This document shows positions 1 to 54,657 of a stretch of 54,657 bases of DNA, piece by piece. How positions within the stretch are numbered: position 1 is the stretch's first letter; each line of letters starts with the position of its first letter. The notes below the pieces were generated by a model. The model was given only the letters and a program-made list of their open reading frames with translations. It was not told the origin of the DNA and ran no database searches. Position numbers and translations under genes: made by a program. This DNA comes from a virus: positions 1 through 54,657 of the IMG/VR virus record IMGVR_UViG_3300032087_003663, one strand, 5' to 3'.

Positions 1-32
1 CACCTTCAAGCAGTTGAATTGGAGGTGCTGTC

Positions 33-281
33 GTGAGCCATTTTGATTACACCGATCTAGGGTACGGGGTTCGACTCGAACACCCCGACATTGATCGTGA
101 AAATCGCGACTATCAACGCACCGTGTTTTTGCAAGGTGATGACGCCGCGCAGTTCCTCGATGAAATGACGCAACTTGATGACATCTGGCTGGAAAATGGA
201 AACCCCAATCCAGACATCTTTGATTCTCAAGAGGATCACATTGACCTGATTATTGAACCGTATTTTGGAGATGACGCATGA
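33..281 (+). CDS. Hypothetical acidic protein (82 aa)
   Basis: I do not recognise this protein. It is strongly acidic (many Asp and Glu, C-terminal GDDA) with no membrane segment or cysteine motif. The start is GTG at 33, chosen because a good Shine-Dalgarno GGAGG lies at 21-25; no in-frame ATG offers a better site. Its stop overlaps the ATG of the next gene (ATGA at 278), so the two are probably translationally coupled. It is the first gene of a plus-strand block whose promoter must lie left of the window. Confidence 0.75.
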   Translation: MSHFDYTDLGYGVRLEHPDIDRENRDYQRTVFLQGDDAAQFLDEMTQLDDIWLENGNPNPDIFDSQEDHIDLIIEPYFGDDA

Positions 282-829
282 ACCCCACAACAACTTTGAA
301 AGGGTTGATTGACCGTCTGGTCACGCCCAAATACGCCAATGCTTTTTTGAACAACGAAGATCGCGCGAAGGACTTGACCGATGCGATTCTTGCACTGTCG
401 CCAGAGTCGGAATTTGGACCGGATCATCCTGACTACTCGGACCTGTGCGATTACGCGGAAACCGTAGCAGAACGACATCAGTCGCAGTTTTGGCAGCAAT
501 CACATGAACTGTTTCGGCAGGCCGGTTTTACCAAATCATTGACTAATGATTACTCAGTTGAAGCATGGATCGTCGCCTGCGAGTTGAACGACAGCAATGG
601 TAGCACTCGGTTGCTGATCCTTGATCCCGAAGACGACAATTTCCCCACTAAGTATGAAATGTGCTTTCATTGCGAGAACGAAGAAAACCCACAAAGCCTG
701 TGGCATGATCTTGGCGCAGCATGCAACATTGACGAGGTGAAAGCATTGATCGAACGCGCAAACGCATTGCGTGTCTGCCTCGGATTCAAATTCAATTCAG
801 TAACTGAAATGTACGGAGCAGACAAATGA
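278..829 (+). CDS. Hypothetical protein (183 aa)
   Basis: Unrecognised soluble acidic protein. The N-terminal part reads as helical (LKGLIDRLVTPKYANAFLNN); the middle alternates short hydrophobic strands (TRLLILDPEDDN, YEMCFHCENEENP). No catalytic motif or metal site is evident. It starts with ATG overlapping the preceding stop and ends with ATGA overlap into the next gene, so it is the middle cistron of a three-gene coupled block (33-1569). Acidic small proteins in a phage accessory arm can be anti-defence or host-takeover factors, but nothing here shows that. Confidence 0.75.
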   Translation: MNPTTTLKGLIDRLVTPKYANAFLNNEDRAKDLTDAILALSPESEFGPDHPDYSDLCDYAETVAERHQSQFWQQSHELFRQAGFTKSLTNDYSVEAWIVACELNDSNGSTRLLILDPEDDNFPTKYEMCFHCENEENPQSLWHDLGAACNIDEVKALIERANALRVCLGFKFNSVTEMYGADK

Positions 830-1569
830 ATCTTGGAGAATTTATTAAATCGAAACGCCACGTTGCATGCTTGCAGTCTAACGGGATTGAAGTAGGCGAA
901 GATGGCCGAGAGGGGTGGTTGTATGGCGACACAGGTTTGCATATCGAAGGGCCTGAGTCGGGTGAATACTGTGTGTGTGTTATTGAAAACTCTGATTGGA
1001 CATCGTTTGAGATGTACCCACTGGAAGCCATCCTGTACCAATTTGGGCTGGAGGAAAACTTCTTTGAGGGACCGCGCTGGACTGACGCAGAAACAGAGCA
1101 GTGGAAAGACCTGTTTCGGGATGCCATGCCAATCGACGATGACGATGACGGTAGTGAACGCCAAGTAAATGCGGAAAATCGACTGTGGAAACATATCACC
1201 GAAATGTTCGGAGAAGATATCAACAATGAATTTGTTGATCATAGCGTCCGAACGCATGCCACTTCGTCTGAGCATTTGCGAGATGTAGCTCAATTTGTTT
1301 TAGGTCGATTCCGTCTGTTTCTCTGTGATCAGGATGTGCAGGAATACTTTGAATATCTATTCGAGAATAAGGCTGATTACCATCTCGATGATTCACCCGA
1401 TGACATTCACTGGGGTAATGGCGTAGAGCATGCTCACGATCCCACAGGTGCAAATGTCGTTGAAACCATCAAGGTAGCTCACGATGCACTGTGGGGCTTC
1501 TGCAATCCTTGGGACGACAAGTATCGGTATTACGAGATGTTCAAAGAATGGCACGATAGCGAAGATTGA
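826..1569 (+). CDS. Hypothetical protein (247 aa)
   Basis: Unrecognised acidic soluble protein. Residues about 1-115 form one segment ending in an Asp-rich linker (PIDDDDDGSE), and a second mostly helical segment follows, rich in Asp, His, Trp and aromatic residues. The Asp-rich linker suggests two domains. No signal peptide, transmembrane helix or known motif is visible. ATGA overlap couples it to the gene before. Its stop is followed directly by a tRNA-like element (1577-1620), which marks the end of this cistron block. Confidence 0.75.
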   Translation: MNLGEFIKSKRHVACLQSNGIEVGEDGREGWLYGDTGLHIEGPESGEYCVCVIENSDWTSFEMYPLEAILYQFGLEENFFEGPRWTDAETEQWKDLFRDAMPIDDDDDGSERQVNAENRLWKHITEMFGEDINNEFVDHSVRTHATSSEHLRDVAQFVLGRFRLFLCDQDVQEYFEYLFENKADYHLDDSPDDIHWGNGVEHAHDPTGANVVETIKVAHDALWGFCNPWDDKYRYYEMFKEWHDSED

Positions 1570-1576
1570 TGTTGCT

Positions 1577-1620
1577 GATCGCGAGTAGCCACATCCCTGT
1601 GCAAGTCTGGGGCGCGATCC
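1577..1620 (+). ncRNA. tRNA-like acceptor/T-arm element, copy 1
   Basis: A perfect 7-bp outer stem (GATCGCG 1577-1583 with CGCGATC 1613-1619) encloses an 11-nt linker and a T-arm-like hairpin, CCCTG-TGCAAGT-CTGGG (1595-1611). The hairpin stem has one T-T mismatch. The loop resembles the T-loop consensus TTCRANY, except that its second base is G. There is no D arm or anticodon arm. It sits between the stop at 1569 and the leader of the next gene and is followed by C and then TGTTTCTGTTTT. It matches copies 2 and 3 in architecture. It could instead act as a terminator hairpin. Confidence 0.5.
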
Positions 1621-1632
1621 TGTTTCTGTTTT
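1621..1632 (+). promoter_or_regulatory. TGTTTCTGTTT leader motif, copy 1
   Basis: The sequence TGTTTCTGTTTT begins 28 nt before the ATG at 1649 and is followed by CGGAGG. The same 11-mer recurs before the starts at 2424, 3402 and (minus strand) 47702. It directly abuts tRNA-like element 1. It may be a 5' leader or translation element, or the U-rich tail of a terminator; the sequence alone cannot decide. Confidence 0.5.
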
Positions 1633-1648
1633 AACTCGGAGGATAGTT

Positions 1649-1945
1649 ATGAAGTTTGTAGATGCCTTGCCATATGTGGCAAAGATTGTAGACACCGCGC
1701 TGAGTGTTCAGGACTGCATCGGTTCGGATGCTGGTCAAATGCTGGAAGGAAAGAAGTGCAAGTTGGTCGGCTGGCAATGCGGGTTTGAACCACATTTTAT
1801 CGCAGTGGTTGATGCGTATGACTGTGAAGTCGAGGACGACGAAGCAGAAGAAATTGCGGTCGATTACTTGGAAGAAAAAAACTGGTTCTGTGATCACCTT
1901 GACTCTCGCATTCCTGACTACGTCATTGGGAGAGCAGACGCATGA
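1649..1945 (+). CDS. Hypothetical acidic protein (98 aa)
   Basis: Unrecognised. The N-terminal helix (MKFVDALPYVAKIVDTAL) is followed by a compact alpha/beta-looking segment and an acidic C-terminal half (EVEDDEAEEIAVDYLEEK). There is no motif of known function. The start has a strong GGAGG Shine-Dalgarno at 1637-1643 and sits in the leader carrying TGTTTCTGTTTT. The stop overlaps the next ATG (ATGA at 1942), making a two-gene coupled block. Confidence 0.75.
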   Translation: MKFVDALPYVAKIVDTALSVQDCIGSDAGQMLEGKKCKLVGWQCGFEPHFIAVVDAYDCEVEDDEAEEIAVDYLEEKNWFCDHLDSRIPDYVIGRADA

Positions 1946-2328
1946 ACCGAGAAACTACATTTCACAATCCAGACCTGATCGAAATGTCTTACGGGCAGGT
2001 GCTGGATGCCATCGAGGACACCGACAGCAATCCGTTCGACATGACGATCCGTTGCCAAGACGAATGGACTGTGATCGCAGCATGCGTGAATGTTGGGATC
2101 GACTCCCACTTGGAGGCGATTGTCAACGCAGGCAAAGAGTTCGACAACGGGTCGTGTTCGGTAACTCCGCACAATCTGTGCATCCTGCTGCGACGATTGT
2201 CAGAGACAGACTTTGGCGATGACCATCTGTGGGACGCTGCTCATTCCTTGCAGAGCAGCATCCTGACTGTTCTGGGGTTCGATGACGCTGGCAAGTATGT
2301 GGGTCGGGAGACTTTGGGGCTGGAATAG
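1942..2328 (+). CDS. Hypothetical protein (128 aa)
   Basis: Unrecognised soluble protein, acidic, with two cysteine-containing strands (TIRCQDEWTVIAACV and SCSVTPHNLCILL). It starts by ATGA overlap with the 98-aa gene and ends before a 95-nt gap that holds tRNA-like element 2 and a leader motif. No paralogue is obvious among the neighbours, although the general style (short, acidic, tryptophan-containing) matches the rest of this arm. Confidence 0.72.
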   Translation: MNRETTFHNPDLIEMSYGQVLDAIEDTDSNPFDMTIRCQDEWTVIAACVNVGIDSHLEAIVNAGKEFDNGSCSVTPHNLCILLRRLSETDFGDDHLWDAAHSLQSSILTVLGFDDAGKYVGRETLGLE

Positions 2329-2347
2329 ATTCAGCCTGGAAATGTTT

Positions 2348-2390
2348 TGGTGCGATGGTCTGTGGCTGGGTTCGACTCCCAGCGCACCCC
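2348..2390 (+). ncRNA. tRNA-like acceptor/T-arm element, copy 2
   Basis: This is the clearest copy. A 6-bp outer stem (GGTGCG 2349-2354 with CGCACC 2383-2388) stacks directly on a perfect 5-bp T-stem, CTGGG-TTCGACT-CCCAG (2366-2382), with a consensus T-loop. An 11-nt linker (2355-2365) replaces the D and anticodon arms. Coaxial acceptor/T-stem hairpins of this kind are known minimal substrates of RNase P; that this one is processed is inference. It is followed by CC and then TGTTTCTGTTTTT. A Rho-independent terminator is the main alternative. Confidence 0.62.
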
Positions 2391-2403
2391 TGTTTCTGTT
2401 TTT
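2391..2403 (+). promoter_or_regulatory. TGTTTCTGTTT leader motif, copy 2
   Basis: TGTTTCTGTTTTT lies immediately after tRNA-like element 2 and 33 nt before the ATG at 2424. CGGAG follows as the ribosome binding site. Confidence 0.5.
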
Positions 2404-2423
2404 AACACTATCGGAGTTTCGTT

Positions 2424-2627
2424 ATGTCTTTAATCAGCAGGTATGAGGGTCGTTTTAAGAAGCAGTTCAGAAGGTTTGTGCGGCGAATCATGCACCACAT
2501 TCCCGTTGTTCGCGGTCGGCATGAGTACACATGCAATCGTTGTGGGTACAAAGAATATGAGAACTCAGTGGACAGTGATATGTGCCTCCGATGTGGGGCT
2601 GATGACTGGCATGCAGAAGACATTTAA
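2424..2627 (+). CDS. Small zinc-ribbon protein (67 aa)
   Basis: The basic N-terminal half (RYEGRFKKQFRRFVRRIMHH) precedes a zinc ribbon with CNRCGY at about residues 37-42 and CLRCGADDW at about 55-63, two CxxC knuckles separated by an acidic loop. Such mini-ribbons bind nucleic acid or proteins; the partner here is unknown. The start is set by CGGAG at 2412-2416 in the motif-bearing leader. It is the first gene of a block that runs through 2643 and 2882. Confidence 0.78.
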   Translation: MSLISRYEGRFKKQFRRFVRRIMHHIPVVRGRHEYTCNRCGYKEYENSVDSDMCLRCGADDWHAEDI

Positions 2628-2642
2628 GGAACAGGTGGAAGC

Positions 2643-2885
2643 ATGAAGTACGCACTAGTCGACACATTTAATAATGTCGTTCTGTCACTGCATCGGATCG
2701 AACGATGCGCTGAGGATGCTTTACAGAAGCATGATCGGCAAGTTCGCGCTGCAAACGGGGATACATCGTACATCCCCAAAGACATCATTTGGGATTCCGA
2801 TCACATTCTCAGGGTCGGATGGGTGTACGAGACACAGCAGTTGCAAGAAGTTGACACACACAGCCGAATGGAAGGAAAGTCATGA
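2643..2885 (+). CDS. Hypothetical protein (80 aa)
   Basis: Unrecognised small protein with mixed charge and predicted helix plus short strands (DHILRVGWVYETQQLQEV). It follows the zinc-ribbon gene by 15 nt with a GGTGGA-type ribosome site, and its TGA overlaps the start of the next gene (ATGA). No motif is evident. Confidence 0.7.
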   Translation: MKYALVDTFNNVVLSLHRIERCAEDALQKHDRQVRAANGDTSYIPKDIIWDSDHILRVGWVYETQQLQEVDTHSRMEGKS

Positions 2886-3247
2886 AAGATAAAGAGATTG
2901 AAAAGATCGTCGAACCATTGATTCCCAAGATCGCGAAAGTTTGCCAGCAGAACGATGCCCCACTTGGGAGAGTTGTGTGCTGCGGCGCGACCAGTGTTCG
3001 CCAGCGGGCTGACGGAGTCAAAGGAACTGTCACTGTCATCCTATCTGACTCGCATCCTGGTTGGCGGGCAAAGGACAATCATGCGGGTCGTTCGGCATTA
3101 AAGAATGGCGTTCAACAAGTCTTTTCGGGGCTGGACTGTGACTTCAACGTCAAAGTGCAAGCCTCTTACAGTTGCATGCAGGTCGATAATGGGGTCGTCG
3201 CTCGACGCAACGATTCCGGCGATGTCATTGGATGCTACGCGGAGTGA
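2882..3247 (+). CDS. Hypothetical protein (121 aa)
   Basis: Unrecognised. An amphipathic N-terminal helix (MKDKEIEKIVEPLIPKIAKVC) is followed by what looks like an alternating strand/helix domain containing GTVTVILSDSHPGW and an Arg/Asp-rich end. It begins by ATGA overlap with the 80-aa gene. Its stop is followed after 6 nt by tRNA-like element 3. Confidence 0.7.
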   Translation: MKDKEIEKIVEPLIPKIAKVCQQNDAPLGRVVCCGATSVRQRADGVKGTVTVILSDSHPGWRAKDNHAGRSALKNGVQQVFSGLDCDFNVKVQASYSCMQVDNGVVARRNDSGDVIGCYAE

Positions 3248-3252
3248 CACCC

Positions 3253-3315
3253 TGACGCGATGGGTTCAGCACTATCGACTCAGTGCTGCTGCTGCTCGAC
3301 TCGGCGGCGCGTCCC
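3253..3315 (+). ncRNA. tRNA-like element, copy 3 (with extra hairpin)
   Basis: The outer stem GACGCG (3254-3259) pairs with CGCGTC (3308-3313). Inside are a perfect 7-bp hairpin (CAGCACT-ATCGACTC-AGTGCTG, 3267-3288) in the anticodon-arm position and a 6-bp T-arm-like hairpin (CTGCTG-CTCGACT-CGGCGG, 3289-3307, two G-T pairs). The loop CTCGACT differs by one base from the T-loop of copy 2. It therefore looks like a three-way junction lacking only a D arm. It is followed by CCTGT, as in copies 1 and 2. There is no convincing 7-nt anticodon loop, so a functional tRNA is unlikely. Confidence 0.52.
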
Positions 3316-3337
3316 TGTGACCTGACTTGTCACATAG
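3316..3337 (+). promoter_or_regulatory. Palindromic operator-like sequence, left copy
   Basis: GTGAC-CTGACTT-GTCAC forms a 5-bp inverted repeat with a 7-nt spacer, flanked by T and ATAG. A near copy lies at 54021-54043 (TTTGAC-CAGACTT-GTCAAA). The two share the block GACTTGTCA and the TGACC before it. It ends one base upstream of the putative promoter at 3339-3367, a fitting place for a repressor or activator. The regulator is not identified. Confidence 0.5.
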
Positions 3338-3338
3338 C

Positions 3339-3367
3339 TTGTCAAATTAGGTTACACACACTTAATG
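3339..3367 (+). promoter_or_regulatory. Putative sigma70-type promoter
   Basis: TTGTCA (3339-3344) and TTAATG (3362-3367) are separated by exactly 17 nt, matching -35/-10 spacing with four of six matches to TTGACA and a weaker -10. It reads toward 3402 and is followed at once by the TGTTTCTGTTT motif (3366-3376). Confidence 0.42.
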
Positions 3368-3376
3368 TTTCTGTTT
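3366..3376 (+). promoter_or_regulatory. TGTTTCTGTTT leader motif, copy 3
   Basis: The same 11-mer as at 1621 and 2391, here 36 nt before the ATG at 3402 and separated from tRNA-like element 3 by the operator/promoter segment. That separation argues that the motif is not just the tail of a terminator hairpin. Confidence 0.48.
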
Positions 3377-3401
3377 CTGATATCTACAACGGAGGTATGG
3401 G

Positions 3402-3884
3402 ATGAACAATCTCAAAGTTGTCGGGGTCTTCGATGACGCTGGCAAACACTATGACATCACCGACATGCTGTCTGGTCAAACGCATCGCGCCCAACGTGAA
3501 GGGCGCAGGTTCAAGCTCCCTGATGGGTTTGTTGGCTCGCTGAAAGAGTGCAAGGACAAGGTCGCGAGTAATCAGGTCGGGGAACAGGAGGTCGTCGAGT
3601 GCGTGTTCTGTGGGACCAGCGCATCCTGTGCTGCTTGCACTGGCTACCGCGCCGCGGATGGGACTTGGGACACGGTTCATCCAGCCGCATTGCTGGCGAT
3701 CCTTGCAGGCAACCGGCCTGATGCCATTGATGATGCGATGAAAGACGCGGTCGTTGAATGTCTCGATTGCTACGGATACCTGGACGAGCGTGGCGAACCT
3801 GATTCGGGTCGCGGAGTCACTGAGTTGGGAATCTGGAAAACCAAGCGGATGACCGCGATGGGGGTCGTTTCAAATGACGAATGA
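3402..3884 (+). CDS. Zinc-knuckle protein of unknown function (160 aa)
   Basis: The N-terminal half looks like a small beta domain (LKVVGVFDDAGKHYDITDML). The middle has CVFCGTSASCAAC and a later CLDCYG, suggesting a CxxC/CxxC/CxxC metal-binding module. The start at 3402 is set by GGAGG 7 nt upstream; an ATG five bases earlier is too close to it. The C-terminus overlaps the next gene by 11 nt. The CxxC pattern loosely recalls DnaJ-type zinc knuckles, but no J domain is present. Confidence 0.75.
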   Translation: MNNLKVVGVFDDAGKHYDITDMLSGQTHRAQREGRRFKLPDGFVGSLKECKDKVASNQVGEQEVVECVFCGTSASCAACTGYRAADGTWDTVHPAALLAILAGNRPDAIDDAMKDAVVECLDCYGYLDERGEPDSGRGVTELGIWKTKRMTAMGVVSNDE

Positions 3885-4119
3885 AAACGAAACCGATGTA
3901 CCTAGAAACGCGGCGACAATAGTCACATGCATGCTGTGCCAGATTCCGCATGAGGTTTGTTTCGAGAAGACCGGATGGATGCGATGGAGGTCTGGTGAGC
4001 ATATCCAAGTCGCAATGCCTTATCTCAACTCAAACGAGCGAGAAATCCTTATCAGTAGGATTTGCGGTCGATGCTTTGATCACATGCATGAGGGGGGCGA
4101 TGACGATGAAATGGCATGA
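3874..4119 (+). CDS. Small cysteine-rich protein (81 aa)
   Basis: Contains CMLCQIPHEVCF near residue 16 and an ICGRCFDHMHEGG segment near the end, two CxxC pairs that could form one zinc site. The C-terminus is acidic (GGDDDEMA). It overlaps the 160-aa gene upstream by 11 nt and the next gene by 14 nt. No family is recognised. Confidence 0.68.
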   Translation: MTNENETDVPRNAATIVTCMLCQIPHEVCFEKTGWMRWRSGEHIQVAMPYLNSNEREILISRICGRCFDHMHEGGDDDEMA

Positions 4120-4462
4120 TGATTTTTCAACCCTTCTTGAACTGTGTGAATGGCTCGACGCGGAGTGCATGATGTTCCCGGAAACCATTGGAGCATTGGA
4201 CATGCTCAGGAAGCCACTCAGGTGGTATCGTGAGTACGATGCTTGGCAACTCTGGTGCGAAATACCATCTTGCTGCGAAAGGGCGAGAGATGAGGTCGTA
4301 GACGCCGTAATTGATGGACGTGCCATTGACTCGGACTTCGTTGACAGCATCAGGAAACGCTACAAACGGGAGCTATTAGGGTCGAGACATCACTCTTTTA
4401 CCACTCGCGTTTTTAATCTAGTCTTCGGGTGTACCGAACCTGAGGAGGATGACCATGAGTAG
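4106..4462 (+). CDS. Hypothetical protein (118 aa)
   Basis: I place the start at the ATG at 4106 (MKWHDDFSTLLELCEWLD), downstream of a G-rich ribosome site at 4092-4097. Upstream in-frame codons back to 3950 run antiparallel to the preceding gene's use and read like a shadow. The product is acidic, Trp-rich and mostly helical, with several cysteines (CEWLDAECMM, CEIPSCCERA), and ends EPEEDDHE. Function unknown. Confidence 0.65.
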   Translation: MKWHDDFSTLLELCEWLDAECMMFPETIGALDMLRKPLRWYREYDAWQLWCEIPSCCERARDEVVDAVIDGRAIDSDFVDSIRKRYKRELLGSRHHSFTTRVFNLVFGCTEPEEDDHE

Positions 4463-4649
4463 CGAACGCAAGAACCTTTCCCAGCCCGCTGATTGGTGGT
4501 CGGCATTCGAGCGTCAGGCCGCTAAAGAGGGACACACGCTGAGTCATTGGATGGGGTTGTGCTGCATTGCCAACCTGCCAGTGCTTGAGCAAAAGAAACT
4601 AACGGATCGCCCACCGGCGCACCGTCCGCGTAAGGAACCTGATAGCTGA
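4455..4649 (+). CDS. Small protein, possibly ribbon-helix-helix-like (64 aa)
   Basis: The segment PADWWSAFERQAAKEGHTLSHWMGLC resembles the helix part of small DNA-binding or antitoxin-like proteins in which a hydrophobic helix is followed by LSxW. The C-terminus is basic and proline-rich (RPPAHRPRKE). I choose the ATG at 4455 because GGAGG at 4442-4446 is well spaced from it, whereas the ATG at 4449 is too close. It could be a regulator of this arm, but the assignment is weak. Confidence 0.6.
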   Translation: MSSERKNLSQPADWWSAFERQAAKEGHTLSHWMGLCCIANLPVLEQKKLTDRPPAHRPRKEPDS

Positions 4650-4682
4650 CTGCTATGTGGGTCGAGCAAAGAAAGGATCAAG

Positions 4683-4790
4683 ATGCTCACAACAATTCTG
4701 TTTCTGTTTACATTCTTATTTGGCTATCTTGCAGGGTTCTGGACACTGGTCGCCCTGTTGAAGGAGGAACAACGTCATGGCAAAAGTTAA
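4683..4790 (+). CDS. 35-residue membrane peptide
   Basis: ATG at 4683 follows a GAAAGGA ribosome site. The peptide begins MLTTILFLFTFLFGYLAG and continues FWTLVALLKEE, i.e. one hydrophobic helix of about 26 residues with a short charged tail. It overlaps the serine-recombinase start by 14 nt, so the two are probably co-translated. The TGTTTCTGTTT 11-mer at 4699-4709 lies inside it and encodes LFLF, so here the motif is explained by coding. Single-helix phage peptides can be holin-, antiholin- or superinfection-related; nothing decides. Confidence 0.55.
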   Translation: MLTTILFLFTFLFGYLAGFWTLVALLKEEQRHGKS

Positions 4791-5625
4791 GGTCGCAGGG
4801 TACGGACGCATGAGTACCATCGATCAGAAGGAATCACCAAAGGTACAAGAGGAGGCGATTCGACGCTGGTTTGATTACCAGAAAGAAGGAGATCGCTGGC
4901 CTGATGGTGCTGAGTTCATTGGCATGTTCGTCGATGAGGCTGTTTCGTCGAAGGTGCATCTGCTGGATCGCAAGTATGGACAGTTTATGCTGGCGATACT
5001 TGATCCAGGCGATGTCTTTGTGTGCAGCAAAATCGACCGAGCATTCAGGTCATCCGCTGACATGGAGCGAACACTGGACAAGTTCAAAGAAGCTGGGATT
5101 CATGCCGTGTTCCTTGACATGAACGTCGATAGCACAACTGCTATGGGCGAATGGATGCTCGGCAATAGTGTCAGCATTGCGCGATTTGAACGTAAGCGGA
5201 TCGGGGAGCGAACCAGAGAGGCTTTGCGGTCAAAGCAAAAGCGCGGTGAAGCGGTCGGCTCTGCTGTTGCTGGATTCAAGCGAGAGAAAGGCAAGGGAAG
5301 CAAGAAACTGATACCCGACATCGAGCAACGAAAGTTGGGCTTTGCTGCGGCTGAATTGATTCGCAAGGGCCATAGCCGAACGATGGTCGGCAAGCTGATT
5401 CGGCCATTTGTGAAAAAGCATGGAATCAAGTGCGGGGTCGGTGATCGCACACTTGTGAACACTGCTGCTGCGTCATGCCTCGATTTCCCGATCTGTGGGA
5501 ACAGGAAGTCTAGCGAGATACTTGGAATAAACACCCTGACCTTCGAGTTTGTCAGGCGTAAAGATCACGACGATCTGAAAGACAAACTGTATCGAGAACT
5601 GAGAAACCAAGGGTGGGATTGTTAG
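4777..5625 (+). CDS. Serine recombinase (resolvase/invertase family, 282 aa)
   Basis: The N-terminal catalytic domain shows GRMSTIDQ with Arg11 and the nucleophile Ser13. KIDRAFRSSAD follows (Asp87, Arg88, Arg91), matching the family's DR..R motif. The E-helix region ARFERKRIGERTREALRSKQKRG lies at about 145-170. The C-terminal 110 residues hold a basic recombinase-type DNA-binding region, shorter than in large integrases and without an obvious zinc ribbon. It could invert or resolve a phage segment, or be a second integrase. The start has GGAGG at 4762-4766. The gene is convergent with 5622-6227, sharing 4 nt. Confidence 0.92.
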   Translation: MAKVKVAGYGRMSTIDQKESPKVQEEAIRRWFDYQKEGDRWPDGAEFIGMFVDEAVSSKVHLLDRKYGQFMLAILDPGDVFVCSKIDRAFRSSADMERTLDKFKEAGIHAVFLDMNVDSTTAMGEWMLGNSVSIARFERKRIGERTREALRSKQKRGEAVGSAVAGFKREKGKGSKKLIPDIEQRKLGFAAAELIRKGHSRTMVGKLIRPFVKKHGIKCGVGDRTLVNTAAASCLDFPICGNRKSSEILGINTLTFEFVRRKDHDDLKDKLYRELRNQGWDC

Positions 5626-5637
5626 CCCGTATCCCAC
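5613..5637. terminator. Hairpin at convergent gene ends
   Basis: GTGGGAT (5613-5619) pairs perfectly with ATCCCAC (5631-5637) around an 11-nt loop that contains both stop codons. Neither side carries a clear U-run, so it would be a weak or bidirectional terminator between the left arm and the end of the late operon. Confidence 0.4.
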
Positions 5638-6227
5638 GTTCCTATCAATTCGCCATCAGTGTACGCAAGCACTGTCTCAAGCTCTGGTTGTGTAGCCGAG
5701 AGAGTCCAACCAACTTTCTCGCAGGCAACCAGAGCTTCTTTAATGAACTCACTAGCACCGTATATCGGGATCACCCAGCGATCCAGTCCGAATGGTTCAA
5801 TCGTGCAGACCAGTCGCTTTCCGCACTTTGATGTTCGCACGGAGATGTCGAAGTCTTCAGTGCATTCATCACGATACTGATGAAACCGTGTTAGGTCGCC
5901 ATGCTCACCGGCGTAACGATGGACTGCCTCATGCATCATCGTCGCCATTCCGACAATCCATATGTTTGCTGTTTCGCGGCTGAATAGCATTGGGTACTGG
6001 GGTTGTCCCGATCTAGCTATAACGTGCGTGTCTTTTAACGCCAGCGATACTGCCACCACTCCCTCCTGGTCGGCAGCTTTGCGACCAGCCGGGTAGTAAC
6101 GCAACGCCTTGCCCTCTTGCTGCAAGTCTATTAGCACACCAAGGGCGTCAGTGCATCCCGCTGTTGCTCGATCATATAGTTCCGACACATGCTTCTTGCG
6201 CAGCATCTGCCGCTTCTTGCGACTCAT
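5622..6227 (-). CDS. Protein with HEAVH motif, possible metallopeptidase-like (201 aa)
   Basis: I start it at ATG 6227, which overlaps the upstream stop (TAATG); the longer frame adds only MQGMV. The basic N-terminus (MSRKKRQMLRKKHV) precedes a domain with METANIW-like strands and the motif MMHEAVHRYAGEHGD, an HExxH pattern like the zinc site of metallopeptidases. A third ligand is not obvious. It is the last gene of the late operon. A role in virion processing or host-envelope attack is possible but unproved; a chance HExxH is the alternative. Confidence 0.7.
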   Translation of the reverse strand: MSRKKRQMLRKKHVSELYDRATAGCTDALGVLIDLQQEGKALRYYPAGRKAADQEGVVAVSLALKDTHVIARSGQPQYPMLFSRETANIWIVGMATMMHEAVHRYAGEHGDLTRFHQYRDECTEDFDISVRTSKCGKRLVCTIEPFGLDRWVIPIYGASEFIKEALVACEKVGWTLSATQPELETVLAYTDGELIGTWDTG

Positions 6228-6472
6228 TACCATGCCTTGCACGACCAGTACCCAGCAGTCAGCTTAGACTTTTTTTGTCCGCACTTATGCCGAGCGTGAA
6301 AACTGTCTCGGTTCTTCTTCTTGTGCTTCTTAATCGGCATCTTGGGGTCGCCAAAACGAACCAGCTTTATCCTGCCACCTTCTTTTGCCAGGACAGCAGA
6401 CTTTTTGGATGCACCCGGCGTTCGCTTTGGCTTGTTGTAGCCGGAAAACTTTTCGCCTCTGTACTCAATCAT
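6227..6472 (-). CDS. Conserved phage basic protein ending in YWSCKxW (81 aa)
   Basis: The sequence GDPKMPIKKHKKKNRDSF then ARHKCGQKKSKL and the terminal AGYWSCKAW matches a small basic protein family I recall from many environmental phages, often near structural genes; its function is unknown to me. The N-terminus (EYRGEKFSGYNKPKRTPGA) also fits. The gene is tightly packed between neighbours with a TAATG junction downstream. Confidence 0.8.
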   Translation of the reverse strand: MIEYRGEKFSGYNKPKRTPGASKKSAVLAKEGGRIKLVRFGDPKMPIKKHKKKNRDSFHARHKCGQKKSKLTAGYWSCKAW

Positions 6473-6481
6473 GGCTATTCC

Positions 6482-6850
6482 TCAGCTCTCAAGGGCGTTG
6501 ATGACAACACGACAGGCAGCAGTGTCTGCTTTCAGGTACAGGGTGGTGGAAGCACTGTTGATCCTAAAAGGGCCAGCAGTTTCACCGGCCATGAGCTTGC
6601 CGCCATATACACCAGTGCTGAAACCCCACTCGACAAAATTAGTTGAGTCAAGGTTTTGAATCGTACACCAACCCGGCGTTGTTAGTTCACTGAAAGCCTC
6701 AGTCTCTTCTGTGATTCCAATCTCTTTCATGCCGGGGGATGGACCGCCCACTGCTGCCTGGTCGTAGCTCTTTGTGCCGTAGTTTTGGCTAAAAGACAGG
6801 TTGCCATTATCTACAGACATCGATGCTGCGATTCGGATTTCATCAGCCAT
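6482..6850 (-). CDS. Probable virion-associated protein (122 aa)
   Basis: The Ser/Thr/Gly-rich beta-type sequence (LSFSQNYGTKSYDQ, WGFSTGVYGGKLMAGETAGPFRI, TTLYLKADTAACRVVI) looks like a small all-beta capsid or tail decoration domain. No specific family is assigned. Its ATG overlaps the stop of the giant gene (TAATG at 6850), so it is the immediate downstream cistron of the late operon. Confidence 0.75.
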   Translation of the reverse strand: MADEIRIAASMSVDNGNLSFSQNYGTKSYDQAAVGGPSPGMKEIGITEETEAFSELTTPGWCTIQNLDSTNFVEWGFSTGVYGGKLMAGETAGPFRINSASTTLYLKADTAACRVVINALES

Positions 6851-9800
6851 TAGTTTGCTCCCTTTTCTTGGTTCTTTCGGCGTTCCTTGCTACGTTTTGC
6901 AAGGATCTCAATTAAGAGTTCATATTGCGAAACTGCCCTTAATTCTTCTTCAGTCATGTTGGCTTTAATTTCATCGGGTATGTAGCTTTTTTGGAACTGC
7001 CTAGCACCCTGAGTTTGCAGAAACAATTCTGCTCTTTCTCGCAGGACTGCATCCTGACGTTGAGGACTTACGCTTGAAATCCTAAGTCCCGTCAAAGTAT
7101 TTGCTGCCCGTTGGGCAATGTTCTTTCGAGGATCAAACGCCGTCCTGACTGTATTTGTGTACCGGCTAAACGGCGATGCACCAGCAACTGCTTCGGTAAG
7201 TTTACCGAGGCGATACGGTTGCTTGCGATCTTTGTCTCGCAGTCCCAATCCTTGCGCCACGTTGCTTAACGCGCGACCCAACGGTGGATCAGCATCGTCC
7301 AAGTCAACACCACCGCTCACGCTCTGCTGGAAAGAGGATTCATCGAACGCAAGCTCCAGCGGGAGTTTCAATAGAGGGTTCATGTTGCCGATAACATTAA
7401 AGGCTGCATCACCTGGGTTTAATGCAGCAAACGGAGCCAACTGCTGGACTGGCTGCTCATGCATCATTCCGATGTTTGTCAGGTAATGCCTTGTGCCATC
7501 AGCGTTTGATCCCATTGGGAGAGACAGTCCTTTGCTGATGTACGTTGGGGTGGCAACATCCCTATCGCGACCATGACGCTGCGCACGAATTGCAATTCCC
7601 ACTTTCCCGGCTGGGTTCGTCGCCAACTCGTTAGCTAGGTAGACCGACATCCCCCTGCTGAAACTATAAAACGGGAAGAACCTTCGCATGTATTCCTTCT
7701 CAAAGGACGACAGGTTTGAGTAGTCCACCTGAACCAGCTTGACTATCCTTGCTGCCTCTTCTGGACTGTAGCCTTGGCGAAGCAACGCAATGAAGCCACC
7801 GGCGCGATGCTGAATTTCCACGGCATCACCGACATTTTGCGCAATGTCTAAATACTTTTTGTAGGTATCACGAACACGAATGACAGCCTTTTCCGACTGC
7901 GACATGCCTGCCTTAGCCCTTTTCGCAACTGGAGCCGTTTTTGATCTATTCAGTGCAAAAGAATTGCGTCCGAAAATAACCTTATCGTGCCTGCCAAAAC
8001 TTGGGCCGATCATTTGGGACCGAAGTGTTGCTGGGGCTTCACCGGGAATGTCGCGATGCGTTCCAGGGGCATTGATGATTTCATGGATAAACAACAACTC
8101 AGCAATCTCTTCCGTTGCTGCTTCGTCCTTGTTCTGTCCCTTGGCAACCTTGAGATCGCTGAATAGAGGAATGTCGCCAGCACCCTCAATGGTCTTGCCC
8201 TTCATTAAGGACTGACTATCTCCGTAAGGCTTGGTGTATCGACGAATATCCATTGCGCCGAAACGCGGATCAGTCACATCGTTGAGTGCATTCTGTATGA
8301 AACCGGAGAAGTAGTTCCTGACATGGAACCCTGGGTTGGTGCTTGTGACGTTTGTCTTGAATAGTTTGTTGTACCCGTCAAACCAGCCAATGAGCGAACC
8401 AATGCTGCTGTCGTCAGTCAGGTATGTGGTTGCCTTACTGACACTCACCAAGTCTTCAGCAATACGGCGAGGCAGTTTGACTTGCCCAAGCCACATCTGC
8501 GGCTCGATGTCTAGCTCCACACCCTTGTACTTGCGCTTGTCGCTACGCAAGGCGTTCCTGTACCAGTCGTCGTAAGATGCCTCTGGTATGTCCTGAATCT
8601 GCCTTTCAACACCCCTGAGTTGGCTCCTTAGCTCAGAAATGGCAGCTTTGTCATCAGACCCAGCAAGATCCTCCAGCTTGCCCTTCAGTTCATCTGCTTC
8701 GTTTTGCCAGTTGTCGCGATTTTCAATCCACCTTCGACGCCGGGCTGAATGCCGCTCACGCAAAATGTTTTGGCGGGCTGTTTCTGCGGCCTCTGGTGGT
8801 ATCAAGGCGACCATTGCTTTTCTTGCACGATCACCGCGATGATTTAGTTTCTTGGTTGTGGATCTTAGTGCGTCCAGATTGACGCCCATCGCGCCCATGA
8901 CGCTCTCGCCAGTTTCCGAGAAGAACGGAACCATGCCACTCGACTCAGGCTTCAAAAGTTCATTGAACAACTGGCCGACTCTTACATCATTTGCCAGCGA
9001 CTCGCCCCTCTTGCCCATGAGCTTAGACAAGTGCTGCTTGAACCCAGCCATGTACTTGTGCATGCCAACGGGAGGCTTGATCTTGCCCTCAGAGAAACGG
9101 ACCATGTCCTCTGCCATCCATTCCCTAGCCGACTTGGTTACTCCGCCCTTGGTGATACGCAAGTCCCAATTATTGTTGACCACGCCATACGTCTTCTGTG
9201 CCTGCTGACTTAGTGACGGATCAAGTCGGTCAAGTTCTTCGACCACCAAGTCTGACATGACTCGGACCATGTCCTGCGGCCTTGCTCCATCCATCGCACG
9301 GACGACTGTTCTCTTGCTGTTCGTCGCCCACTTGCTGCTAGGCATCTCCACTTGAGCTACTACTTCACCCTCTGCATTCCTGACTTCCCTCTTGACGCCA
9401 GAGAATGCTGACTGGAACAGCATGTCGGGATCTTTGCCCTCATCCGGCTTTGGCTTGTAAACCAAGTCTTCTGGTGTGGCATCGTCACCAAACAAATCCA
9501 TTTGATCACGGTCAACCTTAGCGTTGGATGTCTCAAACAAACTGCCTTGCTTGGCCTTTGGACCCTTCTTGATATCGCTTCTAAACTTTCGTCGCTTACC
9601 TTCGCCTTGAAACAGCCCCATCTGGTCACCAGCTACGGCATCCTCGTTCAGTAACGGTGCTGCTGGTTGGATTCCAGGCTGACTAACCTCAAGGGGATCT
9701 TCAATAGGAAACGGAATCGAATCAGCCGAGCCGCGATTCTGTGTCACAAGTTGCTTCGGCCACACTCCTCTGATACGGTCAAATCCTGACCTCTTGCCCT

Positions 9801-12800
9801 GCTCGCTCCACCGGATAGCCTCCTGACCACCAGCCGACTCAAGGATCACCGGCATTTTGGTTTCACCCTGTGCCGCCAATTCCATCGCACGGTGGCGACC
9901 CTCATGACCAACAACGCTCGCTGTCCCTTTTCCATCATTGCTAAATGACAGGTAAGGAAGGTCGCTAAACTTCTGCCCCTCTGCTACTGCTGCTGCGACA
10001 TTTTCCTGGCTCGATGGGCGGGCCTGATCCAAACGCTCTGCCATCCGCAGGAAATCTTGGATGTCCATCTCAACGATAGTACGTCGCGACTTATAGCCCG
10101 TGTCTGCTCTGTCGAACGCCTTTTGGTCAAAGTATTTGCCAGCCTCAAACATTTCAGGCTTGGGGTCTTGGCGAACAATAGCCCGCTGGAATTGCTCGTC
10201 AGGTGAAAGGCTTTCATTAGCAGCCTGCCTTCCTCTTGCAGCAATAACCTGATCGAAGATGTCACCCTCTTCATCTATCTGATCAACACCAAACACTTGC
10301 TCGTACACGCTCTGGCCGCGTTCCCTAGCCAGCTTGTCGGTCAAATCAAGTATCTGTTCGTCAGAGTAAATGTCTGGCTTACTCATTGCGATAGTATCAC
10401 GATACTTGGACTTTGGACCTTTTGCACCTCTGCGTTTATTTAGAGCCACAATCTCGCGATTGATTTCAAGATCAAGCAAAGCCTGAAAAATAGCTTCATC
10501 AGGATTGTTTTCGGTTGGCGAAAGCTGTGAAATGATTGGTGAATGCTCGCCAAAGTATTGAGTTGATGAAGCATCGTCAGAAAACTGCCAAGTTGTGTAA
10601 TCACCACCACGACCAGTGCTGTCATTTAGCGAGTCAACTATATGGCCTTTCTTAACAACACCTCGCTCGACATGATTGCGAGCAGACCTTGCCATCTTGA
10701 TAATGTTGTTGTCGATACGGTTGGCGTGCTGCTTTTCGGATTCGGTGAACACGCCATTCTTTTTCTTTCTTGGGACGGTAAACTTATCCCGCAGCAGTCG
10801 CAGCATCTGCGCCTGCTTTGTGCCGTCAATCGCATCATCTAAATGCAACGCAAGTGCGTCTTCAATTTCTTCTCGACGCGCTTTGGTTATGCTGTTTTTG
10901 TGGACACCGTAGTAATCCGCCAAGATGTCCCTTCGGCGGTGATGCTCTTTCCTTGATACCTTTGGTCGATTAGGAACATCGGGACCACGCTGCACTGGCT
11001 CTTTGCCAAGCATCGTGTCAAAGATGTCACGCATCTCATCCGACAGTTCCCGCTCCAGTGGCGTTCCGATTGCACCCTTGTATACGTCGATCAACCACTG
11101 CTTCATCCTGGAGAACACACTCTCCAGTTCTTTCGTTGGTGCTTTGCCAATAGATAGATAGCGTTCAAAGTCCTCAGCAAAAGCCTCTTCTTGTTCAACT
11201 GTCCATCTCGCAGCATTGACGCCATAGTGTTGTTCAGCACGCAAAAGCAAGTCGTCATCTAGCAGGTGCAACTGTCGCCTGAATGCGTGGGATAACTCAT
11301 GCGGCAAAGTGCTAAGATCGGAACCGTTAAACAAAGTAATAACCGCTTCTTCGCCAAGCTGGTTGGTAAAAATGGTTCCGCGAGGCGTACCCACCGCATC
11401 TCGCATTCGCTGGTGCAGCACGTTTTGAATATGCACATCCGCGTCATCAAAAATGACAAAGTTGTAACTCGCAGGCTTGTTGGTTCCGCGAGAAGTTCCG
11501 TCTAGGTATTTGACTCCCTTAACACCTCGCTCCAATAACATCTCCGAGGCTTCTTTCGGGGAAAAAATCGTTTCAAGCATGCGCAAGAAGTCGCCTCCCT
11601 CTGGGTCTTCGCCCAAGCCCATTGCCATTAGGGTTTGCTGGCGTACTGACATGCCGTCAATTTCTTTGACGAAGTCTTCCGGTGTGAGAAACTGACGTAA
11701 CCTAGCAATTTCGGGATCAACGCTGGCTTCGGCAGCATCGTAAATTGCGTCCTCGAATAACGGATACAATTCCTTCTCAAGGATGTCATCCAAAGCCTTG
11801 GCTACAACAGGGCTTGCGTCGGGGCCGAACGATGGATCATCCCACATGAGGTATTCACTCTCCTTGGGAGCAAGGTCAACCTCGTACAAGGTTCCTTTGC
11901 CTTGAACTAACTCACCATCGTCAACCATTCGATACATGGTCGCAATGATGTCTTCTGCTGGATAGATATCATCCTCGGTTAAAACATCCAGATCATAATC
12001 ACCAAGATTGCGAGCAGCGACTTTATCTGCACGCACACCTCTTGCATCAATCGTGTTGTATTGCCTTGCTTTGTACCGCAATGCACGCTCCACGGACGCT
12101 AGGTTGCGACCCGCTAGCGGTGGGCGCAGTGCTTCAATAACCTGTGCAACAAGGTATCGTTGGTCTGAGTTTCTAGCTGCGATCACCTCCGCATCAGAAA
12201 CAAAAGGATCATGCCCGAAAAATTTCGCCCTGTACTCTCCTATGCTCATATCGTCATAGTGCGCATCAGGAAATTGGTTCAAATCCCAGTCTGATATTTT
12301 TTCCCCGTTATACCGCCAACCACTCAAAGTCTCTCGGTAGTATCTGGCAACGCCCTTGCGTGATGCAAAGTAAAGGCCGTACCCATACACTTGCGCGCCT
12401 TCGCCCGTTCCTATCTTGCTTAAAGTAAACGCATCAAATGGCGGGATTCCGTTGCCATGAAAAGCTGACTGCTTGAGTATGTCGAAACGAGTTCCATGTG
12501 ACTTAATAGCGTTACGAGTTGTTCCGTACTCAGTTACCTCTCGCATAAACAATGTATTGCCAACAGCAATGACATCATTTCCTCTCCTGACTTCTTTTCC
12601 GTTACGCTTGTTATAGAAGAAGTTTGCTTTCTTTGGATTGAAGCCGAGCGGAGTCCAAGAATCTATGTCTGCTGGTATAACATTCTCCGCACCCTGCGGC
12701 GCACTAAGCTCTCCATATGCTCTCGCTAGAGTGGTTTTATTCTTTTCTCCTCTCGCGATGCGGTTGGACTCCTTTTGCTGCCCGACAGTAAGCTTCAAGT

Positions 12801-15800
12801 CAACCTCACCCTCGATCCGGGCATACCCTGCGTGAGCTATAACCTTTCCGCCTGCCTTGCCCTCATGCAACGTAACGACATATTCCCCGCTACTTTCAAA
12901 CGCAGGAATATCTATTCGCACCCCGACTCGTTGACCATCAAACTGGGAGATATCGACGACCTTGTCTCTCTTGTCAGAAGACAATATCTGACGCAACCTA
13001 TCGTTGCTTGGGATTCCTGTCTGCGAAATCCACTCACTATTTCGTGCGTCACCTATTGCCTGAAAGTCACCAGCACTAAGGTCAGACTTCATCCACGCCT
13101 TAAATGCAAGATTGTGTTTTTCTCCGCTGGTCGCTCCAGGCTTGAGCGATTCATCTCGCGTTAGAATCCATACGTCATACTGCGACCGAAAAACGGGATG
13201 GCGAGACTGTGCAAGAACCAAAGGATCTGTTTCAGTACGCACAAGAGATGAAACCGGCTGGCCTTTTATTAACTCAGCTTGGCTTAGAGTGTCCTCCCTG
13301 CCTTTGATATATTCGTCCAGCCGCCGGACTTGTGTCAGGTATCTCTCGTAGTATTCATCCACCGATCCGACATTGTTTTCTGACTTTACTACTTGGTTAG
13401 CAAAAGCATCTGACAACGCAATGTTGGCCGCGGCCTGTTCCTCACCAACAGTCTCAATCATCTGTGAGTAAACCCTGTCCCTTGCAGACGCGGTTGGGTC
13501 CAACTGATCTACCGCTCTCGGAGGAACCTTGAGATACGATTCAACCGATTGCTTTGCCCTCGCAAACTCACGCTTGATAGTGTTGAATTGCTTCCTTGTG
13601 AGGTCACCGCCTAGCTCTTGGCGTGACATATCAAGGTAAGTGTTTATACTGTCATCAACAGACTGCTCAAGGATTTCTGCGGCAAGCTCACCATCTTGCT
13701 TCATGGCATCGTCAAACCGCCCACCAGCGAGCATCTCCGATACCTCACCAACACGCTCACGAAACTCGGCTTCGTCAGCAGCCTGCGAATAACCCAGACG
13801 CTCGATCAATTCATCATCGCCATCTAGCATCTGACTTTGGAGAGATTCGGCAATGCTATCAGGATCATCTAAGCGATGGCTAATTGCCCGCATCTGTTCA
13901 TTGGTAAGCTCTAGCTGCCCTGTGGCCCTTCGCTCTCGCGGTCCTACCTGGACGCTTGTGTCCCTAGAAGGCTTGCGGATCATGACGATGTTCTGATCAA
14001 CAACAGTCTTCGTCCCATCTGCCCGGTAATCTACATCAAGCCTTACGCCCTCATGCCCTCGTCTATCCATCTCTGCGCGAAACTTGCTAACAGCTTCGTC
14101 ACCGATGTAATAATCTTCAAAAGAAGGATCAAGACGCTCGTAAAGATTTCCGTCTTCTGCGTCTACTCTGACTCCGATGCTTTCTAAGACCTCATTTGCC
14201 TCGCTTTCACTAATTAGCTTTGACTCATCAATCTCAAAGCGAAGCACCCTTCCGCCACCCGCGTTCGATTCATCTGCATAACGAGCCGCTTCTGACTTGT
14301 CCTTTGAAACAAACAAAAGACCATCGGACTCAGTCAAACCCGCCGGGTCTGGTGTCCCGTGATACACAGTAGTCAGCGATCCGCTTATTGCATCATCGAG
14401 CTTGCTAGTGCTTGGTCGCTTTGCAGCAGTACGCAGAGTCTCTGCTTTTTGCGAGGCGGCTGACTTACTGGCTAACTTATCTACTCTTGCCAGCACATTG
14501 GCATCTTCATCAAGAAAAACCAAACCAGCAACTTGGTTTCTTTCTTGGTATGACTTCATGATCGCATCTGGATACATGTCCTCAATCGTATCCACAACAC
14601 GACCCGGCACGATAAATCGATTGCCAAGCCCGTCAACGTATTGTGAAAGCTGCATTCCCTCTACTTCGGCATAGCCTTGGTATCCTGCATCGCCACTGAC
14701 AGACCTGACGATCTTGTCCTCGAAATCCTGTACGCTTTCCCTAGCCGCCCGCATTGTGTTGTCGCTTGCAGGCGTGCGGTTGCGGCCAAGACTTGCTAAG
14801 GCAGACGACTGATCGTCATCAGCAAGACGTATCATGTAAGATACACCATCAGACTTCCCCATAAAGAAGCCGGTTGCGTCGAGTACGTTGAGTGATCGAG
14901 AATCACTTGCATCGAACTGACTGAGCATCTCACCTGGCTCAAGCGGAGCGACATCTATTTCAGCGTCATCAAACTTGATGTTGCTCAGGTTCTCCTGAAC
15001 AGAATCTTGCTTGGCCTTGCCAGCCCTCTTTTTTGCCTCCTGATATATCGTCTGGCGAATCTGCTCGGCTGATCTTCCTTTAAGGCCATGACCTTCGCCA
15101 AATAGCTCATTGCGAAGTTTTCTTAACGCCGGGGCATTGACAGCAAGTACACCACCTTCCGCTGTCAGTTCCTCCAGGCTGGACTCACTTATCTCTCGTA
15201 TCCTGCTTTCGATGGTCGCGGTTTCTGCCGCATCGTCGATTTTCGTTACTCCCTTGGTATCACCCTCTTGGGCAGGAGATGATGACCCATCCGGTGTTCC
15301 CGCAGTAGGGCCATCTGGCTCAGGGGTTGCAGGATCGCCGTCACCGCCGGGGCCATCTCCACCATCAGGCCGCTTTACACCCGCACCTGTCTGATCAGGT
15401 GGAGTCCTGCCGTCCTGTATGTCAAGCTGCCGAACAACATCGCTCATGCCTTGGTCAGTTCCGCGACCGACTGTCTGAGCTGCCTCGCTTACTGTACCCA
15501 ACGCACTTTCAGCACCCTCAACTCCAAATGCGTTTTTGATTGCGGCTTCTGTCTCGTCGATGCCACGATCACGGACGACCATCGAATCCGCGACGATCTT
15601 TCGCAGCACATCTGCATTCGACCTAGCTTTATATGCTGACTCCAACGCTCTCAATGCCGCATCCGCTGGGTTGACGCTAAACAACGGGATATTCTTTTGG
15701 ACATCCTCTGGCGTTCGTTCAGTGATAGCCTTGAACAAGTCCTTCTTGGCATCGTCTGACAAATTTGCCATCTCTGCCCCATAGCCCTTGTCTACGGAGA

Positions 15801-17730
15801 AGAACTCATCTTGCAACTGACCCTTCTTCTCTGCCAGTTCTTTGGTTTTATTCCAGAGAGTTGGTGATAACCTGCCAGCAAACCTAGTGTCAGTGGACAT
15901 GCGGTTAAGTGCTGCGGTTCCGCCAACTATGTTTCTGTACCTGTCTTCTCGCTTGATCTTGTGAGGTGTCTCTGGATCAAACAATTTGGAACCACCAGAC
16001 TTGTTCCCCGTGATTGTGCCTTTGCTGGTCTGCCGGATTCTTGGGAAGTAGCTTGCGTACAAATCCTGCAACTGAGTGACATCGACATTCATGTCAGATG
16101 CTTCGACGACCAAGTCATCCATCTGAGTCTTGATGCGGTTGAGTGGTTCAATCGACGCTTGCAGCCTCGCGATTATGTCGTCAGCCTGTTCCGCAATCTC
16201 TGCATTGTCGCTGCCCTTCAGTGCGTCATACTTTTCTTTTAGGAACCTTGCCGCGTAGTCTTGGCTGGTTTCCTCAAATATCTCATCGCGACTGAGCATG
16301 AACTCTAGGATGCCGGAATCCTCATCCATCAACTCTTCGGCTATCAACTGATCGTCTTGCTTGCGAACGCGACCAACGTCCTCAAGGTATTCAATCATGA
16401 AGTTGCCCATCTGGTTCCGCTTCTGCTGCAACACTTCACCGGAAACTTCTTCGGCAACTTCACCGGCTTCGTTGTACTTGTTGAAGTCGTTTAGCAGAGG
16501 ATCAAGCTGACGGATGTTGTCAAACATTTCCTGCTTAGAAACCACGAAATCCTGCTGCAACAAGTTCTTGGCTTCTCGGATTGCCTTCTGTGATTCAGGA
16601 GTTTTTGCTCCCTCAAATGTTTTGCTCATTCGCGATGTGACGCCAATGATCGGCCTGCTGTACCGCATGCCGCGAGCAAGGCGATCAACACCCGGTGCAA
16701 GGCCACTACCAAATGACGTATCAACAATACCGCCGGGCAAGCGGAATCTCATGTAGCCATCTGATATGTTTGCGTCCTTGACCTCATCGACCATTTTGTT
16801 CCATTCCTTGGAACCACGCTTCGCACCTTTGGCCTCTGCTGCTTTCTTAAAGTGTTTATCGCCCGCTAAAGCATTCTCAAACTCTTTGCTTAAAGAGTCA
16901 CTTGCCTTGCCGGCAGATGTGCCGCTTTGCTTCACGGGGTTCTGAATGGCATCGGCTGCCGACATCTTGAGCAATGACTCACGCTTGCCGATATCCCCCG
17001 CTGCCTCACTGACCTTACCAGCATTCTTGGCGTAGATATCAATGTTATCTAGCAAGCCAACTTTCTTGAGTGACCTTGCAGCCTGCGCGCCCTTGCCAGC
17101 CCCTTTAACAGCAGCAGACGCACCGAAAGATAGATAGGTCAACGGATCAAGCAGGACTTCCAGACCGATGCCTGCTCCCATGCGACCCAATGTCGTACCT
17201 AAACCCTTGGGTTCTCCACTGTCGTCAAGAAGACCATACCCTTCAAGCAGTTCTTCGCCAGAGATCCTTACATCTGAGTCTGCCCAATTCCAAGGCAGCA
17301 ACTGATCGAGTGGATTTTCCGGTGCAGGACCGCCGGGCAACCAAGTAAGGACATCACGCACGACGCTACCTGGAACATCCAAGATGTTTCCAAGACCACC
17401 GACAGTATCTAATGCGGCATCACCTGTCTGTCGCAGAATCGACCTTTCGTCAACTTGCGACTCCATGCTTGGACGCGAAGGTGGCGCAATCGACGCCGGT
17501 TGCTGCTGCACTGTGCTTGGCTGCAATCGTGACGATGGCCGCTGTAGTTGCTCCTGCGCACGCTGACGCCGATATTCTTTCCCCGTAAGGAACGAATCTC
17601 TGCGCTGACGCTGTGGCTCAGTGTCCTCTACCAGCAAAGGACTGTCAGGTTGACCTAAGCCTAAGCCTGAACTCCTTGCCCCCGCGATGCCTGCTGCGCG
17701 TGCGTACTCGCCAGCCGTAAGGAATTGCAT
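6850..17730 (-). CDS. Giant polyvalent virion protein with two ART-like modules (about 3626 aa)
   Basis: One open frame of nearly 11 kb. The likely start is ATG 17730 (a TTG lies two codons earlier). Residues about 90-180 resemble the N-terminus of phage polyvalent proteins (VLLDPLTYLSFG). At about 1124 VYHGT opens an ADP-ribosyltransferase-like module. At about 1757 SAFHGNG, IGTGEGAQVYGYGLYFA and later GVKGVKYLDGTSRG match the ART-PolyVal type. HELSHAFRR (about 2146) is a zinc-peptidase-like HExxH. VGHEGRHRAME (about 2611) lies in a ParB-like domain. PGFHVRNYFSGF (about 3138) is a common signature of such injected proteins. It probably sits in the virion and enters the cell with DNA. It is the largest gene of the late operon. 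Confidence 0.93.
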   Translation of the reverse strand: MQFLTAGEYARAAGIAGARSSGLGLGQPDSPLLVEDTEPQRQRRDSFLTGKEYRRQRAQEQLQRPSSRLQPSTVQQQPASIAPPSRPSMESQVDERSILRQTGDAALDTVGGLGNILDVPGSVVRDVLTWLPGGPAPENPLDQLLPWNWADSDVRISGEELLEGYGLLDDSGEPKGLGTTLGRMGAGIGLEVLLDPLTYLSFGASAAVKGAGKGAQAARSLKKVGLLDNIDIYAKNAGKVSEAAGDIGKRESLLKMSAADAIQNPVKQSGTSAGKASDSLSKEFENALAGDKHFKKAAEAKGAKRGSKEWNKMVDEVKDANISDGYMRFRLPGGIVDTSFGSGLAPGVDRLARGMRYSRPIIGVTSRMSKTFEGAKTPESQKAIREAKNLLQQDFVVSKQEMFDNIRQLDPLLNDFNKYNEAGEVAEEVSGEVLQQKRNQMGNFMIEYLEDVGRVRKQDDQLIAEELMDEDSGILEFMLSRDEIFEETSQDYAARFLKEKYDALKGSDNAEIAEQADDIIARLQASIEPLNRIKTQMDDLVVEASDMNVDVTQLQDLYASYFPRIRQTSKGTITGNKSGGSKLFDPETPHKIKREDRYRNIVGGTAALNRMSTDTRFAGRLSPTLWNKTKELAEKKGQLQDEFFSVDKGYGAEMANLSDDAKKDLFKAITERTPEDVQKNIPLFSVNPADAALRALESAYKARSNADVLRKIVADSMVVRDRGIDETEAAIKNAFGVEGAESALGTVSEAAQTVGRGTDQGMSDVVRQLDIQDGRTPPDQTGAGVKRPDGGDGPGGDGDPATPEPDGPTAGTPDGSSSPAQEGDTKGVTKIDDAAETATIESRIREISESSLEELTAEGGVLAVNAPALRKLRNELFGEGHGLKGRSAEQIRQTIYQEAKKRAGKAKQDSVQENLSNIKFDDAEIDVAPLEPGEMLSQFDASDSRSLNVLDATGFFMGKSDGVSYMIRLADDDQSSALASLGRNRTPASDNTMRAARESVQDFEDKIVRSVSGDAGYQGYAEVEGMQLSQYVDGLGNRFIVPGRVVDTIEDMYPDAIMKSYQERNQVAGLVFLDEDANVLARVDKLASKSAASQKAETLRTAAKRPSTSKLDDAISGSLTTVYHGTPDPAGLTESDGLLFVSKDKSEAARYADESNAGGGRVLRFEIDESKLISESEANEVLESIGVRVDAEDGNLYERLDPSFEDYYIGDEAVSKFRAEMDRRGHEGVRLDVDYRADGTKTVVDQNIVMIRKPSRDTSVQVGPRERRATGQLELTNEQMRAISHRLDDPDSIAESLQSQMLDGDDELIERLGYSQAADEAEFRERVGEVSEMLAGGRFDDAMKQDGELAAEILEQSVDDSINTYLDMSRQELGGDLTRKQFNTIKREFARAKQSVESYLKVPPRAVDQLDPTASARDRVYSQMIETVGEEQAAANIALSDAFANQVVKSENNVGSVDEYYERYLTQVRRLDEYIKGREDTLSQAELIKGQPVSSLVRTETDPLVLAQSRHPVFRSQYDVWILTRDESLKPGATSGEKHNLAFKAWMKSDLSAGDFQAIGDARNSEWISQTGIPSNDRLRQILSSDKRDKVVDISQFDGQRVGVRIDIPAFESSGEYVVTLHEGKAGGKVIAHAGYARIEGEVDLKLTVGQQKESNRIARGEKNKTTLARAYGELSAPQGAENVIPADIDSWTPLGFNPKKANFFYNKRNGKEVRRGNDVIAVGNTLFMREVTEYGTTRNAIKSHGTRFDILKQSAFHGNGIPPFDAFTLSKIGTGEGAQVYGYGLYFASRKGVARYYRETLSGWRYNGEKISDWDLNQFPDAHYDDMSIGEYRAKFFGHDPFVSDAEVIAARNSDQRYLVAQVIEALRPPLAGRNLASVERALRYKARQYNTIDARGVRADKVAARNLGDYDLDVLTEDDIYPAEDIIATMYRMVDDGELVQGKGTLYEVDLAPKESEYLMWDDPSFGPDASPVVAKALDDILEKELYPLFEDAIYDAAEASVDPEIARLRQFLTPEDFVKEIDGMSVRQQTLMAMGLGEDPEGGDFLRMLETIFSPKEASEMLLERGVKGVKYLDGTSRGTNKPASYNFVIFDDADVHIQNVLHQRMRDAVGTPRGTIFTNQLGEEAVITLFNGSDLSTLPHELSHAFRRQLHLLDDDLLLRAEQHYGVNAARWTVEQEEAFAEDFERYLSIGKAPTKELESVFSRMKQWLIDVYKGAIGTPLERELSDEMRDIFDTMLGKEPVQRGPDVPNRPKVSRKEHHRRRDILADYYGVHKNSITKARREEIEDALALHLDDAIDGTKQAQMLRLLRDKFTVPRKKKNGVFTESEKQHANRIDNNIIKMARSARNHVERGVVKKGHIVDSLNDSTGRGGDYTTWQFSDDASSTQYFGEHSPIISQLSPTENNPDEAIFQALLDLEINREIVALNKRRGAKGPKSKYRDTIAMSKPDIYSDEQILDLTDKLARERGQSVYEQVFGVDQIDEEGDIFDQVIAARGRQAANESLSPDEQFQRAIVRQDPKPEMFEAGKYFDQKAFDRADTGYKSRRTIVEMDIQDFLRMAERLDQARPSSQENVAAAVAEGQKFSDLPYLSFSNDGKGTASVVGHEGRHRAMELAAQGETKMPVILESAGGQEAIRWSEQGKRSGFDRIRGVWPKQLVTQNRGSADSIPFPIEDPLEVSQPGIQPAAPLLNEDAVAGDQMGLFQGEGKRRKFRSDIKKGPKAKQGSLFETSNAKVDRDQMDLFGDDATPEDLVYKPKPDEGKDPDMLFQSAFSGVKREVRNAEGEVVAQVEMPSSKWATNSKRTVVRAMDGARPQDMVRVMSDLVVEELDRLDPSLSQQAQKTYGVVNNNWDLRITKGGVTKSAREWMAEDMVRFSEGKIKPPVGMHKYMAGFKQHLSKLMGKRGESLANDVRVGQLFNELLKPESSGMVPFFSETGESVMGAMGVNLDALRSTTKKLNHRGDRARKAMVALIPPEAAETARQNILRERHSARRRRWIENRDNWQNEADELKGKLEDLAGSDDKAAISELRSQLRGVERQIQDIPEASYDDWYRNALRSDKRKYKGVELDIEPQMWLGQVKLPRRIAEDLVSVSKATTYLTDDSSIGSLIGWFDGYNKLFKTNVTSTNPGFHVRNYFSGFIQNALNDVTDPRFGAMDIRRYTKPYGDSQSLMKGKTIEGAGDIPLFSDLKVAKGQNKDEAATEEIAELLFIHEIINAPGTHRDIPGEAPATLRSQMIGPSFGRHDKVIFGRNSFALNRSKTAPVAKRAKAGMSQSEKAVIRVRDTYKKYLDIAQNVGDAVEIQHRAGGFIALLRQGYSPEEAARIVKLVQVDYSNLSSFEKEYMRRFFPFYSFSRGMSVYLANELATNPAGKVGIAIRAQRHGRDRDVATPTYISKGLSLPMGSNADGTRHYLTNIGMMHEQPVQQLAPFAALNPGDAAFNVIGNMNPLLKLPLELAFDESSFQQSVSGGVDLDDADPPLGRALSNVAQGLGLRDKDRKQPYRLGKLTEAVAGASPFSRYTNTVRTAFDPRKNIAQRAANTLTGLRISSVSPQRQDAVLRERAELFLQTQGARQFQKSYIPDEIKANMTEEELRAVSQYELLIEILAKRSKERRKNQEKGAN

Positions 17731-17767
17731 AATCAATTATTGATGTTATGAGTATGGTTTGTCTTGA

Positions 17768-19906
17768 TTACCTTTGCTTGCGGCGAGCAATGTAATCTTT
17801 GAGTTTCTTGTTCTGCCTCTCTAAAGTCGCTCGCTTTTCCCTGATCTCTTCTTCTCCGAAAGTGAATCCAAGACCCTCATTCGGCATCAGATACTCGCCA
17901 GCTAGACCACCTAGGAAACCGCCAATCGGCCCGCCAAAAAATTGGCCTGCTGAACGCCCCGCCTGCCTCGCTCCTTCTCTGCCCACGTTTTTAAGTTGCT
18001 GGTCAAGGCCAAGGATTTGCTGTTCGTTCAGTTCAAGAAGCTGCTCTGGTGTGTAGACAACTCCACCTTGTTCACTGTTAAAGTATGCGTCCAGTTCCTC
18101 GTCCGTTTCTAAACCTTCAAGTGCCACCATTTGATTGTCGTAAAAGGAAATCGGGTCTTCTGCTATTTCGTCAGCTTGTCGCTGTTGAGCGTCATTAAGT
18201 TCAACCTGACGTTCTGCTTTGGCTCTCGCACTGGCTGGCGTTGGCTTTACTTGTGCTGAATCGCTGGGCTGAAGAACGTCATTGCTAATCTGTTGCAAAA
18301 GGGCATCCTTCTCAGGTCCGTCCTGCATAGCCTGTGCTGCCTGCAATCTGTTCTGTATTGCTTGCTGCTGCTCTACCCTACGCAGAGCATCTGACGCACG
18401 TTCCTCTTGATCCAACTGACTCTGTGCCATGCGAGTGGCTTGATTGAGACTCATGTTAGGACCAAAGGTTGCTTGTGTTCCCACAGTCATCGGACCTCCA
18501 ATCCCACCACCCGGTGCTACAGTGACTCCACCAGTCCTTCCATAATTCATTAGCTGCGCCCTACGCATTCGCAGTTCTCTAGCAGCATCCTTGCGTTCCT
18601 GACGAGCTTCTCTAGCTTCATTGAATCTGCCGTAGTCGGACACTGCTCCTGTGGCTGGGTCGATGTAGACCTCACCAGCAAGACGAGCTTTCCTGCGAGG
18701 CTCTCTGGCCGCGTTCAAAGCCTTTCTGGCGTCACGACCATTCTCGGTGTATAGAATGCTGGCATCTCCATCGTTGTCATCAATCAATGCCCTGACTTCC
18801 TCTGGAACGCTTGGCCCATACATTGCTCTGCCGGAATTAGTTATTTTCATCTTCCCGTAAGTGGGAGAAGATGGATCAGAGTCGATTGTTCTCGTTGCTC
18901 CAGAGGGCGTTGTGACAACACCATTCTCATCAGCCTGCGCCATGTGGTCAGCAACTTTTTTGTCCAAGAAGTCGATCTGATCTTGGCGATTTCGGAACAT
19001 GCCTGCATCGAAACGAGTTCCGGGCGTTGCTCCGCTGCCCTTGAATGTGTAACCATCACCTTCAACTGGCTCAGTAAAACCCATGCCTCCGGGCTGCATA
19101 GTTGACCTGTCTCGTTCGCTGCGGGACGGAAGCCTGCTCAACAACTCTTCATTGACGCCGGGAGCAACAGGCACTCTTGTAGGCGCAGCCTGCATCAATC
19201 CTGGTGTAAATAGAGGTGTGGTTCCGGTTCGGTCGTAAAAGTCTCGTTGTGGAGATTCTGTTGGCAGGATGCTGCTTCTTGAATTTTCAGCAAGCTGATC
19301 CAGAGAACCATCAACCGCCTGTTCATTGAAGTAGTCTCGCTGCATCGGCTGCATCGCGTCACTTGGACTTGTCTGACTGGTCGCGTCAGGAATGATGGGG
19401 ATAGGTTTCATTGGCAAAGCCCTCATAGTGGCTCCACCACCTCCGGTGTAAGTTGGCTTTGGAGGCTGCGGATATCCTCCAGCCGCGCGTTTAAGCCTAG
19501 CTTGAAACTGAGCATTTGACTCGGTGTTTTGCTTTTGCAGCCCACCAGAACTTGGTACTGGCGGTGCGGCAGGATTAGCACCAAGACGCTGCAACCGTGC
19601 CTGATATTGCGCATCGGTTTCTGTGTTCATCTTCTTCGGGGCGCGCAACTTCGCTGCTGGTGCGGGTGGCGGTGCAGCCGCGCCACGTTGCCCCAACTGC
19701 GGCATTCGCGCAGATGGAACTGCTGGCTGTGGACTCAACTGTGGCATCGGCACAGATGGAACCGCAGGCTGCATGTTCATTTGTGGCATCCTGACAGACG
19801 GAACCGCACCGCCCGGCAGATTCGGCGGCACAAATGGATTGGGAGCCAATGGGTTGTATTCAGCAGCCCTATGCTGCGGCCCACGCGGTGGTCGTTGGAA
19901 CATCAT
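17768..19906 (-). CDS. Low-complexity virion-associated protein (712 aa)
   Basis: Residues about 15-170 are Pro/Gln/Met-rich with repeats of the type PSVPMPQLSPQPAVPSARMPQL and two copies of MNTESNAQ-like QxRLxRLG segments. The middle is helical and basic (EAREARQERKDAARELRMRRAQ) and a Gln-rich coiled coil follows. Near the C-terminus a glycine zipper (GQFFGGPIGGFLGGLAGEYL) suggests membrane insertion, followed by a Lys/Arg coiled-coil tail. Lying directly before the giant gene, it may be a companion ejection protein that forms a membrane channel. That is inference. Confidence 0.85.
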   Translation of the reverse strand: MMFQRPPRGPQHRAAEYNPLAPNPFVPPNLPGGAVPSVRMPQMNMQPAVPSVPMPQLSPQPAVPSARMPQLGQRGAAAPPPAPAAKLRAPKKMNTETDAQYQARLQRLGANPAAPPVPSSGGLQKQNTESNAQFQARLKRAAGGYPQPPKPTYTGGGGATMRALPMKPIPIIPDATSQTSPSDAMQPMQRDYFNEQAVDGSLDQLAENSRSSILPTESPQRDFYDRTGTTPLFTPGLMQAAPTRVPVAPGVNEELLSRLPSRSERDRSTMQPGGMGFTEPVEGDGYTFKGSGATPGTRFDAGMFRNRQDQIDFLDKKVADHMAQADENGVVTTPSGATRTIDSDPSSPTYGKMKITNSGRAMYGPSVPEEVRALIDDNDGDASILYTENGRDARKALNAAREPRRKARLAGEVYIDPATGAVSDYGRFNEAREARQERKDAARELRMRRAQLMNYGRTGGVTVAPGGGIGGPMTVGTQATFGPNMSLNQATRMAQSQLDQEERASDALRRVEQQQAIQNRLQAAQAMQDGPEKDALLQQISNDVLQPSDSAQVKPTPASARAKAERQVELNDAQQRQADEIAEDPISFYDNQMVALEGLETDEELDAYFNSEQGGVVYTPEQLLELNEQQILGLDQQLKNVGREGARQAGRSAGQFFGGPIGGFLGGLAGEYLMPNEGLGFTFGEEEIREKRATLERQNKKLKDYIARRKQR

Positions 19907-19915
19907 GGTATTTTC

Positions 19916-20539
19916 CTAATCCTTTCTTTGGCTTAACGGCCCCAACGCCGCCTGTTTTAGATAACTCACACCTTCGGGCGTACCCAGCAAGCTGGTCATA
20001 GACCGTCCATCAAAGTAGCCATGCTTCTGCGCTTGGCCTCGCATCCACTCAATGTCCTGGTTTTTGTATCCGACAGGAATCTTACCAAGCAGCGGCTTTC
20101 CTTCCTGCCTTCGGAAGTTCTCTGCCCCAAACACTAAGTCGCCAAAGATTGGTGCTATCTCGCTCTTGTCATGTGGCATTTTTGGATGCTGTTCAAAGGC
20201 ATGTTCAAATTCATGGTTGATAGCTAAAGGACGACCAACGCTTCTAGTAGACGAAGGTAAAGTCTTTGGAACGTAAGCAAGGCCAGTTCCGCGACGAGCA
20301 AAGGATCGAGTTGGTGGCAGATTTGATCTTGGAATAAAATCCGAATAATTACTCAGTCGCCTTCCAGGATGCCTCTTGCGAACAAGACCTAACCCAACAG
20401 GGGATTGGGCGTCATACGATCTGCCTTGTTGCTGCATCATGCCAACCATCTTGTCCCTCGGATCAGACGATGTATGCATGGCTTTATTTAATCGCGCAAC
20501 ACCAGCATTCAGCAGGCTGTAGCTATTTTGATCTGGCAT
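19916..20539 (-). CDS. HEFEH-motif protein, possible virion metallopeptidase (207 aa)
   Basis: The start ATG 20539 (MPDQNSYSLL) is preferred because GGAAGGA lies just upstream; the longer frame begins with TTG at 20566. The basic N-terminal half precedes NHEFEHAFEQHPKMPHD, an HExxH zinc-site pattern with further His residues nearby. The fold is not recognised. It lies between the Cys-rich tail genes and the 712-aa protein, so it is probably a virion component. Confidence 0.72.
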   Translation of the reverse strand: MPDQNSYSLLNAGVARLNKAMHTSSDPRDKMVGMMQQQGRSYDAQSPVGLGLVRKRHPGRRLSNYSDFIPRSNLPPTRSFARRGTGLAYVPKTLPSSTRSVGRPLAINHEFEHAFEQHPKMPHDKSEIAPIFGDLVFGAENFRRQEGKPLLGKIPVGYKNQDIEWMRGQAQKHGYFDGRSMTSLLGTPEGVSYLKQAALGPLSQRKD

Positions 20540-20588
20540 GCGATTCCTTCCGTGACGTAGTCGCAAACTATTTTACTGGAGAATCCTT

Positions 20589-21041
20589 CTATTCCGCGAG
20601 TTTTGCCTTTTGCTCCATCTTGATTGCAATCTTGAGCATTTTTTCCGCTGCTTTTCTCCTCACCACCAGTGGCACAACAGTCGCAGCTTTGCCCATCTTG
20701 TCTGTCTGACCCACCAAGTGCGAAATAATGTACTCAGACTCTTGCTGGCACTTCTCAATGCCCCATGTGTTCATCTTTTTTTCAAGGTCTGAACAACCGC
20801 AGGTAGACTTGGGAACCTTGTCAAGCATCGCCTTCGGTACGCTCTTCTCGATTAGCCTCTTTAGCTGAGAGCCAACCGTGCTTTGCCCTCGCAGCTCTGA
20901 CTCAATCTCTGTGCGGTGATCGGTGAACCACTGGCGTGTCTCAGGGTCACACTTGTCCCAAGGCATAACGCCTAGTCTTCTTTTTTTTGGATGGATACGC
21001 ACTGTGTACCCCATCTCTTTGATTTGCTTGAGAATGCTCAT
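20589..21041 (-). CDS. Hypothetical protein with CGC..C motif (150 aa)
   Basis: Basic protein starting at ATG 21041, which overlaps the upstream stop (ATGA). An N-terminal region IHPKKRRLGVMPWDKCDPETRQWFTDHR precedes a central KSTCGCSDLEKKMNTWGIEKC segment, a CxC...C arrangement I have seen repeatedly in phage tail-region proteins. The C-terminus is a hydrophobic-basic helix (KAAEKMLKIAIKMEQKAK). Function unknown. Cysteines could bind a metal or iron-sulfur centre. Confidence 0.78.
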   Translation of the reverse strand: MSILKQIKEMGYTVRIHPKKRRLGVMPWDKCDPETRQWFTDHRTEIESELRGQSTVGSQLKRLIEKSVPKAMLDKVPKSTCGCSDLEKKMNTWGIEKCQQESEYIISHLVGQTDKMGKAATVVPLVVRRKAAEKMLKIAIKMEQKAKLAE

Positions 21042-21907
21042 GGGTATCCCTCGTCGCAATCGCCTTGCTGCCAGTAACCGCCTCCTGCTTCACAGTCTGC
21101 TTGTGTTGTGTCTGGGGTGGTTGTGTAGTCAGAATTTGTGCAGCATCCCAAGGGATCACTGCCTCCTCCACCGCCGCCGTCACCGCCGCCGTCACCGTCA
21201 CCGTCACCGCTGCTATCGTCTGGGCAGCACAGTGCTGCTGTCCACTCAATGTCACCTTCCGAAAAGCAGCCATTCGGGGAACTCCCTGCGTTCTGATTGG
21301 CTGATGCGAAAGGGCCAAACACAACATTGGAAGTTGGAGTTTCGCAGATTGTGGTTAGCACAGCGGGGCTAGTCACAGCCGTGACATCAAGCGTTACGCT
21401 TCCATCCGGGTCTGCTACAGCGTCTAAGCAATCTTGGTCAGCATCTCCTGCAAACGTAACGCAGTTGGTTGGGCCATTTTCAACAGTAAACTTCCATTCA
21501 GTTGAGCTAATCGCCTCCGCGATAACTGTCCCACAATTTGAAAATTCTGGTGCGCCAGTATTTTCGTCTATCATGCAAAACCACGAACCATAAAGCCGCC
21601 ACTTGCAGTTTTCTATCCAGTCGCAGTTCTTTCCGTTGTCAACTCCGTCATTGCAAGTCTTTCCACTTGGGCAGGCGGGATCGGGAATGCACTCGGCCTG
21701 CGCGGGTAGAGGTGGAAACTCAAACACAAGGTACGGGCAAGGACAATTTTCCCAAGCAAGAAAAAGCTGAACTATAGTCAGGCAATGATCCGGGCATTGG
21801 TCGCATCCGATACATTTACAGTCGTCACAGCAACATCGCTCATGGATCGCCAAGCCACCGTGCTGCCTCCTCCAGAGAAGTTGACCGTTATATCTATACA
21901 GAGGCAT
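21038..21907 (-). CDS. Extremely cysteine-rich tail-tip protein (289 aa)
   Basis: The N-terminus contains RCCCDDCKCIGCDQCPDHC, and clusters such as CPSGKTCNDGVDNGKNCDW, NCVTFAGDADQDC and GCCTNSDY follow, with an Asp/Gly linker (SGDGDGDGGGDGGGGGGSD) near the C-terminus. Such cysteine density implies disulfide or metal cross-linking, as in extracellular modules. It starts at ATG 21907 by TGATG overlap with the 531-aa gene, its likely structural partner. It probably forms a tip or side fibre exposed to the host surface; the family is not recognised. Confidence 0.82.
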   Translation of the reverse strand: MPLYRYNGQLLWRRQHGGLAIHERCCCDDCKCIGCDQCPDHCLTIVQLFLAWENCPCPYLVFEFPPLPAQAECIPDPACPSGKTCNDGVDNGKNCDWIENCKWRLYGSWFCMIDENTGAPEFSNCGTVIAEAISSTEWKFTVENGPTNCVTFAGDADQDCLDAVADPDGSVTLDVTAVTSPAVLTTICETPTSNVVFGPFASANQNAGSSPNGCFSEGDIEWTAALCCPDDSSGDGDGDGGGDGGGGGGSDPLGCCTNSDYTTTPDTTQADCEAGGGYWQQGDCDEGYP

Positions 21908-23502
21908 CACGGATCTCCTGTCGTGTCTTCAGGACAGTCTGTAACAGGAATGCAAACAACAGGACCAGCAATAGGTGAAGGACATGCAAGGACTTGCGTG
22001 GTCGCAAAACAAAGACCGCCTTGACCATCCACTGGGTTGCCACAGGTTCCATCTATCGTTTGGTTTTGGTTCGCAGGATCCGAGGGGTCAGGCAAACTTC
22101 CCGAACCATACGAGCAACTACAGCCGACAGTGCATCCTGAGCCAACCCAAGTCCAAACATTATTGACTAGCGTTGAAGTGAACGTGCATGTTCCCGCGCA
22201 CAAGTAAGGGGTAGTCATTGCGTTTACTGATGCCAGTGCCAGGTATGCGCTTCTTGGCTGATTTTTCTCTGCACAGTCTTCCATAGTCTCGTCTTCGCTC
22301 CAGCCATACAAGTCCATGACTTGGTAATTCATTGTTACTGTGGGGCAATTTAAGGTGTCGAACGATATGTTCTGGTTACCTTGACTATCAGTTCCCTGAA
22401 GAACCTGATGCTTTGCTGGTGGCCCCAGTAAAGCTGAAGCAGTTGATACTACAACATACAGATGCGACTCAGGATTGTAGCAAGCAATTCCTTCAGTAGA
22501 TTCCTTTGGCAGACAAGCCACAGAAGCTGCTGAGAAAGGTGGCGGGCAATCTGCCTCGAATGGATCAAACCCGTCCCAGACGCTTCCTGTTTGCTGCCAC
22601 TCTGTCCCTGTCCATCGACACCCTGTCCACCGAGCGATCTTCTTCTCAACCCTGATAATCTCCCAGTCTGCTTGCGTTGCTGACCCAGAGCCAAGGTCGA
22701 AGTCTTCCGGTGTAGATGGCTTCAGGTCGGTCTTTCTGCGAATAAATACCTTTGATCCACTGACTGCATCGAGGTTGTATGTATTATCTGCTGAGATTAT
22801 TCCGCTCTCAGACGCCTCTGGTGGCTCATCAACGCAAGGATAGGAACTTCTAACATCACCACCCATTAAGTCGATTGTCACATCCTTCTGATCGTCTTCC
22901 TTTTTAAGGCATGTCTCAATCGTTCCCTCAAGCTCTTTGATAGGAAGGCTGCACTCCTCGATCTCGTATCGCGCTGGATGCGTAGGCTCTGTGACACCTC
23001 CTGTGTCTGGATCATCTTCTGACTGTGCAACATAATATGCCCATCCTGTTGCGTCCGGCTCTACCTCTGCCCAAAGGTTAAACGGGTCCGTTACGTTCAA
23101 CGTACTACCAAACTCAAGGACACCACCGCTGAGGTCTGGTGCTGCACCGTGAACTCGCAAGACCTTTACCTCTACCTGCTGGCCTGCCATCTTGCCGGTT
23201 GTTACAAACTGAATCCGGGGCGAACCAGTTCCACCATTGATTATCACCCACCGCTCATCAATAGTCTGCCCCACCAGTATCTCGTCATCAACTGCTATCG
23301 CTTGCTCTGTGGTGTTGACTACCGGAACGTGTTGGGAGTCGATAGTAGCCAGAGTAAGGTCGTCTGGATGATCCGCTGGCGGAACGGGAGCAGATGCGTT
23401 TTCAAATAGGCGCAGCTTTGCATTGAACACTGGGCATGTTTCCCCGTCCCGTGGGTCCGCCGCTTCCATGCACGTTGCAATAGCTATTCTTGCGTAGAAC
23501 AT
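21907..23502 (-). CDS. Cysteine-rich distal tail protein (531 aa)
   Basis: The N-terminal half looks like a carbohydrate-binding or beta-sandwich virion domain (LATIDSQHVPVVNTTEQAIA, WVIINGGTGSPRIQFV). The C-terminal third is rich in Cys (CAGTCTFTSTLVNN, GCTVGCSCSYGSGS, CFATTQVLACPS). It is joined by TAATG to the 478-aa gene upstream and by TGATG to the Cys-rich 289-aa gene downstream. Position after the tail tube and hub-like genes fits a tail-tip or receptor-binding protein. Confidence 0.82.
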   Translation of the reverse strand: MFYARIAIATCMEAADPRDGETCPVFNAKLRLFENASAPVPPADHPDDLTLATIDSQHVPVVNTTEQAIAVDDEILVGQTIDERWVIINGGTGSPRIQFVTTGKMAGQQVEVKVLRVHGAAPDLSGGVLEFGSTLNVTDPFNLWAEVEPDATGWAYYVAQSEDDPDTGGVTEPTHPARYEIEECSLPIKELEGTIETCLKKEDDQKDVTIDLMGGDVRSSYPCVDEPPEASESGIISADNTYNLDAVSGSKVFIRRKTDLKPSTPEDFDLGSGSATQADWEIIRVEKKIARWTGCRWTGTEWQQTGSVWDGFDPFEADCPPPFSAASVACLPKESTEGIACYNPESHLYVVVSTASALLGPPAKHQVLQGTDSQGNQNISFDTLNCPTVTMNYQVMDLYGWSEDETMEDCAEKNQPRSAYLALASVNAMTTPYLCAGTCTFTSTLVNNVWTWVGSGCTVGCSCSYGSGSLPDPSDPANQNQTIDGTCGNPVDGQGGLCFATTQVLACPSPIAGPVVCIPVTDCPEDTTGDP

Positions 23503-24938
23503 TATCGGATCATTGACTCCGTACCGGGCTGGTGGTTTAGCGCAATTCTCATGGTGTGCTTCTTGCCTACTTGACGTTGAGCAATGGAAAACTCGTACTC
23601 AACGCCTCCGATCTGTCCGATACCACCAAGCTGATGGAATTTGTCGGTAGTTATTGTTTGGGCTGGCTCAGGAGGGTTGTACTTCCGAATAAGTGCCTGA
23701 CATACTTGCTTAAACAGGCTCTCCCAGTCTCCAAGGGGAGGATTGAAAATGTCTGGCTCGTTTGAGCTTATGGGTACAACCCAATCAACAAACACTTTTA
23801 ACTCAGTTGTCTTTGTCGGGTCGATCATGACCGGAACATGATCGCGGTAAAAACCGTTCGCTCCATCCTTCTTGTAGTATCCAGTCAGAACTGTTGCAGT
23901 TGTTGATATTGTTCCATTTGACTGCGCCGACAAGACCGGATGATCTGTGACAAAAACTTGTCCACCATTAGTCGCTTCAATGATCCCTGTAATTGACCCA
24001 GCCTTTGAGACTATTGATTGATGAACAGGAAATGGCTCCCAGTCATCTCGTATAACTCTTCCCTGTTCATACTGCGGTCGCTCAGGATCATTCAGGATCG
24101 ACTTGGGGCGGTGCTTAATATACAAGCGGTCGCTCGATTCAGAGGGCTTCCAGAGGCGATAGTCATGCTGGTAATGGTCTGAATCAGATTCGTCATGCAC
24201 TAGGCTCAGTGTCGTGTCTGCTGGCAAGGCAGTGGCTTCACCAGTTGAGCTATCAATGTAAACAGCGGTGCAGTCCACTCTCTCCTCATACACAGCAGGA
24301 GCAGTCATGAACCGCACGTTCTTTAGGTTGTTGCTCGGTGCAGGCTTGTATTTCTTTACAGGGAAGTCGGGGAGGCTTCCAGAGCCTGCTAATGACATGA
24401 CATACTCACCAGTCTCCGGGGCGTAAACAAGTCTGCACCCAGTGTTATTTAGCAAGTCTTGCATCGCCTCAGCGCAAGTTTGTTCTGCCCACCTTGCTGG
24501 AGGCTTAAAGCTTGGGACGCTGCTATCAACGACAATGGATATTCGATTGTCACAGGCGTCAAGGATTTGAGTGACAAGCTGGCTGATGCTTTGCTGAGTC
24601 CCTGACTTTATTCTTCCAAACGCATCTCGATCATTCCAGTTTTGGTCAAGCTTGTGTTCTTCAAGAATCCAGCGAGAGTCTTCTAGCACTACATGCAAAC
24701 AGTCGTATCGAGACTTGATCGCTTTGACCACACGCATGTTGTTCCACGTTGCAAACCAACCGTCTGTCTCTGCAACAAGCGTTGTGACTCTTGGTCTAGC
24801 TGGACCTACACTTCCGAGATTACCGGGGTTTCCTACGGTGCAGTCAATTACACACCTTCCGGGCTTCGCCTGCGAACCCTGAACAAAGTGCATCTTAAAG
24901 ACATCAGGAAAGTCCCTGAGTTCAACATTGACTGTCAT
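23502..24938 (-). CDS. Tail-hub-like structural protein (478 aa)
   Basis: Contains a core with DAFGRIKSGTQQSISQLVTQ and WAEQTCAEAMQDLLNNTGCR, the kind of helical segment found in phage hub and baseplate proteins that process domain-like LysM/hub folds, followed by a beta-rich C-terminal part ending in FSIAQRQVGKKHTMRIALN. No enzymatic motif is visible. It sits between the 257-aa distal tail candidate and the Cys-rich tip proteins, with ATGA overlap upstream. I infer a tail hub or tail-associated role. Confidence 0.75.
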   Translation of the reverse strand: MTVNVELRDFPDVFKMHFVQGSQAKPGRCVIDCTVGNPGNLGSVGPARPRVTTLVAETDGWFATWNNMRVVKAIKSRYDCLHVVLEDSRWILEEHKLDQNWNDRDAFGRIKSGTQQSISQLVTQILDACDNRISIVVDSSVPSFKPPARWAEQTCAEAMQDLLNNTGCRLVYAPETGEYVMSLAGSGSLPDFPVKKYKPAPSNNLKNVRFMTAPAVYEERVDCTAVYIDSSTGEATALPADTTLSLVHDESDSDHYQHDYRLWKPSESSDRLYIKHRPKSILNDPERPQYEQGRVIRDDWEPFPVHQSIVSKAGSITGIIEATNGGQVFVTDHPVLSAQSNGTISTTATVLTGYYKKDGANGFYRDHVPVMIDPTKTTELKVFVDWVVPISSNEPDIFNPPLGDWESLFKQVCQALIRKYNPPEPAQTITTDKFHQLGGIGQIGGVEYEFSIAQRQVGKKHTMRIALNHQPGTESMIR

Positions 24939-25708
24939 GGAATGTTGTACCCGCTGTTGGGTCGGAAGTTTGGTTGGTCGCCAAGCCGCTCAAAGACATA
25001 CTTGTAGGTCATTCGGAAGTGAGTTGGCTTGCCGTTGCCGTGATACTTTGGGGTGTGCATCGTAATGACCCGATGCTCCTGCATTTCTTCTTGGGGCCAG
25101 TACGGACTTGGCGGGCTAAACCAGCTACCCAGCGAAACGATCTCGCCTTGCTGGACATGAACCACCTTGGACTTTGCGGTAAGAAAGTGTTTGTATGGCT
25201 CGCCTCGCCAATTTGATCGCACCTTCCACGTTGGACCTCCCGTACCCGTCTTGGAAATACCCTCACTGAAGCTAATCACTTGACTGTCTGCCATCTGGTA
25301 GAGAGCTTGGATCGTCATTGAGTAAGAGCGAGTGTTTGCATACTCACCTTCTGTCAGATTGTCCCAGCTTCGTCGTGTCACCCTGTTCCCAGACAGGTTG
25401 TATGTATCATTGCTGTTTAATACATGGGCTGAGGGACTGCCATTGTCGAGGAGAAATCCGCAGTTCTGGTAGTTCTGGTTGTACGCTGCTCTGAGTTGCC
25501 CAATCTTCGTTCCTACTTGAGCAGCATTGAGTTCAGCAGACTGGTTCGGGTCTTGAAAAAAGTTTCCTCTGAGTCGCCATACATAGTCGGCCCCCCAACG
25601 CATTCCCTCTGGACCGAATCGCGGAATGATCTCGATGGCTTCTGGATACACCTCCCCTTTTTCATGGAGGTAATTTCCGTAGTAAAACTGCATTCCTTTA
25701 GCTGACAT
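24935..25708 (-). CDS. Probable distal tail protein (257 aa)
   Basis: Beta-rich sequence (MQFYYGNYLHEKGEVYPEAI, YSMTIQALYQMADS, HRVITMHTPKYHGNGKPTHF) without a recognisable enzyme motif. Position between the tail-tube block and the hub-like protein is where a Dit-type adaptor normally lies. The start ATG at 25708 overlaps the end of the disordered protein and has a GAGAGCGAG ribosome site. Confidence 0.72.
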   Translation of the reverse strand: MSAKGMQFYYGNYLHEKGEVYPEAIEIIPRFGPEGMRWGADYVWRLRGNFFQDPNQSAELNAAQVGTKIGQLRAAYNQNYQNCGFLLDNGSPSAHVLNSNDTYNLSGNRVTRRSWDNLTEGEYANTRSYSMTIQALYQMADSQVISFSEGISKTGTGGPTWKVRSNWRGEPYKHFLTAKSKVVHVQQGEIVSLGSWFSPPSPYWPQEEMQEHRVITMHTPKYHGNGKPTHFRMTYKYVFERLGDQPNFRPNSGYNIP

Positions 25709-26690
25709 CTCGCTCGCTCTCCATGTCTAGTTGGTCTTCTATCTGAGCGATCCTGTGAGAATGATTGTTCATTACTTGCGCAAGAGCAGAAAGCGTGTCT
25801 ACGATCCTTCCAGTTGCTGTGTTAATAGCATCCGTTGCTCGCTCTACAGCATCCTCTTTGGCGGTTCGGTTTTGCCCCGGCTGACTAAAGCTCGATGGTC
25901 CCTGCGAGCCAGAATCTGATAGATCAACCTCTCTCTGTTTTCGCAAATGCTCTGGCGTTGCAGGCGGTCCAACTGGAACGATGGATTCCTGAGAAGGTGG
26001 GCTGTAGTACGAGTTGCTCTCAACCTCGCCCATGTCACCAGAAACTGTGCTAGGCTTTTCCCCTTTGTCTTCATCTGGTGGAGGCTCTAGTGGAGTCTCT
26101 GGTGGAGGCTCTGGTGGAGGTTCTGGTTCTTGGCGAAAGATACCAAAAGTCGTTTCTGAATCTGGCTTTGGTTCAGGTTCAGTTTCAGGCGGTGGCTCAG
26201 GCTCTGGATCGCTCTTGTCTTCAGGATAGTTTTCTTCGGCCTGCTTCCTCGCCTGGCTGTCTATCTCAGTCCAGTCAACATCTTCGAGGTAGTCTCCAAT
26301 AGAATCGACCTCAAGCGGACCCTTGGCTCCGGGAAGCCTTGGCTTCTTGCGAACCACTCGCTTCTGAATTGGAGGCTTCTTTTCTTCTGGATCATCCTCC
26401 GGTGGATCTTCCTCCGGTGGATCTTCCTCCGGTGGCTCGTCCTCAAGCCCATCCTCCATTGGCTCAGAGCTTGCTGGAGCAGGAGGCGTACTAATCGGTA
26501 AGCCATCAGCATCGACCGGCTGCTGTGGCCCAATAAGTGCTGCGTCATAAGGATTGAGTGGAATGTCTTCGTCCGGTGCATTCGGGTCACGCGAAACCGC
26601 ATTTCCGTCTGCATCCACACCGCTGTCAGGCGGAACAGTCCAGTCGTCTTCATTAGGATCGTAGCTGCTAGGATCGTTTGGGTCTGGCAT
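25698..26690 (-). CDS. Pro/Glu/Asp-rich disordered protein (330 aa)
   Basis: Most of the chain is low complexity: PNDPSSYDPNEDDW at the start, then PPEEDPPEEDPPEDDPEEKK and PEPEPPPETEPEPKPD tracts. Only the last 60 residues look folded, as a helix/coiled coil (AVERATDAINTATGRIVDTLSALAQVMNNHSHRIAQIEDQLD). It occupies the place where siphoviruses usually encode tail-assembly chaperones and the tape measure. A chaperone or spacer role is possible. AGGAG precedes the ATG. Confidence 0.82.
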   Translation of the reverse strand: MPDPNDPSSYDPNEDDWTVPPDSGVDADGNAVSRDPNAPDEDIPLNPYDAALIGPQQPVDADGLPISTPPAPASSEPMEDGLEDEPPEEDPPEEDPPEDDPEEKKPPIQKRVVRKKPRLPGAKGPLEVDSIGDYLEDVDWTEIDSQARKQAEENYPEDKSDPEPEPPPETEPEPKPDSETTFGIFRQEPEPPPEPPPETPLEPPPDEDKGEKPSTVSGDMGEVESNSYYSPPSQESIVPVGPPATPEHLRKQREVDLSDSGSQGPSSFSQPGQNRTAKEDAVERATDAINTATGRIVDTLSALAQVMNNHSHRIAQIEDQLDMESERDVS

Positions 26691-26698
26691 AACGACTC

Positions 26699-27673
26699 CT
26701 ATGGATGAGCATTGGTGATCGTGATCGGCTCATCCGATGCGGATCGGTACGCTTCAAGGTCCAAAGACAGCGGAATCTCACCTCTGCCTGCCGTGTTTGG
26801 CGTGATTCTTGTTTGGCGCAACTCAGGCAAGGTAATCACCGTGCTGTAGGCAGACGGCACTTCAGGGTTCTTGGAACCCAAGAATGAAAGAATACCCTCA
26901 CCCTTGAAGTCGTTGATGTAAAGGTTGGTGTGCGAACTCGAAGTGTAAGGAGTTCTGACCCTCATCCTGATCGTTCTTCCATTTGTCTGGACGCATGTTA
27001 CGCTCAAGAAGTTTCGCGTCTTGGGAGTCAAGTTGTTGTCAATGCGCAAGCTGAAAGCGTCAAAGTAATACTCAGTCGAGCTTCCGCCATCGGGAGTCAT
27101 CTCAAGCTTTCCATCGCCAAGAAGCCAGTACAATCGTTCTTCTGAAGGCAGGGATGGTGCGGTAGCTGGGTAGGTTGCGTCATGTTCCTCGTAACCCATC
27201 ACCTGTAACGTCAGTCTCATCACCTGCTCCTGCCCACCGATGCTCGCGGTCGATGTCATGGTTGCTGAGTTGACACTACACCTTCGATAGATAACCGTGC
27301 CTTGGTCGCGCTTGAGCATGATGTCAAAAGGCTTGAGATCAAAAACTTCGTCGGTTGTGAATGTGGTTCCACTAGCATCGTTTCCAAGTATTCTCGGAAG
27401 CCAGTTGTCTAGCTCGTAAGGACCAACTTCAAGCGTGAACTGACCAACAACAATTCTCGCGCCGTGACGAGTATGGTTCCCGATTTTGTCAATAGTTCCA
27501 GTCAGGCCATTGCCTCCGAGGAGCGTATCCGTGAAGCGGATACCTTCGCTCAGGATTTCATACCGCTCTGAATTGGCATCAAAGGTTGCCGGGTTGCAAT
27601 CCACAATGTCGCTGTCCTCGACCAACATCGAGGTGTAAACGCCTTGGCTTCCACAAGTGTCGATACAGGTCAT
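26699..27673 (-). CDS. Tail tube (major tail) protein (324 aa)
   Basis: The segment LSEGIRFTDTLLGGNGLTGT, then HTRHGARIVVGQFTLEVGPYELDNWLPRILG, matches the core of phage tail-tube proteins (beta barrel plus a loop ending in an LP.ILG helix). The remainder is beta-rich. Its start overlaps the tail-completion gene (ATGA at 27670). Presence of this gene without sheath or baseplate wedge genes is my main reason for calling the virion siphovirus-like. Confidence 0.82.
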   Translation of the reverse strand: MTCIDTCGSQGVYTSMLVEDSDIVDCNPATFDANSERYEILSEGIRFTDTLLGGNGLTGTIDKIGNHTRHGARIVVGQFTLEVGPYELDNWLPRILGNDASGTTFTTDEVFDLKPFDIMLKRDQGTVIYRRCSVNSATMTSTASIGGQEQVMRLTLQVMGYEEHDATYPATAPSLPSEERLYWLLGDGKLEMTPDGGSSTEYYFDAFSLRIDNNLTPKTRNFLSVTCVQTNGRTIRMRVRTPYTSSSHTNLYINDFKGEGILSFLGSKNPEVPSAYSTVITLPELRQTRITPNTAGRGEIPLSLDLEAYRSASDEPITITNAHP

Positions 27674-28134
27674 GCCCGATCCTCCCTGAATACGGTGCTA
27701 ATTTCAATCGTGTCGATGTCGTACTTGCGACTAACAACATCGTCCGTGTCGTAGTCGCCCATCGAAGTAAAACTGTACAGTTCGCCATTCATTCCGGTTG
27801 CCCTGCGGTCTTGGAATAAGTCTCGTATTTTGTCGCGAATTAGCTCGTAATCTGTGGCCCCAGAAGATTGCCTTGTGCTGCTGCCTGAAACAAAAACCAC
27901 CAGTGTTTTTCGAACAACATCACGCACTCCGCTAAATGTGCGACCAGGCTGACTACCAAGCGGCTTCATCCATACACCACTTTTGACTGTTTCCGTGAAT
28001 CGCTTGCCAGTGACTCCAGGTATCTTTTTCAAAAGTTCTGGCCTGCGCACACTGACACCGTCAGGCCAGTTGTCATTAACCAACTGTGCATGTGTGGTGG
28101 AAACCGACCAGTCTGTGTGCTGTATGCCTGTCAT
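27670..28134 (-). CDS. Tail completion/neck protein candidate (154 aa)
   Basis: Small alpha/beta protein with VRKTLVVFVSGSSTRQS, YELIRDKIRDLFQDRRA and a final YDIDTIEISTVFREDRA, the size, layout and position of a head-tail terminator or tail completion protein (just upstream of the tail tube). The assignment rests mainly on gene order. Confidence 0.7.
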   Translation of the reverse strand: MTGIQHTDWSVSTTHAQLVNDNWPDGVSVRRPELLKKIPGVTGKRFTETVKSGVWMKPLGSQPGRTFSGVRDVVRKTLVVFVSGSSTRQSSGATDYELIRDKIRDLFQDRRATGMNGELYSFTSMGDYDTDDVVSRKYDIDTIEISTVFREDRA

Positions 28135-28139
28135 CCTTG

Positions 28140-29342
28140 TTAGCTCTCTGAAACGTAGATAGTCTTTTCGAGATGATCTACTTGAATGTTCGGATAGCTT
28201 CCTCGCTTTGTGTAAGGCGGGTCTTGCTCCATCGCATACCTAAGCTGCTCGTCAGCCTCGACCATCAGCGTTCGATACTCGCGTATATCGCCCCGGCCAA
28301 TCCTTGACATTTGCGCCTCTGCGTAACTCTTGACTGCAAGCAAAAGCCTTGGGGAAATGTCTAGTGTATCGGTGATAACCAGTTTTCCGTCACTCATGCT
28401 TGGAATGCCAGCAACCATGAATGAAGTCGTGCTAGACTGCTCTGTGATAAATCCCTCAAATGCGACAGGAACTTCGCTTGAGATACCAAACCCTAATTCC
28501 GCCTCTGGCGACGATGAAGTCGTGGCGGCAACTCTTACAAGCGACCCCACAAGACTGATGCCAACCGGAACTGGGGTTGATAAGGTCACCACCGATCCTG
28601 ATGTGCTGACACCAGAGCAAAACTCCAAGACCTTGGGGATGCGAGCAGTCCGCATGTAAGCAATATCGACTTCCACTGCGCTGGTAGCAGCAGGGCTGAC
28701 TCGCATCTCAGTACGCTGCTTTCCATCAAGCATGGCCGAACGAAAGCAAACCATCCTTGGATCACTTCCCCTGTAAATGCGAGGCCTGTCGTATTCGCGA
28801 AATGTCTTAACATCCACTGGATGCAAACATCTGTCCTCGCCGTTGTACCAAACGTCATACACCTCTCTTACGTCACCTGGAATTAAAACCCTGTCTTGAC
28901 GCAGTGAAAATGCTGCGGGATTTTCAACTTGCCCGTTCCAGTCTTCAAGCGTTATCTGCGTATCACTTTCTCTACTTTTAACACGATAGGCTCGATCATC
29001 GCCTATGTAAAAACTGCACTTATCTGCATACGCAGGCCAAGCAGGCGAAGTCCTGGTAACCACCCCAGAGGAACTTATAGAAACACTGCCTTCCTTGTCT
29101 TCTGGATTCAAATAGACTGTGGTTTCGTCGTCGTAAAGATTCCATTGGTGGCGAGTGAGAGCCTGCTCGTAACCCCACATTGCTGATCGCTTTGCCCTGC
29201 GAACATCCATCTCGTTGTCGCTGAGATCGAACACATCCATCACATGAGACACCAATCCTTGTAGAGTCAGGACTCTGCTTGTGTCTTGGGATATTGTGGG
29301 CGAACTTGCGCCGCTTGCTGTAGTTCCATTTACAGTAGTCAT
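28140..29342 (-). CDS. Head-tail connector-like protein (400 aa)
   Basis: N-terminal helices (LVSHVMDVFDLSDNEMDVRR, AKRSAMWGYEQALTRHQW) precede beta segments (VYLNPEDKEGSVSISSSG, DRAYRVKSRESDTQITLEDW) and a C-terminal helix (PRLLLAVKSYAEAQMSRIGR). This helix-beta-helix arrangement and position between the fibre and tail-completion genes suggest an adaptor/connector protein of the neck. No direct family recognition. Confidence 0.72.
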   Translation of the reverse strand: MTTVNGTTASGASSPTISQDTSRVLTLQGLVSHVMDVFDLSDNEMDVRRAKRSAMWGYEQALTRHQWNLYDDETTVYLNPEDKEGSVSISSSGVVTRTSPAWPAYADKCSFYIGDDRAYRVKSRESDTQITLEDWNGQVENPAAFSLRQDRVLIPGDVREVYDVWYNGEDRCLHPVDVKTFREYDRPRIYRGSDPRMVCFRSAMLDGKQRTEMRVSPAATSAVEVDIAYMRTARIPKVLEFCSGVSTSGSVVTLSTPVPVGISLVGSLVRVAATTSSSPEAELGFGISSEVPVAFEGFITEQSSTTSFMVAGIPSMSDGKLVITDTLDISPRLLLAVKSYAEAQMSRIGRGDIREYRTLMVEADEQLRYAMEQDPPYTKRGSYPNIQVDHLEKTIYVSES

Positions 29343-29345
29343 TCG

Positions 29346-31838
29346 TTAGCTCACAGTGAATGCGGTTGGATTTGTAAAGTTGACGCCACTGCGTTGACAC
29401 CACAGGTAGTAGCTTCCGGCATCAAGCTGGAAAGTAGCCTGTCCCGCCTGATTAGTTACCAGCGTCCCAGCCACTACGTTTGCTCCTAATTCATCTGTTG
29501 TTACCCAAACATCAACAGCGTTGGCTGGCACATTGTCTATGTTGACCGTAACTGTGTGAGAGATCGCACCCGACCCAATGGGCTGACCGCCACCCGTGAC
29601 TGCGTTAGCGTCAACTTGATTGGCGATTGTAAAAGTCAAGCTGTCAGTCTTGCTTTTGATTGCTGCGATAGATGCGTTGTCTGGATTGACTGTCGCAAAG
29701 CCAGATGCCTTGAAAACGTCTTCGTTTGTGCCACTGGTAAACTCTTGGTATATCTCGGATGCCGTGGGAGGTGCTGTGGAAAGAGAGTAACCAGACTTGT
29801 CATTGTTTGTGCTAACAATAACCATGTCCGTAGAGGCGTCAAAATCGTTCAGAGCAGTTATGCTTGCTGCCGTTGCTAACAGTGACACATCAGCTTGGCT
29901 TGCTGTCCTACTGGCAGCGTCTGTGGTTACTGTCTGTGTCGCTGGATCAAAGTCATTTAGTGCGGAAATGGAAGCAGGGATGTCAGTTCCAGTGTCAACA
30001 AGGACGGCATCCACAACCGCATCAATAGTCGAAAGCTGTGTATCGAGGTTCGCTGAAGCAAGTCCAACAGCAGCTCTTACATCGGCTTGCGTTAAACCAC
30101 CACCGCCACCACTCGGAGCGTTCTCCAATGCGTTAGTTGTGTACTGATATACTGACCCATCTTGAACTAGCGCAGTGTCTATCTTGTCCGTGACAGATTT
30201 TATCGCTGTGACATCTGCTGCGTTGGATGTTGTCACTGCATTTGTGACCGAACCAACAGTCGTCACATTTGCGACTGCATCTGAAGCGGGGTCGAAGTCA
30301 TTAAGCGAAGAAATGCTTGCTGCTGTGGCTAACGATGAAACATCTGCCTGACTAGCAGTCCTGCTCGCTGCATCTGTGGTTACGGTCTGCGTGGCTGGGT
30401 CGAAATCGTTGAGTGCAGACACACTTGCTGCTGTGGCTAATGAAGATACGTCTGCGCGGAAGGTGTCTTGCCTGCTGGATGCGGTGAAGTAATTGTAGAT
30501 CGTTGCCGCATCATCTCCCCCGCCGCCCGTGACCGCATTGCAGTCAAGCTCATTGGCGTTACTGAACACCATTTGATCTGTCTTAACTTTGATTGCATCC
30601 ACATTTGAATCAACAACCGCAAGGTCCGATGTCGTTGCCAGCGAGGATACATCGGCTTGGCTCGCCGTCCTGCTTGCTGCGTCTGTGGTTACGGTATCAG
30701 TAGCGGGGTCGAAGTCGTTTAACGCAGAGATACTTGCTGCCGTTGCTAATGATGAAACATCGGCTTGACTCGCTGTTCTGCTTGCTGCGTCAGTTGTCAC
30801 TGTCTGCGTGGCTGGATCAAAGTCATTCAAGCCAGAAATGCTTGCTGCTGTTGCCAAGGAAGTAAGCGCACCACTGTCTGGAAGATTGTCAGTGACTGAT
30901 TTGATCCCGTCTACAACTGTATCTACTGTACTGAGCGCGGAGGCCGTTGCGATGGAGGTCAATGCTCCGCTATCAGGAAGGTTGTCTGTCACCGCTTTGA
31001 TTGCTGTGACATCCGATGCGTTGGATGTGGTAACTGCGCTTGTAACGCTTCCGACTGTCGTGACGCTTGCCACTGCATCTGTGGAAGGATCAAAATCATT
31101 TAGCGAAGAAATTGCGCTTGATATTGATGTTTGGTTTGCTGCTGTGGCGTCACCGATTGATGCCGGTACGTCAGAAAACTCAATTTCGGCATCGTTGATC
31201 GAAAGTACGTTTCCAGCCGCATTGAAGTCTTCAAGAACAATCGACCAGCTTCCGTCAACAACGTCAGCATCAGTCAGGTCAACTTCAGTCTGTATGATCT
31301 TGTTTGACAGACTTGTAGAAAGCGTCACTCCTGAAATCAGATCAAAACCTCCAGATGGCCCACCTGATGGTGGATGGAGTGTCAATCGCCAGTCTGATGC
31401 CGAAGCAACACTCCCGCTTATCTTGAGCCGAACAATTGCTTTTTGCACCTTCGGGAAATTTGTTGCCGCATCATTGTTCAGATACACATCAACGTAATCG
31501 GTTCCGCTGGAGTTGTTGAATGTGTAATGCCTAGACAAAGCCAAGGCCGAAACATCTGCCTTGAAGTCAGCCTGAACAACTGGGAATGCTTGAGCGAAGC
31601 TGTTGACCGCATTTGTTAGCACCATCACCGCAGACAAGTGATCTGCATTTGTTTCAGCTTGCGTGAGATCAAGAACCCAGACTCCGTTGCCCAAGTGCGA
31701 TGCAGTGTTGCTGCTCGTAGCCTGCGCTGCTCCATCCTTGGAAAGATAGACAGTCGGTGTTCCGGTCGTCACCGCTGCTCCGTCCGCAGTTGCTATAGCG
31801 ATGAAGCTAATGTGTTGTCCTGTGGTATTCTTAATCAT
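29346..31838 (-). CDS. Repeat-rich fibre-like structural protein (830 aa)
   Basis: The N-terminal 230 residues look like beta-sandwich domains (FIAIATADGAAVTTGTPTVY; YTFNNSSGTDYVDVYLNND). Residues about 235-690 are built of imperfect repeats with the core LNDFDPATQTVTTDAASRTA, each followed by SQADVSSLATAASIS. The C-terminus (about 750-830) is an Ig-like beta domain (HTVTVNIDNVPANAVDVWVT). The repeats suggest an elongated trimeric or helical shaft. A tail or head fibre is most likely. Its TGA overlaps the preceding gene's start region by ATGA. Confidence 0.85.
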   Translation of the reverse strand: MIKNTTGQHISFIAIATADGAAVTTGTPTVYLSKDGAAQATSSNTASHLGNGVWVLDLTQAETNADHLSAVMVLTNAVNSFAQAFPVVQADFKADVSALALSRHYTFNNSSGTDYVDVYLNNDAATNFPKVQKAIVRLKISGSVASASDWRLTLHPPSGGPSGGFDLISGVTLSTSLSNKIIQTEVDLTDADVVDGSWSIVLEDFNAAGNVLSINDAEIEFSDVPASIGDATAANQTSISSAISSLNDFDPSTDAVASVTTVGSVTSAVTTSNASDVTAIKAVTDNLPDSGALTSIATASALSTVDTVVDGIKSVTDNLPDSGALTSLATAASISGLNDFDPATQTVTTDAASRTASQADVSSLATAASISALNDFDPATDTVTTDAASRTASQADVSSLATTSDLAVVDSNVDAIKVKTDQMVFSNANELDCNAVTGGGGDDAATIYNYFTASSRQDTFRADVSSLATAASVSALNDFDPATQTVTTDAASRTASQADVSSLATAASISSLNDFDPASDAVANVTTVGSVTNAVTTSNAADVTAIKSVTDKIDTALVQDGSVYQYTTNALENAPSGGGGGLTQADVRAAVGLASANLDTQLSTIDAVVDAVLVDTGTDIPASISALNDFDPATQTVTTDAASRTASQADVSLLATAASITALNDFDASTDMVIVSTNNDKSGYSLSTAPPTASEIYQEFTSGTNEDVFKASGFATVNPDNASIAAIKSKTDSLTFTIANQVDANAVTGGGQPIGSGAISHTVTVNIDNVPANAVDVWVTTDELGANVVAGTLVTNQAGQATFQLDAGSYYLWCQRSGVNFTNPTAFTVS
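29820..31110 (-). repeat. Imperfect tandem repeats in the fibre gene
   Basis: Sequence encoding the LNDFDPATxTVTTDAASRTA unit recurs at about 29837-29970, 30272-30430, 30638-30740 and 30740-30860, with further diverged LNDFDP/SVTDNLPDSGAL units to 31100. DNA identity between units is high, so recombination between copies could change fibre length. Confidence 0.8.
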
Positions 31839-32260
31839 TGATTAAATCCTGTGACGTTATTGATGTTGTTGACATAATACGCCTTGAAAGATGCTCCACC
31901 AGATACTTCCGCTATCAGCGAGGCAGATGAAACTGAGATTGAGTTCATCATCATGTCTGATAAATGAAACTCCCAAGTCCCATCAAAGCTTGAAGGGTAG
32001 TTGCTGCTTGATACCACCAGTGTCTCTGTTCTTGATCCGCTGCCAAACGGCAGGCCACCGCTAAAAAATATGTAGTGAGTGCCATAGTCTGGGTCGTTTA
32101 CATAGCACTCAACACCTTGCCAACTGCTACTTGAAAACGTAACACTCAACGTGATCTTTGTAATGTTTGAAGAAACAGCATCGAGGTTGGAAACTGAAAC
32201 ATCTTGCTGAACCGAGTAACCGGATTGCGATGTGCTGTTCGTGTAAGTATAGGTTGGCAT
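31835..32260 (-). CDS. Beta-sandwich fibre-tip-like protein (141 aa)
   Basis: Ser/Thr/Tyr-rich all-beta sequence (YTYTNSTSQSGYSVQQDVSV, SNITKITLSVTFSSSSWQGV) with FSGGLPFGSGSRTETLVVSS and DGTWEFHLSD, reminiscent of P-domain-like jelly rolls, in which a strand DGTWxLxxxD is typical. Probably a small adhesion or decoration domain working with the fibre encoded immediately downstream. Confidence 0.75.
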   Translation of the reverse strand: MPTYTYTNSTSQSGYSVQQDVSVSNLDAVSSNITKITLSVTFSSSSWQGVECYVNDPDYGTHYIFFSGGLPFGSGSRTETLVVSSSNYPSSFDGTWEFHLSDMMMNSISVSSASLIAEVSGGASFKAYYVNNINNVTGFNQ

Positions 32261-32266
32261 GGATTA

Positions 32267-32494
32267 TCAGCCGCTCCCTAGTTCCTTCTTGAACTCATCG
32301 AGCTTGCGACCAGCTTGCTTTGCAAGTTCCGCCCACAGCGCAACTCGATCCGACTCGCAGTCACGCAGCTTTTCTGATGTGTCTTTGTGAAACTGCGACT
32401 GTTGCTTGTATAGAAAACCCACGGCACTTCCGAGGACTCCACAGGCGGTTAGCAGCATCCCAACTGTTGTTGGATCAACTGTTGCTAGAATCAT
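32267..32494 (-). CDS. Membrane protein, holin/spanin-like (75 aa)
   Basis: I choose ATG 32494 (MILATVDPTTVGMLLTACGV), which overlaps the upstream stop by ATGA and has GGAGACG as ribosome site. One hydrophobic helix (about 8-28, GMLLTACGVLGSAVGFLY) is followed by a charged coiled-coil tail (KDTSEKLRDCESDRVALWAELAKQAGRK). This is the layout of inner-membrane spanin subunits or class III-like holins. It is the last gene of the membrane/protease cassette at 32267-34753. Confidence 0.75.
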   Translation of the reverse strand: MILATVDPTTVGMLLTACGVLGSAVGFLYKQQSQFHKDTSEKLRDCESDRVALWAELAKQAGRKLDEFKKELGSG

Positions 32495-32838
32495 CGTCGT
32501 CTCCATCGAAAAAAGATTCCTCGACGGACACGCTGACAAGATGAACGAACAGCAGTTCGCACTGGCTTGTTCTCTTGCACGTTCTTCACGACTCCGCAAA
32601 CACCGTTTACACAACTGGCAACAGCCTTCTTGACCGGCTTATTGGCTTCCTCCAAGCTTGCCTCTGCTGCCTCTGATGCGGTCAGGATGATAGGCTCGGA
32701 AACCTTCTCGTAGTGATCCTGATACTCTTCTGCTGTCGCACCCTCTGACATTTGACCGACGAACGCCGCAACGACTGCGAAGATCACTGATCCTGCCATG
32801 AAATACAGGCAAGCGTCTGCTAATTTTGCAAGTCTCAT
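32491..32838 (-). CDS. Membrane-anchored protein (115 aa)
   Basis: Start ATG 32838 is preferred over TTG 32844 because GGAAGG lies at the right distance. A hydrophobic segment (ACLYFMAGSVIFAVVAAFVG, about residues 10-29) follows a basic N-terminus. The remainder has SCVNGVCGVVKNVQENK and a very basic end (RSSCQRVRRGIFFRWRRR). It overlaps the protease gene and the next gene by a few bases. It could be a periplasmic lysis factor; the basic amphipathic tail recalls membrane-disrupting peptides. Confidence 0.72.
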   Translation of the reverse strand: MRLAKLADACLYFMAGSVIFAVVAAFVGQMSEGATAEEYQDHYEKVSEPIILTASEAAEASLEEANKPVKKAVASCVNGVCGVVKNVQENKPVRTAVRSSCQRVRRGIFFRWRRR

Positions 32839-32840
32839 TT

Positions 32841-33617
32841 TCAACCTTCCTTGACCGCTTTAACGGAACGAACTGCTACTGACTCAAATGGTTTTGCTTT
32901 GGAGTTCCAGACTGTTCCGTAGCCCTTGTCACCCCACTTCTCACCCCAGCTATTAACGAAGCCAAGGCCATATTCGATGTTTCTTCCGCTGCCCCGGTAC
33001 AGTCCTTGCAGGCCAGCAACGAGGTGTCTCCACCAGCTAAATGCCAATGTGCATGGTGATGGGTCGATGGGATCAATGAGAGCAGACATCACTGCATCAA
33101 AGCTATCGCGAGGAAGCTCCTCGAAAGTCACAAGCTTGTGCTTCTTGCAGTCTGCAATCACCTTCGGGTCAGTCTCCAGTGACCTGTTGTTGCTGTACTG
33201 GGGCCATGTGTCGTAGGTAGCGATTCCCCTCTGTTGCACGAAACTGGTAGCTTCAATTCCATATCCACCTTGGTTTCTGTACCTCTTGCCCATTGCTGCT
33301 GTACTGTGCGGGTTCAAGTTAGGCACAGGATCAATGCCCTGCGCTGCGTATCGGTTGGTGATACAGCCGACAGTTCCGTACATCCAGCAATAACCGTATC
33401 GACCCTGATTTTCCACGGGAATGCTGTTTCCCTTGTGGACATCCATTGGGCTTGTGCGATTCTTTTTCTGTAGCTCGATCAGCTCCACCCAGTCTTTGCG
33501 AGGGTAGATCGCGCCGCTGTACTCTGGGTGCGAACTGAACTGTGGATGCAAGTCCCAGTCGCGAGACTCGTACCCACATACTCCATCGGTATTTGCGTCC
33601 CAGCTAATGTCGCTCAC
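32841..33617 (-). CDS. Papain-like (C1 family) cysteine protease (258 aa)
   Basis: PVENQGRYGYCWMYGTVGC gives the oxyanion Gln71 and nucleophile Cys77. SWWRHLVAGLQGL gives His198. GLGFVNSWGEKWGDKGYG gives Asn222 in the classic NSWG context. All four catalytic positions of the papain family are therefore present and in order. No signal peptide or propeptide is evident, so export would need a holin-like partner. The GTG start at 33617 overlaps the previous stop and has AAGGAG. It lies among small membrane proteins and no other lysin is visible nearby, so a lysis role is my leading inference; virion maturation is the alternative. Confidence 0.88.
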   Translation of the reverse strand: MSDISWDANTDGVCGYESRDWDLHPQFSSHPEYSGAIYPRKDWVELIELQKKNRTSPMDVHKGNSIPVENQGRYGYCWMYGTVGCITNRYAAQGIDPVPNLNPHSTAAMGKRYRNQGGYGIEATSFVQQRGIATYDTWPQYSNNRSLETDPKVIADCKKHKLVTFEELPRDSFDAVMSALIDPIDPSPCTLAFSWWRHLVAGLQGLYRGSGRNIEYGLGFVNSWGEKWGDKGYGTVWNSKAKPFESVAVRSVKAVKEG

Positions 33618-34066
33618 AGCCTGCTCCTTATCTCTGAGATCGCATCGTCGATACTACCCGGCATCGGGATGCAATCGAGCCGACCAGACTTTGACCGAAA
33701 CACCACTGCTGGTGCTTGTCCGTAGCCAATCTCTGCCATTTCTTGCAGCCACTTCTCCGCGCCGGATGTGTCTTGACCGACTTCAAGTCGCCGCTTCTCG
33801 ATTCCGTTCTCGTCGCAGAAATCATCCACCTTCATGCTCACGCTCGCCTGACCCTGCCCCGGCGTCATACTCTCGTCCGTCACAAATAACACCTGTGCAG
33901 ACTTCTCTGAAGGGACAGCAACCGAAGGAGCAAACTTTTTCCAGTAGCTGCTGTCGTAAACAACCCACGCAAGCGCAAGAACAAGCAGCAAATTCACATT
34001 TACTTTCTTGACTGGCTTCTGCTTTTCTTGGGCAGGCGCAGGGGTGTCTTGGAGGATGTCGATCAC
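33614..34066 (-). CDS. Membrane-anchored thioredoxin-like fold protein without CxxC (150 aa)
   Basis: A transmembrane helix (VNLLLVLALAWVVYDSSYW, about residues 24-42) anchors a domain with VDDFCDENGIEKRRLEVGQD, WLQEMAEIGYGQAPAVVFRS and GRLDCIPMPGSIDDAISEIR. The strand-helix pattern with a cis-Pro-like APAVVF resembles thioredoxin/glutaredoxin folds, but the active-site CxxC is missing. GTG start by overlap (GTGA). Adjacent to the protease and membrane genes; may be a structural or redox-inactive partner. Confidence 0.7.
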   Translation of the reverse strand: MIDILQDTPAPAQEKQKPVKKVNVNLLLVLALAWVVYDSSYWKKFAPSVAVPSEKSAQVLFVTDESMTPGQGQASVSMKVDDFCDENGIEKRRLEVGQDTSGAEKWLQEMAEIGYGQAPAVVFRSKSGRLDCIPMPGSIDDAISEIRSRL

Positions 34067-34446
34067 TGGTCATCTCCGACTTTGATTTCGATGGATCGGA
34101 TGCGTTCATCCAGGCTGTTAAGCGTTGCAATAAGTTTTTCAGCATCCACTTTCTCCTCGATGACTTGAGCAGCTCGGTCTACCTTCGGCATCTTTGCCCT
34201 TATGTAATCGACAGCTTTCTCCGCTGCTGGAGCAAGTCCGCCAACCACCATGATTGCAACTAGGCCAACCATTTGGATCGCGCTGACTGCCGCAGTGAGA
34301 AAAAGCGTGACCAACGAAACACTCTCGAAACCTTCCGTATCTTTCTTCTGGAACCACTCGAATGCTCCAACTGAATAAAGCTTCCACGCTAGAAACAGAA
34401 CGAAGCAACCAACTAGAAACTGAAAGCTTTTGTTATTTCTCAGCAT
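34063..34446 (-). CDS. Two-helix membrane protein, holin candidate (127 aa)
   Basis: Two hydrophobic segments (SFQFLVGCFVLFLAWKLY, about 7-24; LVTLFLTAAVSAIQMVGLVAIMVV, about 45-68) are followed by a soluble coiled-coil C-terminus (VIEEKVDAEKLIATLNSLDERIRSIEIK). Size, topology and position beside a protease suggest a holin. The ribosome site is GGAGAACC. Confidence 0.72.
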   Translation of the reverse strand: MLRNNKSFQFLVGCFVLFLAWKLYSVGAFEWFQKKDTEGFESVSLVTLFLTAAVSAIQMVGLVAIMVVGGLAPAAEKAVDYIRAKMPKVDRAAQVIEEKVDAEKLIATLNSLDERIRSIEIKVGDDQ

Positions 34447-34753
34447 AGCCCGGTTCTCCTTTAGCGAACTGCGGTGGAACTGACTCGATGTTGAACAGGT
34501 TTTCGTCGAGCCATTTTTCTACAAGCTTCTCAACCATCTTCATTGCGACGGCGAGCAAGATGCCTCCAATCACAGAGTCAAACTTTTTGCTTTCGATGAG
34601 CGTTTGACGAGTTTCCCCGACCGCAATCCTTAGAATCTCTGGTTTGTTTAGGTGAGGAGTAATGAAACGACGAACCGTACCTAGATACACCAGTCTCGCA
34701 GACGACCGGACATCGACTCTTCGCTCCTTGCTCATTAAATAGTTCACCATCAT
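34433..34753 (-). CDS. Hypothetical protein with one hydrophobic segment (106 aa)
   Basis: The basic N-terminus (SKERRVDVRSSARLVYLG) precedes a weak hydrophobic segment (VIGGILLAVAMKMVEKLV). No family is recognised. Overlapping junctions on both sides place it in the same translational chain as the membrane/protease cassette. Confidence 0.68.
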   Translation of the reverse strand: MMVNYLMSKERRVDVRSSARLVYLGTVRRFITPHLNKPEILRIAVGETRQTLIESKKFDSVIGGILLAVAMKMVEKLVEKWLDENLFNIESVPPQFAKGEPGYAEK

Positions 34754-35265
34754 TCCCTTGGCTTGCTATGCTTGCTTATAAGCTTGTTTCTCAGGTCTGT
34801 CCTCGCATTATCGCTATTCCGGCATTTTTCATCTAGCTTTGCATCGCTTGACCTCGCTCGTTGTTCAAGCCTATCCACGATGTCTTTTGCCAACCGCGTC
34901 TTTTTCTTTTTGCCCCTGTAGGCATTGACCTTGACCATGCCGTCGATATCGAGCTGCTTTTCCATTGCTGACGCCCTGACATCCCCAGTTCCTGATACCC
35001 ACGCGGCGGGATCGTTATATTTCCCAAGCTGACCGTTGTACGTTTTTCCTTGAGTATTGATTCCGCTACGCCTTGCGATCTTGGTGATGGCTTCAAGATT
35101 GTCATCAGCCATCGAAGACATGCGTCCATGTTCCCGACGATTGAAGTCTGCGTCTGTATTCCAGCTACCTGGAGGCTTTTGAAACGCAAGCATCGCTGCC
35201 ATGTTTGGTGAGTTTCCCTCTGAGATTAGCCAGTCGTAGACATCCCTAAGACCAGCGGAATCCAT
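34750..35265 (-). CDS. Conserved-looking phage protein next to portal (171 aa)
   Basis: Start ATG 35265 (MDSAGLRDVYDWLISEG) is preferred, with GAGG 9 nt upstream; the longer frame to 35340 would overlap the portal gene by 59 nt. The core (ARRSGINTQGKTYNGQLGKY, DPAAWVSGTGDVRASAMEK) reads like a small structural or assembly protein found downstream of portal genes in environmental phages. The Lys-rich stretch GKKKKTRLAK suggests nucleic-acid contact. Function unknown. Confidence 0.72.
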   Translation of the reverse strand: MDSAGLRDVYDWLISEGNSPNMAAMLAFQKPPGSWNTDADFNRREHGRMSSMADDNLEAITKIARRSGINTQGKTYNGQLGKYNDPAAWVSGTGDVRASAMEKQLDIDGMVKVNAYRGKKKKTRLAKDIVDRLEQRARSSDAKLDEKCRNSDNARTDLRNKLISKHSKPRE

Positions 35266-35281
35266 CTCTGCCTCAATGCTC

Positions 35282-37339
35282 TCAATTCTCTGCTTGTTCA
35301 CCTGACTGGTCCTCTTGTTGATAAGCTTGTGGAGGTGCATTCATTTGCATGAGCATCTGTTGCTCCTCGTCACCAAGCAAGAACTGATCAATTCCAATGT
35401 CCATTGCTCGACCAAGTGCCTCCATGTAGGCGTTGTATGGCCGCGTGACTCCCGACATCATGGCTTGCTGTATGACCGGCAGAATGTACTGACCGATGTC
35501 GGTAAGCTGTGCGATCTGAGTGTCACGATTTGGCTTTCGAGCAGTTCCGGCTTCGACGCGATATCGGAAGTCTCGCGTGATCCGAGATACGTCTCCCGTT
35601 AGGATCTGCTCCGCAAAGACGTTTGCTGCGGTTACACCGATGATGGGAACCAGATCCTCAAACTCAGCAAGGTATCTCATTGCTTGGATTTCGCGAGTCG
35701 CACTCAGCGACAGCCAATCTTCCACCCGTGATGCCATGTCGTCGGGCCGGATGTTGATGTTCTCTTGGCGATACTGTGCTTCCGCAGCCGACCGCATTTG
35801 TCGGCCTGACATTCCGTACATCAACTCGGTTAGCCCCAATCGCTTGTCAATGGCTTGGTTCACCTCGGAAACCATGCGGAAGATATCTAAGCTAAAGCTA
35901 GGTGCTTGCAAAAAACTGACCATGTCACTGATGCTGGAGCCACTAATTCTTTCAAGGTCAATCACTGAAAACGGACCAGATCCGCTTGTTAGCTGGGAGC
36001 GAATGTTTTCACCAGCCTCTTTCATGACGCCAACGTATATCTTGCTGCCAGCAGCAACCTTGTCAGCCAAGAACGACATGCACCAGTTGACAAACTTCAG
36101 CTCACCGATGCACGGCTTGACCATCGAGATCGGCCACACTTCGCCCGGCTTTGCGTGAAAAGAAAGTCGCACGATGGGCCATCCGCCATCGGCCCAGTAA
36201 TCATCCCAAAACGGAACCTCCCAAGATGACCGCTCTAGGATGAGTTCCATATCACCTGTTTGTAACACATTAGGGGCGAGGTTCAGTGGATAAGGGCATT
36301 GTTCGCAAATTGCCAAATAAACGTAGTCACCTAGAGCTTCCAGACCTTTTACCTTCTTGTCCTTCGCGCCGAGCTTAATGTTCTGACCAGCACCGTTCTT
36401 TGAATAGACATCCCAGTATTCAACTAAGTCGTGCGTGACCCCTGCCGTTGATCCATTTCCATTACGCTTCGCGCCGTAGGACTTGCTGTCCATTGCGGTC
36501 TTGCGAGCGTACTTGCCTTTCAAAGATCCAGGTGGCAATCCAAATTTCTCTTCAACCACATTGGCTGGCTGGCAATTTCGCAAAGCAATCCAAGTGCAAT
36601 CTTTCCAATACTTCGCGTCTGGATCGCATAGCAAGTCTTTATTGGATCGATACCGAGATCGCGCCATCTTGGGACCACCTCCGGGTGGCTGTTCCATTTC
36701 GACTTCGAGCAACCCTAGTCCGGTAATGATCGCCTCTGTGATCGCAAGCCTCGCCTCGTCCTGCTTTGAGCCTTCCTGCTGGATGTAGTTGCTGATCGAC
36801 TCAAGGATGCGAGCATGGTCACGATCAATTACAGAAGCTTTCTCATCGTTATCGACGTTCTGTTGATATTGCTGATACAAAGCCTGGACGGATTGAACTA
36901 TGTAGGGATCGTTTACTACGCCCTGCTGAACTGCCTGCGTCATGGCAAGCATTTGCATGGCCTCTGGGTTGCCTGCGTAAAATGTCTCGATGCTAACGTC
37001 AGGATTCTGCCGAGGAGTTACAGCAATCGTTGGGTTCTGGTGATACAGCACCGGCCCAAACATCGACACCGCCTCAAATAAGCGGTTGACCGACATCTGG
37101 AATTGCGGCATCTGCACATCTTTAGCCAAAAAGCCATCGTGTGATCCGCCGCCTTTCTTCATGGATGCCCACATGTGGTTGGCAGGCCCATCGTAAAAAG
37201 CCATTGCCTCGTCAGCATAAACATCAAACTTCTCTTTCCTGTCTTTACGCGCTGACGCAAACACCCTCTTCCACCGATCAACTATTGGCTGAAGAGGATA
37301 CTTGGCTCCTGCTGTCGGCTGTGGTCCGTAATCATCCAT
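35282..37339 (-). CDS. Portal protein (685 aa)
   Basis: Size, position just downstream of the large terminase, and segments typical of P22-like large portals (FQMSVNRLFEAVSMFGPVLY; GLTELMYGMSGRQMRSAAEA; MRYLAEFEDLVPIIG) support this. Also visible is WEVPFWDDYWADGGWPIVRL in the wing region and a Gln-rich C-terminus. The portal forms the dodecameric DNA channel at one capsid vertex and docks the terminase. The first gene after the 136-aa linker gene, it starts MDDYGPQPTAG. Confidence 0.82.
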   Translation of the reverse strand: MDDYGPQPTAGAKYPLQPIVDRWKRVFASARKDRKEKFDVYADEAMAFYDGPANHMWASMKKGGGSHDGFLAKDVQMPQFQMSVNRLFEAVSMFGPVLYHQNPTIAVTPRQNPDVSIETFYAGNPEAMQMLAMTQAVQQGVVNDPYIVQSVQALYQQYQQNVDNDEKASVIDRDHARILESISNYIQQEGSKQDEARLAITEAIITGLGLLEVEMEQPPGGGPKMARSRYRSNKDLLCDPDAKYWKDCTWIALRNCQPANVVEEKFGLPPGSLKGKYARKTAMDSKSYGAKRNGNGSTAGVTHDLVEYWDVYSKNGAGQNIKLGAKDKKVKGLEALGDYVYLAICEQCPYPLNLAPNVLQTGDMELILERSSWEVPFWDDYWADGGWPIVRLSFHAKPGEVWPISMVKPCIGELKFVNWCMSFLADKVAAGSKIYVGVMKEAGENIRSQLTSGSGPFSVIDLERISGSSISDMVSFLQAPSFSLDIFRMVSEVNQAIDKRLGLTELMYGMSGRQMRSAAEAQYRQENINIRPDDMASRVEDWLSLSATREIQAMRYLAEFEDLVPIIGVTAANVFAEQILTGDVSRITRDFRYRVEAGTARKPNRDTQIAQLTDIGQYILPVIQQAMMSGVTRPYNAYMEALGRAMDIGIDQFLLGDEEQQMLMQMNAPPQAYQQEDQSGEQAEN

Positions 37340-37348
37340 TTGCGAAAC

Positions 37349-37759
37349 CTACTTTTCTTCAAGTTGAGTGATTCTGCGCTCTAGCTCTGTGATGGTTGCG
37401 TCAAGATTCTTTTTTTCCTGAGTGAAATCCCAAACACCATCAACGTCCATTCTTAAGTCAGGGTTGGCGATCAAGCGGTCGTCATCCTTGTGCAGCACCT
37501 CACTGTACCCTTGGCCGCGAAACGCAACCTCAATCGACCGCTCTCCTACTCGCATCACATGAGCAATGTCTGCATTCCTTTCGGAAACCGTTGCTCGGTG
37601 ATAAAACACCACGATTTGTCCGCGAGTTGGCACTGGCATTTTCCAAGGCTCTGGCTCAACTGGAACAGGCTCTGCCACAACTGCCACACTTTCCTGTGAC
37701 TGAACCTCTTCAACTGGTTTACTGCTTACGCGACGGGCTGCTTTCTTAGCCATCTTCAT
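37349..37759 (-). CDS. Hypothetical protein between terminase and portal (136 aa)
   Basis: Start at ATG 37759 (MKMAKKAARRVSSKPVEE), overlapping the terminase end by 14 nt. The upstream frame is a shadow of the terminase. The disordered basic/acidic N-terminus leads into a small beta domain (RGQIVVFYHRATVSERNADI, ERSIEVAFRGQGYSEVLH) and a terminal coiled coil (LDATITELERRITQLEEK). The family is not recognised; a head-assembly role is inferred from position. Confidence 0.72.
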   Translation of the reverse strand: MKMAKKAARRVSSKPVEEVQSQESVAVVAEPVPVEPEPWKMPVPTRGQIVVFYHRATVSERNADIAHVMRVGERSIEVAFRGQGYSEVLHKDDDRLIANPDLRMDVDGVWDFTQEKKNLDATITELERRITQLEEK

Positions 37760-39509
37760 AGACTCCTGTTGGTCCCAAAATGATGGTGCTGGACATAGCA
37801 CCAAATGGATTAGCTGCCTCCTGCCGCATACGTCTTCTCTCCTTGAACTGGCGTACCCTGCGTTGCCCAGGCGTTTCTACTCGCCTCTTTCCCTTGGGCG
37901 CGACGTAGGGCTGTCTTGAGTCTGTTAGGTAGGCTGCGAGATACTCCATGCACTCAACCGCGTGAGTGTTTGCTCGCCGGTTTCCGGTGTCGGTCACCAT
38001 GCCATTGACCTTCTTTTTTCGGAACCGTCGCATCTCTCTGTCGAGATTTGGACATCGCTCGAAATCCACAATGAGCTGCGGACTTCCACCACCACCGATG
38101 GAAAGCATTCCGCGAGCGACCTCTTCTCGGTAAGCGATAACCGAACAACCTGGAATAAACCTGTGGCGAGTTTCAACGCACTCTACGTCTTGCGACTTCA
38201 TCTCTCGCTCATACGCTTCGCGGGGAGCGATGCCGGTGTCGATAGAGGTAAGGTTTCCACCGTGAGCATCAATCACGAACGTCTGAAACCAAACACCGGC
38301 TGTTTTTTGCGCAAGGGCAAACGCTATTTTCCTAGCATCGCACTGATGGATATAAATCTCGTCATACACCAAGTGCCATTTTCCACTGGGTGGTGTCGCC
38401 ACTAGCACGGCGGCAGCAGTGTCATGGCCGGGGTCCACTGCAAGCCGCCTGCACCAGTGGTGCGGAACCTTCCGTTCTTTTAGGTATTGATCAGCCTCGC
38501 CCTTCAACTGACCGGCATACCCTTGGATGTCATGAAGCCCGCGCTTCCACATCGGGTACATCAAGACAGAGTCGGTGACCATTTCCCCTAAAGCACGTTT
38601 GCGATAAACGTCATCGCCCATGCTTTTCCAGCCAGCAACCGCAGCCTTCTTCGCTTCTTCAGGCAAGTAAGGATTGCTTTCCATGCTGATGCGAAAACAA
38701 ACCGTGGTCGGATTTGGACCGCCACGCTCATGTGCTTCCTGCTGAGTTTCAGCGCGTTCAGCGAAACGAGCCATTGCATCGTTTTCATCGTGCGGCAACG
38801 CCGACCAGATCAAGCGACCAGCACGGTCAATTAAACGACCTGCACTTTCCTCGTACCAACTTGGGTCAAGAATGTCTTCATCAATCGCGATCAGATCACC
38901 CTGCCAGCCCTGCTCAGGTTTTGATCGCGACGAAAACGCCTTTATTTCCCAGCCGTTCTTGAGAAACACATTACTGAAAATCTGCTTTGCTCGGTCCTGC
39001 CAAACAATTTTCTCAATCATTCGCGGCGGAATGAGTGGTGGCGAAGGCTTGGCTTCCTTTACGCGAGCCTTGTCTTGAGGAACCCACGGTCGATACACAC
39101 GCCAAAGATTTGTTTCAGAGTCGCGAATGATCTTAAAAGCACCAGCCTTAAACAGGTAATTGAAGATTACATTCCCGACATGCCACTGCTTATAGCCGAT
39201 GATCGCGCACACGCCATCACGCAGTGGATATTTTTTGTATGGGTCTTTCCCTTGCACAGCCCTCGCAATCTCAATGAACGCTGCGAGGCTTTTGCCACCA
39301 CGGTTGCCACCCATGATCATGCACTCAGGTGCATCGCATTTATGGAACTCGTCCTGCGTTGCCTGCGGCACATACAGATTCAACGCCTCTAGTCGTCGCT
39401 GCGCTATCTCATTGGCGACCCGGATTGCTTTCTTCTTAGCGAAGTTTGCATTGCCTTTGCCGATAAGCTCTACAGCGTTATCTGGCATGGACCCTTTGTC
39501 ATTCTGCAT
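37746..39509 (-). CDS. terL: Terminase large subunit (587 aa)
   Basis: The ATPase domain has Walker A GGNRGGKS (67-74) and Walker B LIAIDE (206-211, with catalytic Glu). The C-terminal RNase-H-like nuclease has RLAVDPGHDTAAAVL (355-369) as its first acidic strand. It packages phage DNA into proheads at the portal. It overlaps the small-subunit candidate by 11 nt with GAGGTGAAGG as ribosome site. Confidence 0.95.
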   Translation of the reverse strand: MQNDKGSMPDNAVELIGKGNANFAKKKAIRVANEIAQRRLEALNLYVPQATQDEFHKCDAPECMIMGGNRGGKSLAAFIEIARAVQGKDPYKKYPLRDGVCAIIGYKQWHVGNVIFNYLFKAGAFKIIRDSETNLWRVYRPWVPQDKARVKEAKPSPPLIPPRMIEKIVWQDRAKQIFSNVFLKNGWEIKAFSSRSKPEQGWQGDLIAIDEDILDPSWYEESAGRLIDRAGRLIWSALPHDENDAMARFAERAETQQEAHERGGPNPTTVCFRISMESNPYLPEEAKKAAVAGWKSMGDDVYRKRALGEMVTDSVLMYPMWKRGLHDIQGYAGQLKGEADQYLKERKVPHHWCRRLAVDPGHDTAAAVLVATPPSGKWHLVYDEIYIHQCDARKIAFALAQKTAGVWFQTFVIDAHGGNLTSIDTGIAPREAYEREMKSQDVECVETRHRFIPGCSVIAYREEVARGMLSIGGGGSPQLIVDFERCPNLDREMRRFRKKKVNGMVTDTGNRRANTHAVECMEYLAAYLTDSRQPYVAPKGKRRVETPGQRRVRQFKERRRMRQEAANPFGAMSSTIILGPTGVYEDG

Positions 39510-40107
39510 CCTTCACCTCCGCATCAATGACCTTGTCACTGAAAGTAGGAATTGCAGTCGCCGGTAGTGAGTTGCCCTCCTGGTACTCAACGAGATGCTG
39601 ACGCATGACTTGGATCAGGTCGCGTTCTTCCATCATGTCGAGTTGGCGTTCGGCAAGCCCAAGCTTGGTTACCTTGCCAGCCAACTGCATCATCATGTCA
39701 TGGATCTTTACTCGCTTCTGGCTACCCGGATCACATGCCAGGTATGTCGCGAATAGGTGCTTTGCCCAGCCGTTCACGCCACCAAATGGCCGAAGCATGC
39801 TCTCAAAGATTTCATTGATATGGGGATCAAATGACCCACCGTCCTTGAGCGTTTCAAGAGTCTCAAGTCCCTGTTCTTCAAGGACAGCAAGCCGATGATC
39901 TAGCTGATCTTGCTTGGCCTGCTCCGCTAACTTGGTACGACATGCCTTGCAGACATCTCGGTGACCATCTTCTTTGGACACATCTTTGTGAAACTCATCA
40001 AGACTTTTTCGTGACCCACAGTGCGTACAAAACTTGCAGCCAGCCTTGTTGGCTTCTGCTTCGATTGGGTCAGGAATTTCATCTTGCAAAGGCATCTGAT
40101 CATCCAT
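39499..40107 (-). CDS. Terminase small subunit candidate with zinc ribbon (202 aa)
   Basis: The N-terminus carries CKFCTHCGSRKSLDEFHK and later CKAC, a zinc ribbon of the type found next to HNH nucleases, but no HNH catalytic motif follows. Helical segments (LAVLEEQGLETLETLKDG, GWAKHLFATYLACDPGSQKR, VTKLGLAERQLDMMEERD) resemble small terminases. Position directly before the large terminase supports the call. Its ATG abuts the U-run of the upstream terminator. ATG 40095 is an alternative start. Confidence 0.7.
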   Translation of the reverse strand: MDDQMPLQDEIPDPIEAEANKAGCKFCTHCGSRKSLDEFHKDVSKEDGHRDVCKACRTKLAEQAKQDQLDHRLAVLEEQGLETLETLKDGGSFDPHINEIFESMLRPFGGVNGWAKHLFATYLACDPGSQKRVKIHDMMMQLAGKVTKLGLAERQLDMMEERDLIQVMRQHLVEYQEGNSLPATAIPTFSDKVIDAEVKDAE

Positions 40108-40145
40108 AAAAAAAGCGGACGAACCAACAACGCGGCTCGTCCGCT
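40108..40145 (-). terminator. Strong Rho-independent terminator after the capsid genes
   Basis: On the minus strand a perfect 9-bp stem (AGCGGACGA with TCGTCCGCT; plus-strand 40114-40122 and 40137-40145) is followed by seven Ts (40114-40108). It separates the capsid/decoration genes from the terminase and may reduce terminase expression by partial readthrough. Confidence 0.88.
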
Positions 40146-40174
40146 GTAAACCATCCTGGCTTTGCCGCTAAGTC

Positions 40175-40738
40175 TTAGACCCACTCAGGGGCAAGCTCGA
40201 CTTCGACAAGGTCGTCATCGGTTGTGTTCGCTTCCAGAGCAGTACCGAGTACCAAACCGTGATCTGTGGCAAGGGCAGCTTCCGCCAAACGGCCTGACGC
40301 GCCAGCTTTGATCACATCGCCAGCAGCAATGCTTTCGGCTGTCGCTGGCTGCTTGACCTTGGTTGGACCCTTGACGATTGCATGGAACAGATCGTTCGCA
40401 GCCACAGTCGATGACCCCAGAGAAGGATCGACTACCAAGCAGCAACGATCACCTGCGCTCGACTTGGCGTCAGCAGTGCCAAGCCCTGCGTGACCGCCAT
40501 CAAGATCGACGACAACGATTTCACCGGCAGACAAAGTTCCACCAGTCTTGTTGCGAAGAACGCGAGCAGTAACACGGCGACCAACCGTTCGATTGTGCAT
40601 GCCCGCAGCACTTGCTACAGCAGCAGTAACGGGAAACGTGTACTCGCGACCGTCTAGTGCGGTGTTGATATCCACGCTGTCTTCGTTTTGACCCTTGATG
40701 GTTTCACCAAGGCCAAAATCAGAAACTGAATCATTCAT
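40175..40738 (-). CDS. Capsid decoration/cement-like protein (187 aa)
   Basis: Beta-rich Ala/Gly/Val sequence with GGTLSAGEIVVVDLDGGHAG and TAESIAAGDVIKAGASGRLA, the pattern of head-stabilising proteins of the DUF2190/cement type. It lies directly after the major capsid gene and before a terminator, as expected for a highly expressed head component. The start ATG 40738 lies in a 49-nt gap after the capsid stop. Confidence 0.75.
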   Translation of the reverse strand: MNDSVSDFGLGETIKGQNEDSVDINTALDGREYTFPVTAAVASAAGMHNRTVGRRVTARVLRNKTGGTLSAGEIVVVDLDGGHAGLGTADAKSSAGDRCCLVVDPSLGSSTVAANDLFHAIVKGPTKVKQPATAESIAAGDVIKAGASGRLAEAALATDHGLVLGTALEANTTDDDLVEVELAPEWV

Positions 40739-40787
40739 CTCTAATCTTCCTATGAAGGATGTTTGTGATTAACCAAAGTGAAAAGGA

Positions 40788-41933
40788 TCACGCTTCGGAA
40801 AGCGGTTTCCAGACAACAAAGTTGCGAGGCGACTTGTACTTGATGTTGCTAAGTGTTGAGACAACAGCGTTCAAGCTTTGGGTAGCCAGGTCGTACTGCG
40901 GTCCACCTTCTGCATCAAAAAGCTCATCAGTCAGGCTCATCAACTCCATGCAGGCCAGATTGATGCCGAACCCGTAACCAACCGGCACGGCGTTCTCGTA
41001 TGACACTTCGACTCCGTCAAACATGTAGCTGTTTCTGAAGCCAAGTTCTAAAAGAGATCCGGGGGCCATCTTGACCTCAATCGACTGGCGACCATCGTTA
41101 TGGTCCTTCAGTTCGATGTACTTGTTGCGATCAAGCATCACGTTAGTGATCTGACCTTCGATGGTGCTGTTGCGTTGGGCATGGGTAATCCCGTACCGCA
41201 TTGCCTGCTCCATCTTCGCACCAGCAGTTGTGCCGCTAAATGCAGTCGAGTCAGTGACGACCTGAAGGCTCGACCAGAAGTCGTACTGCTTGTCCGCAGT
41301 TGCTTCTGGAAAGGATGAACCAGCCGCTTGTGCGCCACCGTAGTAACCCAGGGAGCAGTTGAGGTTCGCATAGCTTCCACTGGGAGCAATGACCTTGTCT
41401 GCTGCATTCGCAGTACGAGCCACATTAGTCCCAAGGGTCAGTGTCTGACCATTGCTCTGCGCGAGCGTTTTCAGCCCATGCCAAAACCTCTCGTTATTTG
41501 CGTCCTCGCCGTCCACATAAAATTGTGTGGCAAGACCTTCCATCAAGCTGCTCTTGATGCGTTCGGCAAACTGGTCAACAACCTTGACGATTGCTGCCTC
41601 GCCTTTGTTTTTCTCAAGCTCGCGGCGGCGAATTGAGTCAACGCACTCGTAACCACGCCAATCCAACGCGGCATGCTTAAAAAGACTTTGAGCAACAAAG
41701 CTGCGGGCGTTCTCTCCCGTAGCAGCCTGAGTCGCATGATCCTTGTACTTGACCACCCACTGGATACCCTCACCGCCATGACCAGTGCTGATCCGGCCAG
41801 CCTGTTCGAGAAGCGCGAGCAGGGCGAAGTTGCGTTTTGAAGCATCTTCAATTTCCCTAAGTAGCTTGGGCATAGTGGTCGTAAGTGATCGCTGCCAAGA
41901 AAAGCGATCAAAGCCCTGAAATCCCTCTGGCAT
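40788..41933 (-). CDS. Major capsid protein (381 aa)
   Basis: Start ATG 41933 (MPEGFQGFDRFSWQRSL) is chosen because GGAGG lies 7 nt upstream; the longer frame adds 12 residues. Segments IQWVVKYKDHATQAATGENA and YECVDSIRRRELEKNKGEAA, then QMRYGITHAQRNSTIEGQITNV-type central strands, and the location between scaffold and decoration genes identify the shell protein. An HK97-type fold is inferred, not shown. Confidence 0.82.
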   Translation of the reverse strand: MPEGFQGFDRFSWQRSLTTTMPKLLREIEDASKRNFALLALLEQAGRISTGHGGEGIQWVVKYKDHATQAATGENARSFVAQSLFKHAALDWRGYECVDSIRRRELEKNKGEAAIVKVVDQFAERIKSSLMEGLATQFYVDGEDANNERFWHGLKTLAQSNGQTLTLGTNVARTANAADKVIAPSGSYANLNCSLGYYGGAQAAGSSFPEATADKQYDFWSSLQVVTDSTAFSGTTAGAKMEQAMRYGITHAQRNSTIEGQITNVMLDRNKYIELKDHNDGRQSIEVKMAPGSLLELGFRNSYMFDGVEVSYENAVPVGYGFGINLACMELMSLTDELFDAEGGPQYDLATQSLNAVVSTLSNIKYKSPRNFVVWKPLSEA

Positions 41934-41983
41934 TTGTCTATCCTCCATAACATGTGCCACTGAAGGCACTCAGGAAATAAAAC

Positions 41984-43060
41984 TCACTCGCCAATTTGCA
42001 TGGCCGCGAGTACCGATTCACCAAAGGACATTTGCTCTTGTCCTGTTTGGCTTCCACCGCTTTCAGCAGTCACGCCATTAAAAGCGTTCTGCTTACCAGT
42101 CCGTTGGTTTGTCTTGCCTCGCATTGCCCGCTTCTGCTGCTGGGCAACCGCTGCTGTTGCTTGACTTGCTTGATGCTGCGACTGTGCTGGTGCTTGGACG
42201 CCCATCGCAAGTTTTGCGTATTGAATTTGTTTGCTTGTGGAACCCACGCCATCATTTGCTGCTGAGTCCATGTGCTGCAAAAACTGCTTACCCTGCTGTG
42301 AGTAAACAAACTCACCGCTAATAGGATCTTGAATGAAATTCCCTGTTGCGGGATCTTGCTGATAGAGCCAATTCGCATTTTCATTGATAAAGCTATCAAC
42401 TGTTGCTTGCTCTTGAGCCTGAGTCTGCTTTTGTGTGTAGCTATGCTCAAACTTGTCAGAAATCATCTGCTCTACACGCTGATCGATCACGCTCGCGAAC
42501 TGACGCGGATCTTGTAGAACTTCTTGCCACTGACGCATTTTTCGATCAAGACCAAGAATCTGCTCGCGAGTTGCCTCGTCAGCATGATCGCTGATTACGC
42601 GATTACCTTCTTCATCGATCTCGATGTATTGATTTGCCCAACTTGCGTCTTTCCAGCCATCAATAAGCTCTGCCAAGGGATCAAGCTTCTGTGGTTCGCT
42701 TGCCACTTGCTCTGGCTGGCGATATTGCTGCTGAAACTTTTGTTGCTCTTGATAGAACTTTACCTGGTCAGCGTATTGCTGAATCTGCGCCTCTCGCTGC
42801 TTATTAGCCTCCACCAAGGCTTGCACTGCGTTGCCAGGATCGTCGAAACTTTGGAATCCAGCATCCTGTAAAGCAGACGACCACGCAGGTTGAGTAGCGT
42901 CAACGGCCTCCGTGCCGTCTTCGCCTTCACCCTGTACAGCAGGAGGTGAGGCGTCTGCTGCATCAGGGCTATTTACAATTTCATTGTTCGGAGCATCTTG
43001 CTCGACATCAGGGAAAGCTTCCTGCTCTGCATCATCGTTTTCTACAGAGTCGTCTGACAT
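41984..43060 (-). CDS. Scaffold-like head assembly protein (358 aa)
   Basis: The acidic disordered N-terminus (SDDSVENDDAEQEAFPDVEQ) precedes Gln-rich coiled coil (EANKQREAQIQQYADQVKFY) and a Lys/Arg/Gln C-terminal part (VAQQQKRAMRGKTNQRTGKQ). Acidic start, central helices and basic end directly upstream of the capsid gene is the standard form of phage scaffolds. It is the first gene of the late operon; a promoter-like sequence precedes it at 43113-43142. Confidence 0.82.
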   Translation of the reverse strand: MSDDSVENDDAEQEAFPDVEQDAPNNEIVNSPDAADASPPAVQGEGEDGTEAVDATQPAWSSALQDAGFQSFDDPGNAVQALVEANKQREAQIQQYADQVKFYQEQQKFQQQYRQPEQVASEPQKLDPLAELIDGWKDASWANQYIEIDEEGNRVISDHADEATREQILGLDRKMRQWQEVLQDPRQFASVIDQRVEQMISDKFEHSYTQKQTQAQEQATVDSFINENANWLYQQDPATGNFIQDPISGEFVYSQQGKQFLQHMDSAANDGVGSTSKQIQYAKLAMGVQAPAQSQHQASQATAAVAQQQKRAMRGKTNQRTGKQNAFNGVTAESGGSQTGQEQMSFGESVLAAMQIGE

Positions 43061-43112
43061 GATTTACCTTGTCGCAAGTAAAAACGAAAACCGTGTATAT
43101 GGTTTGATGCCT

Positions 43113-43142
43113 TTATCATCTGGAAGCAATTCGGTAGGTCAA
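43113..43142 (-). promoter_or_regulatory. Putative late promoter
   Basis: On the minus strand TTGACC (43142-43137) and TGATAA (43118-43113) are 18 nt apart, upstream of the scaffold gene. A leader sequence ATACACGGTTTTCGTTTTT follows, loosely like the ATACACAATTTTCTGTTT leader at 47714-47735. Confidence 0.45.
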
Positions 43143-43191
43143 ACATCCTTGAGGTGCTTTGGACAGAAGTGGACGGTAATACACAGGTGAG

Positions 43192-43437
43192 GTGGTTTTG
43201 AAAGCCAAACAGACAGAATCAGAATCAAAAGCACTGATGCCGCTAACGGATTTGCGCATCGCTTTGAAGAAGAGTGGCATCGTTGACGTACCGCGCAGTA
43301 CAGTCAGGAACTGGTATCTACTAGGAGTAGTTACGCCAAAAGGCAGGGTTAAGCTCAAGACAAAGAAAGTCGGCAACCGCCACATGTCCAGTATAAAGTG
43401 GACACTAGACTTTCTTGATGAGCAAGACTCGACCTAA
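43192..43437 (+). CDS. Small helix-turn-helix DNA-binding protein, DUF1580-like (81 aa)
   Basis: The core LTDLRIALKKSGIVDVPRST, RNWYLLGVVTPKGRVKLK and KVGNRHMSSIKWTLDFL follow the pattern of short winged-helix proteins used as excisionases or phage regulators. They also resemble DUF1580 proteins, which as far as I recall occur mainly in planctomycetes. The annotated GTG has a weak ribosome site (AGGTGAG); TTG at 43198 is an alternative. It lies divergently beside the late operon and is a prime candidate for its regulator. Confidence 0.8.
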   Translation: MVLKAKQTESESKALMPLTDLRIALKKSGIVDVPRSTVRNWYLLGVVTPKGRVKLKTKKVGNRHMSSIKWTLDFLDEQDST

Positions 43438-43457
43438 CGCAAACCACGGAGGTTGTA

Positions 43458-44147
43458 GTGAGAGTTCTTGTAATAGGCGACACGCACTGCCCTGCCATGC
43501 ACCCACGATACCCTGAGTGGTTGGCTGAAATTCACAGCCAATGGCAATGCGAGCGCGTTATTTGCATTGGTGACTTAATCGACAACTTAGCCCTTAACTT
43601 TCACAGCAAGAAGCCAAGCCTAAAAAACCCAGTTGCTGAAAAAGAGAAAGCTCAGAAACAGATTGACAAGCTTGTAAAACTATTCCCCAAAGCTGACTGG
43701 CTTTTGGGCAACCACGACATTCTCCCGTGGCGGTGGGCGGACGAAGTCGGCCTGCCACACGAATACCTGCGCAAGCCAGGGCAAATCTGGAAAGTTCCGT
43801 GGAAGGTTCACCCTCGCTACGCGGATCTGAAGATAGAAGGTGTTCTGTACCGACATGGCGACAAAGGAAAAGGCGGTCGCATGGCAGCACTGAACAATGC
43901 CTCTGCTGAACACTCCTCTGTCGTTCAGGGACACTTGCACCAGCAGGGAGGCGTCGAGTACCTAGCAAACACAAAGCATCGCATATTCGGATGCCAGACA
44001 GGATGCGGGGTAAACGACAAGTCTCTTCACTTTGAATACGGCAGGAAGTACAACGCAAAAAGCGTTCTGGGATGTGCGGTAGTCGTGGATGGACACACCG
44101 CATACTTTGAACCAATGCCTGAGAAGCTTGCAAAGGATTTGAAATGA
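43458..44147 (+). CDS. Calcineurin-like phosphoesterase (229 aa)
   Basis: Metal-site motifs are all visible: VIGDTHCP (Asp8, His10), ICIGDLIDN (Asp39), LLGNHDILP (Asn85, His86, Asp87) and VVQGHLHQQGG (about 168). This is a bimetal phosphatase/nuclease fold; its substrate is unknown (DNA, cyclic nucleotide or phosphoester). GTG start with GGAGG at 43449-43453. It is the middle gene of a plus-strand island between the two minus operons and overlaps the next gene by ATGA. Confidence 0.92.
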   Translation: MRVLVIGDTHCPAMHPRYPEWLAEIHSQWQCERVICIGDLIDNLALNFHSKKPSLKNPVAEKEKAQKQIDKLVKLFPKADWLLGNHDILPWRWADEVGLPHEYLRKPGQIWKVPWKVHPRYADLKIEGVLYRHGDKGKGGRMAALNNASAEHSSVVQGHLHQQGGVEYLANTKHRIFGCQTGCGVNDKSLHFEYGRKYNAKSVLGCAVVVDGHTAYFEPMPEKLAKDLK

Positions 44148-44383
44148 AATCAAACGATATTGTAGCCGTTACTTTTCTCGATCATGTTGAATCCCCAAAG
44201 GTAAGCAAAGCTGAGAAGTTCACTGTCTTTGGCCGAGTGATCCAAGTGACATCACGATCTGTCATCGTTGGTGCTTGGTGTTATGCGAACAAACGCAGGA
44301 AGTGCGATCACAACACAACCACTTACACCATCCTTCGATCTTGCATCGAGAAGGTTGACATCCTCGTTCCGAAGGAAGACTAA
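44144..44383 (+). CDS. Hypothetical protein (79 aa)
   Basis: Unrecognised small basic/beta protein (DIVAVTFLDHVESPKVSKAE, VTSRSVIVGAWCYANKRRK). ATGA overlap couples it to the phosphoesterase. Its stop overlaps that of the convergent minus-strand gene by 4 nt. It may be a partner or inhibitor of the phosphoesterase, on position only. Confidence 0.7.
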   Translation: MKSNDIVAVTFLDHVESPKVSKAEKFTVFGRVIQVTSRSVIVGAWCYANKRRKCDHNTTTYTILRSCIEKVDILVPKED

Positions 44384-44889
44384 GGTTTTGAAAGACCCTT
44401 TCGCAACGCGACTGGATGACGCTTCCTGTCTTCAACCTCTGGATCGTGATAAGTCCTTGTTTCGCGAAACTGGGTAGCTACCACTGATCGCATGGCTCCG
44501 GTCTTGTCGATCCATTTGCTGCGATACACCCTTGCAGCCCATAACCTCACGGGATGCGCTGCGTGTCTTTGGTAATGACCTTTGTACTGAAGGTCTTTCA
44601 AGAGAATAGCCTTTTCTAGCGGCGCAACTCTCTTCAGTGCTTTCTCGACTTTTTTATCCCAGTCCTTCTTGCCTTCTTCTGTTTTCACAATGCTTCCATC
44701 AAGCATGTAGTAACCTTGGCAAACAAATGACTTTTTCTTTGGCGACCAATCCCAAAAGATTAACTGCACAAATTTCGGCCTGCCCATCTGGTCGTGCGTG
44801 TGATTCAGTTCGATGATGTCGAACCGATCTTGTACCGCGAAAGACTGCGATCCGATTGCTAGTGTTACCCAAAGCAAAAGCGCAGCCAT
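44380..44889 (-). CDS. Secreted protein of unknown function (169 aa)
   Basis: A short N-terminal hydrophobic segment (MAALLLWVTLAIGSQSFA) looks like a signal peptide cleaved after SFA. The mature part has an early Trp-rich beta section (VQLIFWDWSPKKKSFVCQGY) and then a basic helical end (WAARVYRSKWIDKTGAMRSV). Not recognised. GGGAG ribosome site. As the last gene of the right minus operon it may act in the periplasm or envelope, for instance in superinfection exclusion, which is speculation. Confidence 0.75.
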   Translation of the reverse strand: MAALLLWVTLAIGSQSFAVQDRFDIIELNHTHDQMGRPKFVQLIFWDWSPKKKSFVCQGYYMLDGSIVKTEEGKKDWDKKVEKALKRVAPLEKAILLKDLQYKGHYQRHAAHPVRLWAARVYRSKWIDKTGAMRSVVATQFRETRTYHDPEVEDRKRHPVALRKGLSKP

Positions 44890-44901
44890 GACACGATCTC
44901 C

Positions 44902-45195
44902 CTATCGCGGGTGTTTCTTTCTAAGCCTGTTCCTTGGCCTTCTCTTTTTTCCATCGAGGAAAGACGCGAGTTGTTTCTGCCTGTAGTATCGCGGCATGTA
45001 GCTGAGGTCGCAAACAGTCTTCGAGTTGGGTCTATGATCGCTAACCCTCACTTTCATCTTTCGATTGCCTTTCTGTGCGTAGACATACCTGCTCAGACTC
45101 TTGCTGCTTCGACACAGGGAAACAGACCACCCCCGTCTTTTGAAAGTATCCACAACCGACCTGACAACTCTTGCAATCGACTGTGCTTCTGTCAT
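44902..45195 (-). CDS. Small basic protein (97 aa)
   Basis: ATG 45195 (MTEAQSIARVVRSVVDTFKR) is preferred to the TTG at 45225. The protein looks genuinely coding: two helices then RYVYAQKGNRKMKVRVSDHRP and a Lys/Arg-rich end (KKRRPRNRLRKKHPR). Probably binds nucleic acid. It overlaps the NGKGD gene in another frame over almost all of its length, an unusual arrangement. Confidence 0.65.
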   Translation of the reverse strand: MTEAQSIARVVRSVVDTFKRRGWSVSLCRSSKSLSRYVYAQKGNRKMKVRVSDHRPNSKTVCDLSYMPRYYRQKQLASFLDGKKRRPRNRLRKKHPR

Positions 45196-45274
45196 TCCAT
45201 TTGATCTCGTCGTAATTGGATTCAAACTTATCCCTGTCCACTGGTCGCGGTGAGTCGCCCTTTCCGTTCACCAT
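45041..45274 (-). CDS. Small phage protein with NGKGD motif (77 aa)
   Basis: The N-terminus MVNGKGDSPRPVDRDKFESN then YDEIKWND matches a short protein I recall from very many phages (NGKGDxPRPxxxxxYxxNYDxI). The remaining 45 residues, with CKSCQVGCGYF, are less clearly conserved and lie over the 97-aa gene in another frame. The family's length is usually about 40-60 residues, so the tail may be a lineage-specific extension or a frameshift may end it early. Function unknown. Confidence 0.65.
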   Translation of the reverse strand: MVNGKGDSPRPVDRDKFESNYDEIKWNDRSTVDCKSCQVGCGYFQKTGVVCFPVSKQQESEQVCLRTERQSKDESEG

Positions 45275-45348
45275 CCTCTCCGTGATCTGAGAAGCACGCC
45301 TGTGATAATGCACACAACACCCACGATCAACATCCACACTTCACTCAT
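45268..45348 (-). CDS. 26-residue membrane peptide
   Basis: MSEVWMLIVGVVCIITGVLL then RSRRGW: a single hydrophobic helix with a basic end, with AGGTGGGTG as ribosome site (minus strand). Its last codons overlap the start of the NGKGD gene (GGATGGTGA). Too short for certainty but consistent with the tight overlap style of this operon. Confidence 0.5.
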   Translation of the reverse strand: MSEVWMLIVGVVCIITGVLLRSRRGW

Positions 45349-45517
45349 CACCCACCTCACTTTCGGTTAGCTCAATGAGCCGGTCAGCTTCTCCGGCTGC
45401 ACACGAAGTAAAAAGATCAGTCCCGTAGTGAAGGTTCTCCACCTCACTAACTATTTCACGAAGTCGCTCAATCTCACCTTGCAGTCGCTCGATCTCGTCT
45501 TTCAGTTCATCACTCAT
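45341..45517 (-). CDS. Coiled-coil small protein B (58 aa)
   Basis: ATG 45517 (MSDELKDEIERLQGEIERLR). Entirely a heptad coiled coil for the first 28 residues, then TDLFTSCAAGEADRLIELTE and a terminal EVGDE. It looks like a diverged tandem duplicate of the gene upstream (shared DEIERLxG core, a Cys in the middle and the EVGxDE/EVGDE end). Confidence 0.68.
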   Translation of the reverse strand: MSDELKDEIERLQGEIERLREIVSEVENLHYGTDLFTSCAAGEADRLIELTESEVGDE

Positions 45518-45746
45518 CTTCACCCACCTCCTTTTCAATCGCGTCACACAGTCGAGTGTCACACATGCTGCCGCCGCCCTCAACGTAAGGCTGGCACTTT
45601 TTGAGTAACCCACGCAGTCGCTCGATCTCGTCACGCAATTCGTTGATTATCCCGTCCTGAACCTCGACCGTATGCCGCGAAAGGTCGCGTTCACGCTCTG
45701 CTTTGGCTAACGCTTTACACATCTTCTCGAATTGTGACTCACTCAT
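45510..45746 (-). CDS. Coiled-coil small protein A (78 aa)
   Basis: MSESQFEKMCKALAKAERER leads into NELRDEIERLRGLLKKCQPY and ends DAIEKEVGEDE. Coiled-coil character throughout. Paralogue of the 58-aa gene immediately downstream, which it overlaps by 8 nt. Unrecognised; could form a heterodimer with it. Confidence 0.72.
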   Translation of the reverse strand: MSESQFEKMCKALAKAERERDLSRHTVEVQDGIINELRDEIERLRGLLKKCQPYVEGGGSMCDTRLCDAIEKEVGEDE

Positions 45747-46140
45747 AACTCACCTCCTCCTGCCTGTTCGATGATTGCTCGCTCACTGTGATCTCAACTC
45801 GCGGATTATTAGCATCCTTGTCCCTAGCAACCGGCATAAACATGCACTCGCGGTCATCGATCCACAGTCCAGCGTCAGAGAATCCATCAAAGACAGCTTT
45901 CAAAGACGCCAGGATATTGTCCCGATCCATAAACCTGCGAGTCTTGTGATAGAAAGTGATCTCCACCTTCGCCTCGCGGATCGGCTCCCGCACATCCTTG
46001 TTGTAGCAAGCCTCCATTGCCTGCTCTTTTGCATGCTCGCGGTACTTGGCAGTCGCATTAGCCTTGCTCATGTAATGACATCGCACATTCGGCTTCACCT
46101 GTTGCGGCGGCTGATCGACCGTGATCGTCACTGGTTTCAT
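45739..46140 (-). CDS. rusA: RusA-like Holliday junction resolvase (133 aa)
   Basis: RRFMDRDNILASLKAVFDGF then GLWIDDREC carries the RusA catalytic layout: Asp72, Asp74 (DxDN), Lys81 and Asp95/Asp96. RusA dimers cut four-way DNA junctions symmetrically and clear recombination or replication intermediates before packaging. The length fits the family (about 120-135 residues). ATG overlaps the preceding stop (TAATG). It lies in the recombination operon with a RecE-like nuclease. Confidence 0.9.
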   Translation of the reverse strand: MKPVTITVDQPPQQVKPNVRCHYMSKANATAKYREHAKEQAMEACYNKDVREPIREAKVEITFYHKTRRFMDRDNILASLKAVFDGFSDAGLWIDDRECMFMPVARDKDANNPRVEITVSEQSSNRQEEVSYE

Positions 46141-46625
46141 TAAAACAACTCTCTCGAAATTTGTTCAATAGGACGAAGGATCTCATTGGGAACAAAGTAA
46201 GACTGCTTTTCCACATCTTTACATCGCCCGTCACCATGAAACTTATACTCTGGTCGCTTACCTTCGCGAGCAATGCACCACCCAACTAACTCATAGGACG
46301 GAAACTTTCCTCGCACTAAAACAAACGCGGCATCGTCGCTATCTCGATCATGCAGTATCAATCTTCCATTGGGTAGTTTTGTGCTGCGAACCTCAACTGC
46401 ACCAACATCGCCCTTGTACTCACGCAGCTTCCCGTGCTGCCAGAAAATGTTTAGTGCTTTACCCACAGCCGCTTCTGCACCAGCCGACTCAATGTCGTTA
46501 CCCCACAAGTCTGACTTGGGTGTTCCATATGGCTCATGGCGACCATTGTTCAAAGCACTAATTCGACGCATCACGCCAGCCTGAGCAGCAAATAACTGCT
46601 CTTGCCATGTCAGTGAAATGTCCAT
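46140..46625 (-). CDS. Nuclease-like phage protein (161 aa)
   Basis: The block GDVGAVEVRSTKLPNGRLIL followed by HDRDSDDAAFVLVRGKFPSYELVGWCIA resembles a PD-(D/E)xK-like core (Asp, then ExR) found in phage proteins of unknown function. Upstream helices (AGAEAAVGKALNIFW) fit that fold. No biochemical role is known to me. TGATG junction with the previous gene. Neighbouring RusA suggests DNA processing. Confidence 0.72.
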   Translation of the reverse strand: MDISLTWQEQLFAAQAGVMRRISALNNGRHEPYGTPKSDLWGNDIESAGAEAAVGKALNIFWQHGKLREYKGDVGAVEVRSTKLPNGRLILHDRDSDDAAFVLVRGKFPSYELVGWCIAREGKRPEYKFHGDGRCKDVEKQSYFVPNEILRPIEQISRELF

Positions 46626-46906
46626 CAGTCTTCGCCTCGTAATGCTGTGACTTTTGTATCGACCCGCAACTCAACATCGAACGGAAACTCGATTCCGCTG
46701 CCGTCTTGATCCCGTACAAATACACGCAATTTGTTCGGAAGTTTTTTCGCCTTATCGAAGTTGTAAAACCACACTGCCATACGCCTTGCTGCTTCGGAGT
46801 AGGTCACATTCCCCATCGGCATCCACTTCGGCCAGTCTTTGTGACCGGCAATGCGAGCTTCTCGCAGCAAAGGCTTTTGCTTTTTAATCATTTGACCTGT
46901 ACTCAC
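46625..46906 (-). CDS. Hypothetical protein (93 aa)
   Basis: Small basic protein with a helical first half (SEAARRMAVWFYNFDKAKKL) and a beta second half (KLRVFVRDQDGSGIEFPFDV). It was not recognised. Overlaps both neighbours by 1-4 nt, indicating translation as part of the DNA-processing chain. Confidence 0.7.
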   Translation of the reverse strand: MSTGQMIKKQKPLLREARIAGHKDWPKWMPMGNVTYSEAARRMAVWFYNFDKAKKLPNKLRVFVRDQDGSGIEFPFDVELRVDTKVTALRGED

Positions 46907-47292
46907 TGTTCGGCCATCTCGGCCAGATCGGGAAAAAGCGATAACGGAAGATCACCCCAATGGACAGGACCGCCTTCTGAAGTTGAAAGATGCTCTTTTG
47001 GGTAACTGTTTAAGTCGATCTCAATGTACCCCTCGTCGCGTTTCCTGATGGGCAGGTGAACTTCCAGCGATTCAACAGCCATAGGGTCACCAACTTGATC
47101 AAGCTCGTACCACAGCCCGTCCATTCCATAAGTGTGATTACCGACTTCTGGGTGAATCGTCACTGTGTCATCGGACCACTTAGCGAGAACTGTTACATTG
47201 CCTCTGTAAGTTTCGCCCATTGAATCTGCAACGATTTTGCAATACGGAACTCCAAGGTGAACCAGATACTCTTCTTTTTTTGGATTACTCAT
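46903..47292 (-). CDS. Hypothetical protein (129 aa)
   Basis: Soluble acidic protein with beta-type segments (YRGNVTVLAKWSDDTVTIHP, YELDQVGDPMAVESLEVHLP) and a C-terminal helix. No motif found. Its ATG overlaps the stop of the DnaB-N-like gene (ATGA). Confidence 0.7.
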   Translation of the reverse strand: MSNPKKEEYLVHLGVPYCKIVADSMGETYRGNVTVLAKWSDDTVTIHPEVGNHTYGMDGLWYELDQVGDPMAVESLEVHLPIRKRDEGYIEIDLNSYPKEHLSTSEGGPVHWGDLPLSLFPDLAEMAEQ

Positions 47293-47702
47293 ACCAACGC
47301 TTCCTTTTCTTGAATAACATCCTTAACTTTCAACACACACGCTTCGACATCAGCAATCGCTTGCGAGATATCGGTGTCCGGTTTTACTTGCATCAGATCG
47401 ATGCAGTGCTGTAGCTCGCGGCGAGCATTGTTTAGATTGACTTGGGCAATGAGCGAGTCGCAGATGTTGTCGCTGACCTCAAAGCCAAATTGCTTGAAAA
47501 CACCCTTGGCGACTTCGATGTCAAACGAGTCTCGCGACTCAACTGCCTGGAAACACTTCGCAGCCATCGGTGACTGAAGCTTGTCAAACTCGATTGACTC
47601 GCAAATTCTTTCTCGGTCGCCAGCACGACCCAGTGCCATCCCTAGCAACAGTAGCTCCAGCCGGAACTCTCGATTCTTCCTCATTGTGTCCACGCTATTC
47701 AT
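47289..47702 (-). CDS. Orphan DnaB N-terminal-domain-like protein (137 aa)
   Basis: Start ATG 47702 (MNSVDTMRKNREFRLELLLL) is chosen for its GGAG at 6 nt; ATGs at 47711 and 47756 lie inside the leader. ELLLLGMALGRAGDRERICE, FDKLQSPMAAKCFQAVESRD and DSLIAQVNLNNARRELQHCI look like the helical N-terminal domain of replicative helicase DnaB, without the ATPase. Such a stand-alone domain could recruit or block host DnaB or primase. The link is by pattern, not alignment. Confidence 0.6.
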   Translation of the reverse strand: MNSVDTMRKNREFRLELLLLGMALGRAGDRERICESIEFDKLQSPMAAKCFQAVESRDSFDIEVAKGVFKQFGFEVSDNICDSLIAQVNLNNARRELQHCIDLMQVKPDTDISQAIADVEACVLKVKDVIQEKEALV

Positions 47703-47715
47703 AAATCGCTCCATC

Positions 47716-47726
47716 AAACAGAAACA
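47716..47726 (-). promoter_or_regulatory. TGTTTCTGTTT leader motif, minus-strand copy
   Basis: On the minus strand ATACACAATTTTCTGTTTCTG leads into GTTTGATGGAG and the ATG at 47702, 24 nt from the motif start. Same 11-mer as in the left-arm leaders, again in the gap after a tRNA-like element (47984-48069), though about 250 nt downstream of it. Confidence 0.45.
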
Positions 47727-48074
47727 GAAAATTGTGTATTTGCGTACCACCGGCATATCTTTAGAGAGACATCATTGACTCTCGTAAGACTCTGTGACCC
47801 TCAATCCAGCCCCCAAGAATCATCCCTCCGCTGTCTCTCTGTGACTTGCCCTTGCCGTTCGGGGCATCGCTTTGGGTGGGTGCTTTTACTCGCTGCCGGT
47901 CAGTTCCTCACCTCACCGGGATGTTTGCCTTGAGTTGTTTGCGAGTGGTTTCAGGTACGTTGCTTGTCAGTAGTTTTTCAAAAGAGGGTTACAGGAGTCG
48001 AACCTGCTCGGTTGCAATGCACAGCGGGCTGCTGCGTTTGTCATCGCCAAGTGCCGGGCCATTACCCTCGTCCC
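47727..48074 (-). other. Largest intergenic gap of the right operon
   Basis: About 320 nt between the SSB-like gene and the DnaB-N-like gene hold no convincing gene. The right third is tRNA-like element 4. The remainder (47757-47980) shows only a possible 20-codon frame at 47761-47823 and no strong promoter or terminator I could identify. The gap interrupts an otherwise overlapping operon, so a processing or attenuation point is likely. Confidence 0.6.
47984..48069 (-). ncRNA. tRNA-like element 4 (degenerate tRNA)
   Basis: Minus strand: GAGGGTA (48069-48063) pairs with AACCCTC (47990-47984) except for one A-A mismatch. The T-arm GCAGG-TTCGACT-CCTGT (48007-47991) has a consensus loop identical to element 2. 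A possible 3-bp D-stem (GCC/GGC) and a 5-bp anticodon-like hairpin (CGCAG-CAGCCCG-CTGTG) exist, but that loop lacks U33 and spacing is wrong, so a working tRNA is doubtful. It begins 6 nt after the SSB-like gene's stop. Confidence 0.48.
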
Positions 48075-48317
48075 TTAGAAAGGGATGTCTTCACTGTTTG
48101 CTGCGGATGACGCTGGAACATTCGCTCCGTCCACACGCTTGAAACTAAGGCTGTAGAACGAGCCGCTGCCATCCTTTCGCTGCTTCTGCCAGCCATCGAT
48201 GTAATACTCAGTTCCATCGATCTCACACTTGCCTTTAATGTCAGCATGCGTGTCTTTTTCTTTTCGATCATTCCTCGAAATGATCCCGGTCATGTTGTTG
48301 TCATACTGTTTCGCCAT
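48075..48317 (-). CDS. Small phage protein with SSB-like acidic tail (80 aa)
   Basis: NDRKEKDTHADIKGKCEIDG then EYYIDGWQKQRKDGSGSFYS is the signature of a short phage family I recall next to recombination genes. The C-terminus NSEDIPF copies the acidic DDDIPF tip of bacterial SSB, which docks RecO, PriA and other partners. A single-strand-binding or SSB-mimic function is inferred. The start overlaps the upstream gene by 17 nt. Confidence 0.75.
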   Translation of the reverse strand: MAKQYDNNMTGIISRNDRKEKDTHADIKGKCEIDGTEYYIDGWQKQRKDGSGSFYSLSFKRVDGANVPASSAANSEDIPF

Positions 48318-48537
48318 CTTTTCCCTCTCGTAGTTCTTGCATTCGCTGTTGAAATGAGTCGCGAAAGTTACTCATCATTGATTCGTCTTTTGTGTATTCA
48401 GCACCGTGTTGTTTGTGCAGTCTCACCAAGTGACCGATGAAGTCGAGTATCTGCCTGTTTTTCGCTGTCTTAATTGAGTTCAGAATCACGGACCACCGAG
48501 GTGCGTCTGCGACTTCCTCTATCTCCTCTTGATCCAC
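48301..48537 (-). CDS. Hypothetical protein (78 aa)
   Basis: GTG 48537 with AGGAG 7 nt upstream is preferred; the frame can be extended to 48585 but would overlap the helicase gene more. Helical charged protein (SVILNSIKTAKNRQILDFIG, FRDSFQQRMQELREGKDGE). Not recognised. May assist the helicase with which it is coupled. Confidence 0.65.
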   Translation of the reverse strand: MDQEEIEEVADAPRWSVILNSIKTAKNRQILDFIGHLVRLHKQHGAEYTKDESMMSNFRDSFQQRMQELREGKDGETV

Positions 48538-50228
48538 CGCTGATCTCCTATGTATTTGTAGACATCGCGAACTGGACGATGCCAATCCTTCGATCCATCA
48601 ACCGGAACGTAAATCTTCTGAGGCTTGAACGCAGACATACCTGCATTTTTTGCCTTAATCTTGGCGAGCTTGAACGCTTGCTTTACAGTTGCACCACTTT
48701 TGCTGGCTCCAAAGAACTTTCCATTGAGGTAGTAGTCGGCATCTCTGGTTGGCTTTTTCTTTGGCTTCAGTTCATCACAGGAAATCTCAACAAGCTTGCC
48801 ATCAACTTCGGACCTTGCTGTGTACGCTTGGCGTTTGCTGATTTCGCCACACTGAGGACAGCGATCACCACCCTGACGCGAGCATGAACACACTGGGCAA
48901 ATTCTCTCCAAGTCCAATTCGCCATCCTCGTCGTTTGCCTTTCTTTCCTTGGCTGCAAGATTCTTATTGGTGTCCTCCAAGCTCCACTCACGATCCCGGT
49001 CGGGACGACCATGCAGAAAGCATGACCCAGAGTGATCTTGTATCGTGACGTACTCATATTTGTCCGTGTAGCGAAGTACACGCCCGACCGACTGCAAGTA
49101 GGTGCTTAGGCCAGCCATCGTTGTAGTGATAATGCAGTGCTTTAGCGCGGGGCAGTCAAAAGATTCTCTGAGGATAAATCGGTTGCACACTACCTTGTAG
49201 GTTCCGTCAGCCAAACCGTCGAGAACCTTTTCTCGCATTGCAAGAGTAGAATCAAATTCCTCCAGGAAAAGAGATCCGTCCTCTGCTGGTGTTGAAATGG
49301 TGACTCGGTTTGCATCAATCGATGCGGCGCGAATACCACTGTCTGCAAACCTGCGAACATAGTCGTATGCGTCATGAACAGACGGCGCAAACAAAACCGT
49401 TGGTTCAAGGTTTGGGTTGATCTTCAGGAGCCACTCCAAGACGTTTCCATAAATCACTTCAGTTGGGTTGTATTGGCGATCCCGCGATAGGGTTATCTCA
49501 CCATCCTTGTTCGTTGGTAGAGCCTTGCGTTTGCTGCGAAGAACAGCCTCTGGAGCATCAGGAACAAATATCCTCGCTGGCATGTGAGCCTTGCAGTCGA
49601 GCAGTGCCTGGAACGTAGGTGGATCAATGATGTGATCGTAGAAGTCCTTGACTGACACTGGCGTTGCCGTGTATCCAATGATCGCTAAACAACCACTGTC
49701 GATGTGCCAATCAAAAACTTCCTTAGCCATTGCTGACGCTTGCTGGTGAGCCTCGTCCACCAAAACGATGTCAGCCTTTGGAATAAAGTCTCTGGCGTGA
49801 ACAGTTTGTAGTTGGCACACCTGAACAGCAGCATCAAGATTTCTCCTTCCCTTAAATGCAGCAGCAATAACGCCAAACTCAATATCATGTTTCTCTAGTG
49901 TCTCAATAATCTGCTTGGTGTTTTGTATCCTGCATGAGTAAATGACTACTCGCATTCCCTTGATGACACTATTTCTAATCACCCTTAGCATCATTGCCGT
50001 CTTACCTGCTCCACATGGCGCAACGACACAGAATCTCTTGCATGTGTTAATGCTCCACTGAACTCGACACTGACGACCAAACATTGACTGGCAGTCCTTG
50101 TGAATCCGTTCTTGGTGCGGCCAATATGGGAATGCTGGTTCAGGTTGAACGAGCTTATTAAGCTTTACTGGCTTAGCATCGTAGGTTCGGAACTGACGAG
50201 GTTCTGGAAACAACTCACCTTGTGAATG
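48519..50228 (-). CDS. Superfamily 2 DNA/RNA helicase (569 aa)
   Basis: Start ATG 50228 (MHSQGELFPEPRQFRTYDAK) with AAGGAG. Motif I APCGAGKT (71-78), motif II DEAH (159-162), motif III GYTATP (about 189), and motif VI-like YLQSVGRVLRY are present. A zinc ribbon CPVCSCSRQGGDRCPQCG lies at about 470. The C-terminal 90 residues have a basic accessory domain. Such phage SF2 helicases act in recombination or origin unwinding. It overlaps the ParB/TrfA-like gene by 14 nt. Confidence 0.92.
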   Translation of the reverse strand, partial: HSQGELFPEPRQFRTYDAKPVKLNKLVQPEPAFPYWPHQERIHKDCQSMFGRQCRVQWSINTCKRFCVVAPCGAGKTAMMLRVIRNSVIKGMRVVIYSCRIQNTKQIIETLEKHDIEFGVIAAAFKGRRNLDAAVQVCQLQTVHARDFIPKADIVLVDEAHQQASAMAKEVFDWHIDSGCLAIIGYTATPVSVKDFYDHIIDPPTFQALLDCKAHMPARIFVPDAPEAVLRSKRKALPTNKDGEITLSRDRQYNPTEVIYGNVLEWLLKINPNLEPTVLFAPSVHDAYDYVRRFADSGIRAASIDANRVTISTPAEDGSLFLEEFDSTLAMREKVLDGLADGTYKVVCNRFILRESFDCPALKHCIITTTMAGLSTYLQSVGRVLRYTDKYEYVTIQDHSGSCFLHGRPDRDREWSLEDTNKNLAAKERKANDEDGELDLERICPVCSCSRQGGDRCPQCGEISKRQAYTARSEVDGKLVEISCDELKPKKKPTRDADYYLNGKFFGASKSGATVKQAFKLAKIKAKNAGMSAFKPQKIYVPVDGSKDWHRPVRDVYKYIGDQRWIKRR

Positions 50229-50943
50229 CATCAGCACACTCCTTAGCAAGGTTGAACTCTGCCTCGATCTGATCCAGCACTTCTTCATACTTGGCGTAGA
50301 AACCAAACTGGCTCATATGCCGGATCAAATGCCTAAGTGACTCCGTACCCATGCGATGATACGTTTCGACTTGTCTCTCAGTCAGTTTGTTCCTGATGTA
50401 GTCAGGCTCAGGGCGATCCTTGATGACCACGGTCTTTCCCTGTGGCTCAGGTTCCGGTTCCGGCTCAGGGTCTGGAGCGTAATTGTCGAACGCTATAGGC
50501 CGCTTTGGCTCACGCTCTGGAACCACACGCTTGACAGCTTCTCGAATCAGATTCGCTGGCAGATTAGGCTTCCGCTTCTCTTCGGCCAGCACACCAATCT
50601 CTTCAAGCACCTGACCCAGTTGCTCGTCAGGAACCTTTAGCAATTCCCTGCACTGTCGCTCGGTCGTGATCCTTTCAGCACAGCCAAAAGTGCTGCCCAA
50701 GGTCAGCACTTTTTCCAGCACACCTGTTGCCATAATGTTCCTGTCTGCGTAATCACGCTTGATCCCAAATTCTTGCTGACAGTATTTGTCAAACGACTTG
50801 AAGCCCCTGACTTTGTAAAGCTGTAAATCGCGAATCGACTTGAGCGCGGCAAACGCTTCCAAGCCTTTTCTGAATCCCTCTCGCACCTTCACTTCTAGGT
50901 CAGCAAGCTCAACCGACTCTGCGTCCATCAATTCAGTTTCCAT
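50215..50943 (-). CDS. DNA-binding replication/partition-like protein (242 aa)
   Basis: The N-terminal domain FRKGLEAFAALKSIRDLQLY then FKSFDKYCQQEFGIKRDYAD is the helix-turn-helix segment seen in phage and plasmid replication or ParB-like proteins. A PEPEPEPEPQ linker at about 170 separates it from a helical C-terminal domain (LRHLIRHMSQFGFYAKYEEV). Position before the helicase suggests an origin-binding role. ATG at 50943 overlaps the end of the methyltransferase by 11 nt. Confidence 0.75.
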   Translation of the reverse strand: METELMDAESVELADLEVKVREGFRKGLEAFAALKSIRDLQLYKVRGFKSFDKYCQQEFGIKRDYADRNIMATGVLEKVLTLGSTFGCAERITTERQCRELLKVPDEQLGQVLEEIGVLAEEKRKPNLPANLIREAVKRVVPEREPKRPIAFDNYAPDPEPEPEPEPQGKTVVIKDRPEPDYIRNKLTERQVETYHRMGTESLRHLIRHMSQFGFYAKYEEVLDQIEAEFNLAKECADAFTR

Positions 50944-51763
50944 CTTCCATCCTCCTTTCGTCGTGTATCTCTAGCAGTCGCTCTGCAACGACTTGTGCTA
51001 CCTGCGGAACTACTGCGTTTCCGAGACATTTAATGCGATCAGCCCGTTTCGCAACGCCCGAAGAAACTCTTGCTATTGGAGGTTCGTGTACCCAATGGGA
51101 AAACCCATCAACCACTCGGTCCAATCTGGTGAAAGCTTCGCCGTTGGGTCTGTCGCTGGCGGATATTGTTTCACCTGTGCGCAGAGGTAGCTCCTTTTGA
51201 TCATGTGAACTTGCGACTTGCTCCCCAAAGGACCGCAGTCCTTGTACTCTGAAAAGCGGGGGGTTCCCCATGACATCGTCTTTCCACGCGATGATAAAGA
51301 GGCGGTTGCGTTTGTGCGGCGCACCCACTTCCGATGCTGAAACAGTTGACCATTCCGCATCGTACCGGAGGCTGGCAAGCGATCCGAGAACTCTTTCCAT
51401 TCCTCGCCCTGGAGCAAGCAAGGCTGGTACGTTTTCCAATACGATCCAGCGTGGTCCCATTTCGCGAACGATACGCATTGTTTCCCAGAATAATCCGCTT
51501 CGTTTCCCATCTAGCCCAGCCCCTTTTCCATTAAAAGAAATGTCCTGACAAGGAAATCCTGCAAGTAAAACATCAATAGGTGGAGTGTTTGGAGTCGGCC
51601 AAGTACATACGTCATCGTGACGCAAGACTGTCGGCCAATGCTTTTCGAGAACGCGGCTTGCATAGGCGTTGCACTCTACTTGCCATGCAGTGCGAAAGCG
51701 TTTGGACGGATGCGACTCAAATCCATGCTCTAGTCCACCTATACCTGCAAACAAACTACCCAT
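50933..51763 (-). CDS. DNA C5-cytosine methyltransferase (276 aa)
   Basis: Motif I MGSLFAGIGGLEHGFE begins at the first residue; PCQ (71-73) carries the catalytic Cys72; ENV (110-112), GAPHKRNRLF (147-156) and GNAVVPQVA (about 253) complete the set. It would protect phage DNA from restriction. The start is uncertain: ATG 51763 and ATG 51841 both lack a Shine-Dalgarno; the longer frame runs through tRNA-like element 5. The region 51073-51510 has a second open frame with its own conserved-looking protein. Confidence 0.9.
   Translation of the reverse strand: MGSLFAGIGGLEHGFESHPSKRFRTAWQVECNAYASRVLEKHWPTVLRHDDVCTWPTPNTPPIDVLLAGFPCQDISFNGKGAGLDGKRSGLFWETMRIVREMGPRWIVLENVPALLAPGRGMERVLGSLASLRYDAEWSTVSASEVGAPHKRNRLFIIAWKDDVMGNPPLFRVQGLRSFGEQVASSHDQKELPLRTGETISASDRPNGEAFTRLDRVVDGFSHWVHEPPIARVSSGVAKRADRIKCLGNAVVPQVAQVVAERLLEIHDERRMEDGN
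51073..51510 (-). CDS. Nested frame inside the methyltransferase gene (up to 145 aa)
   Basis: In the +1 frame of the methyltransferase lies an open frame with ASGTMRNGQLFQHRKWVRRT, later SWGTPRFSEYKD, and the ending LSPDWTEWLMGFPIGYTNL. I recognise this block as a recurring element of phage methyltransferase-associated proteins, where it usually reads SGTMRNGxL...WVRRT...PTPR...LNPxWVEWLMGxPxGWT. So both frames look protein-coding. Start not determined; no good ribosome site seen at 51510. Confidence 0.5.
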   Translation of the reverse strand: MGNEADYSGKQCVSFAKWDHAGSYWKTYQPCLLQGEEWKEFSDRLPASGTMRNGQLFQHRKWVRRTNATASLSSRGKTMSWGTPRFSEYKDCGPLGSKSQVHMIKRSYLCAQVKQYPPATDPTAKLSPDWTEWLMGFPIGYTNLQ

Positions 51764-51772
51764 CGTTAAAAT

Positions 51773-51833
51773 GCCCGATTCAGGAATCGAACCTGACTGA
51801 TCAGGGAGTAACGAACTTTCCACGGTATCGGTC
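51773..51833 (-). ncRNA. tRNA-like element 5 in the methyltransferase leader
   Basis: Minus strand: perfect T-arm TCAGG-TTCGATT-CCTGA (51796-51780) followed by ATCGGGC (51779-51773), which pairs with GACCGAT (51833-51827) at six of seven positions. The 30 nt between contain no clear D or anticodon arm. It lies between the stop at 51879 and the methyltransferase start. If translation starts at 51841 the same bases would be coding (SLLPDQSGSIPES), which is the main alternative. Confidence 0.42.
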
Positions 51834-51878
51834 CCTTTCATTTAGTAATGTGACCAGCGACCATCGAACGGACCCACT

Positions 51879-52226
51879 TCACTTAATGCGAATCCCACAA
51901 ACTTTCTTTCCGGCGAACCGGACGTTTTCATTGACGTAGAGAGTGATCTCCTGATCCTTCCAGTCCTTGACGTTGTTCCCAAATAGCTCCACCATTCGCT
52001 TTCGATTAGTGGAGTTCAGGACCAACTGCTTACCCTTCCCTTTGAACTCAAGAGCGAAGACCGTGTCTTCCTTTCGACCTTGATCGAACTGCACATCCTT
52101 ATGCTTACGGCAGGCCGCGACAGTCACTTTGACGGTCTGCCCCTGAATGTCCTCCGAGGAGAGCCACTGCGAGACTTTCATTTCCCCGCTGCGTCCCTCA
52201 AACTCCTCGCCTTGCTCACTCATCAA
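51879..52226 (-). CDS. OB-like phage recombination-associated protein (115 aa)
   Basis: SSEDIQGQTVKVTVAACRKH, LVLNSTNRKRMVELFGNN and WKDQEITLYVNENVRFAGKK, then GIRIK follow a pattern I know from many phages (a beta-barrel-like protein with a LNxTN helix and ITLYxxxVxFxGxxxxGIRI ending), encoded next to exonucleases. Function not established; single-strand binding is plausible. Overlaps the RecE-like gene by 11 nt. Confidence 0.75.
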   Translation of the reverse strand: MMSEQGEEFEGRSGEMKVSQWLSSEDIQGQTVKVTVAACRKHKDVQFDQGRKEDTVFALEFKGKGKQLVLNSTNRKRMVELFGNNVKDWKDQEITLYVNENVRFAGKKVCGIRIK

Positions 52227-53088
52227 AGCCCTCCAATTCTTCTTCGGGAAGGTTCACATCCCACGCATCAAGCGTCAGGACAGTTGGCTCTCGCGTCCAA
52301 TCACTGACCCAGTCGTTCTCTTGGTAACGGCGATTCATTTCAGCAAGCAGACGCACATACGCTTCGCCTGCGCGCTCTCTTGAGATTGGGTCATAGTGGT
52401 AGCAACCGACTCGGTACGGCGCGACGGCCTCCACGACCCAGAACTTGAACGAGACTGGCTTTCCAGTAGTGTGGGCGACACCAGAGGAATAGTGAGCATC
52501 CTGAAGCCAGTAGAGTTGATTCTTGGCTACCCTTTCCCACTGATCTGGTGACGCCGACTCGCTGACCTTAAGGTCGTAGATCGTGACCTGATCATCAGAT
52601 TCAAACATGAAGTCTGGCTTGCAGCGACACTTCAGTCCGGTCGCAGAGTCTGTCCAGAAGACAGCAGTCTCAAAGACAGCATTTGGGTCCATCACCAGAT
52701 CCCCAAGAGGCTGGGCCATGACAGAGTTGCAGATGCTAACTACACGGTGGTAATCCTCATCTTTCAGCACTGTCTTGCCCTGTGCAGCCATTAGCTCCCG
52801 GTATGCGGCTGCTGGCTTGGGGTTGATTGCTCCATTGGACTTAAAGCAGTCAGCCGGATAATGCGTTATCTTGTCGGCAGGTTCAGCCTGTTCAAGCAAA
52901 ATTGCATGCACCAACGATCCAACCTGGACGCGGATATTGTTTGACAAATCCGGCGTAGGGGCCGTCTGCGATACATAACGCTGATCGTACAACTCCCATT
53001 GCTGACGATAGCCTGTCTTAATCGTAGTCGCTGACAGAACATCGAGCATCGCGTGATATTCTGCGTCAGTTAGATTTTGAGTATTGCT
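52216..53088 (-). CDS. RecE-like PD-(D/E)xK exonuclease (290 aa)
   Basis: GTG 53088 with GGGGAG is preferred over ATG 53133. Features: QVGSLVHAILLEQAEPAD, FETAVFWTDSATGLKCRCKP, then DFMFESDDQVTIYDLKVSES with the Asp and Asp-x-Lys of the nuclease core, and NQLYWLQDAHYSSGV. This is the exonuclease VIII/YqaJ-type organisation: 5'-3' resection for phage single-strand annealing. A paired annealase is not evident in the window; the OB-like gene downstream may fill that role. Confidence 0.88.
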   Translation of the reverse strand, partial: SNTQNLTDAEYHAMLDVLSATTIKTGYRQQWELYDQRYVSQTAPTPDLSNNIRVQVGSLVHAILLEQAEPADKITHYPADCFKSNGAINPKPAAAYRELMAAQGKTVLKDEDYHRVVSICNSVMAQPLGDLVMDPNAVFETAVFWTDSATGLKCRCKPDFMFESDDQVTIYDLKVSESASPDQWERVAKNQLYWLQDAHYSSGVAHTTGKPVSFKFWVVEAVAPYRVGCYHYDPISRERAGEAYVRLLAEMNRRYQENDWVSDWTREPTVLTLDAWDVNLPEEELEGFDE

Positions 53089-53269
53089 CACTTTTTCTCC
53101 CCTGTATGTTTCCGTGTGAATCGATCCGCTCAACCAAAATGCTTCTCGGAGCTTTGGTCTTTGCTGCTAATGAACCGCCCCTGACTCGGTCGAAGTAAAT
53201 TTCTATTCGCTGCCCATCCGTAGTCGTCAGCAGTAAACCCTCGCCCTCTTTCCTTTTTAGACTCAGCAT
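53066..53269 (-). CDS. csrA: CsrA-family RNA-binding regulator (67 aa)
   Basis: MLSLKRKEGEGLLLTTTDGQ, RIEIYFDRVRGGSLAAKTKA and PRSILVERID give the complete CsrA pattern (MLxLxRKxGExI..., VxGxxVRxGxxAPxxxxVxR). CsrA dimers bind GGA in mRNA leaders, usually over ribosome sites. GGGAGG lies inside the end of the previous gene. A phage copy could reprogramme host or phage translation; CGGAGG-bearing leaders of the left arm are possible targets. Confidence 0.88.
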   Translation of the reverse strand: MLSLKRKEGEGLLLTTTDGQRIEIYFDRVRGGSLAAKTKAPRSILVERIDSHGNIQGRKSEQYSKSN

Positions 53270-53271
53270 CT

Positions 53272-53754
53272 CTACACCTCCCTGAGATTGATTTCCCGAA
53301 TGCCTGGATCATCGACGCCTACCCACCTTTCTGCGTAATCGCTGATGGGTCGGTTAGCACGAATTTCAGCTACAGCCGCTTTAATTTCTTCTTCTGTGGG
53401 AATCCGTGTCCCATCCTTCATGCATGCTTCGTCGCGGTCGTAAACTGTCTTTTTGTCAGTGATGATGAGTTGCTCAACTAAAAGCTTTCCGTCGTGACAT
53501 ACTGTGACCAAGGCGATCTGACCTACCGGCTTGCATCCAGAACGGATAAGAAAAGATGATTCGGAGTAATCGGCAACGAGGTGGCCTGCGACCCTGCTGC
53601 GAAACCATTTCACAGAACGACGCTCCTTCGCCGTCTTCGCAGCCTTGCGAACAATCTCAAACACTCCATCCACCTCGCTCGTTGAGCGAATGACCCACGA
53701 CTTTGAATGAAGCGACTTGTCAGTCACCCACATCCCTCTAAGTTCAGGCGTCAT
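53272..53754 (-). CDS. Hypothetical protein (160 aa)
   Basis: Soluble alpha/beta protein; the first half is basic (VFEIVRKAAKTAKERRSVKW), followed by a beta section (CKPVGQIALVTVCHDGKLLV) and a C-terminal helix-rich part (TEEEIKAAVAEIRANRPISD). No family is recognised. First gene downstream of the putative promoter at 53974-54002, hence probably early. Its stop lies two bases before the CsrA start. Confidence 0.72.
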   Translation of the reverse strand: MTPELRGMWVTDKSLHSKSWVIRSTSEVDGVFEIVRKAAKTAKERRSVKWFRSRVAGHLVADYSESSFLIRSGCKPVGQIALVTVCHDGKLLVEQLIITDKKTVYDRDEACMKDGTRIPTEEEIKAAVAEIRANRPISDYAERWVGVDDPGIREINLREV

Positions 53755-53973
53755 CCACTCGCTCCATGCTCACCCGATTTCCCACCTAATCGCCGTTCCG
53801 AACGACGAATAGCGGTGAAGCAGTCAAATTGGAGTGTGATCAAACGCAGTGTTTCGACGCCCCAGCGCGCCCAATCGACAGATCAGCCTCACTGGAACTT
53901 AGACGCATTGATATCAAAACCAATACGATTGAAACAATTTGCGGTTTGATCACCGCTTGCCTCACCGAAAACA

Positions 53974-54002
53974 AATATGGGGACTGTCAAACACAAAGTC
54001 AA
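53974..54002 (-). promoter_or_regulatory. Putative early promoter of the right operon
   Basis: Minus strand: TTGACT (54002-53997) and CATATT (53979-53974) with exactly 17 nt between them. It reads toward 53754. TTGAC half-sites overlap the -35 and occur again 12 nt downstream, so a repressor could bind here. Confidence 0.58.
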
Positions 54003-54020
54003 CAGGTATTTTTGACGGGC

Positions 54021-54043
54021 TTTGACCAGACTTGTCAAAATAG
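54021..54043 (+). promoter_or_regulatory. Palindromic operator-like sequence, right copy
   Basis: TTTGAC-CAGACTT-GTCAAA is a perfect 6-bp inverted repeat with a 7-nt spacer, followed by ATAG. It closely matches the left-arm sequence at 3316-3337, including TGACC and GACTTGTCA. It sits between the early promoter and the tRNA gene. Confidence 0.55.
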
Positions 54044-54045
54044 CC

Positions 54046-54128
54046 GGAGGATAAGCGAATTGGTGAGCAGCTTCACTGGAACTGAAGTACCGAGCAATCG
54101 GCTGCGGGTTCGAGTCCCGTGTCCTCCG
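54046..54128 (+). tRNA. tRNA-Ser (anticodon GGA)
   Basis: Acceptor GGAGGAT pairs with GTCCTCC (one G-T), discriminator G. The anticodon stem CTTCA/TGAAG encloses CTGGAAC, anticodon GGA, with U33 and A37. A long variable arm (CCGA-GCAA-TCGG) fits the serine type. The T-arm GCGGG-TTCGAGT-CCCGT is canonical. The D region is weak (A at position 8, two-pair stem). CCA is not encoded. It ends 2 nt before the integrase stop, so it may be the attachment site or a phage-borne tRNA. Confidence 0.8.
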
Positions 54129-54129
54129 C

Positions 54130-54657
54130 TTAGAGTTTTGCAGAGAGAACAGGCGTTTCAACATTAGCCATGTCACCGACTGCTTCATAAAGAGCATCGG
54201 CATGCTTGGTAGCGTTGGCCTGAACGTAGTATTCAAGGGTTGTAGATATAGAAGCGTGACGCATCATCACTCGTAAAGTATCTGGCATTACTTTTGGTGA
54301 CCACCTAGCCCCAAAAGCTCGCCTGAAATCATGAGCAGTTGCACATCGTTTAATACCATCCCGTTCGCTGACGACAACATTGGCTTGTCGCCCGCATCGC
54401 GATATGTACTTACCCACAGTCTTGATCGACATCGAGTCGCCTTTGGACAGCGTCCATCTAAAGACAAGGTCGCGTCTTTGCGATTTTTTTACCGATCTGA
54501 GAAGCTCTGCAAAATCGGGAGTCATCGGTATCAGCCGGTTCTGTCGAGCCTTCTCTGCCCTAGCGACGATCTGAATCATCGGACGCTTGCTATCAAGATC
54601 GACGACATAGTGACCAGCCTCTGTTGGCTCCCAGTAAAACTTAAAGGTTTCACCAAG
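54130..54657 (-). CDS. int: Tyrosine integrase, truncated by the window edge
   Basis: Only the C-terminal catalytic part (about 175 residues) is inside; coding is open to the right edge without a start (the Met at 54579 is internal). AHDFRRAFGARW supplies the HxxR box, RVMMRHASISTTLEYYVQ the second His and the tyrosine nucleophile. The basic strand KARQNRLIPMTPDFAEL fits the core. It catalyses site-specific integration. The neighbouring tRNA-Ser is the likely attachment site. Upstream sequence cannot be judged. Confidence 0.92.
   Translation of the reverse strand, partial: LGETFKFYWEPTEAGHYVVDLDSKRPMIQIVARAEKARQNRLIPMTPDFAELLRSVKKSQRRDLVFRWTLSKGDSMSIKTVGKYISRCGRQANVVVSERDGIKRCATAHDFRRAFGARWSPKVMPDTLRVMMRHASISTTLEYYVQANATKHADALYEAVGDMANVETPVLSAKL

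Follow-up and report, generated by a model that had tools for sequence, protein, structure and literature searches.

We propose, with a confidence a little short of an even chance, that a group of uncultured phages punctuates its mRNAs with mimics of the top half of a tRNA, namely elements behind stop codons in polycistronic transcripts in which an acceptor-like stem and a T-arm are predicted to stack coaxially over ~11-13 bp. The shape of the elements, their sense-strand intergenic placement, the conservation of their stems with compensation and the freedom between their arms are what the sequence itself supports. The stretch analyzed (the window) is the IMG/VR virus record IMGVR_UViG_3300032087_003663, positions 1 to 54,657 (54,657 nucleotides). 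A preliminary description had reported that three successive gaps of its left arm each contain an acceptor-like stem over a T-arm-like hairpin, and direct reading and pattern scans agree; of the gaps in the first 3.4 kb, the three longer ones hold the copies. The count of three was incomplete, as two more, longer elements on the − strand had been missed. The elements of the window are the following:

1577..1619, + strand: minihelix copy 1, 7-bp acceptor, 11-nt linker, loop TGCAAGT; 7 nt past the stop of gene 826-1569
2349..2388, + strand: minihelix copy 2, 6-bp acceptor, 11-nt linker, perfect T-arm with loop TTCGACT; 20 nt past the stop of gene 1942-2328
3254..3313, + strand: copy 3, 6-bp acceptor, 30-nt insert with one hairpin, loop CTCGACT; 6 nt past the stop of gene 2882-3247
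48069-47984, − strand: longer tRNA-like element, 5 nt past the stop of the ssb gene 48075-48317; orthologues in G008, G009, G001, G022 and G030/G028
about 51869-51773, − strand: tRNA-like element between gene 51879-52226 and a C5 DNA methyltransferase gene (probable start 51763)

Copy 1 reads GATCGCG(1577-1583)-AGTAGCCACAT-CCCTG-TGCAAGT-CTGGG-G-CGCGATC(1613-1619); its T-stem has one U:U (T:T in the DNA) mismatch, and the T-arm is absent from the minimum-energy fold. Copy 2, GGTGCG(2349-2354)-ATGGTCTGTGG-CTGGG-TTCGACT-CCCAG-CGCACC(2383-2388), combines a canonical loop with a perfect T-arm, and this layout is its minimum-energy fold. The minimum-energy fold of copy 3, GACGCG(3254-3259)-30 nt with hairpin CAGCACT/AGTGCTG-TGCTG-CTCGACT-CGGCG-G-CGCGTC(3308-3313), has the same layout with the T-arm register shifted. 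Both the D arm and the anticodon arm are missing from copies 1 and 2, whose linkers are, as first described, equal at 11 nt, and reading of the sequence likewise confirms the one additional hairpin (7 bp) in the insert of copy 3. On the − strand, the element behind ssb consists of a GAGGGT/ACCCTC acceptor, a 56-nt insert with a long arm and the T-arm GCAGG-TTCGACT-CCTGT, and the one beside the methyltransferase has the T-arm TCAGG-TTCGATT-CCTGA, with an uncertain acceptor pairing (GTTCGAT/ATCGGGC, or 6/7 from 51875).

A scan of the whole window for this layout returned six hits against 0.37 expected, a number reached by 0 of 60 shuffles, although one of the six is a true tRNA-Ser and the T-loop rule had to be loosened, after copies 1 and 3 had been seen, for these two to pass. 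Restricted to same-strand gaps of the window, the count is five elements against at most one in 300 shuffles. Folding energy alone does not set the left-arm copies apart from shuffled sequence (z-scores of −0.9 to +1.1), and the free-energy z-scores of most elements are not significant. These values bear on the doubtful, though not negligible, alternative that the stems of copies 1 and 3 arose by chance, leaving copy 2 and the elements linked to ssb and to the methyltransferase as the whole of the real family. Copies 1 and 3 are indeed weaker than copy 2, since they have no canonical T-loop, no known orthologues and a fold no better than shuffled; against chance stands that they lie in gaps of the type that also holds copy 2 and that their score was reached by 0 of 400 shuffles of each gap, under the loop rule loosened to admit them.

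To place the elements in an evolutionary context, relatives were gathered by searches with the SSB and the large terminase, which yielded a group of uncultured viruses (G numbers). The terminase and the major head protein had no match in any phage isolate, and a host search of GTDB genomes by pattern, with SSB and terminase alignments, found no relative. Pattern search of IMG/VR gave no relatives of the left-arm proteins, and orthologues of copies 1-3 were therefore not found; L174/L175, which are relatives of gene 6482-6850, hold no minihelix. The strongest evidence is comparative and comes from the slot behind ssb (gene 48075-48317, an SSB of phrog_7364): directly behind ssb, G008, G009, G001, G022 and G030/G028 have the same acceptor and T-arm, while the length of the insert between them varies freely (55 nt in G008, 42 in G009, 12 in G001, 39 in G022 and 56 in G030/G028). 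The G001 element is a pure minihelix, AGGGGTG-12 nt-GCAGG-TTCGACT-CCTGC-TGCCCCT. Compensatory stem changes, sought in related phages, are present. In the ssb-slot alignment A3 (G000, G008, G009 and G001; pairs counted on the alignment and in a script), 95.8% of the acceptor and T-stem cells are paired, compared with 46-65% when slid, and compensation by changes on both sides is seen in four of the 12 pairs, a result reached by 3 of 500 shuffles.

Further elements in the relatives lie at G005 14227 (with an 11-nt linker, as in copies 1 and 2), G030 22401 (15-nt linker) and G030 27282. Across the 11 listed elements, acceptor strands pair to 96% with their own partner and to 49% when swapped, the elements having been selected for pairing, and the T-loop TTCGAYT is found in nine (copy 2 and eight of the 10 others), with copies 1 and 3 being variant. 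Acceptors range from 5 to 8 bp, whereas the coaxial acceptor plus T-stem measures 11-13 bp in most elements and exactly 12 in those of G009, G001 and G030 22401. None of the listed elements encodes CCA, which is an optional feature of tRNA genes in phages. In G025/G037 the ssb slot instead contains a plain hairpin followed by TTTT, and an ordinary stem can therefore replace the tRNA-like element. This hairpin, together with the closeness of the elements to stop codons, is what one would expect if they were stable mRNA 3′-end structures, that is, 3′ exonuclease barriers or attenuators that tRNA enzymes leave uncut and whose shape matters only for stability or protein binding. We regard this as unlikely, since a plain barrier needs neither a 7-nt TTCGAYT T-loop nor an outer acceptor stem that is compensated across a long, variable insert.

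Orientation and position provide a second line of evidence. Sense-strand elements occur in 12 of the 69 same-strand gaps of seven related contigs (gene models from a crude script), and an antisense match in a single one, which is a genuine tRNA-Ser gene; dinucleotide-shuffled gaps contain 0.02 elements on average and never 12 (0 of 300). Ten elements begin 5-22 nt past the upstream stop codon (Fisher P of 4e-4 against uniform placement, a value that includes orthologous, hence not independent, cases from the ssb slot), the exception being G030 27282, about 126 nt behind the stop. The family of acceptor/T-arm elements put forward in the preliminary description is thus upheld: the layout recurs in relatives, its stems are compensated, and its sense-strand intergenic placement is strict. 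The same strictness of orientation and stop-codon distance makes it quite improbable that the elements are decaying phage tRNA genes or functionless remnants of a duplicated tRNA-derived element, the latter having been offered at the outset as one of two interpretations. It is true that phages commonly carry tRNA genes, that the same genome has a true tRNA-Ser, and that the elements at 48069, 51869 and G030 27282 are nearly of class-II tRNA length. However, the elements are unlike this tRNA-Ser and unlike each other, the copies sharing almost no sequence beyond the T-loop, and in the orthologous ssb slot pairing is kept through compensation, with acceptor and T-arm persisting while the insert is lost, replaced or turned over.

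A further feature noted initially, the sequence CCTGT after the 3′ strand, is literally present at all three left-arm copies but does not generally belong to the element. The stem of copy 1 already includes its first C, and after copies 1 and 2 CCTGT forms the start of CTGTTTCTGTTT, a (CTGTTT)n motif. A DNA pattern joining the T-loop to CCTGTTTCTGTT had 12 matches in all of IMG/VR, none of them with the structure, and CCTGT therefore does not belong to a widespread element. The CTGTTTCTGTTT motif is also found without an adjoining minihelix, 5′ of a Shine-Dalgarno sequence and start codon, both elsewhere in the window virus and in G008, G009 and G022. Its occurrences in the window include:

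1620..1632, + strand: CTGTTTCTGTTTT motif, 5′ of the Shine-Dalgarno sequence of gene 1649-1945
2390..2402, + strand: CTGTTTCTGTTTT motif, 5′ of gene 2424-2627
47716..47727, − strand: CTGTTTCTGTTT motif, 5′ of gene 47289-47702, no adjoining minihelix; kept in G008 and G009

The CTGTTTCTGTTT/(CTGTTT)n motif is a separate 5′-UTR signal of the virus group and not part of the tRNA-like element. Repeats of the type (CTGTTT)2-3 were seen at 1620, 2390, 3365, 47716 (−), G008 871 (−), G022 171 (−) and G022 1032, shortly 5′ of a Shine-Dalgarno sequence and start codon whether or not a minihelix is present, and possibly represent a promoter or translation signal of the group.

The T-rich tails (CTGTTTCTGTTTT) after copies 1 and 2, and the TTTT after the ssb-slot elements of G000, G008 and G009, might suggest intrinsic terminators or attenuators whose stems resemble tRNA arms by chance. 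We consider this very unlikely and rejected the class: a terminator scan did not pick up any left-arm copy, roughly half of the elements lack a T-run (among them copy 3 and those of G001, G005, G022 and G030 22401), and an outer stem closing over up to about 75 nt is unlike a terminator.

Comparison with known RNA classes gave the following picture. ARAGORN and an Rfam scan of the window both found the tRNA-Ser at 54046 alone and none of the elements, those on the − strand included, and ARAGORN called none in the relatives either. A decoding tRNA gene (RF00005) was rejected in the absence of a call for a cloverleaf with a D arm and a 7-nt anticodon loop; the T-arm with a UUCRANN loop stacked on an acceptor stem is present (with variant loops in copies 1 and 3), yet no element matches the Rfam tRNA model above threshold, and the T-loop is the only sequence in common with tRNA genes. 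Scanned alone, the 48069-47984 element scored 15.6 bits as tRNA-Sec, against a gathering score of 47. For tmRNA (RF00023), also rejected, the best result was 12 bits over 17 positions, in copy 2 only, with a gathering score of 47. The tRNA-like domain of tmRNA is likewise an upper tRNA half without an anticodon arm, and tmRNA is processed by RNase P, but the window elements have no GGNUUCGAC D-loop, G3-U70, CCA or tag ORF. The Y RNA-like YrlA (RF02553) was dismissed at 16.6 bits for the G022 element versus a gathering score of 69. Remnants of an attachment site were considered in view of the integrase beside the tRNA-Ser and rejected, as the minihelices are unlike that tRNA:

54046..54129, + strand: ordinary tRNA-Ser(GGA) gene beside a tyrosine integrase, kept in the group; not the source of the minihelices

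The segment 54046-54657, in which this gene adjoins the integrase also in relatives, is probably an attachment site carried within the phage.

Punctuation by tRNAs is a textbook principle of organelle genomes, where tandem tRNAs punctuate transcripts and tRNA structures separate cistrons. The spacers there are functional tRNAs, whereas the phage elements cannot decode. A closer parallel is given by the t-elements of plant mitochondria, tRNA-like structures at mRNA ends that are not used in translation, have no encoded CCA and are thought to set transcript ends via RNase P and RNase Z; once cut out of the mRNAs, such tRNA-like pieces can acquire CCA although they are not charged (PMC11658184). 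Tied to the phage elements by a tRNA-like structure at sense-strand mRNA ends, t-elements differ in being recognizable relatives of full tRNAs, with a tRNA-like secondary structure, while two of the phage copies have no D or anticodon arm and reside in a DNA phage. Moreover, the RNase P RNA of E. coli cuts synthetic hairpins of acceptor, T-stem and T-loop at the canonical site, with a preference for RCCA (PMC11143913). Such substrates (AT1 and pMini) resemble our elements in stacking the acceptor on a T-stem with T-loop, free of D and anticodon domains (PMC11143913), but they are contiguous hairpins with a 3′ RCCA, unlike the phage elements with their linker of 11-16 nt (or longer) and no CCA. 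The layout of the minimal RNase P hairpin, a coaxial stack of ~12 bp plus a T-loop, is found in the phage, and RCCA is not encoded. Phages also supply natural RNase P substrates, namely M3 RNA, C4 RNA and T4 gene 32 mRNA (PMC11143913). Gene 32 encodes an SSB as well, but these cases, with C4 from P1/P7, are single ones as opposed to the recurrent family described here.

By analogy, the best reading is that the elements are natural counterparts of the RNase P hairpin substrates and would set mRNA ends as mitochondrial t-elements do. What is kept is what RNase P and RNase Z read (the ~12-bp coaxial stack and a T-loop with T54, C56 and A58), and what is free is needed only for decoding; this match, together with the known hairpin and phage substrates and the t-elements, favors punctuation. 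The absence of an encoded CCA, the plain hairpin of G025/G037, the acceptor range of 5 to 8 bp, the mismatch in copy 1 and the z-scores weigh against it. In the proposed sequence of events, the element would fold after translation of the upstream gene, and host RNase P, which recognizes exactly this tRNA half, would cut on its 5′ side, possibly with RNase Z cutting on the 3′ side. The upstream mRNA would then end a few nucleotides past its stop codon. Whatever follows, be it the downstream cistron or, in the case of ssb, a non-coding RNA of roughly 250 nt, would be released with its own 5′ end. This would amount to punctuation of the mitochondrial type, carried out with the smallest possible piece of a tRNA. 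Given the closeness of the stop codon, the acceptor stem would be kept from closing while a ribosome terminates there, and processing may therefore follow translation. More tentatively, and with somewhat less confidence than in punctuation as such, we suggest that in this uncultured DNA phage group the armless minihelices are dedicated processing signals for RNase P (perhaps also RNase Z) that punctuate the polycistronic mRNAs and release a conserved non-coding RNA after ssb. Mitochondrial t-elements and synthetic RNase P substrates come closest among known systems; our partial literature search found no natural, recurrent armless form in phages and no phage reported to punctuate its messages with a minimal acceptor/T-arm hairpin. 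If true, the proposal would extend tRNA-type message punctuation to phages and add a route by which they borrow host tRNA maturation in shaping their messages. Were hairpins of this kind a natural family, the minimum established in the laboratory for RNase P recognition would prove to be in use in nature, and annotators would gain a signal to which present tRNA and RNA-family tools are entirely blind.

Several features around the elements deserve mention. Between the ssb-slot element and the next gene lies a non-coding stretch of ~250 nt (47716-47983, −). Its sequence is almost unchanged in G008 and also in G009, whose tRNA-like insert is nevertheless a different one; in G001, G022 and G025 the place is taken by another non-coding stretch, with a GGGGGGTAAGGGGGG motif common to them. 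The window's stretch, which has no Rfam match, is possibly a structured non-coding RNA. The cassette of the C5 DNA methyltransferase (50933-51878, −), an insertion relative to G008, carries its own tRNA-like element; in this close relative both element and methyltransferase are absent and the flanks continuous, and the element therefore moves with the inserted cassette. Elsewhere in the window, 6850-17736 (−) is an open reading frame of 3628 aa, for which all PHROG matches are weak.

Finally, other phages have tRNA-like sequences of different kinds. In L111, L112, L114 and L115 we observed a D-arm-poor serine-tRNA-like sequence with a possible CGA anticodon and a GCCA end, which ARAGORN did not call in L111 or L115. 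tmRNA-like RNAs without a tag ORF occur in at least 18 other phage contigs, and ARAGORN misses those on which it was run. One fills the ssb-downstream slot of L102 (8246-8317), L104 and L106, where 7 nt replace the 308-nt mRNA-like part, and another lies at L098:5666-5731; these two were scored with the Rfam tmRNA model, at 50.9 and 50.7 bits, respectively. A pattern scan returned 15 contigs (L176-L190), one of which is L098's own, and several further sequence types exist in IMG/VR phages. At 66-72 nt, these RNAs comprise the full tmRNA acceptor, a UCGAC D-loop, the T-arm, G3-U70 and ACCA, and have no tag-coding or pseudoknot part, and it is possible that they act as alanine-charged decoys of trans-translation.
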